Assembly: GCA_016212465.1 (NCBI GenBank)
Contig: JACRGE010000034.1
Span: 1 to 47,134 of the forward strand
DNA length: 47,134 nt
Reading direction: 5' to 3'
Origin: Microcaldota archaeon
GTDB lineage: Archaea > Micrarchaeota > Micrarchaeia > Norongarragalinales > JACRGE01
Numbering within the stretch: position 1 is the first letter of the stretch; the number at the start of each line of letters is the position of its first letter. This document shows positions 1 through 47,134 of the stretch, one piece after another. The position numbers were made by a program, and so were the translations under genes. The notes beneath the pieces were generated by a model, which was given only the letters and a program-made list of their open reading frames with translations, was not told the DNA's origin and ran no database searches.

Positions 1-415
1 CTACAACTCAGAGCAATCCTTTAGTAAAGAGGTAATGCGCTACGATCGAGGTCAAAATGGAGTGAGAATACAAGCAAAATCTCTATACAGTACTGCCATA
101 AATGCTACCCAACGAGTTGTGCTCAAGACCGAGACTTCATTGAACCAAGAGCTGAAGGCATGCTCGCATGGAATACTTCTTTTCCCCAATGTTGAGCAAA
201 CCATATACGCATTGCTCGGGCTCATTTCAAACATCATTCCCTAGCTGTTTGCGTTTCTTGGTTTAATTAAACCACAGTATCTATAGCACCCCTTCAAAGT
301 TTTGTTGGTGAACCAAGATTCTATTGATAGTTTCATGGAGTAAAAACGCTCAAACCCCAAAAAGAGAATATGAACTGAAATTTACATTAGTTATGTGGAG
401 CGATATAGTGGTGAT

Positions 416-1993
416 ATGGCTGATAGGACTAAAGCAATTGAAGAAGCAGTTTCCTTTATTACGGGCAAGAGAAACCTTGGAGAAAAAGAACTGCTTGAAC
501 TGAAAAAACACCTGAGCTTAAGGTATGGGCTGTCCGAGCTTTTAAGGAACTCCGAGATCTACGAAAAAATTCCCGAAGCAAAGAGAACAAGGAGGCTCAC
601 GCGTCTTTTGAGAATTAGGCCAGTTCGTTCCTTCAGCGGCGTCTCTGTGGTTGCAGTCATGACCCCCCCATCTAAATGCCCTGGCAGCTGCATATACTGC
701 CCTGGCGGAAGCGATTCTCCCAAGAGCTACACTGGCTTCGAGCCAGCTGCTCGCCGCGCCAAACAAAACGAATTCGACCCATTTAAGCAGGTGAGCGCGA
801 GGCTTAGGCAACTGGAGAGCATCGGTCACTCGCCTGAAAAATGCGAGCTTATCGTAATGGGTGGAACATTTAACGCCCTTCCGAGGCATTTTCAACAGGA
901 TTTTGTAAAGCACGCTCTTGACGCATTCAATGGAATAGAGAGCAGGAATCTTGAGCAATCAAAGAAATTGAATGAATGCGCGGCGCATAGGGTGGTCGGG
1001 ATTTGTTTTGAAACCAGGCCGGACTTTGCTTCTGAGAAACAGGTTTCTTCCCTCTTGGAGCTTGGTGCGACTAGACTGGAGTTGGGTGTGCAGACATTGA
1101 GCGACGAAGTCTATCAAAGAGTGGGGCGAGGGCATACAAAAAAAGAGGTGATTGAGGCAACTAGGGTCTGCAAGGACGCGCTTCTGAAAGTCGGCTATCA
1201 TTACATGCCTGGCTTGTTCGTGGAAAGGAAGAGAGACGTGCGGATGTTCCGGGAATTGTTTGAAAACCCTGCCTTCAGACCGGACATGCTGAAGATATAC
1301 CCCTGCCTCGTAGTCCCTGGCACGAAGCTTTTCACGATGTGGAAGCGCGGAGAGTATTCGCCCTACGAGGCTGAAGACGCAGCTGAAGTGATTGCTGAGA
1401 TGAAGCGCTTCATCCCTCCATATTGCAGGGTGATGCGGGTGGACAGAGACATTCCGACTGATTTGATTGCAGCAGGGGTGAGGAAAAGCAACCTGCGGCA
1501 GCTCGTCAAACAGAGGATGGAGGAGAAAGGAACCAAGTGCAGGTGCATCCGATGCAGGGAGATCGGGTTGAGGACGCTGAAGGAAAACCTTAAAATAGAC
1601 TGGAATGCGTTGGAGTTAAAGAGAAGGGATTACGAAGCGAGTGGAGGGAAAGAGGTTTTTTTGAGCTTTGAAGACGAGGAAAATGATGCGCTGATCGGGT
1701 TCCTTCGCCTCAGAAAGCCCTCGGAAAAAATTTTTAGGAAAGAGATTACAGAAAACAGTTTGGGCATACGCGAATTGCATGTCTACGGCGAGCAGGTCGG
1801 AATAGGAAAAAAGGAAATAACGGCAGCACAGCATAAGAGCTTTGGAAAAAAACTTGTGGAGGAGGCGGAGCGCATCTCTCGCGGGGAGTTCGGTGCGGAA
1901 AAACTCTTGGTGATAAGCGGCGTCGGAGTAAAACCTTATTACAGGAAGCTTGGCTTTAGAGACGACGGAGTATACCTATCGAAAAAACTTTGA
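416..1993 (+). CDS. elp3: Elp3-family radical SAM / GNAT tRNA uridine(34) acetyltransferase
   Basis: Radical SAM motif CPGSCIYCPGG, FETRPD, LGVQTLSDEVYQRVGRGH and a C-terminal GNAT domain (GVGVKPYYRKLGFRDDG). Start set at ATG 416 after GTGGTGAT rather than the ORF-track start at 395. Confidence 0.95.
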   Translation: MADRTKAIEEAVSFITGKRNLGEKELLELKKHLSLRYGLSELLRNSEIYEKIPEAKRTRRLTRLLRIRPVRSFSGVSVVAVMTPPSKCPGSCIYCPGGSDSPKSYTGFEPAARRAKQNEFDPFKQVSARLRQLESIGHSPEKCELIVMGGTFNALPRHFQQDFVKHALDAFNGIESRNLEQSKKLNECAAHRVVGICFETRPDFASEKQVSSLLELGATRLELGVQTLSDEVYQRVGRGHTKKEVIEATRVCKDALLKVGYHYMPGLFVERKRDVRMFRELFENPAFRPDMLKIYPCLVVPGTKLFTMWKRGEYSPYEAEDAAEVIAEMKRFIPPYCRVMRVDRDIPTDLIAAGVRKSNLRQLVKQRMEEKGTKCRCIRCREIGLRTLKENLKIDWNALELKRRDYEASGGKEVFLSFEDEENDALIGFLRLRKPSEKIFRKEITENSLGIRELHVYGEQVGIGKKEITAAQHKSFGKKLVEEAERISRGEFGAEKLLVISGVGVKPYYRKLGFRDDGVYLSKKL

Positions 1994-2033
1994 AAAAACA
2001 GAACGCATGCTTCAAATTAGATATAAAGATCAT

Positions 2034-2096
2034 GGTACAGAACCGAAGCAACCCCAAGGAGGTGGAGACAATTCGAAAGTGCCTCTCTTCTGTACC
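2034..2096 (+). ncRNA. Putative structured RNA element A (novel family candidate)
   Basis: 9-bp perfect closing stem GGTACAGAA (2034-2042)/TTCTGTACC (2088-2096), an inner GA.GCA/TGC.TC helix, and a loop core GCAACCCCAAGGAGGT (2048-2063) identical to a second intergenic hairpin at 23071-23086 (minus). Confidence 0.45.
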
Positions 2097-2234
2097 ACTC
2101 ACAGTTGAGAAGACGATAACCCCATTATTATGCTGGAGCCTATGCTTTTATTTCTTATCCGATAAAAACCGAAAAATTTTCAAAATTTTATGCTTTTTAT
2201 ATTCTCTTTCCGTAATATTTACGGAGGGGGTACT

Positions 2235-2696
2235 GTGGAAGAAGTTGAAATGAAGCTGTTGTCAGAGCTCCAGGCAAACTGCAAGCAGAGCCTTCGTGAC
2301 CTTTCGCATAAACTTGGAATTCCGATGAGCACGATACACGATAAAATACGGAAGTTTGAGAAGAATGGAATTATAAAAAAGTTTTCAGCTATCATTGACG
2401 GAAGCAAACTCGGGTTTCCAATAACAGCTTTCGTTCTTGTTTCAGTCAGGCCGACTTCGAAGAAGCTGAAGGTTTCACAGCAAGAGTTGACGAAGGCCAT
2501 CTCCAAATACCCTCAAGTCCAAGAAGTCTACATCATTACTGGAGAATGGGATATCCTGGTAAAGATGAAGGGAAAAGACCTCGCAGAGATAGGGGACCTC
2601 GTGGTTTCAAAGATCCGGGAAATGCACGGAGTTGACAAGACCTTCACCATAAACATCTTCGAAACCGCCAAGGAAACTTCCGATGTCGCTGTTTAA
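2235..2696 (+). CDS. Lrp/AsnC family transcriptional regulator
   Basis: AsnC-type HTH (LLSELQANCKQSLRDLSHKLGIPMSTIHDKIRKFEKNGIIKKFSAIID) plus RAM/ligand domain. GTG start at 2235 after GGAGGGGG; TATA-like TTTTTATAT near 2190. Confidence 0.9.
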   Translation: MEEVEMKLLSELQANCKQSLRDLSHKLGIPMSTIHDKIRKFEKNGIIKKFSAIIDGSKLGFPITAFVLVSVRPTSKKLKVSQQELTKAISKYPQVQEVYIITGEWDILVKMKGKDLAEIGDLVVSKIREMHGVDKTFTINIFETAKETSDVAV

Positions 2697-2759
2697 AATA
2701 CTATTCCTTCAAAAAAATAATATTTATTCAGCAGATGCGTAGTGTGTGGTGGTGGTTTC

Positions 2760-4097
2760 TTGGCTTATTCTAAAGAAATAGACGGAATCCTGAAAGCGAA
2801 AAGGATTTCAGTAGGCGATGGAGCGCGCATAACTACATCGGGAGTAGTATACGAGGGGCTCCTGATGCCAAGGATTGAAGTGGGAGACGACAACGTGCTC
2901 ATTCTGAAACTCCAGTCAGGTTACAACATCGGTCTCGAGTATTCCTCCTCAATGCAAATCGAGAAAATGGAAGCCAATGCTTTTTCAGAAAAACCGACGC
3001 CTCGATACTCCTTAAAGAAAAGCAGCCTACCGAAAATTTCCTTGATTGCAACAGGTGGCACCATTGCCTCAAAGATAGACTACCGCCTCGGTGGCGTAAA
3101 GAGCCTGCTCGAGCCCCAAGAGATATGCCAGGCGATGCCTGAGCTCGTGAATGTAATAAGCTTTAAATCACTTCTTTCGCCGTTCAAGATATTCAGCGAA
3201 AACATGTCCCCCGTAGAGTGGCAGAAGATAGCCGCCCTTGCTGCAAAGGAGCTTAATTCAGACATAAAAGGGCTGGTTATAACCCACGGCACGGACACGC
3301 TTCACTTCACTTCAGCTGCACTTTCGTTCATGCTCAAAAACCTTTGCAAACCCGTTGCACTAGTCGGAGCTCAGCGCTCTCCGGACCGAGGCAGTTTCGA
3401 CGGCGCAATGAACATGGCTTGCGCTGCTCACTACCTGCTCTCGGATGCAGCTGAAGTCGCGATCGTGATGCATGCCACGTCCAGCGACGACTATTGCTAC
3501 GCAATTAGGGGGACTAAGGTGCGGAAGATGCACACTTCAAGAAGAGATGCTTTCCGGCCCGTAAACGACCTTCCGCTTGCGAAGATATATTCCAACGGAA
3601 GAACGGAGTTCTTGAAAAAAAATTACCGTAAAAGGAGTGCGGGCAAGGTGGTTGCGGACACGGCATTTGAGAAAAAAGTTGCATTGTTGAAGGCCTACCC
3701 CGGCTCTGAGCCAGGGCTTGTTGATTTCCTGATCGACAAAAAATACAAGGGGATCGTGGTAGAGGCCACTGCGCTGGGCCAGATTCCGACGTTTACTTTC
3801 GATAAGAAAAACTCTTGGCTACCCCAAATCAAGCGGGCTGTGGAGGAGGGAATCATCGTGGCATTCGCAACCCAGTGCCTCTACGGAAGAACCAATCCCT
3901 TCGTTTACGAGACCGCCAGGGAGATGTACCGCCTGGGAGTAATCTACTGCGAAGACATGCTCCCAGAAGTCGCATATGTCAAACTTGGATGGGTGCTCGG
4001 GCACACGAGAAAAAAGGAAGAGGTAAGAAAACTCATGCTCACAAGCTTGGCAGGCGAAATAAATCCAATGCTTACTGAAGAAGAATTCCTAATCTGA
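2760..4097 (+). CDS. gatD: Glu-tRNA(Gln) amidotransferase subunit D (asparaginase-like)
   Basis: Asparaginase motifs IATGGTIASK and THGTDTLHFTSAALSFML, archaeal GatD N-terminal domain, immediately upstream of gatE. Start TTG 2760 (RBS GGTGGT) or GTG 2742. Confidence 0.95.
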   Translation: MAYSKEIDGILKAKRISVGDGARITTSGVVYEGLLMPRIEVGDDNVLILKLQSGYNIGLEYSSSMQIEKMEANAFSEKPTPRYSLKKSSLPKISLIATGGTIASKIDYRLGGVKSLLEPQEICQAMPELVNVISFKSLLSPFKIFSENMSPVEWQKIAALAAKELNSDIKGLVITHGTDTLHFTSAALSFMLKNLCKPVALVGAQRSPDRGSFDGAMNMACAAHYLLSDAAEVAIVMHATSSDDYCYAIRGTKVRKMHTSRRDAFRPVNDLPLAKIYSNGRTEFLKKNYRKRSAGKVVADTAFEKKVALLKAYPGSEPGLVDFLIDKKYKGIVVEATALGQIPTFTFDKKNSWLPQIKRAVEEGIIVAFATQCLYGRTNPFVYETAREMYRLGVIYCEDMLPEVAYVKLGWVLGHTRKKEEVRKLMLTSLAGEINPMLTEEEFLI

Positions 4098-4119
4098 TTT
4101 ATTCAATTAAGTGCGTTAT

Positions 4120-5940
4120 ATGAAAGCGAAGATAGGGATAGAGGTCCACCAGAGACTTGCAACTGAGAGGAAGCTCTTCTGTAACTGCAGCAGCACAGTC
4201 TCTAATGAAGTGCCTTGTCTGACTGTGAAAAGGCGAATGAGAGCCGTTGCCGGAGAGCTGGGGGGAGTTGACCCAGCTGCTGCTTTTGAGATGAGCAGGG
4301 GAAGAGAGTTCACTTACCAGCTCTTCAAAAACTCTAGTTGTCTGGTGGAATGCGATGAAGAGCCGCCTCACGAACTGAACAAAGAGGCTCTTGAGACCAC
4401 GCTTGAAGTCGCTCTCCTGCTGAATGCAAAGCGGGTTAATGAGCTCCACGTAATGAGGAAAACAGTTGTAGACGGCTCTGCTGCAAGCGGCTTCCAGAGA
4501 ACGATGTTGGTTGGAACCGACGGAAGCATCAAGACCTCGAGGGGACCTGTTGGGATACTATCCGTCTGCCTTGAGGAAGAAAGTGCAGGCATCGTTGAAG
4601 CCTTTGAAGCAGGCACGGTTTACCGGCTTGACCGGCTCGGAATTCCGTTGATCGAAATCGCGACTTCCTCTAACATCGTCGACGGCGCGCATGCACGCGA
4701 AGTAGCTGAAAAGATCGGCATGTTGCTTCGTTCGACAGGAAAAGTGCAAAGAGGCATTGGAACCATTCGCCAAGACCTCAACATTTCCATCGAAGGAGGT
4801 GCGAGAACTGAGATAAAAGGCGCTCAAGAACTCGAGCTCCTGCCCAAGCTTGTTGACAACGAAATACGTAGGCAGAGCGCCCTCATTGAAATAAAAAACG
4901 AGTTGAAGAAAAGAAACCCAGGGAAGTTCGTATTCGCTCCAGTTGACCTGTCCCATGCATTTTCGAAAACACACTGTGGCATCCTGAAGAAAATCCTGGA
5001 AAGAGGCGGTGCCATAATGGGATTTAGACTGCCTGCGTTCAGCGGCCTCTTGGGAAGAGAATTGATGCCGAACCACAGGTTCGGAACCGAATTGAGTGGT
5101 TATGCGAAGGTGGTCGGGGTAAGCGGGTTGATTCACTCCGACGAAGGCTTGGAGGCATATGGTTTCTCTGAAGCGGAGTTGGCTGAAGTAACCAAGCTGC
5201 TATCCTGTTCTTCAGGCGATGCCTTCATTTTGTGCGGGGGGGAAAGGAAGAGAGTTGCAGCAGCGTTGAAGGCAGTTTTCGAGCGGGCGTTGCAGGCCTT
5301 TGAGGGCGTAGTGAAGGAAACGCGGCGGGCCGAAGGCGAGCTATCTGTTTACCTGCGTCCCCTGCCTGGCTCTCAGAGGATGTACCCTGAGACAGATGTT
5401 ACACCAATCAAAATAGAGCGGAAGGAAGTGGAAGAGATTCGTAAAAAACTGCCTCTTTCTTGCGATGAGAGGAAGAAAAAATACTTTGAGTGGGGCCTCG
5501 GCCAAGTCCTTGCTGAAAAGATGTTGAAGTCACCTGATTTCACCTTGTTCGAAGAAATCGTTGAAAAAACCAGGGCTGAAGGAAAGACTGTTGCAGGCAT
5601 CCTGCTCGAAAGCATGGTTGCCCTGAGGCGGGAAGGCTTTGCAGTGGATTCCATTGAAAAACAGCATTTGATAGAGTTGTTTTCGCTTTACAAAAAGAAT
5701 AGGATTGGAAAAGCAGCCATTGAAGAAGCGTTGAAAGACGTTTCCAGAGGCAAAAGCGTCCAAGAAACCATTAAAGAAAAGAACCTGGAGTTGTTTGACG
5801 ACCCCAAGCTCAAAAAACTCGTTTCCGAATTGCGCTCGCAAGGCATTTCCGATCCAAAGCAGGTATTCAGCGAAATGATGCGGCGCTATAGAATGAACGT
5901 GGATCCGAAGCGCCTTCAGCTTCTGGTGGGCGTGAAATAA
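4120..5940 (+). CDS. gatE: Glu-tRNA(Gln) amidotransferase subunit E
   Basis: KIGIEVHQRLATERKLFCNC, GTIRQDLNISIEGGARTEIKGAQEL and a C-terminal YqeY-like tail; pairs with gatD. Confidence 0.95.
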   Translation: MKAKIGIEVHQRLATERKLFCNCSSTVSNEVPCLTVKRRMRAVAGELGGVDPAAAFEMSRGREFTYQLFKNSSCLVECDEEPPHELNKEALETTLEVALLLNAKRVNELHVMRKTVVDGSAASGFQRTMLVGTDGSIKTSRGPVGILSVCLEEESAGIVEAFEAGTVYRLDRLGIPLIEIATSSNIVDGAHAREVAEKIGMLLRSTGKVQRGIGTIRQDLNISIEGGARTEIKGAQELELLPKLVDNEIRRQSALIEIKNELKKRNPGKFVFAPVDLSHAFSKTHCGILKKILERGGAIMGFRLPAFSGLLGRELMPNHRFGTELSGYAKVVGVSGLIHSDEGLEAYGFSEAELAEVTKLLSCSSGDAFILCGGERKRVAAALKAVFERALQAFEGVVKETRRAEGELSVYLRPLPGSQRMYPETDVTPIKIERKEVEEIRKKLPLSCDERKKKYFEWGLGQVLAEKMLKSPDFTLFEEIVEKTRAEGKTVAGILLESMVALRREGFAVDSIEKQHLIELFSLYKKNRIGKAAIEEALKDVSRGKSVQETIKEKNLELFDDPKLKKLVSELRSQGISDPKQVFSEMMRRYRMNVDPKRLQLLVGVK

Positions 5941-6210
5941 ATTAAGCTGTTTAAGCAGGACATACAAAACCGAAGACACCGAGGCATCTAATAAATGAGT
6001 TTTTATAGCGCGTTATCTTTGTTATTTTTTGTTTGAGGTGTGAGCTTACGAGGCAAGCAAACAAAAGATCTCCTGAATATATCCGCCAGTCCACAAAAAA
6101 CTTTGAATTTGGTGAATTTTTAGACAACGCCTGAAAACACAAAGACTTTAAAAGCCGTGCATCCCTAAACATTTAAATAACAAAAAAACAAAAAGAATTT
6201 GGTGGTATTA

Positions 6211-6414
6211 ATGAGAGTAAGCAAGATAGGATTAGCAAGCCTTTTGCTCGGATTGACCTTGGTGCTCGGAACGTGGTGGTTCGGGTTCTACAACGGCGTG
6301 CAAGGCATGTTTACCAAGAGCATCATAAGCGCTGTCGTGGTCACCATCCAAGGCGGGCTGATTCTACTTGGATTGTTCATCCTATTCATAGGATTGCTCA
6401 TGCTCGTAATCTAA
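6211..6414 (+). CDS. Small two-TM membrane protein
   Basis: 67 aa, two hydrophobic segments; ATG 6211 preceded by GGTGGT and a TATA-like TTTAAATA. Confidence 0.6.
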   Translation: MRVSKIGLASLLLGLTLVLGTWWFGFYNGVQGMFTKSIISAVVVTIQGGLILLGLFILFIGLLMLVI

Positions 6415-6511
6415 AAGTGCTTCTTTTTCTTTTCATTCTTCCTTATTTTATTTGTTTTCCAGCGCATGCATAATCCGTTTATTTGCAGTAAGTCTTTTTC
6501 AGGTGCTTTCA

Positions 6512-8254
6512 ATGAGGATAGCTATCGTGGACAGGAAGAAATGCAACACGGGAAAATGCGGCCTTGAGTGCATGAAAATCTGTCCCGGCGTGAAAATGAA
6601 GGAAGAGACCATAAAGGTAGAAGAAGATTTTCCAATCATAAGCGAGGAGCTGTGCAGCGGATGCGGTCTGTGCGTCAAGAAATGTCCATTCAAAGCCATT
6701 CAAGTGACGAATCTCCCCTCGGAATTGGGCAAACCTACCTTCCAGTATGGCTCCAATTCCTTTCGTTTATATGGCTTTCCGCTTCCGAAGAGGAATTCAG
6801 TAGTGGGCATAATCGGCGTGAATGGAATCGGCAAAACTACTGCTTTAGAGCTTCTCAGGGGAGCGCTAAAACCGAATTTTGGGAAAGCATCTGAAGCAGA
6901 CTGGAATGCAGTCAAAAAGGAATTCAAAGGCCTCGAGGTGCTCAACTACCTCAAAATGATTTACGATGGCGGAGTGAAGGTAAGCCACAAAATGCAGAAC
7001 ATCGAATCCCTTTCCAAGCCCGTTAAGGCAAGGGAGCTTCTTGAAGACTGTGACGAGAAAGGAGCCCTGAAAGAGACCGTGAAGGAATTCGGGCTTGTAA
7101 ACTGCATGCAGAAGAAAATGAATGAATTGAGCGGAGGCGAGCTCCAGCTGACCGCCATTGCATGCGCTTTCCTGAAAGATGCAGAGTTGTACTTCTTCGA
7201 CGAGCCAGCCTCTTATCTCGACGTCAGGCAAAGACTTACCTTGGCTAAAAAGATTAAGGGACTCAGTGAAAACGCTTCCGTGATGGCAATAGAGCACGAC
7301 CTTTCTGTGCTGGACTACCTGTGCGACTACGTGCACGTGCTCTACGGAAGACCCGGAGCATTTGGGGTAGTGTCCAGATTGAAGAGCGCCAGGAACGGCA
7401 TTAACGAATATTTAGCGGGCTATTTGAGGGAAGAGAACGTCAGGTTCAGAAACCATTCCATCCGATTTGAGCCAAGCAGGTTATCTGAGTTTGCCACAAA
7501 GAAAAAGTATGAATACGGTCCGATTGAAAAAAATTATCCTGGCTTTAGCATGCTGGCGGAAAAAGGCGACTTGGGCGAAAGCGAGGTCATGGGAATCATT
7601 GGACCGAATGCAACTGGAAAAAGCACATTCGTGAAAATCCTTGCAGGAGTAGAGAAGCCAGACTCTGGCAAGGGACTTGGCCAAAAAAGAATTTCATATA
7701 AACCGCAGTATATAAAATCGTCTTTCCCTGGAACAGTCGGGGAACTGATTGCCTCAACTGATGCGAAAAAGGAATTTCTTAATGAAATCAAGGCAAAGCT
7801 GCTCATAGACGAAATACGCGACAAAAAAGTTTCGAGCCTGAGCGGAGGAGAGCTCCAAGCTCTTTCAATCTGCCTAACGCTTTCCAAAGAAGCGGACCTT
7901 TATCTCCTCGACGAGCCGTCTGCTTTCCTGGACGTGGAGCAGAGGCTAATAGTCGGAGGCCTCGTGAGGAAGATCGTGAAGAAACGTAATAAAAACGCAT
8001 TCGTGGTCGACCATGACCTGCTGTTCATTGACTCAGTGAGCGACAGGCTTATGGTGTTTGAAGGAATGTCTGGGAAAGAAGGGCTTGCGCATGCGCCACT
8101 CATGCTGCGAGACGGAATGAACCTCTTCTTGAAGGAGCAGGGCATAACCTATAGACGGGATCCGGAAACCGGCCGGCCGAGGGCCAACAAACCTGGTTCG
8201 GTGAAGGACAGGGAACAAAAGGAGAAAGGGGACTACTATTATCTCACTGAATAA
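6512..8254 (+). CDS. ABCE1/Rli1 ribosome recycling ATPase
   Basis: N-terminal Fe-S cluster domain (CNTGKCGLECMKICPGVK, CSGCGLCVKKCPFKAI), two ABC domains (GVNGIGKTT, LSGGELQ, GPNATGKST, LSGGELQ) and ABCE1-type C-terminus. Confidence 0.97.
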   Translation: MRIAIVDRKKCNTGKCGLECMKICPGVKMKEETIKVEEDFPIISEELCSGCGLCVKKCPFKAIQVTNLPSELGKPTFQYGSNSFRLYGFPLPKRNSVVGIIGVNGIGKTTALELLRGALKPNFGKASEADWNAVKKEFKGLEVLNYLKMIYDGGVKVSHKMQNIESLSKPVKARELLEDCDEKGALKETVKEFGLVNCMQKKMNELSGGELQLTAIACAFLKDAELYFFDEPASYLDVRQRLTLAKKIKGLSENASVMAIEHDLSVLDYLCDYVHVLYGRPGAFGVVSRLKSARNGINEYLAGYLREENVRFRNHSIRFEPSRLSEFATKKKYEYGPIEKNYPGFSMLAEKGDLGESEVMGIIGPNATGKSTFVKILAGVEKPDSGKGLGQKRISYKPQYIKSSFPGTVGELIASTDAKKEFLNEIKAKLLIDEIRDKKVSSLSGGELQALSICLTLSKEADLYLLDEPSAFLDVEQRLIVGGLVRKIVKKRNKNAFVVDHDLLFIDSVSDRLMVFEGMSGKEGLAHAPLMLRDGMNLFLKEQGITYRRDPETGRPRANKPGSVKDREQKEKGDYYYLTE

Positions 8255-8416
8255 AAGAGGGTTGGAACTGTAGGAATCTCCAAGAAAAGAAGGCTCGTGT
8301 GATTGTCTAATACTTCTCTAAATCCCGCGGTTATTCGTTGACCTAAAACAAAAAACAACAAAACCAATGCAACTTAAACTGATTTATTAAACAACTTCCG
8401 GTTCGTGTAAAAAAAT

Positions 8417-9040
8417 TTAAACGACTTCCATTACTTTCAGCACATCGCCGCTCCGGTTGACCGCAGCCAGTTTAGAATATTTTCCGTAGCTCCACTCAAC
8501 AACCCACAGCTCCTGAACAGGAAGATCCGACACCAAGCTTTCTACAAGGGAGCATTCCTTGCAGTCTTTCGTCGCCCTAATCTTCTCTGCACTAAAGAAC
8601 AACACACTGGTTTTTACCCCCCTCGCGTTGCAGAACTGATTTTCTATCTGCTTGCTTTTGCCTGAAGCGATAATCGCCTCTTCTTCATAGAGTATAGGCT
8701 TGCCTGCAGTGCAACCCTTGGTTATGGTTTCAGAGCGAAAGCGCAGCGGCATCAACTCATAATACCTGACAAAAACCTTTGGGCAACACGCGTTCAAGGG
8801 GTCTTCAACAGTGATTTTAATATTTATCTTCCAGGCATCACTGCCGTTTCCCGAGAATCCTATTGGCGGAAGCACAGTCACGGAAGCACCAGGATAAGAA
8901 GATTGAGCGTCTTTTTTAACTAAGGCGATTGCTTCATCCATGCTCATGGTCGTTTGGCGAAACGGGGCAAAGGAATAGATTGCGAGAACTAGGAAGATAA
9001 CAATTATCAGTAATACAGCCGGTCTATCCATGCCCTTCAC
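8417..9040 (-). CDS. Signal-anchored extracytoplasmic protein, unknown function
   Basis: Single N-terminal TM segment then a polar Cys-containing domain; last gene in the pilus-associated minus-strand gene run. Confidence 0.6.
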   Translation of the reverse strand: MKGMDRPAVLLIIVIFLVLAIYSFAPFRQTTMSMDEAIALVKKDAQSSYPGASVTVLPPIGFSGNGSDAWKINIKITVEDPLNACCPKVFVRYYELMPLRFRSETITKGCTAGKPILYEEEAIIASGKSKQIENQFCNARGVKTSVLFFSAEKIRATKDCKECSLVESLVSDLPVQELWVVEWSYGKYSKLAAVNRSGDVLKVMEVV

Positions 9041-9135
9041 AGAAAAGCTACTCCCTTAAAGCTTAATAATTTTTCTTGATGAAGAGAACATCCCATGATC
9101 CGGCGTCATCTGGTTTTCGACACTCTCTCGAAGGC

Positions 9136-9657
9136 TCATCCACAATTGCTTAAGGTAATATCTTGCGCTGGAAATAATATTTTGAGTTGGGGAACGTTCT
9201 GTTGAAATTGGATGTTTATGTTCTGCTGGGTGAAATCCTTCTTTGCTTTTCCCGAAGGCGAAACAACGTAGACAGAGTATTGGACGTTGAAGCTACTTCC
9301 ACAATCCAGATTACTGAAAGAGGACAGTCCAGAATAGAAAACTGAAAAACCGTCTTCGCTCAGGGTGCGATTGGATTCGTCAAGATACTGTTTTATTTTC
9401 GTATTGATGGCATCTGTCGGATTGTTTGGATTACCTGCTGGACAACAGGCTTCAGCAGCAGCATCAACAACTGCGTCAACCACACTCGAGCTAAGGAAGG
9501 GTATTGCATCTTGAAGCCGGTCAGCGGTCTTCTTGGCTTCCATCTCATGAAGCTCTGCTTGAGTGTAGGCTGAGAAAGAGTATACGGAAGCAACCGCAGC
9601 CATTATAACGAAGGAAACCAAAACAGCTGTGATGATGGAGAGATAACCTTTTTTCAT
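9136..9657 (-). CDS. Pilin-like / N-terminally anchored secreted protein
   Basis: MKKGYLSIITAVLVSFVIMAAV hydrophobic N-terminus; ATGA overlap with the upstream gene. Confidence 0.6.
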   Translation of the reverse strand: MKKGYLSIITAVLVSFVIMAAVASVYSFSAYTQAELHEMEAKKTADRLQDAIPFLSSSVVDAVVDAAAEACCPAGNPNNPTDAINTKIKQYLDESNRTLSEDGFSVFYSGLSSFSNLDCGSSFNVQYSVYVVSPSGKAKKDFTQQNINIQFQQNVPQLKILFPAQDITLSNCG

Positions 9658-10040
9658 GGCGCCACCCAAGCCTCGTGTTTAGAGGAAGCAATGCTTTCCT
9701 GTTGATTCAAACACGCGTCTGTGCCATACACCAACGTAGTTCTTCCACCGCATATCAAGGAGTATTTGTAGTAGATGCTGTGGACTACCAAAGGACCGGA
9801 AAGCGGAGATGAAGTTGAAACCTGGGAGCCAGTATCATCCTTGAATTGATTACGCAATTGTTCGGTGTCTGTAACGCCACCCTGTGTTATTACGAGATAA
9901 TCCCGCGCAAGTGCCTCGAGCGCGACGTATTTCCCTACTTCTGGGGGTTTGCTTGAAAGGAGCACTGCAACAGAGAACACGGAAAAAAGTATGGCCAAAG
10001 CTAGAAGCGAATCCAGTGTGAGAAGAAATCCTTTCCTCAT
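9654..10040 (-). CDS. Pilin-like secreted protein
   Basis: MRKGFLLTLDSLLALAILFSVFSVAVLL N-terminus; ATGA overlap with the preceding gene. Confidence 0.6.
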   Translation of the reverse strand: MRKGFLLTLDSLLALAILFSVFSVAVLLSSKPPEVGKYVALEALARDYLVITQGGVTDTEQLRNQFKDDTGSQVSTSSPLSGPLVVHSIYYKYSLICGGRTTLVYGTDACLNQQESIASSKHEAWVAP

Positions 10041-10378
10041 CCACACACCTTTACTTTTACGACATCCCATCCGCTCTGGTCTGCTTTAGCGACAAGGCGC
10101 GTGGCATAAAAAGTGTTTTTTTCACAAGAGCATTGGCTCAAGGTATCTGTTTCCTTGTATTTTATGCAGGAATGGGGCGGAGACGGTGTTGGCGCAGGCA
10201 AGCTTGAAACGATGGCTTCTGCAATGACGTCCGCTTCGTTTGAAGAAAGCTCGTTTTGGAGGTTGTGGCGCCGTTGATTGAATTCATACATGTTCAAGAC
10301 AGCCCCCAATACTATGGTGAAGACAGCAACTGAAATAAGGAAATCCATGCTGAATATCTGCGCCCTCTTTTTTCCCAT
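10037..10378 (-). CDS. Pilin-like protein
   Basis: MGKKRAQIFSMDFLISVAVFTIVLG resembles a pilin N-terminus; in a run of similar genes. Confidence 0.6.
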   Translation of the reverse strand: MGKKRAQIFSMDFLISVAVFTIVLGAVLNMYEFNQRRHNLQNELSSNEADVIAEAIVSSLPAPTPSPPHSCIKYKETDTLSQCSCEKNTFYATRLVAKADQSGWDVVKVKVCG

Positions 10379-10392
10379 TCCAACACCATTTA

Positions 10393-10821
10393 TCAACACG
10401 AGCCCATGCTGAACTTGACTGTTCCAACTTTTTTTATGCATACCTCTCCTGCGTCGTTGACGCGCTGGTCAAGGCAGCCAGAGAAAACATCTGCATCCAA
10501 GTTGCATGCCGCAGACCCGTCAGCTGAAACATCGTAAACCAATGAATTAATTTTCACTTTGTTGCCCTCTGTTTTTATGGAGTATACAACTGGCCTGTTT
10601 TCGTGGATGATGCAAGGAAGCCTGTATGTCACTTCAGTTTCGGAGACGCATACTCTGTTCGCGAGGAGAACGAGCCCGTTTGCCAGCAGCTTCTCTTGGT
10701 TGTAGAGCGAGGAAGAGGATTTGGTTAACAGGTTGAGGTAATTAGCCAGCCAAAGCATGAGCAACAGTAGGACTGAGAAAACAAAAAACAATTCAAGGGA
10801 AGCTTGAGCGCGCACATCCAC
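10393..10821 (-). CDS. Class III signal-peptide pilin-like protein
   Basis: MDVRA|QASLELFFVFSVLLLLML matches the QxSxExxxL class III motif. Confidence 0.7.
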   Translation of the reverse strand: MDVRAQASLELFFVFSVLLLLMLWLANYLNLLTKSSSSLYNQEKLLANGLVLLANRVCVSETEVTYRLPCIIHENRPVVYSIKTEGNKVKINSLVYDVSADGSAACNLDADVFSGCLDQRVNDAGEVCIKKVGTVKFSMGSC

Positions 10822-10913
10822 ACCTGTAATGAAGTGAAGGAATTATGAGCTGGCTGTTATTAAACTTTTATCGTCCTTGGTGCATTGCGTATAAACATGT
10901 AGATAGCATTTCG

Positions 10914-12101
10914 CTAGCTTAGAACTCCCTGGATAAAATAATTCAGGCCAGAGAAATAGAGTAAGGACGGAACGATGAGCGCGCCCATGGAATAGCTGCG
11001 TTTGAGCTTCAGCAGCGGAGGCAATAGCCCCAAGGGAGTTGCAAACGCCATTATGAATAAGCCAGCGAATCCACTGGTAAAGAAAACTGCTGCGGAGAGA
11101 ACCAAGAGAAAAAACAGGTTCAGCTTAAGGAAGTTGAAGGAGTAGAGAAAACCCACGAGCCGCCTGTACGTGAGGAGAAGCAATGCGAGGGAGAGAAAGA
11201 AGGAAACCGCTGTCGCTATCACGATTAACAAAAGCGCTGGGGAAGAATGGAGCATGTCTTTGAGGACAACAGCTGCTCCAGTCCTTGCCTTGCCGATGGT
11301 GAAGACGGCAACAAAGTCAAAGAAGAGCTTGGACGCGACAAGCGATGAATTCAGCACAAGAAAAGACTCGGGGCTGCATTCAAGGAAGATGAAGACCAAC
11401 GCGCTCAAGAGAGCTGGGTTGATTGCAGGAAATAAAACTGAGAGCGAGCCCAGTACGCAACCTGTAAAAACGAGTTTCTTGCTTACCCCTGGCCAAGGGG
11501 CCTCCTCTTGCTTCGGAAACTCGCTTCTTCCCTGGAGGGAAAGCAGGATGGAGGAGACACCGAACAATCCTGTGAGGAGGGGAAACAGCGCATCCGAGGA
11601 GAAAGAGAATGAAAAGAATCCGAACAAGCCCGATAAAAGAAATATTGAAGCAGACAACAGGATGTTTCCCAGAGTTTTCTCGGAAAGGAAGAACGCAATC
11701 AGCAAGAGCAGGAGCACTGGGAGAAGAAGTGGCTTCAGGGAAGTGAACAAAGGCGGCAACAGAATCAGCACGAACGGAAAGAGGATGAAAGACAGGAGAA
11801 GAGAGTGGAAGAACGAGGACAGGACGAGGTTCAGCGCCAAAAATCCTTTTCCTTCCAGCACGAGTTTGTGCGCTGGGAGTACAGTAACCCCCTGGTCGGC
11901 TGATGGAATGCAGAAGAATACAACTGGAATACTCTCAAAGACGAGGTGTGAGAAAGCAACGCCTGCTGCGAATAAACCAAGCGCAAGGGAATCACTGAAA
12001 AAGCCTTTCGCCAGCTCCATCAAGAGGTTCGTGTGAATGAACGGGAAAATCCCTAGGATACCGACGAGGATTCCTATGAAAACAAACAACAAGGGATTCA
12101 T
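10914..12101 (-). CDS. DUF112/TctA-like polytopic membrane protein (archaeal)
   Basis: ~10 hydrophobic segments; IPSADQGVTVLPAHKLVLEGKGFLAL resembles the archaeal TctA/DUF112 signature region. Confidence 0.7.
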   Translation of the reverse strand: MNPLLFVFIGILVGILGIFPFIHTNLLMELAKGFFSDSLALGLFAAGVAFSHLVFESIPVVFFCIPSADQGVTVLPAHKLVLEGKGFLALNLVLSSFFHSLLLSFILFPFVLILLPPLFTSLKPLLLPVLLLLLIAFFLSEKTLGNILLSASIFLLSGLFGFFSFSFSSDALFPLLTGLFGVSSILLSLQGRSEFPKQEEAPWPGVSKKLVFTGCVLGSLSVLFPAINPALLSALVFIFLECSPESFLVLNSSLVASKLFFDFVAVFTIGKARTGAAVVLKDMLHSSPALLLIVIATAVSFFLSLALLLLTYRRLVGFLYSFNFLKLNLFFLLVLSAAVFFTSGFAGLFIMAFATPLGLLPPLLKLKRSYSMGALIVPSLLYFSGLNYFIQGVLS

Positions 12102-12496
12102 TTCAAGACATTCACCGAATCAATATCCAAAGGAACTAACTCCAACTCTCCCCCGTATTCTTTTAAAACTCCTTTCACCTCCACCAACCCCCCGTTCTTT
12201 ATTCCAGCTGGGTTAATGGAACCCTCTCGCATTCTCTTGGCAAGCGATGAAAAGATTGCTACCTGAACGCAACGAGGATATTCGCATAGCTTGAAGAACG
12301 TGTTTCCGTTCTTTGAGTAAATCCCTGAAACCCTTCCCTTCACCAACAGCATTCTCCCTATATCCTCTTCGCTGATTTCATTCAACTTTTTTTCAGTCGG
12401 GCCACTTGATTTAAGGAAGACAACGAGCAATAGAATTCCGACAAACGCTAGGCCCAGCGATAGGTAGACATAATGCCTTTCACTCAAACACTCCAC
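12098..12496 (-). CDS. Membrane-anchored OB-fold protein
   Basis: N-terminal TM then RMLLVKGRVSGIYSKNGNTFFKL...LVEVKGVLKEYGGELELVPLDIDSV, an OB-fold nucleic-acid-binding-like pattern; ATGA-type overlap with the DUF112 gene. Confidence 0.6.
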   Translation of the reverse strand: MECLSERHYVYLSLGLAFVGILLLVVFLKSSGPTEKKLNEISEEDIGRMLLVKGRVSGIYSKNGNTFFKLCEYPRCVQVAIFSSLAKRMREGSINPAGIKNGGLVEVKGVLKEYGGELELVPLDIDSVNVLK

Positions 12497-12497
12497 C

Positions 12498-13010
12498 TCA
12501 CTCGACTCTGCAGAGCCTTGCTTCAGAGAATAAGTTCTTCTTCAACAAGATTTTAACACTTTCGCCTGGCGAAACCCTGCGGGATGGAACAGCGTAAACG
12601 CCTTTGAAGTTGTGGGAAATGCTTTCCTCCATTTCAACTACTGCATAACCATTGGAATAGCCGATTGCCTTCCCGAATGCATGCGACGGCACGACCAGTT
12701 TCCTGAGGACGATGAACAACGCTAGAAAAAACACGATGAAGAAAATTGATAAAGCAGGTAGAAGAAATGGATTCAAGATAAAGGCGTTGAAATAAATTTT
12801 GAACAACAGGAAGAGGATGGATACCGCTGAGAAAACGAAGACGAAGAAAAACGCGGCCTTCCTCTCATACTGTTTTAGCTTGAAGGCGATCCAGATGCAA
12901 GCAGATGAAATAATTAGCACAGCTATAAATGAAAAGACGATGTTGTAGAATGAAAGAAGGAAGGAGAACAAGAACATGAGAACCAATACAAGTTGGAACC
13001 ATAGCTTCAT
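12498..13010 (-). CDS. Membrane protein with C-terminal beta-rich domain
   Basis: Four or so TM segments then a NfeD-like-looking beta domain (YAVVEMEESISHNFKGVYAVPSRRVSPGESVKILLKK); family not certain. Confidence 0.5.
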   Translation of the reverse strand: MKLWFQLVLVLMFLFSFLLSFYNIVFSFIAVLIISSACIWIAFKLKQYERKAAFFFVFVFSAVSILFLLFKIYFNAFILNPFLLPALSIFFIVFFLALFIVLRKLVVPSHAFGKAIGYSNGYAVVEMEESISHNFKGVYAVPSRRVSPGESVKILLKKNLFSEARLCRVE

Positions 13011-13026
13011 TTCAAATCCACTTTAT

Positions 13027-13398
13027 TCAATCCAGTTGAACTGAGTAAACGTAGTTCGGTGCAGAAAACTGTTCCTTACCTTCAATATCAAGGGATGGAG
13101 AAAACGTGTCTCTTATCTTGCCCAAAATCCTTTGCCTCAACTCGTTTTTTTCTCCAATACTTAAGTCAGCAGTTGCTATCCCCGGCTTCAGAACCACGCT
13201 CTTTCCATCTATTGCATAATTCATTTCAGCGAACGAGAGGGAGTGCTCTTGAGCATATTCTAGGGCACCAACTCTTGCTGAAGAAATCGCGAGATTGAGC
13301 TCGGATTCCCTGAGGCCAGGAAGCAAAACAAAGGAAATGAATAGGACGATCAAGCCGACCACTATGATGAACTCAATCGAGCTCTGTGCCCTTTGCAT
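13027..13398 (-). CDS. Class III signal-peptide pilin
   Basis: MQRA|QSSIEFIIVVGLIVLFISFVLL. Confidence 0.75.
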   Translation of the reverse strand: MQRAQSSIEFIIVVGLIVLFISFVLLPGLRESELNLAISSARVGALEYAQEHSLSFAEMNYAIDGKSVVLKPGIATADLSIGEKNELRQRILGKIRDTFSPSLDIEGKEQFSAPNYVYSVQLD

Positions 13399-13438
13399 CA
13401 AAACCACTTTTCATAAGTCAACCATCATTCTTGCCACA

Positions 13439-13864
13439 TCAACTGATTGTTTGGCAGGTTACCTTTATTGTCTTCAAGGGAGCATCGTTGAAAGCAGTGA
13501 AGCGAATCCATCCTGAAGAATAACAGTCTTCTTCAAATGAAACATCTGGAGACAGGAATTGGTCGCCGTACACTTTTTTCCCGGATTCCTTTTGTAAGCA
13601 ATATGATTCTCTACCATCTCTCAGAAAGCAGACCATGTCCTTTGGAACGAATACATCCTGTGTTATGCTTGTACCAGCTCCTCCAAGCTTCGCATAGTTC
13701 ACTACTCCAGAGACCGTGTCCGCACAGGATTTGGCGAGAGCCGCTGCATCCAACTGCCGGATGTACTTCATTTGCTCCAGTGCGTTAGCCAGCAGCATGC
13801 TGATCATGGCCATCACTATCGCTAGGATGAGGAAGAACTCAACTGAAAGCTGGCCTTTCTTCAT
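13439..13864 (-). CDS. Class III signal-peptide pilin
   Basis: MKKG|QLSVEFFLILAIVMAMISMLLA. Confidence 0.75.
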   Translation of the reverse strand: MKKGQLSVEFFLILAIVMAMISMLLANALEQMKYIRQLDAAALAKSCADTVSGVVNYAKLGGAGTSITQDVFVPKDMVCFLRDGRESYCLQKESGKKVYGDQFLSPDVSFEEDCYSSGWIRFTAFNDAPLKTIKVTCQTIS

Positions 13865-13947
13865 CAGATTATCCTCCCATAGCACAAACTGCATTCCAAC
13901 AAATCAATTCCTGATAAATAACCAAAACAACGCCATCAACCATTTTG

Positions 13948-15036
13948 TCAGACTACCTTCCAAAACACACTCAACACAAAGCCCAGGAACAAAACCGGCG
14001 CAAAGGCAATGGTTTCCCTCACACCCAGATACTTTAATGCCCCCAGCTTTTTTAACTCTTTGATTTCCTTCCCAGAAATCCCTGCTGCATTCAATGAATC
14101 CACCACAATCTTGTTTCTCGGAAGAAAGAAACCGCGCCCCCGCACAAGGCTTCCCAGCGCTTCCGCCATAGTCCACTTCATAACCCTGCCTTTTTCTAAG
14201 TAAACGGTTTCAGCCGGCACCATTCCCTTCCTTAAATCACGGAGCGCAACCCATTTAACGAGCACTCGAGAGGAAAAAACCTTCAAGACGTTCTTTAGAA
14301 AAGCCAGTGTAATAATTGAAGCGAAAACAAGTGGAAAGACTGAAATAGTTGAATTAAAGTCCAAGAGAAGGCCGGCAAAGAAAAGCAGGAACGGAACTGG
14401 ATTTGGTTTTTTAAGAAGCGGGTTTAAGAAAAACCCTGCAACAACCAAGAAAACCAATGCAAGCAGTAAATCCAGCCGAGAGGCTAGGAGGAACAAGGGA
14501 GTTGAAAGCAAGGAATTCAGGAGAGAAGCCTCGATTAACTCAATTTTAAAAACATTCCTTCTCAGCTTAACCAATTGCTTGAAGTGAATTACTAAAAGCC
14601 CTAGTGCCAGCATGAAAGCTGAATTCAGGAAGATAGAGAGAAAAGAATAATAGTTGTAGTCTGCAAAAAGAGGGAATGCTGCGGAAAGCGCCCAAAAGAA
14701 CTTGGCGTCTCCTCCTCCCCAGACCCCTAGCTTAAAGAGAAGGTAAGAGAAAAGCAGGGAAAGCAAGAGAAACAAGATATAGGTTGCTGAAAAAATTGAT
14801 GAAAACACTGAAATAAAAATGGAGGACAAAAGCAGCAAGTAATTGAGGTTGTTAGGGATTCTTCTCTCTTTCACATCAAAATATATTGCTGCAAGCGAGA
14901 ATAGGGAAACGACGAGAAATGGAATAAACAGCTTAATGGAAGAAAGCACTGAGGAAACCATGAGAAGAAAGGGAGAAGAACTAAAAACGGTGGGGAATGG
15001 AGTGCTGAAGACAGGGCAGAAGGGGTTTAATCCCAT
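13948..15036 (-). CDS. A24-family archaeal prepilin peptidase (EppA/FlaK-like)
   Basis: Polytopic; two catalytic Asp contexts, AIYFDVKERRIPN and GVWGGGDAKFFWALS, embedded among pilin genes. The start may be internal (ATG 14961). Confidence 0.85.
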   Translation of the reverse strand: MGLNPFCPVFSTPFPTVFSSSPFLLMVSSVLSSIKLFIPFLVVSLFSLAAIYFDVKERRIPNNLNYLLLLSSIFISVFSSIFSATYILFLLLSLLFSYLLFKLGVWGGGDAKFFWALSAAFPLFADYNYYSFLSIFLNSAFMLALGLLVIHFKQLVKLRRNVFKIELIEASLLNSLLSTPLFLLASRLDLLLALVFLVVAGFFLNPLLKKPNPVPFLLFFAGLLLDFNSTISVFPLVFASIITLAFLKNVLKVFSSRVLVKWVALRDLRKGMVPAETVYLEKGRVMKWTMAEALGSLVRGRGFFLPRNKIVVDSLNAAGISGKEIKELKKLGALKYLGVRETIAFAPVLFLGFVLSVFWKVV

Positions 15037-15046
15037 TGCACCACTT

Positions 15047-15214
15047 TTACCTCAACAGCATGGCTATGGTTGCATCGCGTTCCATCGCAATATGCGCTGC
15101 TACAGTGTCAGTGAACGCCTTTACGTTGATGGCAATCGCAATCCCCACTACCACGATAAGCAATCCAAGTGCAACTAGCAGGATATACTCCGTCGCCGCC
15201 TGCCCCCGCTTCAT
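15047..15214 (-). CDS. Short class III signal-peptide pilin (55 aa)
   Basis: MKRG|QAATEYILLVALGLLIVVVGIAIAINV. Confidence 0.75.
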   Translation of the reverse strand: MKRGQAATEYILLVALGLLIVVVGIAIAINVKAFTDTVAAHIAMERDATIAMLLR

Positions 15215-15327
15215 GGAACGCCTCTTCAACAGCATACAGACCCAAATAGATTAGACTGGAGGTATTTAAAACTTGGCTACATAGCTTTATTTTATGAAAG
15301 TAAAATGATAACAAAAAGGTAAGAAAG

Positions 15328-15687
15328 TTACTTACCACAACAAGTCAAGCAGAATCCACAAAACCCCGTGCCTGTCGTCGCCCACTCATAACTCGTTGAT
15401 GTCGCGGTACACAATCCGGCGGTGGTATCCCCCTTTATTCTATAGCCGTTGAGTCCCTTACAAGAAGGCACAGAAGCGTAATCGACGACACCATCGGCTT
15501 TAAAATTTCCACTAGTATCCCAGCACCCACTGCTGGACGCAAGCTGAGTATAGCAAGCTTGTTTCATAGCTTGGGCAGGTCCGGTCTGTGCAAGCGGTCC
15601 CCTCAATAGGACGACGATGATGACGACAATCAGCAAAACTCCGGCTAGAAGCAGGATGTATTCAAAAGCACCTTGACCTTTCTTCAT
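15328..15687 (-). CDS. Class III pilin with Cys-containing head
   Basis: MKKG|QGAFEYILLLAGVLLIVVIIVVLL; head SSGCWDTSGNF...; C-terminus CGFCLTCCGK. Confidence 0.75.
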   Translation of the reverse strand: MKKGQGAFEYILLLAGVLLIVVIIVVLLRGPLAQTGPAQAMKQACYTQLASSSGCWDTSGNFKADGVVDYASVPSCKGLNGYRIKGDTTAGLCTATSTSYEWATTGTGFCGFCLTCCGK

Positions 15688-15816
15688 CATATCACCAACC
15701 ATTTTTTCATTCAACTTTAACTAAACCAACAAAAACGACTATAGAGAGAAATGCGGGGGGCTTTAAAAAGATTTCGTTTAAATGGGGGAGAGCATTCTGT
15801 GGGTTATGTGACTAAC

Positions 15817-16326
15817 CTATGGTGTTTTGCAACAATGCGGAGTAGAAGAATCGCATAGGCCTTGAAGCTCGGAGCCGCTGGAGCAGGCACTGGCTTGGCA
15901 AACGCCGCCAATCTTTTCGCAGACTGGACCACAGCACACCTTGTCTTTCGGGTCGCAGATGCCTGCAAGAGAAAAGCCGCTGGCGCACTCGGCTCCCCCG
16001 CATACTCCGTTAATGAGTTCGCAGGGAGGTCCGCAGTAGTGGGTGGGGTCGCCCTCGAGTTTGACGCCGCAGCGGGATGCGAGCCGTTGGTTTACTGGAG
16101 TTGCATCAGGCATCCACTCACCGTGTTCGTCAAAGCAGCCGGAGCGCAAGTCAGAGTTCAGTCTTTGCCTGCAGTAAGCGTAATAATCTTGGATGGTTTT
16201 GTTCTCAGTTGGAAAGAGAATGCCTCCTCTAACGACTACGGTTACGATGACTACGATGAGTATTCCGACGCCGATGAGCAGCAGGTACTCTACGGAAGTT
16301 TGGCCCTTCAACGAAACACCTTTCAA
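15817..16326 (-). CDS. Class III pilin with two tandem six-Cys modules (beta-defensin-like spacing)
   Basis: LKG|QTSVEYLLLIGVGILIVVIVTVVV, followed by two repeats of C-x6-C-x4-C-x9-C-x6-CC. TTG start at 16326 overlapping the upstream stop (TTGA). Confidence 0.8.
   Translation of the reverse strand: MKGVSLKGQTSVEYLLLIGVGILIVVIVTVVVRGGILFPTENKTIQDYYAYCRQRLNSDLRSGCFDEHGEWMPDATPVNQRLASRCGVKLEGDPTHYCGPPCELINGVCGGAECASGFSLAGICDPKDKVCCGPVCEKIGGVCQASACSSGSELQGLCDSSTPHCCKTP
15829..15921 (-). repeat. Six-Cys module 2: CEKIGGVCQASACSSGSELQGLCDSSTPHCC
   Basis: Spacing C-x6-C-x4-C-x9-C-x6-CC, same as module 1. Confidence 0.85.
15931..16023 (-). repeat. Six-Cys module 1: CELINGVCGGAECASGFSLAGICDPKDKVCC
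   Basis: Spacing C-x6-C-x4-C-x9-C-x6-CC. Confidence 0.85.
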
Positions 16327-16424
16327 CCCATTACGTATCTTTTGATGAAGAACGTGATTAAAGCAACTACTCCGACTACCGAGCCAATCAGCAGCAGGTA
16401 TTCAACTGCGGTTTGTCCCTTCAT
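16323..16424 (-). CDS. 33-aa mini-pilin (class III signal peptide), absent from the supplied ORF track
   Basis: Reverse strand reads MKG|QTAVEYLLLIGSVVGVVALITFFIKRYVMG*. Strong class III motif; its stop overlaps the TTG start of the next pilin. Confidence 0.75.
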   Translation of the reverse strand: MKGQTAVEYLLLIGSVVGVVALITFFIKRYVMG

Positions 16425-16514
16425 TTCACGCACCTCGCTACTGTAAATACGTTCGCTTCATTAAAAAACATTTCATAACCCATAACCCTCTTCTTTAGAC
16501 TTCGCAAAACCATT

Positions 16515-17534
16515 TTACATGATGCAGGAAATCGAGGAGCCAATAATCAAGTCGCTGAAGATCTTTCCTCCCTCGAACATGAGGATGGTGAACAACACCA
16601 TGATTGGAACATAAAGAATGTATTTGAAGGGGTCTCCTTCTCGAATGATTCCTACTGCAATGAGGGAGACAATTGCTTGAGCGGAAAGGAATACTGTGAG
16701 GAGGAGGTTGAGCCAGCTTAAATCTAGTGGAGAGGGGATGCATGCGTCTGCAGAGGGGTTGAAAACCATTTTCTGGGAAGTGCAGTAGGCTGCTTTCTGC
16801 TGGGGCAGCAGGTTGGAGACGGAAATAGTTGTTTGGCCTGTTGCAGCAATCATGCCGCTTCCCATGTAACAAACGATGCTTAAGGAAAAACCGAATATGA
16901 ATGGCGAAAGCAACAGCGTAGAAATATACAGGAACATGACGTGCATGGTTGTCCTGGAATATCTTTCCCTCTTCACCCTGAGGATTTCCTTGGCGTCGTC
17001 TGCAATGGAGTTCATTACATCAGCTAAGCCCGCACCTGCCTTGCGTGCATCCAATATGATTGTAACGCATCTCTTGAAGATGATGGAGCCCGTTTTTTTG
17101 GCGGCGTCTGTGAGGACTGCATCAAACTCCCTGCCCTCCCTCAACTGCTTTAAAGAAACCTTGAGGTCGACGCTGATGGGACCGTAATCCGAGTTTGCCG
17201 CTTCTTCAAGCGCGCTCTCCGTTGTTCCACCTGACTTGAGGACTGCTGACATGTGCTTTAGAACATCGGGAAGAGTAGAGTCAATCTGAGAGATTCTGGC
17301 GTTCCTTAAGGTGATGGGGAAGCTGACTATGAGGCTGAGGACTGCAATGAAGCCGATGACTGCAATGAGGGGCTTGAGGTTCAGGACGAGGAATATGAGC
17401 GCGGTTGCCAATGCAATAAAGAAGATGACTGCAATGAATTTCTTGAAGCTGAACCTGAATCCCGTTCCCTCGTAGTAAACCTCCATTTTCTTGTACTCTT
17501 CCTTCAACCTTGCCTTGATTTCGTTGGAATTCAT
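16515..17534 (-). CDS. Type II secretion F / TadC-like pilus assembly membrane protein
   Basis: GspF-like patterns (LPDVLKHMSAVLKSGGTTESALEEAA; AGAGLADVMNSIADDAKEI) and polytopic C-terminus. Confidence 0.85.
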   Translation of the reverse strand: MNSNEIKARLKEEYKKMEVYYEGTGFRFSFKKFIAVIFFIALATALIFLVLNLKPLIAVIGFIAVLSLIVSFPITLRNARISQIDSTLPDVLKHMSAVLKSGGTTESALEEAANSDYGPISVDLKVSLKQLREGREFDAVLTDAAKKTGSIIFKRCVTIILDARKAGAGLADVMNSIADDAKEILRVKRERYSRTTMHVMFLYISTLLLSPFIFGFSLSIVCYMGSGMIAATGQTTISVSNLLPQQKAAYCTSQKMVFNPSADACIPSPLDLSWLNLLLTVFLSAQAIVSLIAVGIIREGDPFKYILYVPIMVLFTILMFEGGKIFSDLIIGSSISCIM

Positions 17535-17538
17535 TTCA

Positions 17539-18594
17539 TCACGCTGGTTCTATCCTCCTTATTATGAACAGGATGAGTCCCATCGCCGCAAACACGAGGA
17601 GGAAACTGATGTAGACGATGCTCATCGGAATCTTGCCGGCGAAAATCGGGAGCTGTATGATGGCTGACAGAATCGTGATGGTAACAGGTGCAACCACTGC
17701 AACCATTATGAACACTACGTTGATAATGTTCAGTTTTTCAGTGAAATCCCGTATGAGCATCCTCGTCTCAAACGAAACATCTGAGGCGATTCCCGACATG
17801 ATGTCGGAAAGGTTTCCGCCAGTCCTCAAAGCCCTGTTCATCTGCATAATGGTTTTCTTCAATCCCTTTGAGCGAGTTGAGTAAGCGAGTTTCATGAACG
17901 CTTCTTCAGTGTTCATCCCGCCATCAATGTCCCGCAACACTTTTTTGATTTCCATGCTGAGCAACCCGTAATCAGCTTCAGCAATGGACTGCAACGCCCT
18001 GTGAAAGCTTACGCCAGACTTCAGTTGGGTTGCGAGGTGCCTCAACGCAAAGGGAAGCTCCCTGTCTATCTTGAATGCGCGGTTGGTTGCCCTCATGGAA
18101 GGATAGAGGAGCGCAAGCAAGGACAAGCCGATGAAAACAAACAAGCCGATTAAGGGTGCTAGCGCAGCCAGGGATATGTCCGCGATTGCAACGCCCAAGG
18201 TGATGAGAAGCAACATGATCAACAAGGAGGAAAGCAAGGCAATGGATGAAACTGCCACCAGGTATGCCTCCACGCTGAGGTCAATGCCTGCAGCCGCAAG
18301 ATCGACTTTCATGTTTTTTGTGACTGGAATGGAGGAAAGGAATTCAGCTATCCTCAGTATAACTCCCTGCAAGGAAGAGTATACTCTTCCAACCAAGGCA
18401 AGCCCCTTTGCCGTAAATGTCTCGGAACTGACTTTTGAAAAGTCAAGCGGCAATTCCTTGGACTGGCCTTCAAGCCTTGCCTTCAGCTCTGCGACCTTTC
18501 CTGCTGGAGCTGGTGCAACAGGCCTCTCTTTTTCCTTGAGCCTGCTTATTATCTTCTCGAGCTTTTCCTTTTCTTTATCCACTTCCTTATCCAT
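17539..18594 (-). CDS. Type II secretion F / TadC-like pilus assembly membrane protein (paralogue)
   Basis: LPFALRHLATQLKSGVSFHRALQSIA and RTGGNLSDIMSGIASDVSFETRMLIRDFTEKLN; adjacent to the other TadC-like gene. Confidence 0.85.
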   Translation of the reverse strand: MDKEVDKEKEKLEKIISRLKEKERPVAPAPAGKVAELKARLEGQSKELPLDFSKVSSETFTAKGLALVGRVYSSLQGVILRIAEFLSSIPVTKNMKVDLAAAGIDLSVEAYLVAVSSIALLSSLLIMLLLITLGVAIADISLAALAPLIGLFVFIGLSLLALLYPSMRATNRAFKIDRELPFALRHLATQLKSGVSFHRALQSIAEADYGLLSMEIKKVLRDIDGGMNTEEAFMKLAYSTRSKGLKKTIMQMNRALRTGGNLSDIMSGIASDVSFETRMLIRDFTEKLNIINVVFIMVAVVAPVTITILSAIIQLPIFAGKIPMSIVYISFLLVFAAMGLILFIIRRIEPA

Positions 18595-18822
18595 TTAAAT
18601 GACCATCCATTTGATTTTGCACCAACAGCCTAAGACCCCTTCCATGTTTTTATTAACTAAATCCTTTCTTCAATTTAATCGCCTTCGTCAACCTTGTATT
18701 ATCCAAGCAATAATGTTAAAATAATTTTTTGATGTTCTTTCAACCTATTTCTTTTCTTATTTTAATGTCCTGGGTTTTTGTTTTTACAGCCTCTATTCAA
18801 GCAATCAAGAAATATTGAACGC

Positions 18823-20391
18823 TCACGTCTTCAGCTTCTTCTTCAACACGTAGTTTTGGGTGATTTCGCAAACGGAATTGATGTCGCGAACGCCTTTCTT
18901 GCTCATTTCCTTGAGTTTGTTCTCTCGCTCAGAGAGCTCTTCCAAGAGTTCTTTCTTCGTCAAGCCCGTGTACTTCGTAAGCAACTGCAGGAAATTGGAT
19001 GAAAACTCTGTCTTCTCTTGCGTGTCCTTGAGCGGGTTCCAGGAGTAAAGCGTTTGCAACTCGAGCTTGTCGTTATTGCCCGCAATCACTTCAGTCAGCT
19101 CAGTGATTCTCCGAATGGTTCCCCGCTTCCTGTCGTGAATCCTTTGCTCCATGAGAATGAAATTCAGTGCAGAGAGCATGACGTGGGGAACGCTGATGGG
19201 CGGACTTTCAAGCCGGACGAGAGTCTCCCTGGCTGAATTAGAGTGCACTGTCCCCAAACAACCCTTGTGGCCTGTGTTCATGGCAGCGAACATCGTGAAC
19301 CCCTCTGCTCCACGGATTTCGCCCACAATGATTCTATCCGGTCTCATCCTCAACGAATTCTTTACTAAGTCGTTCATCGTGATTTCGCCTGTTCCCTCCA
19401 GTCCAGGAGGCCTGGTTTCAAAGCGGACGAGATGCGGGAGGGGCAGGTTCAACTCCGCTGTGTCTTCTATTGTAACAATGCGTTCGTCTGCAGGGACGAA
19501 GGAAGCCAAGACGTTGAGGGTCGTGGTCTTGCCTGCGGCAGTTCCTCCAGCAACCAGTATGTTTGCAGGATAAGCTCCGAGCCCATCAACGCACATCCAA
19601 AGAAAGGCAGCGAGCTCGCTGCTCAATGTATTCAGGTTAATCAAATCGATTATCGTGAACGGGTCCTTCCTGAATTTCCTTAAGCTCAACGTGGAGCCGT
19701 CGAGGCTAATCGGAGGAAGGGTTGCGTTCACTCTTGTTCCATCAGGCAGCCTGGCGTCAAGCAACGGAACCTGGAAATCAATTCTCCTTCCAACGATGCG
19801 CGCAACTCGTTCTATAAGGTTTCTGATGTCTTTGTCTTCGTAGAAAACGATGTTGGTTTTCATCATCTCATATTTCCTGTGGTGCACGTAAACAGGTCTG
19901 TTGGAGCCTATAATCAGGATGTCTTCCAGGTTGTCGTCCCTCACCAAAGCATCTATGAGGCCATAGCCGATCATTTCCTTGACAACAGCGTCCGCATAGA
20001 ATTCCTTCGCGTGAATGGGAATCTTTAATTCAGGCGAGGCGTCGATGATCTTCATTATCCTGTCAAAGTATTTTCTCCGTCTCTCCTCTTCTGTCCCGAA
20101 GTACCCTGGCTCTGTTTCAATGACGCTGGCAGCGATTTCAACCAATGCTTCTATGAGCGCCTTTTCCTCCCCTCTATAGTGTGGAACCGGGACTTCGTAC
20201 TTGAAGAGCGGGTCTCCTTGGACCTTGTATATTCTGACATCGCCATATGAGTCAACAAGAGTCTTTTCCTCTTTTTTTTCTTCTGGAACTGCCTCTTTTT
20301 TCTCTGCTTCCTTTTCAGCAGTAGCGATTGCTTGCGCCTTGCGTTCTTCCTTTGCTTTCTTGAGGAGTTCTTCGAGGTAACTCATGCTCAT
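18823..20391 (-). CDS. Type II/IV secretion ATPase (TadA/VirB11/PilB-like)
   Basis: Walker A AGGTAAGKTTTLN, Asp box TIEDTAELNLPLPHLVRFETRP, Walker B RMRPDRIIVGEIRGAEGFTMFAAMNTGHKGCLGTVHSN. Confidence 0.93.
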   Translation of the reverse strand: MSMSYLEELLKKAKEERKAQAIATAEKEAEKKEAVPEEKKEEKTLVDSYGDVRIYKVQGDPLFKYEVPVPHYRGEEKALIEALVEIAASVIETEPGYFGTEEERRRKYFDRIMKIIDASPELKIPIHAKEFYADAVVKEMIGYGLIDALVRDDNLEDILIIGSNRPVYVHHRKYEMMKTNIVFYEDKDIRNLIERVARIVGRRIDFQVPLLDARLPDGTRVNATLPPISLDGSTLSLRKFRKDPFTIIDLINLNTLSSELAAFLWMCVDGLGAYPANILVAGGTAAGKTTTLNVLASFVPADERIVTIEDTAELNLPLPHLVRFETRPPGLEGTGEITMNDLVKNSLRMRPDRIIVGEIRGAEGFTMFAAMNTGHKGCLGTVHSNSARETLVRLESPPISVPHVMLSALNFILMEQRIHDRKRGTIRRITELTEVIAGNNDKLELQTLYSWNPLKDTQEKTEFSSNFLQLLTKYTGLTKKELLEELSERENKLKEMSKKGVRDINSVCEITQNYVLKKKLKT

Positions 20392-20395
20392 CACT

Positions 20396-21454
20396 TCAAG
20401 ACGCGGTTGGTCCGCTGATGCTGACTGTAAGCTCTCTCTTCGGCGGACATGCATGGGAGACTATGAGCTTGCCGAAAGTACTCTCAGTAACAGGCGCGAT
20501 CTGGACCCAGAAGTTGAGCTCTTCGCCTGGCGGGATAGAGTTTGCGTCAAATGAAATCAGTTTAACTAGCTCCGCAAGATTGTCCGACACTTTTACTGAG
20601 AGCTCCGTGATTTCACTTTCCCCCAAATTCTTTATTCTGACAAGGTTTGTACAAGGTGGATTCCTGCAATCGATGTTTCCGCCTTCCGGCGAGATGACGG
20701 AAAGCTGAGGTTTGTCAGTGGTTGTCAGAGAAACTGGAATGGAAACCTCCGTGTACTTAATCCTCAACTCTCCCTTCACCTTGCCTTTACTACCTAGTGC
20801 AACCACTGGGACTTGAAAGTTACTCTCGCCCTTTGGCCCCAGCGGGCTCGGCTGGGTTTTAATCAACCTCTCCAGCTCGCCAGTGCCCACGAACTCTACA
20901 CTCGCTGAAGCGTCTCCTTTGTTCTTTACAGTGACGGTTAACATCTTCGTGCAGCCTGCGCCCACTGTCACATCAATGGACGGCGCGTTTTCTATTGCAA
21001 GATCCCAGTTCCTTGGAACCTCAATTGTTTCTGACTTGCTTTCGCCTGAAGCCAGGCTAATGGTTCTCGGTATACCCGCGTAGTTCGACCCGACGTCGGC
21101 CACTATCGTAAGGTCCTTTTCAGATGGAACCAAAAACTCTGCAATTCCCTTTTCAGTCATCTTGGATTCTATATTATTGCACATGAAGAAAAGAAAGCAG
21201 TTCCTTGCAGTTTCCCCATCCTCTAGGATCTCTACGGTTCCATCCAACGCTTTTCCCGAGTCTTTTTCAACCAATGCAACTGTGAGGGTGGCTGGCTTTG
21301 GATACAAGAAAAAATACCAGACCAGAGAAAGCAATATGATTACAAGGATGGAGAACTTGATTACGCCGAATCTGCGAATCCAAAGAGCCAAGTCTGAAAA
21401 GGCGTTTTTCACCTTGTCCAGGAAGCCTTCTTCAAAACCGTATTCCTCTTCCAT
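20396..21454 (-). CDS. Single-TM protein with tandem Ig-like (CARDB-like) domains
   Basis: TM near the N-terminus, then beta-rich segments (LTVTVKNKGDASASVEF; NLVRIKNLGESEITELSVKV). Directly upstream of the secretion ATPase. Confidence 0.65.
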   Translation of the reverse strand: MEEEYGFEEGFLDKVKNAFSDLALWIRRFGVIKFSILVIILLSLVWYFFLYPKPATLTVALVEKDSGKALDGTVEILEDGETARNCFLFFMCNNIESKMTEKGIAEFLVPSEKDLTIVADVGSNYAGIPRTISLASGESKSETIEVPRNWDLAIENAPSIDVTVGAGCTKMLTVTVKNKGDASASVEFVGTGELERLIKTQPSPLGPKGESNFQVPVVALGSKGKVKGELRIKYTEVSIPVSLTTTDKPQLSVISPEGGNIDCRNPPCTNLVRIKNLGESEITELSVKVSDNLAELVKLISFDANSIPPGEELNFWVQIAPVTESTFGKLIVSHACPPKRELTVSISGPTAS

Positions 21455-21666
21455 GAACTGATTAATGGAAGGTAGTATAAAATCATTTTGAATTAAAGAT
21501 TTTTACCCTCCTGAAAATTAAGTTTTGTATCCCCGCTTATAAGCAAAATTCTCACTCCTCGAACCCCCCACAGCAACCTATTATTACCAAGCATCCATAT
21601 TATCTACTGGATTATCCCTTTTCTCACAAATTAAGAAGCGATAGAACCATTTTAACAGGGATTGGA

Positions 21667-22710
21667 ATGAGAATCATTCATTTTGACAAAAGGAATAATG
21701 AAATGAAGTTAGAGCCCGAGAGCTTGGAGGACCTTTGGTATCTCACCAAGGTAGTGGAGCCAGGTGACAAGGCGATTGCGCGCTCGCTGAGGCGGTTCAA
21801 GATAGAGCTTGAGCGAGCAGAATCAGGGGAAAAAAAGCCAGTTTTGATTGAGTTGAATGTGGAGTCCGTTGAGTTCTCGGAGAGCATGAACAAACTGCGT
21901 TTAACAGGCAAAATCCTTGCAGGCACTCCAGAAGAATACGTTTCTGTAGGTTCCCACCATACGCTTGACATTGAACCGCACCATTCCTTCACTTTGAAAA
22001 AAGAGTTTGGTCCCTATCACCTCAAGGTACTTGAAGAGGCGAAAAGAAGTGCGAGGCAGCCTGTGATACAGCTTGTTGTGATGGATGATGAAAAGGCTAC
22101 TGTCTGCTCTCTTGAAAGAAGAGGCCTGTCTCCCTTCATAGAGATTCAGAGCCGCGCGAGGAAACGAGATCCAGAGTCCTACGAGGAGTTCAGGAAGAAG
22201 TACTTCTCTGAACTCATGAAATTAGTTGAAGAAGGCAAGAGGAAAACCATTATTGCGGGCCCTGGCTTTGCGAAAGAAGATTTCAAGAAATATGTCGCAG
22301 AAAAGAAGCCCAAGTTGATTTCAAACATGATCTTCGAGCACGTGAGCTCCTCTGAAAGAAGTGGGGTTTATGAACTCCTGAAGAAAGGCGTGGTGGAAAG
22401 GGTTTTTGGAGAACAGAAGCTGGAAGAGGAATTTATTGCTCTTGAGAAACTGAAGAAAAGCATTGCGTCCGAGGATGGGCTTGCCTGTTATGGCGTGGAT
22501 GAAGTGAAAAACGCAGTTGAATTGAATGCTGTTGAAGAAATCCTTGTGCTAGACGAGCTATTGCGGAAAAACAAGGAGGCCCAGGAGCTAGTTGAAAAAG
22601 CGGAAAAGAAAGGCGCTAAGATATTAGTCTTCGATTCAGGAGACGAAGCCGGCCAGGAGTTCAAGACCTATAAGCTAGCTGCATTGCTGAGGTTCAGAAC
22701 TAGCTACTGA
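21667..22710 (+). CDS. pelA: Pelota/Dom34 ribosome rescue factor
   Basis: MRIIHFDKRNNEMKLEPESLEDLWYLTKVVEPGD; GSHHTLDIEPHHSFTLKKE; IIAGPGFAKEDFKKY; ILVFDSGDEAGQEF. Confidence 0.95.
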   Translation: MRIIHFDKRNNEMKLEPESLEDLWYLTKVVEPGDKAIARSLRRFKIELERAESGEKKPVLIELNVESVEFSESMNKLRLTGKILAGTPEEYVSVGSHHTLDIEPHHSFTLKKEFGPYHLKVLEEAKRSARQPVIQLVVMDDEKATVCSLERRGLSPFIEIQSRARKRDPESYEEFRKKYFSELMKLVEEGKRKTIIAGPGFAKEDFKKYVAEKKPKLISNMIFEHVSSSERSGVYELLKKGVVERVFGEQKLEEEFIALEKLKKSIASEDGLACYGVDEVKNAVELNAVEEILVLDELLRKNKEAQELVEKAEKKGAKILVFDSGDEAGQEFKTYKLAALLRFRTSY

Positions 22711-22713
22711 CTC

Positions 22714-22774
22714 CCCTCCTCTTCTTATGGATGGACCGTTGAATACGCTGTAGGCAAGAATAAAAAGAGGAGGG
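22714..22774. terminator. Inverted repeat between convergent genes, possible bidirectional terminator
   Basis: CCCTCCTCTT (22714-22723) / AAGAGGAGGG (22765-22774), 10-bp perfect stem between two convergent genes. Confidence 0.4.
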
Positions 22775-22792
22775 TAGGGGAACCTTGGTTCC

Positions 22793-23011
22793 TCATACGC
22801 TGATTTCGGTGATTTTCTCCTTAACCGAGGGTGGTCCCCGCTTGGCTGATTGGTAGTAGAGAGCTACAAGCAAGAAGAAGAGGAATATGCTTATGAGGAC
22901 GCCTCCCATGAACAATACTGCTGTTGCTGTGAAAAACAACAGGTATACATAGCCATAACCCTGCGTGCTCTGTTGCTCAACCTCTGTAGTGCCTTCCTTG
23001 TACACAGCCAT
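22793..23011 (-). CDS. 72-aa small membrane protein
   Basis: ATG 23011, one long or two short hydrophobic segments; lies just downstream of RNA-like element B. Confidence 0.55.
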   Translation of the reverse strand: MAVYKEGTTEVEQQSTQGYGYVYLLFFTATAVLFMGGVLISIFLFFLLVALYYQSAKRGPPSVKEKITEISV

Positions 23012-23029
23012 CCCTGGGGGTTTGAGACG

Positions 23030-23110
23030 GGATTGCCTTCGGTGGGAATCAAGAGTGCAAGTAACGGATTACCTCCTTGGGGTTGCCTCTTTATTTCCCA
23101 CCAGCAATCC
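23030..23110 (-). ncRNA. Putative structured RNA/5'-leader element B (same family as 2034-2096)
   Basis: Nested stems on the minus strand: GGATTGC/GCAATCC (23104-23110/23030-23036), GGTGGGAA/TTCCCACC (23095-23102/23041-23048), AAGAG.GCAA/TTGC.A.CTCTT (23083-23091/23051-23060); core GCAACCCCAAGGAGGT (23071-23086 reversed). Confidence 0.5.
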
Positions 23111-23162
23111 AAAAACAATTTCTCCCCCTCACTGCCTTAGGCAAAAATATCACATTACACAC

Positions 23163-23172
23163 ATATATAAGC
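23163..23172 (-). promoter_or_regulatory. TATA-like box upstream of element B
   Basis: Minus strand reads cttatatatg, ~50-60 nt upstream of element B; would give a long leader for the 72-aa gene. Confidence 0.35.
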
Positions 23173-23334
23173 TTTTCGTTTTTGGACAATTTAATGGTAT
23201 TTCAAACAAAAAATACAAAAATCATACAATTCAAACTTACTATTGAATTGCTCTCGTATTTTCAAACAAACCAGTAGAAAAGTTTATTAACTTGTTGGTT
23301 TATACTGTCTTAACGCGTTTTTTGGGGTTGTGGA

Positions 23335-24057
23335 GTGAACGGAATAAATTCAAAGTACAATATTACCGAAGCAACTGTTGAGGTATTGGAAGCATTGCCG
23401 TGTTTAAAAATCCCTCTTCGTTACGACTTGCTTAATCTATCAGCCTTGGCTAGATTCATTAAGCCAGCTGTTGAAAAGAAGATGAAGGGCTCAAGCATCG
23501 GAATCGATGCAATCACAATCGCAATCAGAAGGTACGCTGAAGCAGTTTCAAAGGCAGAAGCCCCCAACAACGTCCTTGACGTCATAAAAGGAAGCAGGCT
23601 TACATTTGGAACTGACTTGTCTATGGTTCATCTCAAGAGAACTCCCGAACTCTACCTGAAGCTCATTGAGTTGAGCAAGACTGTGAACTGGTACGCAGGC
23701 GAGCGGATGTACATCATCCAGAGGACCGACGACATGTCTGTCGTAGTAACACCTCGTTTTATGCAATTGCTTAGGACTCTGGTGAGCTCTCCTCAAGAGA
23801 TTCTTGGAGAACGAGAGGACCTGGCGATCATCACCGCTTATACGCCCCCAAAATCACTTGAGACCCCGGGAGTGATTGCGTATTTCGCGAACCTGCTTGC
23901 AGAAACTGGCGTCAACATCCTCCTTACCTTCTCTACCTTCTACACGATTTCTTTCGTGATTGAAGCGGAGGACGCTGGAAGGGCTTACGAAAAGCTCTCT
24001 ATCGCAATAAAGAATGTGCAGGCAGTTTCAACAGACTCAACTGAGACTGTCCCATAA
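23335..24057 (+). CDS. ACT-domain-like regulatory protein
   Basis: C-terminal LAIITAYTPPKSLETPGVIAYFANLLAETGVNILLTFSTFYTISFVIEAEDAGRAYEKL fits an ACT-like fold; GTG start. Confidence 0.6.
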   Translation: MNGINSKYNITEATVEVLEALPCLKIPLRYDLLNLSALARFIKPAVEKKMKGSSIGIDAITIAIRRYAEAVSKAEAPNNVLDVIKGSRLTFGTDLSMVHLKRTPELYLKLIELSKTVNWYAGERMYIIQRTDDMSVVVTPRFMQLLRTLVSSPQEILGEREDLAIITAYTPPKSLETPGVIAYFANLLAETGVNILLTFSTFYTISFVIEAEDAGRAYEKLSIAIKNVQAVSTDSTETVP

Positions 24058-24084
24058 TTCCTGCTTTTAATTCCTTAAAACAAT

Positions 24085-26154
24085 TTATTTAACGGAATCC
24101 AGGAAATCAAAATAAGGCTGGACATACTGGGACCAGTATTGAATAGGATTCTTTACAGGAACGAGTTCACTGGTGCCTGAGCTTGCCGGGTTCCTTCCTT
24201 CGGGAAGCGCAAAGAGCTCATGGTTGTAGAAAATAACTCCCTCTGTTTGCTGGTGGTCCAAGTTACTTAACAAGATCTCTTCAGCTTTATTTCTCTCTCC
24301 AACTGCGAGTAACAGCCTGACGAGATAGGGATTGTCCCTGGGCCAGACGGTCGCCTCATGGTATTCATCATCCCCGTAGAAAACTTTTTTACCCAAATTC
24401 CTCACCAGGGAGCCGAAGAGCTTTCCCTTTCTTCTCACAAAAAGTTTTTCTTCCGCAACACGCGAAGCAGCATTCAATTCCTCTTTTGAAAAAAGGTCAG
24501 GCAGAAGTGAATAGGCGCAGAGCGCCATCGAACTCTCTTCAGCGCCTTTCCCGAATTCGTCGCTTACGATATGCGCCAAGAAGCCGTTTTCTAGGAATTT
24601 TTTCTTAAAAACCCCCTCCGCGCTTTCCCTTATCTCACTCCAGTCCGTTTTGCCGGACAATTTTTCTAATTCCCTGAGACACTTTATCCACAACGCATTG
24701 ACTTCAACCAGATAATACTTTGGGTCAAAGGCTTCTTTTTTCCCTTCTTCTCCTTTTTTACTCATCTCCGCAATCCACTCGACAGGAAGCCTTTTAGGCA
24801 TCCCCGCATAAATTGAGTCAGTCCAACCCCAGTTGGCCGGGCACTTCAGGAGCCCGGTTTCATCCAGCTTCACCGCATCCCCCTTGGAGTACGATTCAAG
24901 CATTTCGGCACTCTTTTCCTCCAGCAAAGCTGCTGTTTTTTTGTCTGCGCTCCTTTTCAGGTATTCCATCGCTACGAGCAGTGAAAGCAGGACTGCGTCA
25001 ACGCTTTTTTCTGCTGAACCAACCTTGGCCGGAAGCAGTCCATCGCTCTGCAGCGCCAAACCAGTGACCACGTTTTTCTTCAAATCCCTTTTTTTTATCG
25101 CGTAGTAAACATCAAAATTGTTGTACAATCCCTCAAGAAGGTCCCTGAACCATACCTCCCTGAACCAAAAACCCCCTGCTTCGGGAAAGACTCCGCCAAA
25201 CTCCGGAATGCCGAATTTGGTGAGTGCTATAAACCTAGCTGAAATCGCTTTGGCTTCGTTTTCCCCCCAAACCTGCTTTGCTTTTTCAAAGTATTTCTTG
25301 AATTTCTTTAAGTCTCTTTGAATCTTCAACACTTCATTCCTTTCATCGTACTCCGCAAGGCTCAGCATGCTTACTTTCTTGACTAGTTCGCTTGCCTTTC
25401 GGCAACTTAAGAAAAGCTCTGCTTCATTTTTCTTCAGTTCAATCTCGAGCTCACCCGCACACAACAACATCCTCATTTCATTCTTAAAGACTGTAAAACC
25501 ATTTCTTTCTTCTCTCGCCCCAGAACCTAGCTTGTAGTTCCAGAGCTGCTCACTCACCCCCAGGAGTATGCTTTTAATGCGGGGGCCTGAAAACATAAGA
25601 CGGTAACCGTTTTTTTCCACAAAGAGTGTTTTTTCCCTCTCATAAACCTTGTATTCCGTCCCCTCAGCTCTTCCATTGGCATCCCTTAAGTCAACCAATG
25701 GTTTTATGATTATGGCATCTGCAGCAAAGTTCGTTCTGAAGCAAACGCGCAATTGAGGGCAATTTCGTTTTCTTAACAGATAGTATTCCACAAGAACTTT
25801 TCCAACAGCTGATCCATTTTCAAATGCCTTGTATTCGTAAACCGCTTTCCAGGGAAATACCTTCACGGTTTCGCCTTCAACCCTGAGAAACCTGTTCTCC
25901 TTCTTTACTCCAAAGAAAATGGCGTCAAGGAATTTGAGGTTCCTTCCGTCTATTAACACAGTAAGCCCCTCATGAGGATAGTCTCTGTTGGGACCTACTA
26001 GATCCTCCAGCCCAGTTGAAAAAACGGACTGGACGAATTCGCAATCCTGTCTCCTCAACGCTATCCTGCAGTTTCTGGCATAGCCCCAATCGGGGTTCTC
26101 TTCCTGCTTTACGTCTGTGAATAGTTCTTCTGGTTTCATCCGCAACCCATTCAT
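24085..26154 (-). CDS. Glycogen debranching-type amylo-alpha-1,6-glucosidase family protein
   Basis: (alpha/alpha)6-type GDE C-terminal motifs (FPEAGGFWFREVWFRDLLEGL; GLLPAKVGS; WGWTDSIYAG; HEATVWPRDNPYLVRLLL); gene context. Confidence 0.75.
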   Translation of the reverse strand: MNGLRMKPEELFTDVKQEENPDWGYARNCRIALRRQDCEFVQSVFSTGLEDLVGPNRDYPHEGLTVLIDGRNLKFLDAIFFGVKKENRFLRVEGETVKVFPWKAVYEYKAFENGSAVGKVLVEYYLLRKRNCPQLRVCFRTNFAADAIIIKPLVDLRDANGRAEGTEYKVYEREKTLFVEKNGYRLMFSGPRIKSILLGVSEQLWNYKLGSGAREERNGFTVFKNEMRMLLCAGELEIELKKNEAELFLSCRKASELVKKVSMLSLAEYDERNEVLKIQRDLKKFKKYFEKAKQVWGENEAKAISARFIALTKFGIPEFGGVFPEAGGFWFREVWFRDLLEGLYNNFDVYYAIKKRDLKKNVVTGLALQSDGLLPAKVGSAEKSVDAVLLSLLVAMEYLKRSADKKTAALLEEKSAEMLESYSKGDAVKLDETGLLKCPANWGWTDSIYAGMPKRLPVEWIAEMSKKGEEGKKEAFDPKYYLVEVNALWIKCLRELEKLSGKTDWSEIRESAEGVFKKKFLENGFLAHIVSDEFGKGAEESSMALCAYSLLPDLFSKEELNAASRVAEEKLFVRRKGKLFGSLVRNLGKKVFYGDDEYHEATVWPRDNPYLVRLLLAVGERNKAEEILLSNLDHQQTEGVIFYNHELFALPEGRNPASSGTSELVPVKNPIQYWSQYVQPYFDFLDSVK

Positions 26155-26366
26155 TCCTTTAATGAGAACTTGAACAACAACGGCGTGTTGCCTAGTATGC
26201 ATGTCTTTCCTTCCCTACCCAGCCATCCCAATGCTCCATAAAGCTCTTTGTCAGTAAGCTTCGTCTTGCTCTTCAACTGCGCTATGTTCATTGGTCCTTT
26301 TTCCTTCAGGGCGTGCCATACGACTCCTGCATTTTTCCCGAAATACTCTTCGACTGTTGGCATTCG
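26151..26366 (-). CDS. Small winged-helix protein (DUF2582-like)
   Basis: MPTVEEYFGKNAGVVWHALKEKGPMNIAQLKSKTKLTDKELYGALGWLGREGK; RBS AAAGGAGGTGA upstream. Confidence 0.75.
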   Translation of the reverse strand, partial: RMPTVEEYFGKNAGVVWHALKEKGPMNIAQLKSKTKLTDKELYGALGWLGREGKTCILGNTPLLFKFSLKE

Positions 26367-26380
26367 TTCACCTCCTTTCT

Positions 26381-27958
26381 CTAGACGATCACCAGATCGC
26401 TGTTTTCCCTCCAAAAACCATAATTTTCACTTGCCCCAGTATAAATTTCGAACAGCCTGAACACCAAGGAATTCCAGTCAAAGTTGTTTGAGATGATGCT
26501 CTCTGCTCCGCCTTTGGCGACTTTTTTCCTGAGCCTGTCATTCGTTAGTACAATCTTGAGCACTTTAGCGAGGTCCTCTGGCTTGAGAGTGAAATCCGTG
26601 ACCTGCACCTTGAATCCATTGATACCGTTTTTTATTACTTCCCCCATCCCTCCAGTGTCTCCGACTACAACCGCGGGTCCAGGCAAATCATTTACCTCAC
26701 ACGCCAGGTCTGCAGCCAGTCCTTCAAGCGTCACCAGTCCAAATGGCTCGTAAAGCGATGGAATGGCCAGCACGTCTATTGAACAAAACAAGGATTTTTT
26801 CAAATCCTCTTCAAGCCACCCGGAGTAGATGATTGCGTTCTTCTTCAAACCCAGCTCCTCCAGCATCCTGTTGTATTTAATGGATTCCCCGTTACTTAAT
26901 GAACTGCTTAAAATCAATCCCGCATTGTCCATCTCGAGCTGCGCGAAAGCGTTTATGAGTTGATCCATTCCCTTGCGTGCATCCGGCCGGCCAATGAACA
27001 TGACATATTTTTTCTTGTCTGGAAGCAACTTTTGGAGGACCACTCGTCCAAACTTTATCTTTTCCACGCTCATCTTCCTCCAGTCTTCTAGGATGATTCC
27101 GTTCGGAACACCGCCGGCCGCGTGGGTTATGGAAATGAATTCCTCCTCTGGTTCAAGCAACAGGAATTCCTCGTATTTCTCTTCTTTCCAAAGCTGTTCC
27201 TCAAACCATTTCTTTGCTTTCTCTTCCCCCACTGAGTTGCACAAATCTTCAAATAGCTGGTTCCTGGTCTCTTGCTTCAGTGGAAGGAGCTTTCTTATCT
27301 CAAACTTGGCTTCGCTCACTGAAACCCCTACGACAAAATCTGCTTCCTGCAATGCAGCTGCTTCTATGCGGACTGGTGCGTCATCCAAGTCCGGGTGCCC
27401 CATGCTGCGACCCCATTCTCCGGAATGGAATCTGCACACAAGCGGCTTTCCTATCCTCTCGCGGCACAGGAAACCTGCGGGGAACGCCAGCCAATCCTGC
27501 GCGTCAATCACAGTGATGTTTTCCTTCTTCGCCAGCTGCTCGGCTATTGCAGGCATGGTCTTCCAGTATGCATTCAGTTTCTTGTAAAACGGCCAATTAC
27601 TCGATTTTTCTGACTTCACCCCGTACTTGGCCCACAACCCGTAATGTAGTGCGTTTCTTTCCTCAGTGCTCAACTCCGATTCCACGAAGAAACAGAGCAC
27701 GCCTCCTCGTTTCGCTTCATAAATCTTAACCCCGTTTTTTTTCGCTAATTCGTTGAAGCGCTCTGAGGGCTTGAGGTCTCCAAGCGGCAGATCCTGGTCC
27801 CTTATTGAAAACACGAGCGGTTCAAAAAGGGTTTCGCCGCGGTTGAACCTGTTCATCCACACCGGCAACAGCTCGGTTGTAAACCTGTGCAATCCCCCTA
27901 CTGGCCTCTGCAACTCCGTGACAAGGAATAACACCCTCTTGCTTTCCCTTTCTTTCAT
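26381..27958 (-). CDS. Glycogen/starch synthase-type glycosyltransferase (GT5/GT3-like)
   Basis: N-terminal ELQRPVGGLHRFTTELLP; C-terminal FIGRPDARKGMDQLINAFAQ; IPSLYEPFGLVTLEGLA. Confidence 0.8.
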   Translation of the reverse strand: MKERESKRVLFLVTELQRPVGGLHRFTTELLPVWMNRFNRGETLFEPLVFSIRDQDLPLGDLKPSERFNELAKKNGVKIYEAKRGGVLCFFVESELSTEERNALHYGLWAKYGVKSEKSSNWPFYKKLNAYWKTMPAIAEQLAKKENITVIDAQDWLAFPAGFLCRERIGKPLVCRFHSGEWGRSMGHPDLDDAPVRIEAAALQEADFVVGVSVSEAKFEIRKLLPLKQETRNQLFEDLCNSVGEEKAKKWFEEQLWKEEKYEEFLLLEPEEEFISITHAAGGVPNGIILEDWRKMSVEKIKFGRVVLQKLLPDKKKYVMFIGRPDARKGMDQLINAFAQLEMDNAGLILSSSLSNGESIKYNRMLEELGLKKNAIIYSGWLEEDLKKSLFCSIDVLAIPSLYEPFGLVTLEGLAADLACEVNDLPGPAVVVGDTGGMGEVIKNGINGFKVQVTDFTLKPEDLAKVLKIVLTNDRLRKKVAKGGAESIISNNFDWNSLVFRLFEIYTGASENYGFWRENSDLVIV

Positions 27959-29220
27959 CTCAATCCCGTCTCAGTTTCTTGCTGCGGTTTCCAAACCAAT
28001 TCACGTTCCAGACCCTCTTTCGAGGCTTTTTCAACTTCTTCCTTCAAGTCCTGTATGGCATTCATGTAGTTGATGAAGTTCTCGTAAGGCCCCCAGTCCT
28101 TGTGGGGAGAGAAGTGCTTATGGACATCACCGTCGGCCCAACTCTTCGTGCACAAGTAATAAAGGTGGTCGGATGTCTGGAGGAGCCGCCAAAGCTCCCT
28201 CAGCTCACTGTTCTTGGTATTCTTCACCTTGTCTTCCATTCCCTCTAGTTCCTTGAAGCACGTCCACTGAAGCTGGTTTCCGAGCCAAGCTGAAACATCT
28301 CTCTCGAGGTCCGCCCACGAGAGGTTGAATGGAATATCTATCTCCCCCACTGCATCATATCTTTCAACAGTCTCGCTTGCGGTAAGGAAATCCAGGCCGT
28401 TCTTGATTGCTTCCTTCGGGAAATGCTCCAAGAACTGGAATATTCCACTGCCTTCCCAGTGGTGCTCTCCAAAGGTTTCGTAGTCCATGAAGAGGTTTAT
28501 CGTCTGTCCATTACATGCCTTTAGCCATGAGACATACTTGTCTGCCGTGAGCGGGAATTCGCTCCACCACTTAGCTGAAAAACGGTATCCCACATCGTCA
28601 CTGAGTTTGTAGTTCCTTAAGACAACCTTTATCCTCTCGCATCCCTTGGGTCTGTAGACATAGTTCGGTGAACGCCATCCAAGCACGTGCTCTATTCCTT
28701 CAGTGAGAATTCCTGCATATTCATTTTCTTCAGCTTCCCTTGCTATCGTGTTGTTATAGATGACTTCCGTGTTCCTGAAAACCTTGGGCTTTGCGCCGAA
28801 GACTTCCTTTATCTTCTCGGAATGCTGTTCCACTTGCTCCCAGAACTCCCTCCTGTTGCCGTAAAGCGAAGCAAGAGAATGGTAGTAGGTTTCGTTAAGG
28901 AATTCCACGCAACCCGTAGACGCAAGATGCTTGAAGCTCTTCAAAACCTCTTCGCCGCCTTCAAATTGTTCGCATTGCTCCAAAAAAGTTCCAGTGATGC
29001 TGAAACTTACCTTGAATTTTCCTTTCGTCTCCCTTATGTTGTTCAAGAGGATCTTGTTGGTTGGCAGATAGCATTTCTCAGCTGCTTTTTTGAAGTAACC
29101 TTCGTTCAGTTTCCTGTCGAAATATTGTTTTCTCAGGTTTTCGTTGTGCTCATGGAAGATGCTGAACCTACCCAGCCTGAAAGGCTGGTGGACGTGAAAA
29201 TACAGGAACACGCTTGGCAT
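27955..29220 (-). CDS. GH57 family alpha-amylase-like glycoside hydrolase
   Basis: FLYFHVHQPFRLGRF; FRNTEVIYNN; FMDYETFGEHHWEGSGIFQFLEHFP. Confidence 0.88.
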   Translation of the reverse strand: MPSVFLYFHVHQPFRLGRFSIFHEHNENLRKQYFDRKLNEGYFKKAAEKCYLPTNKILLNNIRETKGKFKVSFSITGTFLEQCEQFEGGEEVLKSFKHLASTGCVEFLNETYYHSLASLYGNRREFWEQVEQHSEKIKEVFGAKPKVFRNTEVIYNNTIAREAEENEYAGILTEGIEHVLGWRSPNYVYRPKGCERIKVVLRNYKLSDDVGYRFSAKWWSEFPLTADKYVSWLKACNGQTINLFMDYETFGEHHWEGSGIFQFLEHFPKEAIKNGLDFLTASETVERYDAVGEIDIPFNLSWADLERDVSAWLGNQLQWTCFKELEGMEDKVKNTKNSELRELWRLLQTSDHLYYLCTKSWADGDVHKHFSPHKDWGPYENFINYMNAIQDLKEEVEKASKEGLERELVWKPQQETETGLR

Positions 29221-29221
29221 G

Positions 29222-30427
29222 CTACCCCCTCAAACACTCTTCGTAAACCCCCTTGGTTTCATCAGCTGCCTTTTCCCAAGAGAAGCTCATCAAATCCTCG
29301 GAAAGGCCCTTCCTTATCGTATCACGCAACGCAGCGTACCTGAGTAACGCGATGATTTTGTTCGCCATTTCGTTCACGTCCCAGAAATCCACTTTCAGGC
29401 AGTGGTTCAGCACTTCCCCAACGCCAGCTGTTCTGGAGATGACACAAGGCGTTCCGCTCGCCATCGCTTCAAGCACTGTTATTCCGAAGGGCTCGCTTAC
29501 GCTCGGCAGAACATATACGTCGCTGATTGCATAGATAAGAGGAAGCTTTTCAGCCGGGATGTATCCCGTGAAAGTCACTCTATCTTGAATCCCCAGTTCA
29601 ATGGACATCTCAACGAGTCTTGGCAGCATGTCGCCTTTTCCGCTCACGATGAAGCGCGCGTCTGGAATCTTTTCCAGCACCTTTTTAGCTGCTTGCAGGA
29701 AAAACTCCGGTCCCTTTTGGATGCTCAGCCGGCCATGGAAGAGGACAACTGGGGAATTTATTCCGAACTGCTCCTTCTTCGCCTGCGTCCTGAACTGATC
29801 CAGTTGAGCTGCGTTGTATACCACCCTGATCTTTCCCTCGTTTGCCCCGAACCGCACCACCAACTGGTTTTTCATCATTTTGCTTACTGCAATGATCCTG
29901 TCTGCCTCCCTCACACCATCCCTTTCGATGTTCAAAATCCATTCGAATGGCCACAGGTTCGCAGTTCGGTCGTATTCAGTTGAATGCATCGTGAGCACAA
30001 GCGGCCGTCCAGTCCTTTTCTTGGAATCAATGCCGGCTTTCGTGCTGATCCAGTCATGGCAGTGAATCAAGTCGTAGTGTCTTTTCTTGTTGCTCCTTTC
30101 CACGATCCTTGCGCAAAGGAAGTTGTACCGGTTTACCGCTTCAAAGAAGTTCAGGTCATAGGGCACTCCGTTTTTTTCTTCATTCTTGCTTGCTTCCTTC
30201 ATGAGCCTGTAATACGGCCCCCATTCACTAGGAGTTGATTCCTTGAGCGCAGAGTCATCAACGAATACCAGGTTCATCCAAGGCGCCTTCACTCCTTCTG
30301 CTCTCGGCATATAGAAATCGATTTCAATTCCTTTCTCCGCAAGGGCTTTTGTGAGGTGATAGCAGTGGACTCCAAGGCCTCCGCTAACAAAAGGAGGCAA
30401 TTCCCAACCTAACATCGCGATTCTCAT
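29222..30427 (-). CDS. GT4 family glycosyltransferase
   Basis: MLGWELPPFVSGGLGVHCYHLTKAL; FHGRLSIQKGPEFFLQAAKKVL; VLPSVSEPFGITVLEAMASGTPCV. Confidence 0.88.
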   Translation of the reverse strand: MRIAMLGWELPPFVSGGLGVHCYHLTKALAEKGIEIDFYMPRAEGVKAPWMNLVFVDDSALKESTPSEWGPYYRLMKEASKNEEKNGVPYDLNFFEAVNRYNFLCARIVERSNKKRHYDLIHCHDWISTKAGIDSKKRTGRPLVLTMHSTEYDRTANLWPFEWILNIERDGVREADRIIAVSKMMKNQLVVRFGANEGKIRVVYNAAQLDQFRTQAKKEQFGINSPVVLFHGRLSIQKGPEFFLQAAKKVLEKIPDARFIVSGKGDMLPRLVEMSIELGIQDRVTFTGYIPAEKLPLIYAISDVYVLPSVSEPFGITVLEAMASGTPCVISRTAGVGEVLNHCLKVDFWDVNEMANKIIALLRYAALRDTIRKGLSEDLMSFSWEKAADETKGVYEECLRG

Positions 30428-30687
30428 TCGGCATTCACTCGCTTAAAATATTCCGCTCCGCCTTTCATGCGCTGAAAATCGCTCATTTTCGCCAGCGTGA
30501 GTTTTCTATACGGCAATCCGCTTAGAATAAGAAATTAATCTGCATTATTAACCTTTTCTGGAGGCCAGTCACATTATCAAAATTAGGTTTCAACTAAGAA
30601 GTAAGAGAGAGGTAGAGAAGGCTTCTTTCCTTATCCATTAAATAATTTTACAATGGGTTTCGGCGTGGTTATAAAAAGAAGAGAAAA

Positions 30688-33057
30688 CTATTTCTTTGCC
30701 CCACCGTGCAGCATGATCTGCGCCAAAAGGGCTTCAAGCTGAATCCGTTCATTCGCTCCTTCAACCATTCTGAAACTGTATTCCCCCACCCTATCCACTA
30801 GCAGAACCTTTTCCTTGTCAGGCAAGTCTGATTTCACAATCTCTCTGTAGATCTGTTTTATTACGTCTTCACCGCTCATGCCGTATTTTATCATGACTTC
30901 ATCCAGCAGCTTCCTTGCCTCGGCGAAATTGCCTTTCAACGCAAGCGAAACCATCTTTTCAATCTCTTCTGGCCGTGCCCGTGAACTTACCTTGAAGATG
31001 TCCTCTTCGCTGATCTTATCATGGAGAATGGCTGCGCCTTGCAAGCAGTTTATTGCTTTCCTGGCATCACCGTCCGCCACATAAACAACTGCTTTCTTTG
31101 CTTTCTCATCCATCTTCAGGTCTTCTTCTTTCGCTATCGTCTCAATCAAGCCCGTCAATTCCTCATCGCTCAACCGCGACAGACGAAAAACAGCGCACCT
31201 GCTCTGGACTGGCTCAATGATCCTGGAGGAATAATTAGCTGAAAGACAGAACCTCGTGTTCCCGGAGTACTTTTCCATCGTTCTCCTGAGGGCCTGCTGC
31301 GCGTCGGCTGTGAGTGCATCTGCCTCGTCGAGGAATATGATCTTGAATGGAACACCTGAGAGCGCAAGCGTTCTCGCAAAGTCCTTTATCTTACCCCGCA
31401 CGGTATCTATCCCACGTTCGTCGCTGTTGTGAAGCAGTATAGGAGTTGTACCGCCGAAAAAGGTCTGAGCTTCGGGAACGCAAAAGTCATACACGTATCC
31501 TTGGTAATCGCTGACTTCCATCTCGCGAATCATTACTACAGACAACTGGGAGTGAAGGAACTTCCTCAAGTTCTCCTTTATTTTTTCCAGATGGCTTGGA
31601 AGTTCATCTGAAAAGCGGCTCAAGAATTCCATTGCTGCCTGCTTTGTGATTCTCTTGCTCCGCTTCGAGTAAAGCGCGTGGCGCAGGAAATACCTTGGGT
31701 TTCCCTTGCTTAAGGCTTTTGCCAGCTGGACGAATGGAGCAGTAGGAATGAAATCTGTTTTAATGTAGGAATACGAGGGTAGCTTCCAGACCGCTCTTGC
31801 TTCATTTTCAAAAACTGAGGTATCTATTCCCGACAGCCTTCCCAGCCATGCAACGTCGATTAAATTTTCGTGCGAGCGCGAACTGTAGCGCACGAATTCG
31901 TTCCATTTCCCGTGCGCATCGCCCATATAGCCTTTTAGGAAAGCAGTGCGAAGTTTAGGCTCTGCAGAATAAAAGAAATAGGGAATTCGCTTGGTCGTAG
32001 CGTTCTTTTTTGAAGCACCGTCGTAAAAGTTTTGTGAAAAGAATTTCGCGAGTTGGGAGTTGTATATTCTTACTTGAATGGAAGACATTCTGCTTCGGTC
32101 AAAGCCAGAACTTGCTTGTTTAATATTGCAAACCAGCCCAAAGTGTTCTTTTACGACGCGGGCCACCTCTTCCGCTAATTCAAGCTCAGCCGGGTAACCG
32201 AGCGTGAAAATCGTTTGGCCGCTTGTGCCATGCCTGAAACCGACGCATCCTTCTGCCAAATAAAGGCCGAAGAGCCACGCTAATTCCTCGTCTAATTCAA
32301 GTTCCCCGTAGACGTGCTTAACGCGCGGATTTCGCAAAATACCACTTTTTAGGACCGCATATTCTTGTGGCGCGTACTCGCTCAAATCCAAGCGTACTTT
32401 TTCTCCAGGTTGAGCCTCCGCAAATGTTATAAGAGAATCCCCTTTCTTCAGGCTTGAAACTTGTCTTGATTGAACCTCGCCGTGTTCATCCATGACCCTG
32501 ACCGAATGCTCCAGGCTTGTTCGAACTACACCCCCCTCGTACCGTATTTGCGCGATTTTTTCAACGCGGTGGCGCGAAATCCAGCTTACTGGCAGAAAAC
32601 GCACGCGATAGTCTCGATCGCAAGCCAGTACTTCAAGCCCGTCTGTTGTTGCGCGTTTGCTCGCATCGTCATTAAAATACTCTGCAGCCAAGTCCCCGAA
32701 GGTTGTTCTTCTGGCAATTCCCTTACTTCGGACGAGAATTGGCGTTTCCGGGGCGACACTTGCATTAAACTCCAGGACGCTCTGGCGGAAAGCATCCCCG
32801 TAAAGCTCGCTTGCGAGAGCCAGGATGCAAGTGGTTTTGCCGCAGCCGGCTGGGCCGGCGAAAAGAAGGTGTGGGAGATTCTTAGCTTTCACGAACGCCT
32901 GCAACCTTTTCACTACAGCATCATGCCCAACGACTTCACTCAGCTTTTTTGGCCTGTACTTCTCGGTCCATGGAATAAATTCCTCTGCATCTCTTGCTTG
33001 CCTTCCCTCCTTTGGATCAGGATTGTGACTCATTTCCCACCACCCAAAAATCTTCAT
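30688..33057 (-). CDS. rfcS: Replication factor C small subunit, intein-interrupted precursor
   Basis: WTEKYRPKKLSEVVGHD, Walker A GPAGCGKT, LDEADALTADAQQALRRTMEKYSGNTRFCLSANY, and an in-frame 445-aa insert in LEFNA/SDERGI. Start could be M9 (33033). Confidence 0.96.
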   Translation of the reverse strand: MKIFGWWEMSHNPDPKEGRQARDAEEFIPWTEKYRPKKLSEVVGHDAVVKRLQAFVKAKNLPHLLFAGPAGCGKTTCILALASELYGDAFRQSVLEFNASVAPETPILVRSKGIARRTTFGDLAAEYFNDDASKRATTDGLEVLACDRDYRVRFLPVSWISRHRVEKIAQIRYEGGVVRTSLEHSVRVMDEHGEVQSRQVSSLKKGDSLITFAEAQPGEKVRLDLSEYAPQEYAVLKSGILRNPRVKHVYGELELDEELAWLFGLYLAEGCVGFRHGTSGQTIFTLGYPAELELAEEVARVVKEHFGLVCNIKQASSGFDRSRMSSIQVRIYNSQLAKFFSQNFYDGASKKNATTKRIPYFFYSAEPKLRTAFLKGYMGDAHGKWNEFVRYSSRSHENLIDVAWLGRLSGIDTSVFENEARAVWKLPSYSYIKTDFIPTAPFVQLAKALSKGNPRYFLRHALYSKRSKRITKQAAMEFLSRFSDELPSHLEKIKENLRKFLHSQLSVVMIREMEVSDYQGYVYDFCVPEAQTFFGGTTPILLHNSDERGIDTVRGKIKDFARTLALSGVPFKIIFLDEADALTADAQQALRRTMEKYSGNTRFCLSANYSSRIIEPVQSRCAVFRLSRLSDEELTGLIETIAKEEDLKMDEKAKKAVVYVADGDARKAINCLQGAAILHDKISEEDIFKVSSRARPEEIEKMVSLALKGNFAEARKLLDEVMIKYGMSGEDVIKQIYREIVKSDLPDKEKVLLVDRVGEYSFRMVEGANERIQLEALLAQIMLHGGAKK
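31426..32760 (-). mobile_element. Intein with LAGLIDADG (DOD) homing endonuclease in RFC small subunit
   Basis: 445 aa starting SVAPETPILVRSKG and ending YVYDFCVPEAQTFFGGTTPILLHN, followed by extein Ser. DOD motifs LFGLYLAEGCVG and FLKGYMGDAHG. Confidence 0.95.
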
Positions 33058-33160
33058 TAGATGAATTCTGCGCTGATACCGCTAATGAAAACACTACGTG
33101 AAAAAAATTATTTAAATAGTATGCATAATGACTACACACTTATGCTGGAGGCGTGATAAA

Positions 33161-33496
33161 ATGATCGTTACTACCACGGAGAACATTCCTGGGTATGAGA
33201 TAAAGAAATATGTCGGAGTCGTGTGGTCTTCTTCAGCCCGCGCCAAGCATTTGGGCCACGACATTGCTGCAATGGCTAAAGCCGCTCTTGTGGGCGGAGA
33301 GCTTTCTTCTTACCGGAAGATGATGAACGAGGCGAGGAACGACGTGCTCCAGGGCATTATTAAAAACGCGGAAAAAATCGGCGCTAACGCCATCATTGGA
33401 GTCCGCCTCGGTTCAACGCAGATAATGCCTGCCACAGTTGATATTTTCGCCTACGGCACTGCTGTGATAATTGAAGAGGAAAAAAAGAAGAAATAG
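33161..33496 (+). CDS. YbjQ/UPF0145 family protein
   Basis: MIVTTTENIPGYEIKKYVGVVWSSSARA...IGANAIIGVRLGSTQIMPATVDIFAYGTAV. Confidence 0.88.
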   Translation: MIVTTTENIPGYEIKKYVGVVWSSSARAKHLGHDIAAMAKAALVGGELSSYRKMMNEARNDVLQGIIKNAEKIGANAIIGVRLGSTQIMPATVDIFAYGTAVIIEEEKKKK

Positions 33497-33516
33497 CTGA
33501 TTGTTCGGTTGGAAAA

Positions 33517-34065
33517 ATGAATAGACTAATTAGAGAAATGAAGAACGCAGGATACGAACTTATTTCAACTGTTGAAGGTCCCGTCAGGTTCAGAGAGGTT
33601 GAACCTCGCGTCATGTTGGAAACAGTTTTTAAGCAGTGGCGGGAGCTGTATACCGGAAAGCTGCCTGTTGAAAAACCAGGATTGAGAGACCGCCTCGCGC
33701 GGGCAAGGATTGCATGGCAAATAAACCGCGATCCCCTTCATAAAACCTTGGGGGAAAAAGCGAGCGTTTCCAAAGTAACCCATTCTATGCTTTTCCTCAA
33801 GCCATTCGATGAAGAAACTTATGCGCCTTATGGGAGCGGCGTTCCATTTGATCCACGAATACCTTCCTCAAAAAATAAGTCCATTGCCCTTCACTCTGAA
33901 CGCATCCAAGTGGATCCCCTAGTGTCTGATTTTATTAACCGATCGGGGGAAACAAAACACGCTAATGCAACGATTCAGGTAGTCCAACACCCAACTAAGA
34001 AAAAGTATTTCCTTGCGATAATAAGGTTGAGAAATATTGACATAAAGTCCGTCAGGCGCTCTTGA
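33517..34065 (+). CDS. Hypothetical protein
   Basis: 182-aa ORF with start after GGTTGGAAAA, co-directional; no recognised family. Confidence 0.55.
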   Translation: MNRLIREMKNAGYELISTVEGPVRFREVEPRVMLETVFKQWRELYTGKLPVEKPGLRDRLARARIAWQINRDPLHKTLGEKASVSKVTHSMLFLKPFDEETYAPYGSGVPFDPRIPSSKNKSIALHSERIQVDPLVSDFINRSGETKHANATIQVVQHPTKKKYFLAIIRLRNIDIKSVRRS

Positions 34066-34249
34066 AGTCCCTTCTCTTGTCCATCTTTCCCCAGCAGTCT
34101 TTGCAGATGATTTTCCTCTCCCTTTTTTTAATCACTTTCGTGCTCTTCTCGCAGCTCCTGCATACTCTTCTGTTGCAGTAAAAACACTGCTCAAGCCAAT
34201 GGGTTTCCTTAGCGCATCTGTCGCACTTCATTCCAATCCCCTTCTGCAA
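34052..34249 (-). CDS. Small zinc-ribbon/treble-clef-like protein
   Basis: CDRCAKETHWLEQCFYCNRRVCRSCEKS...CKDCWGK, eight or more paired Cys. Start likely M7 (34231). Confidence 0.6.
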   Translation of the reverse strand: MQKGIGMKCDRCAKETHWLEQCFYCNRRVCRSCEKSTKVIKKRERKIICKDCWGKMDKRRDFKSA

Positions 34250-34328
34250 ATATGCTAAACAAACGAATTAATCAATAGAATTCGCACTTATTATAGCGCA
34301 GTAGAAATATATAAATGCTAATTCAGGT

Positions 34329-34802
34329 GTGAGTTTGTACACTGAGAAAGAGCAGCAGGCGCTGGAAAAAAAGCTCGACCAACTAGGAAAATTCAAGCGA
34401 AGGGAGTGGACAAAAGAGCACTTCATCAAATTACTGAATGAAAAAAGAATCAAAAGGATAGACGAAAATCTGAAGGAAACGAAGAAAAAATACGCCCACT
34501 TGCCTTTGGAAGAGCAGGCAGTCCACATTCTCTACTTCGACCACATGGAAATCAACCCTGAGCACGTTCAAATAGAACGCCTTTCCCCAACCAAGTTGAG
34601 GACAGTCGCGCGCAACTTCTGCCCATACCTTGAGGCCTGCAAGCAACTGGGTTTGGACACCCGGGTCGTTTGCAGGAAGATTGGCGAGCCATCCATTCAC
34701 GAGATGCTCAAGCGAATAAATCCGCGGCTTAAATTTTCCAGAAATTACGACAACATCCGTCCTCACACTGATTTTTGCGAAGAATACTTTGAGCTCGTTT
34801 GA
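34329..34802 (+). CDS. Conserved hypothetical protein
   Basis: 157 aa; FCPYLEACKQLGLDTRVVCRKIGEPSIHEMLKRINPRLKFSRNY...DFCEEYFEL resembles a Cys-containing ligand-binding C-terminal domain; uncertain. Confidence 0.55.
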   Translation: MSLYTEKEQQALEKKLDQLGKFKRREWTKEHFIKLLNEKRIKRIDENLKETKKKYAHLPLEEQAVHILYFDHMEINPEHVQIERLSPTKLRTVARNFCPYLEACKQLGLDTRVVCRKIGEPSIHEMLKRINPRLKFSRNYDNIRPHTDFCEEYFELV

Positions 34803-34815
34803 AGTGTGGTTTAAA

Positions 34816-36114
34816 ATGCGCATTTTCATCAAAACATTCGGCTGCACCTTCAACAAAGCAGATTCGGATGGAATTGAAGTGGCTTTGGAACAGAGAGGTC
34901 ACTCCCTCACTAGAAACGAAACGAAGGCAGATTTCATCATCTTGAATACGTGCACAGTAAAGGAAGCAACCCAGAACAAGATTTTGAGAAAAATTTCTGA
35001 AACGGATGGAACAAAGCTCCTCGTAACCGGTTGCTTGGCTCAGGCTTCACCTGAGCTAATTGAAAAAGCAAACCCTTATGCTTCTATTATCGGCATTTTC
35101 CTTCAGTCACGAATTGCAGACGCAGTTGAAGAAATAAAAAAGGGAAATAAACTTGTTTGGAATTCTGGAAAAACTGCTTCGCCTTTACTCCCTAACGTGG
35201 ATGGCGTGATTTCAAGGATAAAGATCGCGCGAGGATGCTTGGGCAACTGCTCTTTCTGTGAAACCAAGTTCGCGCAAGGCAGTTTGGAGAGTTATTCACC
35301 AAAGGAAATATTACACTCCGCGGAGACTGCTGTAGAGAATGGAGCTAGGGAAATCCAGCTCTGCGCCCAGGACACGGGCTGCTATGGCTTTGACAGAGGA
35401 GTTGATTTGGCGGAACTGCTGAATTCGCTTGTGAAAATTGAAGGCAATTTTTTCATTAGAGTTGGAATGATGAACCCCGACCATGCAACTAAATTATTGC
35501 CGAGGCTGCTTTGTTCTTTTTCCAGCCCTAAAATATACAAGTTCATTCACTTCCCCGTCCAATCAGGCAGCGATTCTGTTTTGAAGGCGATGGAAAGACC
35601 GCACTTCGTAAGTGATTTCATTCGAGTCGTTTCCTCATTCAGGGAGCAATTCCCTGAAATCACTATTGCAACCGATGTGATTGTTGGCTTTCCTGGCGAG
35701 TCTGAAGCAGATTTCAAGAAAACGCTTGAGTTGATTGCATTGGTGAAACCAGACGTAGTCAACGTCTCGAAGTTTTCTGCGCGGCCGCACGCAAGAGCAT
35801 CCCAAATGAAGGGCTTGGAGAGATCGGAGATAAAGAGAAGGAGCGGAATCGCAAGCGCGCTCTGCAGACGAATTGCTTTGGAGAAAAACAAGGAGTCTGT
35901 GGGAAAAAAATGTGTGCTACTGATAAATGAAAAAGCGAGAGGATGGATGCAGGGGCGAAATCTTAATTACAAGCCCGTTCTAGTCAAGAAGGGAAACTTG
36001 GGGGAATTCCTTGAGGCTAGGGTTATCCAAGCTGGGCCGAGCCACTTGAAGGCCGAGGTGCTTGAAGGAGCCTTAAGGGATATTTATAATAATTCTTTTA
36101 AATTAAAGTCATAA
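34816..36114 (+). CDS. Archaeal MiaB-like methylthiotransferase (t6A to ms2t6A, CDKAL1/MtaB type)
   Basis: MRIFIKTFGCTFNKADSD, ARGCLGNCSFCETKFAQG, HFPVQSGSDSVLKAMERPH and a C-terminal TRAM-like tail. Confidence 0.93.
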   Translation: MRIFIKTFGCTFNKADSDGIEVALEQRGHSLTRNETKADFIILNTCTVKEATQNKILRKISETDGTKLLVTGCLAQASPELIEKANPYASIIGIFLQSRIADAVEEIKKGNKLVWNSGKTASPLLPNVDGVISRIKIARGCLGNCSFCETKFAQGSLESYSPKEILHSAETAVENGAREIQLCAQDTGCYGFDRGVDLAELLNSLVKIEGNFFIRVGMMNPDHATKLLPRLLCSFSSPKIYKFIHFPVQSGSDSVLKAMERPHFVSDFIRVVSSFREQFPEITIATDVIVGFPGESEADFKKTLELIALVKPDVVNVSKFSARPHARASQMKGLERSEIKRRSGIASALCRRIALEKNKESVGKKCVLLINEKARGWMQGRNLNYKPVLVKKGNLGEFLEARVIQAGPSHLKAEVLEGALRDIYNNSFKLKS

Positions 36115-36148
36115 TATCTCTTGGGCTTGAAGCGGAGGAGATGCTTGA

Positions 36149-36898
36149 ATGAGTGGCTTCGGCGACATTCTTGAAAATTCTTATGAAGCATATGCGAGGA
36201 ACATAAGACTAATCTCTTTCTTCAGCGTTCCCTTTCTACTCGCCTTCTTGCTTGTGATTGTGTTCAAGCTACCCATATACGTCGCAAACGGCGGAATCTT
36301 TCTGAGATTCGGCAGCATAGAGCGTGGAGACCTCTCCATAACCGATACCCTGAGCATAACCGTAGTGTTCTTGGTAGCGCTTTTCTTGTTTTCCGTCGCC
36401 CTCGCTGCCATAAACCTGTTGATGAAATCCCAGAGGACGCTTGTTCGACTTACGACCGAGAACATAGTACAGGTTGAAGGAAATACCTTCAAGCTCTTTA
36501 CCGTGTTCTTGCTTGCTTTCTTTATAACGCTCGTGGCCAATGTCTACCTCTATAGGTATTTTCTCAACAACACAGTTGGCGCCTTCATTGCGTTACTGGT
36601 TTCACTTGCAGTTGTTTTCGTTCCTCAAGCCGTCGTTATAGACGGCCTCGGCATAATCAAATCTGTGAAAATGAGTTTTTCAGTGGTCTCCCGTAGGGCA
36701 ACATACTTCGTTTTCTTTCTCTTAATCGCTGCCGCGCTCTTGGTCCTAAACGCCTTGATCTTCCTGTGGCTCAGCGGCTTTTTGCCTGCATTAATTTATC
36801 TGCCTTTAGTAATCAATGCGCTGGTGATCCTTCCCTTCCTTGAAGTCCTAAAAACCCAGATTTATCTAAGTAAGTATACGCTCCTCCACAAAATGTGA
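36149..36898 (+). CDS. Polytopic membrane protein
   Basis: 249 aa with ~6 hydrophobic segments. Confidence 0.65.
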   Translation: MSGFGDILENSYEAYARNIRLISFFSVPFLLAFLLVIVFKLPIYVANGGIFLRFGSIERGDLSITDTLSITVVFLVALFLFSVALAAINLLMKSQRTLVRLTTENIVQVEGNTFKLFTVFLLAFFITLVANVYLYRYFLNNTVGAFIALLVSLAVVFVPQAVVIDGLGIIKSVKMSFSVVSRRATYFVFFLLIAAALLVLNALIFLWLSGFLPALIYLPLVINALVILPFLEVLKTQIYLSKYTLLHKM

Positions 36899-36965
36899 CT
36901 AAGCCCACCTCGTCGAGTGAAATTTTTTATTTCCTTTAAGCTTACGTATTTTCCTTAAAAAGGGT

Positions 36966-39041
36966 GTAGAGACGGTTATAGTACTGATTTCGGAAAAACC
37001 CCAGGCTGCACTTAGGATAGCACTAGCTTTAGGAGATGGAAAAGCTGTTAAGAAAGTCAAGAGAAACACTCCCTACTTCGAGGTCGAGCGCGATGGCAAG
37101 AAAATTCTTGTCCTACCCGCTGCAGGGCACTTGTACGGCCTCGTGCCGACTGAGCGGGGTTACGGTTATCCTGTGTTTGGGGCGGAGTGGGTGCCAACTT
37201 ATAACGCAAGCAAAGGAGCTGCTTTCACGAAGGGCTATCTGGAAAACATTATAGAATTCTCAAAGGCTTCGGAGGAATTCATTTCCTCAACTGACTACGA
37301 CCTTGAAGGCGAAGTCATAGCGGCCAACATCATTGAGTTCGCTTGCAAGGCCAAAAAAGCAAAGAGAATGAAGTTTTCAACACTCACGACGGAAGAGCTG
37401 GTTGAAGCGTTTGAGAACGTGCTTCCTTCAATAAACACAGGAATGGTTGAAGCTGGGAGGACTCGGCATTACCTTGATTTTGCATGGGGCCTGAGCCTCA
37501 GCAGAGCTCTAATGGCTGCGATAAAGAAGGCAGGCGTGTTCAAGGTGATGAGCATAGGGAGAGTCCAAGGCCCTTCATTGGCCCTTCTCGCAGCTCGCGA
37601 GGAAGAGATTTCCGCTTTTGTTCCAAGGCCATACTGGCAACTCTTCGCCTACTGTAAAGGAGCCCAATTCGTCCATGAGAATGGACAGTTTTTTGAAAAA
37701 AGCGAAGCAGAAACCGCGTTTGGAAGGACGGAGACGGAAGGGGTTGTAAAAAAAGTTGAATGCAGGAAATTGCTTGCGCTTCCGCCGGTTCCCTACGACC
37801 TTACCTCCCTCCAGATTGATGCTTACCGGGCATTCGGTTTCTCGCCTTCCCAAACGCTTGACATCGCCCAGTCCCTATACGAAGGGGGCGTCATCTCCTA
37901 TCCAAGGACCTCTTCTCAAAAGCTTCCTGAAAAACTTAACCTAAAGAAGATTGTGTATCAGCTGAACGAATTGCCTGCCTATGCTCCGCTTGCGTCACAG
38001 CTTATTTCCCAAAATCGTTTCAAGCCACGCGAGGGACCGAAGGAAGATCCTGCTCACCCCGCCATTTTTCCGACTGGCAACAAGCCAAGCAACCTGACTG
38101 TACAGGAAGGAAAGCTCTTTGACCTCATCTCAAAGCGCTTTCTCTCAACCTTTGCTCCTCCTGCAAAGAGGGAGCGAATGAAAGTGGAACTGTTGTTGGG
38201 AAAAGAGACTTTTTTAGCAGAAGGCGCTCGCACCATTGAAGAGGGATGGATTAAATTCTTTGCGCCTTACGCGAGGTTTGATGAAACCATTTTACCGGAT
38301 TTCAAGGAGGGGGAAAGCGTTAAAGCGGAGAAAATTGAAATGGTGGAAAAGGAGACCAAGCCGCCCAAGCGGCTTACTCAAGCCTCCCTCATAAAGAAGC
38401 TGGAGGAGCTTGGACTCGGCACTAAGGCAACGCGCGCAGAAATAATTAAAACACTTTATGACCGAGGCTACGTTTCTGGAAAAAACATCCAAGTTACTCC
38501 CTTCGGTATGGCTGTATACAATTCATTGAGGCACCACTCTCCTGAAATCCTTCGGGAAGACCTAACCCGGAATTTCGAGGAAGAAATGGAGCAGATTCAA
38601 GAAGGAAAAAAGAATCCCGCAGATGTTATAGATGAAGGCAAGGCCGTGTTGACAAGGATTCTAGATGACTTCAGGAAAAAGGAATCCGCCATTGGGGCAG
38701 AGCTTTTGAAGGGCTTGAACGAGGCCCAAAGGGAGGAGATGAACAAGAGCTTGGGGAAGTGCAACCTCTGCAGAGCGGATCTCGTGATAAAGCGAAGCAA
38801 ATATGGGTTTTTCGTGGCATGCTCAGCTTATCCAAACTGCAAGAACACCTTTCCCCTTCCCCGTAATTCCTCTATATCTCCAACAGGCAAAGTATGCGAA
38901 AAGTGCGGCACCCCAATAATAATAGTGAAAAGAAAAGGAAAGAGGACTTTCCAAATGTGCCTAGCAACGAACTGCGAGACCAAAAGAGATTGGGGCAACA
39001 GTAATTATCCCAAAGAAACAAATAATGAAGAGAAAAAGTAG
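36966..39041 (+). CDS. topA: DNA topoisomerase IA (start codon unclear)
   Basis: In-frame N-terminal Toprim sequence VETVIVLISEKPQAALRIALALGDGKAV... continues into the ORF at 37131; active-site region GVISYPRTSSQKLP; C-terminal Zn fingers. No ATG/GTG/TTG between the in-frame stop at 36918 and the Toprim motif. Confidence 0.9.
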   Translation, partial: VETVIVLISEKPQAALRIALALGDGKAVKKVKRNTPYFEVERDGKKILVLPAAGHLYGLVPTERGYGYPVFGAEWVPTYNASKGAAFTKGYLENIIEFSKASEEFISSTDYDLEGEVIAANIIEFACKAKKAKRMKFSTLTTEELVEAFENVLPSINTGMVEAGRTRHYLDFAWGLSLSRALMAAIKKAGVFKVMSIGRVQGPSLALLAAREEEISAFVPRPYWQLFAYCKGAQFVHENGQFFEKSEAETAFGRTETEGVVKKVECRKLLALPPVPYDLTSLQIDAYRAFGFSPSQTLDIAQSLYEGGVISYPRTSSQKLPEKLNLKKIVYQLNELPAYAPLASQLISQNRFKPREGPKEDPAHPAIFPTGNKPSNLTVQEGKLFDLISKRFLSTFAPPAKRERMKVELLLGKETFLAEGARTIEEGWIKFFAPYARFDETILPDFKEGESVKAEKIEMVEKETKPPKRLTQASLIKKLEELGLGTKATRAEIIKTLYDRGYVSGKNIQVTPFGMAVYNSLRHHSPEILREDLTRNFEEEMEQIQEGKKNPADVIDEGKAVLTRILDDFRKKESAIGAELLKGLNEAQREEMNKSLGKCNLCRADLVIKRSKYGFFVACSAYPNCKNTFPLPRNSSISPTGKVCEKCGTPIIIVKRKGKRTFQMCLATNCETKRDWGNSNYPKETNNEEKK

Positions 39042-39050
39042 AGTGGTTGG

Positions 39051-39830
39051 ATGGACGTTGAAATTTATTTGGACAAGAATGTGATGGAGAACGCAACCCT
39101 GCACTACGAGAAGGCGAAGGAGTGCAGGAAGAAAGCCGAAGGCATTCGCAGGGGAATAGAGGATTTGAAGAAAAAGATTGAAGAGGAAAAGAATGGGATT
39201 GAACGGAAAGAGATTGAGCAAAAGAAAAAAGAGGAAAAGAAAGTCAGGGTAAAGGAGGCTATGAAAAAGGAATGGTTTGAGGTATTTCACTGGTTTTTCA
39301 CAAGCGGCGGTTTCCTCGTAATCGGCGGAAGGGACGCGAAGCAGAATGAACTCGTTGTTTCAAAGCGCATGGAGAAAGAGGATTTGTTCTTTCATGCGGA
39401 CATTCAAGGGGCTTCAGCAGTTGTCATGAAAACTGGCAGAAAAATTCCTGCCGAGCAAGATAAGAGTGAAGCAGCCCAGTTTGCAGCCTGCTATTCCAAG
39501 GCATGGAACAGGGGTTTGGGCAGCGTGGACGTTTATTGCGTTGAAGGTTCGCAGGTGAGCAAGACCGCGCCTTCCGGCGAGTTCGTCCCAAAAGGAGGTT
39601 TCATGATATACGGAAAACGGGAGTGGTTCAGGAACATGGAATTGAAATTAGTTGTTGCGAAAGAAAATGAAAAACCCCTAGTTTTTCCAGCAAACCATTT
39701 AAAAAAACCAAAAGAATTCGTTGAAATAACGCCGAGCGGAGAAAGCAAGTCTTCCGTTGCGAAGAAGATACTCAAACACCTGAATTTGGGCGGGGACTCA
39801 ATAGATTTTCTTCTTTCAATTCTGCCTTAA
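39051..39830 (+). CDS. NFACT-R (DUF814) protein lacking NFACT-N/HhH; partial Rqc2/FbpA-like
   Basis: Coiled-coil then EWFEVFHWFFTSGGFLVIGGRDAKQNELVVSKRMEKEDLFFHADIQGASAVVMK. Confidence 0.85.
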   Translation: MDVEIYLDKNVMENATLHYEKAKECRKKAEGIRRGIEDLKKKIEEEKNGIERKEIEQKKKEEKKVRVKEAMKKEWFEVFHWFFTSGGFLVIGGRDAKQNELVVSKRMEKEDLFFHADIQGASAVVMKTGRKIPAEQDKSEAAQFAACYSKAWNRGLGSVDVYCVEGSQVSKTAPSGEFVPKGGFMIYGKREWFRNMELKLVVAKENEKPLVFPANHLKKPKEFVEITPSGESKSSVAKKILKHLNLGGDSIDFLLSILP

Positions 39831-39839
39831 CGTGAGACC

Positions 39840-40508
39840 ATGGTTTTTGTTTTTCGGGGACCCCATACGCGGGAAACAATCCGAGAATTTCTTAAAAAAG
39901 TGGATGCACTAACGCCTCACAAGATTCTTTTAGAGCTCCCAGATGATGCAGAGGTCCGCAGCGCCCTCTACCGCGCAAGTACAAAAGGGAGGATGGAAGA
40001 AGCAGAGGAAGTGCTTGCCGGCGGAAGAGAAGTCTTCTCAAGATATGCTCCAATACTTGAATACGGATTTCATAAGGGAGGAGTACCTTGTGTTCCCATT
40101 GATTCGCCATCCCTCAGAGGGCAAATGCTTGAAACACGCATCAAAATGGCCCTTACACTCAAGAGTGAATTGGATTCAGAAAGCAAGGCAAGAAAATTGC
40201 TGGAGTTGTTGGAGGAGAGATCGAAAATAACTACGCAAAGAAACAACTACATGAGTAAACGGGTGGAGGATGAAACGGAGTTGTCTAAGATTATTCACGA
40301 AGAACCGGTTGTGGTGGCGCTGATTGGAACCGACCATGAGCTTTCTTCAAAGAAAATCCTTACCCCCCACGAGGAGCTTGCGCAGCCTCTCGCAAGAGAT
40401 TACCCAATAAACCAAGCTGAACAGATGTTGTTGAGCAGAAGGAAAAAAAGTGAGATAATTCACTTTCTGAAACGTAAAATCGAGTCCGGAGAGCTGAAAG
40501 AAGTATAA
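39840..40508 (+). CDS. Hypothetical protein, possibly TraB/ChaN-like
   Basis: ILLELPDDAEV, GVPCVPIDSPSL, EEPVVVALIGTDHELSSKKIL; weak pattern only. Confidence 0.5.
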   Translation: MVFVFRGPHTRETIREFLKKVDALTPHKILLELPDDAEVRSALYRASTKGRMEEAEEVLAGGREVFSRYAPILEYGFHKGGVPCVPIDSPSLRGQMLETRIKMALTLKSELDSESKARKLLELLEERSKITTQRNNYMSKRVEDETELSKIIHEEPVVVALIGTDHELSSKKILTPHEELAQPLARDYPINQAEQMLLSRRKKSEIIHFLKRKIESGELKEV

Positions 40509-40565
40509 CCCCTGCTTTGTGCGTTAATAACGCCTAAACTAATTACGGGCTTGTCTGGAAGAAAA

Positions 40566-41141
40566 TCAACGCTTGAGGTATTCGTTTGCCTTCAGAATTA
40601 GGACGCAGCTTGAGCTGTGAGTGATTTCGCTTGCCATGACTTTGCGCAAGGCTTCTTCAAACTTCATTCTGCTAGCCTTAATGGTTTCGCTTCCTTCTTG
40701 GCGTGCCTTGGTGAAAGAGAGCTTTCGGGCAAGAAAGAGCTTTGTAGGAGAAACTACTATGGTCGTGAAGGGGTCGACTTGCCCCAAGTCCGTCCAAGTC
40801 TCTGCGGCGATTCCTAGTTCTTCCAAGAGTTCGCGTTTCGCAGCTTCAATAGGTGTTTCTTTTTCTTCTATCCCGCCACTCACCACTTCCAAGCTTTCGC
40901 GGTTCACTCCGTAGTGAAACTCTTTGGTTAAATAAACGAATCCCTCGCCATCCAAGGGAAGCACTGAAACCCCGGGCTTCACTTCAACTATTGCATGAAT
41001 TCCTGGCTTGCCATCAGGCCGAATTACCTTGTCTTCCCTCACCTTAATCCAAGGGTTCTCGTACTTTATCGCAGTTCCGAGAACGGTCCAAGGGCCGCGT
41101 TTGGTTAGCTCTGGCATGGAAGTATTTAGTGCGAGAAGCAT
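40566..41141 (-). CDS. Nudix hydrolase (ADP-ribose pyrophosphatase-like)
   Basis: Nudix box GGIEEKETPIEAAKRELLEELGI. Confidence 0.92.
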   Translation of the reverse strand: MLLALNTSMPELTKRGPWTVLGTAIKYENPWIKVREDKVIRPDGKPGIHAIVEVKPGVSVLPLDGEGFVYLTKEFHYGVNRESLEVVSGGIEEKETPIEAAKRELLEELGIAAETWTDLGQVDPFTTIVVSPTKLFLARKLSFTKARQEGSETIKASRMKFEEALRKVMASEITHSSSCVLILKANEYLKR

Positions 41142-41293
41142 ATTTAAGATCGCGCCACTAGCCTTTCTTCAAATCCCATACGCAGGAGGCTGGTGTTTAA
41201 GACACAACCAACTTTTTCCCGAATTTATGCACAAAGCCAAAGCCCTCCCTCCCACAAAAGGCTTAAATATGTGCATTTTGCATAATATTAACC

Positions 41294-41569
41294 ATGGAAG
41301 AACGCCGCATCAAAAAGGTTTTCATTCGTTTTTCGAAGCAAATGGGCTGCAAGCCCATCGTGCTCGAGGAGATAGTGATATTAAGGAACAGAGGATTGAG
41401 CAACATTGAAATCGCCGAAGAGGCGGGCATTTCGAGAAACACCGTTGCGAATTACTTGGAAAAGATGAGGAGAATGCAGGAGGAGCAGGTTGCGGAATTG
41501 CTTTCGCTCATTGGGATGATGCACGCCAAAAGAAGGGAGATGAGCAGGCTCCTTGAGGAAATGGAATAG
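41294..41569 (+). CDS. Small HTH protein with C-terminal coiled coil
   Basis: EIVILRNRGLSNIEIAEEAGISRNTVANYLEKMRRM; TATA-like TTAAATATG upstream. Confidence 0.7.
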   Translation: MEERRIKKVFIRFSKQMGCKPIVLEEIVILRNRGLSNIEIAEEAGISRNTVANYLEKMRRMQEEQVAELLSLIGMMHAKRREMSRLLEEME

Positions 41570-41590
41570 ATTTATTCTTATTTCATGTAG

Positions 41591-43783
<2,193 letters not shown>

Positions 43784-43801
43784 AGATCCAGAGTGATTTG
43801 A

Positions 43802-44221
43802 ATGAATCTCCGCATACTGGTTTCATCCTTTGTTCTCTTGCTTGCAACCTCGCTGTTACTCTATGGGTTTTCCGTTGTCGGCTCCCAAACCGCGCTTGTG
43901 AAAAGCCCAATAGACAGCTTCTGGAAGCTGCTTGCGCTTGCAATTGGTTTTTCACTTGTCGCATCCTATGTCTATCCACATGCCAGGGGAGTCAAGAAAG
44001 GAGATCAGTTGATTGCACTCGTGAAAGGCGTGTCCCCAACTGGAGGAACTCCTTTTCTCAACTCGGTCATTGTAAACGCCGTTGAGAGCGGGAGACTAGG
44101 TCAGAGGATTAAAATCCGGCTTGCGGACGGCACCGAAGGAGAAGGCATAATCACGTCCTATGCTGGAACCCTTTCCCCGCCTGCAATAAGGCTTACTGAA
44201 ACCGAGATTCCAATAGAATAA
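43802..44221 (+). CDS. Two-TM membrane protein with small C-terminal domain
   Basis: 139 aa; two hydrophobic segments then a beta-rich tail. Confidence 0.55.
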   Translation: MNLRILVSSFVLLLATSLLLYGFSVVGSQTALVKSPIDSFWKLLALAIGFSLVASYVYPHARGVKKGDQLIALVKGVSPTGGTPFLNSVIVNAVESGRLGQRIKIRLADGTEGEGIITSYAGTLSPPAIRLTETEIPIE

Positions 44222-44362
44222 TCTCTTCAAAATGGGGCTTAGTTGAGAACCTCGGCGGCTTCAAAAAACATGTTTAGAGTTAAATTCCAGTTTTGCAAAA
44301 AAATCATGAAATTATGAGGGAAATATTTTTAATAGAGCCTTCAAAACGGTTTTCTTTTTATT

Positions 44363-44968
44363 ATGCGAAGTAGTTATGTGGGTGGACTGGTTATGGATTG
44401 GGAGGAGTTTCTGCACATCACAGTTTCCGTTCTATCCATTTCTCTAGCCTTTTCCATCATCTTTCCCGAATCATTCGGCGACCCGATTCAAAAGTTTTTC
44501 GTGATCTTTCTGACAGTCGGCCTAGGATTCATACTGCACGAGCTAGCCCACAAATACGTGGCGATGCACTACGGCGCTTACGCAGTTTACAGGGCTTGGG
44601 TGTGGGGGCTGGTTTTCGCGGTTTCCCTTGCGTTCGCAACCCAGTTTTTATTCGGGAAAGGATTCGTCTTCGCTGCGCCGGGAGCGGTTTATATCTTCGG
44701 CCCCCACCTCTCTCGCAAACACAACGGTCTCATTGGCTTGGCCGGCCCCCTCATGAACCTAGTGGTTGCTATTGGATTCTCTTTGCTTGGTGCGCTTTCT
44801 TTCCTTAACCCTGCTATCGCGTCGCTGGGCTTCCAAGTGAATATGTTCCTCGGCTTCTTCAACCTCCTTCCATTCTATCCAATGGACGGAGAGAAAGTCG
44901 TACGCTGGAACCAAAACGTTTGGTTTGCTCTTTTCATCGTGTTCATGTTCTTCGTTTTCTTCATCTAG
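44363..44968 (+). CDS. M50 / site-2-protease-like membrane metalloprotease
   Basis: ILHELAHKYVA (HExxH), GLAGPLMNLVVA and NLLPFYPMDGEKVV. Confidence 0.9.
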   Translation: MRSSYVGGLVMDWEEFLHITVSVLSISLAFSIIFPESFGDPIQKFFVIFLTVGLGFILHELAHKYVAMHYGAYAVYRAWVWGLVFAVSLAFATQFLFGKGFVFAAPGAVYIFGPHLSRKHNGLIGLAGPLMNLVVAIGFSLLGALSFLNPAIASLGFQVNMFLGFFNLLPFYPMDGEKVVRWNQNVWFALFIVFMFFVFFI

Positions 44969-45025
44969 AAAGCCACCGAATCTGCTTTAAAAACCTTCCT
45001 CTCCCGTATTATAGCCGGTGTTTGA

Positions 45026-45241
45026 ATGAGGTGGAAATACGGTAAAAGAAATAGCGGACGCAAAGGATTTTGGTCTGATGAAACAGGCCAAGTGAGTGCA
45101 GAGCTGATTATAGTAATTGCTGCGCTCATCGCAGTAGCCTTGGTTTTGATTACTCAACTGCAGAATACTGCAAAAACAGGGAAAAAAATTCTTGCAAACG
45201 AAACGAGCAAGGCATGGGACGAGATCAGAGACATCAAATGA
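45026..45241 (+). CDS. Class III signal-peptide pilin
   Basis: DETG|QVSAELIIVIAALIAVALVLI. Confidence 0.7.
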   Translation: MRWKYGKRNSGRKGFWSDETGQVSAELIIVIAALIAVALVLITQLQNTAKTGKKILANETSKAWDEIRDIK

Positions 45242-45678
45242 CCCCCCTCCACAAAGAAGGAATGCGGGCGCAGTCCAGCTTGGAGTACCTGCTTGTGCTT
45301 TCTGTTTTATTCGCTTTCCTCGCCGTATTCATTCCAGTTGTGAAGGATGCAGTTGAAGCCGCAAAGTTCGCTGCAATCCTCGAGCAAGAGAGGGCTTCCT
45401 TCCAACGCCTAATTGATTTGGGCAGCGAAGCCCACGCTCTTGGAAAAGGCAGCTTCCTTTCCGAAGAAATTCATTTTCCAGCTCAAACCAAACTAACCTT
45501 CAACCCGCGTTCAACTGATCTATCCATTTCCTTCACTGCTTTCAACAAAACCAAGATACTCTGGAAAAAAATTTCATTCAACCCACGCCCTCTGTCAAAG
45601 GAGTTGTTTGGAGATTATTTGGTCAAAGCGTTTGCTGAAGGCGAAGGCATCACTTTTGAATTCAAAAAAATGCATTAA
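45238..45678 (+). CDS. Class III signal-peptide pilin
   Basis: MRA|QSSLEYLLVLSVLFAFLAVFIPV; ATGA overlap with the preceding pilin. Confidence 0.75.
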   Translation: MTPLHKEGMRAQSSLEYLLVLSVLFAFLAVFIPVVKDAVEAAKFAAILEQERASFQRLIDLGSEAHALGKGSFLSEEIHFPAQTKLTFNPRSTDLSISFTAFNKTKILWKKISFNPRPLSKELFGDYLVKAFAEGEGITFEFKKMH

Positions 45679-46073
45679 TTCATTGAAATGCTTGCCTGCA
45701 GCACCATAAACCTTCTTCCATCATATACGATTCTCTCTGCTTTCAGCGCCTCCCGTCTTTCTTCCAATGGTTTTGCACAATTGGCTTCCAATTTTTTTCC
45801 ATTCATTTCAAGAACGAGGCAATAGTCTCCTAAGGCACTCATCATTCTGGAATATTCTTTCTTTATTTTTTCCACAACTTCTTTGTCCTCTGATGCAAAA
45901 CCAATGATTTTTTCTCTGTTTTCATCGCTTTTGACGCTGATTTCAAGAACATCCTGCACCAGTTGGTATAAGTACACTTCCTTTAGTGTTGGAGCAGGTG
46001 CAGGTGCAAGCAGCATAACGAATCCAGTGAGCGCGAGAACGCTGACCAGCGCTTCTATCGAGAGTATGGCCAT
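45675..46073 (-). CDS. Pilin-like anchored protein
   Basis: MAILSIEALVSVLALTGFVMLLAP, then a soluble domain with Cys. Confidence 0.6.
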   Translation of the reverse strand: MAILSIEALVSVLALTGFVMLLAPAPAPTLKEVYLYQLVQDVLEISVKSDENREKIIGFASEDKEVVEKIKKEYSRMMSALGDYCLVLEMNGKKLEANCAKPLEERREALKAERIVYDGRRFMVLQASISMN

Positions 46074-46077
46074 GCCG

Positions 46078-46473
46078 TCACCTAATGCAAACCTCCAGAA
46101 TCTTTGTTTCCTCTCCTTGAAGAACAAGCCTTTTCACGCATATCTTGCTCTTCGCCCCTATTTCTTCAAGTCCATCGATCGATATGATTCTGAACGAAAT
46201 CGTTTTGTTTCCTTGTTTCCACTCTCTTGGTATTTCATTCAGTTTCCGCTCGTCCAAAACATGGGATATAATAAAGGCGCCTTTCTCTTCCGCCAACCCT
46301 TCTTTGACCAAAAAATCGGCAGCCGCAAACACCTTTTTTTCATCCTCGTGTAATCTGGCTGCCGCAGCAAACGTCCCTATTTCCACTTTGAAAAAAGTCA
46401 TTCCCAGAATGAAAATAACTATTGCCACCAAGACTGCAACCGACAAGTCAAAACCCGTTAATCCTTTCCGCAT
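46078..46473 (-). CDS. Pilin-like anchored protein
   Basis: MRKGLTGFDLSVAVLVAIVIFILGMTFF. Confidence 0.6.
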   Translation of the reverse strand: MRKGLTGFDLSVAVLVAIVIFILGMTFFKVEIGTFAAAARLHEDEKKVFAAADFLVKEGLAEEKGAFIISHVLDERKLNEIPREWKQGNKTISFRIISIDGLEEIGAKSKICVKRLVLQGEETKILEVCIR

Positions 46474-46484
46474 TTTTTCACCAA

Positions 46485-46823
46485 CTATGCAGGCTCTTTT
46501 TCACTCTGTCTGATCCTAAGCCCTTTTTCCACGCTGATGTTGATACTGCAGTATTCTGCAGCATTTCCGTTGGTGAAAGACAACTTGCTCTTATTCACCA
46601 CCAGTTCTCGCTCTAACCCAAGGTCATAAAAAAAGTTTCTGCCATTCAACGAAAACGTGCTTGCGAGGCTGCAGATATTCCTCAGCTTCGTTTTTTCCAA
46701 AAAAAGGTTGCTGGCGGTTTCGGTTTCTCTCAACAATTGTTTTTCAAAAACAGCGAAAGCGACGATGAACATCACATAAGCAGCTAGGTAAACTAGGATT
46801 TCAATCGAGGCTTGGCCCTTCAT
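46485..46823 (-). CDS. Class III signal-peptide pilin
   Basis: MKG|QASIEILVYLAAYVMFIVAFAVF. Confidence 0.75.
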   Translation of the reverse strand: MKGQASIEILVYLAAYVMFIVAFAVFEKQLLRETETASNLFLEKTKLRNICSLASTFSLNGRNFFYDLGLERELVVNKSKLSFTNGNAAEYCSINISVEKGLRIRQSEKEPA

Positions 46824-47134
46824 TCAAATCCCTCAGGAACCAAAATCAAGTAGGCAACTTTCTCCTTTTCGGAGTATACACTAGCTCCAAACCCGAACCA
46901 CGTTCCAGCAACATGAAAGTTGGGAATGAATGCCAAGCCATTTCTTGAAACTCTGATTTTCCCGTGCGCATAATCCAGGAATGCCGTGCTTTTGAACGAA
47001 ACCCCTTTCCGCCAGTCAACTGTTTTCTCAAAGAAGTCAAAGCAGTTTCTGCACTTTACGGGTTTTCTTTCAACGACCATCGTCGACCTCATTTCCTCAA
47101 ACTCTTTTTCATCAGCTGTTCCGAACCATGCTTC
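46820..47134 (-). CDS. C-terminal part of an unknown protein running off the window
   Basis: Frame stays open to the window end (EAWFGTADEKEFEEMRSTMVVERKPVKCRNCFDFF...); ATGA-type overlap with the downstream pilin. Confidence 0.6.
   Translation of the reverse strand, partial: EAWFGTADEKEFEEMRSTMVVERKPVKCRNCFDFFEKTVDWRKGVSFKSTAFLDYAHGKIRVSRNGLAFIPNFHVAGTWFGFGASVYSEKEKVAYLILVPEGFE

What the first reader, a model, noticed from the sequence alone, without database searches (positions are those of the whole stretch)
15817..16326. Archaeal pilin carrying two tandem six-cysteine modules with beta-defensin-like spacing
Seen in sequence: a class III pilin N-terminus (LKG|QTSVEYLLLIG) is followed by a linker and two back-to-back modules, CELINGVCGGAECASGFSLAGICDPKDKVCC and CEKIGGVCQASACSSGSELQGLCDSSTPHCC. 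Both have exactly C-x6-C-x4-C-x9-C-x6-CC. Established knowledge: this falls inside the classical beta-defensin cysteine spacing (C-x4-8-C-x3-5-C-x9-13-C-x4-7-CC). Inference: a surface filament or tip subunit displaying disulfide-rich modules, possibly for adhesion, host/partner contact or antagonism. Spacing alone does not prove homology to defensins; convergence is possible.
Basis: partly seen in the sequence, partly recalled or inferred. Interest (0 to 1): 0.8.

Follow-up and report, generated by a model that had tools for sequence, protein, structure and literature searches.

The report
Archaeal pilin carrying two beta-defensin-like modules
A surface-filament subunit of a small-genome archaeon ends in two small cysteine-rich domains that, by sequence and by predicted structure, look like beta-defensins, a peptide family described so far only from animals; they probably form a rugged binding head on the filament rather than a secreted antibiotic.

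Summary
It sits in a complete archaeal type IV pilus operon and carries two tandem C-x6-C-x4-C-x9-C-x6-CC modules. The resemblance to beta-defensins goes beyond cysteine spacing. Pfam Defensin_beta is hit above its cut-off (28.5 bits tandem, 26.0 module 2). Shuffles keeping only the cysteines give no hit; shuffles also keeping the two motif glycines reach at most 17.6 bits. A profile of four prokaryotic modules finds essentially only defensins in the PDB. An AlphaFold2 model of module 2 (pLDDT 87) gives beta-defensins as its top 19 Foldseek hits (TM about 0.8). Syntenic pilins in the same order lack the modules, so they are a lineage-specific graft. A second pilin-like protein with one such module occurs in an Aenigmatarchaeota-phylum genome; further modules occur in an Aenigmatarchaeota and a myxobacterial lipoprotein. 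Most likely this is a modular pilin displaying disulfide-locked binding heads. Net negative charge argues against a classical membrane-lytic defensin. Homology versus convergence with animal defensins is undecided, and no function was tested.

The parts
15817..16326 (-). Modular pilin ORF, 169 aa from TTG 16326; more likely 164 aa from TTG 16311 (MKGQTSVEYLLLIG...)
   Evidence: PF04021 E 3.2e-5 and PF00711 21.2 bits, both above cut-off; start inferred from the MKGQ motif and AAAGGTG upstream
16210..16311 (-). Class III signal (KG|Q, E at +5) and hydrophobic helix
   Evidence: PF04021; AF2 helix 11-34, pLDDT 83-90
16033..16173 (-). Four-cysteine pilin head shared with pilins of the same order
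   Evidence: alignments A8 and A9: invariant cysteines
15931..16023 (-). Beta-defensin-like module 1, CELINGVCGGAECASGFSLAGICDPKDKVCC
   Evidence: 14.4 bits alone, below the cut-off of 21
15829..15921 (-). Beta-defensin-like module 2, CEKIGGVCQASACSSGSELQGLCDSSTPHCC
   Evidence: 26.0 bits alone; AF2 pLDDT 87.1; Foldseek top 19 hits beta-defensins
16323..16424 (-). Upstream 33-aa mini-pilin MKGQTAVEYLLLIGSVVGVVALITFFIKRYVMG; stop overlaps TTG 16326
   Evidence: matched next to T2SSF in G008, G028, G001, G003
15328..15714 (-). Paralogous Cys-rich pilin without defensin-like modules
   Evidence: PF04021 E 2.5e-7
15047..15235 (-). Short helix-only pilin, conserved in the order
13948..15036 (-). 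Archaeal prepilin peptidase (Peptidase_A24 + Arc_PepC)
16515..17534 (-). Pilus membrane platform protein, T2SSF copy B
   Evidence: E 3e-16
17539..18594 (-). Pilus membrane platform protein, T2SSF copy A
   Evidence: E 1.4e-19
18823..20454 (-). Pilus assembly ATPase, T2SSE
   Evidence: E 1.1e-48

Best explanation
The gene encodes a modular type IV pilin of a small-genome archaeon. Its N-terminal class III signal and helix are cut by the adjacent prepilin peptidase and built into a filament by the adjacent ATPase and membrane proteins (inferred from gene content and order). A short four-cysteine head follows, shared with sister pilins. Grafted to its end are two small disulfide-locked domains with the beta-defensin (trans-defensin) fold (supported by sequence profiles and a predicted structure; disulfide pairing C1-C5, C2-C4, C3-C6 inferred). 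Exposed at the filament tip or along its surface, they most likely act as a stable binding head for a partner cell or surface ligand (inferred), not as a released membrane-lytic peptide. The graft arose in this lineage and was duplicated once; its C-terminal slot varies strongly between related species.
For: Operon content and class III signal, with synteny ATPase - T2SSF - T2SSF - mini-pilin - variable pilin - short pilin - peptidase in G008, G028 and G001, and part of it in G003. Defensin_beta above cut-off; the signal needs more than cysteines: Cys-only shuffles 0 of 5 hits, Cys+2Gly shuffles at most 17.6 bits, real module 2 26.0 bits. Profile of four prokaryotic modules against 177,635 PDB sequences: human beta-defensin 1 E 1.5e-4, and nearly all 43 hits are defensins. 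AF2 helix plus three strands, pLDDT 87.1; Foldseek top 19 all beta-defensins, TMq up to 0.82. Syntenic pilins lack the modules or end at the corresponding YCG. Independent second pilin-like protein with one module, G445/L254. The modular-pilin principle is established in bacteria (PMC8179133).
Against: Module 1 alone is below the Pfam cut-off (14.4 bits). The best AF2 model stands out (87.1 against 58-69 for the other four), AF2 may recall beta-defensins from the cysteine frame, and the best Foldseek E is only 0.011. The full-length model is poor (57.7). Neither VKOR nor a DsbA-like Thioredoxin_4 was found in the 91%-complete genome, so the oxidising route is unknown. No binding partner or filament has been shown. 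The modules were found in one genome of 301 in the phylum.
Confidence: 0.6

Rival explanations
1. The modules are antagonistic: the filament presents defensin-like domains that damage neighbouring bacteria or archaea.
For: Beta-defensin fold. In G445 the module-bearing pilin-like gene lies in one cluster with SLT transglycosylase and M23 peptidase genes, and archaeal peptidoglycan hydrolases that kill bacteria are described (PMC12352652, title and abstract only).
Against: The window modules carry net charge -2 and -1 and L133 -2; only L189 and L254 are +1. No release signal or immunity gene is apparent, and no hydrolase gene was identified in the pilus operon of the window.
Confidence: 0.12
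2. Convergent small disulfide knob: only the cysteine frame resembles beta-defensins; the modules stabilise or space the pilin head without specific ligand binding.
For: Cys+Gly shuffles already reach 17.6 bits; sister pilins of the order carry other Cys-rich ends, e.g. knottin-like modules in G023/L025, so Cys-rich decoration is a general habit here.
Against: Real modules (module 2, L133, L189) score well above the shuffles (26.0 to 37.2 bits), and the PDB profile search returns almost only defensins, not WAP or EGF.
Confidence: 0.25
3. Artefact: frameshift, assembly error or contamination created the C-terminal extension.
For: Fragmented draft genome (104 contigs); orthologs lack the extension.
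Against: Continuous frame, two homologous modules, embedded in a syntenic archaeal operon.
Confidence: 0.03

Closest known systems
Vertebrate beta-defensins (Pfam PF00711; e.g. human beta-defensin 1, PDB 2NLS, 2NLB)
   Same: Six-cysteine frame, G-x-C before Cys2 and Cys4, predicted helix plus three strands; Pfam cut-off passed; top Foldseek and profile hits
   Different: Archaeal, no secretory prepropeptide, tandem, fused to a pilin, net negative charge
Big defensins (PMC7203481)
   Same: A beta-defensin-like domain attached C-terminally to another domain
   Different: The N-terminal part here is a class III pilin, not the big-defensin hydrophobic domain; no Defensin_big hit
Bacterial cis-defensins (PMC11561630)
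   Same: Defensins in prokaryotes
   Different: Those are CS-alpha-beta with C-x-C near the end; these modules have the trans frame ending in CC
Modular type IV pilins, e.g. Streptococcus sanguinis PilB (PMC8179133)
   Same: Functional module grafted on the C-terminus of a small pilin, likely exposed at the filament tip
   Different: The graft is a beta-defensin-like pair, not a vWA or lectin domain; archaeal pilus
Archaeal type IV pilus operons (census: PMC4858521, abstract only)
   Same: T2SSE, two T2SSF, prepilin peptidase, several class III pilins
   Different: One pilin carries the defensin-like pair

Membership tests
Beta-defensin (PF00711) | Profile score above the curated cut-off | tested here: met
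   21.2 bits whole protein, 28.5 tandem, 26.0 module 2; module 1 alone 14.4, not met; cut-off 21
Beta-defensin (PF00711) | Cysteine spacing C-x4-8-C-x3-5-C-x9-13-C-x4-7-CC | tested here: met
   6-4-9-6 in both modules
Beta-defensin (PF00711) | Short helix plus three-stranded sheet | tested here: met
   predicted only, module 2 only:
Beta-defensin (PF00711) | Disulfides C1-C5, C2-C4, C3-C6 | not testable with these tools
   needs mass spectrometry or a structure
Beta-defensin (PF00711) | Cationic secreted antimicrobial peptide | tested here: not met
   net charge -2 and -1, fused to a pilin; activity itself not testable. So: beta-defensin-like modules, not beta-defensin peptides
Beta-defensin (PF00711) | Common descent with animal defensins | tested here: inconclusive
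   32-residue domains; E 1.5e-4 at best against solved structures
Type IV pilin (class III signal) | Class III signal with Glu at +5 and hydrophobic helix | tested here: met
   PF04021 E 3.2e-5
Type IV pilin (class III signal) | Encoded with pilus ATPase, platform proteins and prepilin peptidase | tested here: met
Type IV pilin (class III signal) | Assembled in a filament | not testable with these tools
   needs microscopy or filament proteomics
Cis-defensin / CS-alpha-beta | C-x-C at the end, parallel disulfides | tested here: not met
   modules end in CC; disulfide orientation itself not testable
Knottin / WAP / EGF | Match to their profiles or structures | tested here: not met
   no match at useful scores

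The most novel reading that the evidence does not exclude
The trans-defensin domain is not an animal invention: an old, rare prokaryotic domain, seen here in archaeal pilins and surface lipoproteins and in a myxobacterial lipoprotein, is homologous to animal big and beta-defensins and may be the source they were recruited from.
Probability: 0.15. Interest if true: 0.9.

Novelty: new variant of a known kind. Interest (0 to 1): 0.72.

Why it matters
[quoted passage not shown] Modules with this fold on archaeal filaments would give either a striking convergence or a candidate outgroup. They would also show how small-genome archaea diversify their pili, possibly for attachment to partner cells. 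The claim is directly testable by disulfide mapping of a 37-residue peptide.

Tried and rejected
A1 profile in viral contigs gave one match, L086, which is not a Cys module. The exact-frame pattern in viral contigs gave 42 stretches; those in an open frame are low-complexity Cys runs. PF00711 across 295 relatives rings at noise level, also in 12 of 14 control genomes; two matches pass the cut-off, and the other one (G224) has a stop inside. P0001 has no match in phages and the L189 peptide none of note in plasmids. L268 (Aenigmatarchaeota phylum, C-x9-C-x3-C-x9-C-x5-CCC) was set aside as probably a different Cys module. Homology of the G445 pilin head with the window pilin head: hhalign probability 70%, aligned mostly over the helix, inconclusive. 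Full-length structure prediction too poor to use.

Full report
OBSERVATION. Translation of the plus strand at these coordinates contains a stop. The class III signal is recognised by Pfam (PF04021, E 3.2e-5). Two modules, 16023-15931 and 15921-15829, have exactly C-x6-C-x4-C-x9-C-x6-CC; the pattern with its two glycines occurs twice in the window and in none of 100 dinucleotide shuffles. From the sequence, the likelier start is TTG 16311 (MKGQTSVEY, as in sister pilins starting MKRGQ or MKKGQ), since TTG 16326 overlaps the stop of a 33-aa mini-pilin at 16424..16323.

SURROUNDINGS. The gene lies in one minus-strand gene row with the T2SSE ATPase (18823-20454), two T2SSF platform proteins (17539-18594, 16515-17534), the mini-pilin, a second Cys-rich pilin (15328-15714), a short pilin (15047-15235) and an archaeal prepilin peptidase (13948-15036), followed by further pilin-like ORFs. 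The same order of genes is found in related genomes G008, G028 and G001, and in part in G003. In the slot of the window gene these have pilins of 64-70 aa with 0-2 cysteines (G003, G028, G001) or about 110 aa with six cysteines ending at YCG plus a few residues (G008). The window protein reads HYCGPPCELING at this place and continues into the modules. The modules are therefore a graft onto a variable C-terminal slot. In the same order, G023 has a pilin with other Cys-rich modules of knottin-like look (by eye; Pfam names none) and one diverged CESAGGVC segment that Pfam does not recognise.

HOW DEFENSIN-LIKE. Pfam Defensin_beta scores 21.2 bits for the protein and 28.5 for the tandem (cut-off 21); module 2 alone 26.0, module 1 alone 14.4. 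Control: five shuffles of module 2 that keep the cysteines give no hit; five that keep the cysteines and the two motif glycines give 17.6, 12.6, 17.4 and no hit twice. So much of the score comes from six cysteines and two glycines, but the real sequence adds about 8 bits. A profile of four prokaryotic modules searched against all PDB sequences returns human beta-defensin 1 first (E 1.5e-4), then other beta- and alpha-defensins, with hevein-like peptides only weakly. AlphaFold2 on module 2 with three aligned modules gives helix 2-6 and strands 10-12, 21-25, 32-35 (pLDDT 87.1; the other four models 58-69). Foldseek against the PDB gives beta-defensins as the top 19 hits (human beta-defensin 1 TMq 0.80, human beta-defensin 2 TMq 0.82, crocodile CpoBD13 rmsd 1.3; best E 0.011). 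These lines are not fully independent, as all rest on the same cysteine frame.

RELATIVES. In 301 genomes of the phylum the module profile finds only the window gene at convincing scores. These two were chosen by a pattern that fixes the cysteines and glycines, so their scores are partly built in; they nevertheless exceed the shuffle ceiling by 14-20 bits. A profile search not tied to that spacing found a 125-aa pilin-like protein in another genome of that phylum (G445/L254), MRLSLELLVIASVIL... with C-terminal CEKAGGVCKKACESGEEEIAGQCGSGQKCC (6-3-9-5; 22.9 bits alone, 19.6 in the whole protein). It lies beside paralogs that lack the module and in one cluster with SLT transglycosylase and M23 peptidase genes. 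Pfam does not recognise a class III signal in it, so 'pilin-like' there is my reading. A defensin-like module on a pilin or pilin-like protein has thus been seen twice.

MECHANISM. Shown: gene content, signal, modules, profile matches. Predicted: fold. Inferred: export and polymerisation by the adjacent machinery, three disulfides per module, exposure on the filament, binding role. For binding rather than killing: net charge -2 and -1, fusion to a filament subunit, variability of the slot between species, and the precedent of modular pilins that carry adhesion domains in bacteria (PMC8179133). An oxidase was not found (VKOR and Thioredoxin_4 absent; genome 91% complete), but cysteines are conserved in the aligned pilins of the order, so another route may exist.

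KNOWN OR NOT. [quoted passage not shown] PMC7203481); the bacterial defensins reported there are cis-defensins. No paper on trans-defensin-like domains in archaea was found in the searches made, which cover open-licence PMC only and of which I read only a few papers. I file the protein as a modular archaeal pilin (member by signal and gene neighbours) with beta-defensin-like modules (fold class likely; family membership by descent not shown; the cationic secreted-peptide feature not met).

Noticed in passing
16323-16424 (-): A 33-residue mini-pilin, only signal and helix, is conserved next to the T2SSF gene in several related genomes; it could be a helix-only filament subunit.
   Followed up: partly
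L290 (G445:C2:43000-58000), 3462-8386 (-): Cluster of pilin-like paralogs, one with a defensin-like module, together with an SLT transglycosylase and an M23 peptidase gene in a genome of the Aenigmatarchaeota phylum; possibly a cell-wall-directed export system.
   Followed up: partly
L262, 150-5471 (-) (G023:C47): A class III pilin N-terminus in one open frame of 1,774 codons with 43 cysteines, including two knottin-like modules and one diverged CESAGGVC segment.
   Followed up: partly
30688-33057 (-): Replication factor C small subunit interrupted by what looks like an intein (from SVAPETPILV to LLHN before SDERG).
   Followed up: no
8417-10821 (-): Further short membrane-anchored, pilin-like ORFs downstream of the pilus genes, probably minor pilins.
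   Followed up: no
L189, ORF from 998 (+): Citreicoccus inhibens (myxobacterium) encodes a small lipoprotein-type peptide with the strongest Defensin_beta score seen here (37.2 bits).
   Followed up: partly
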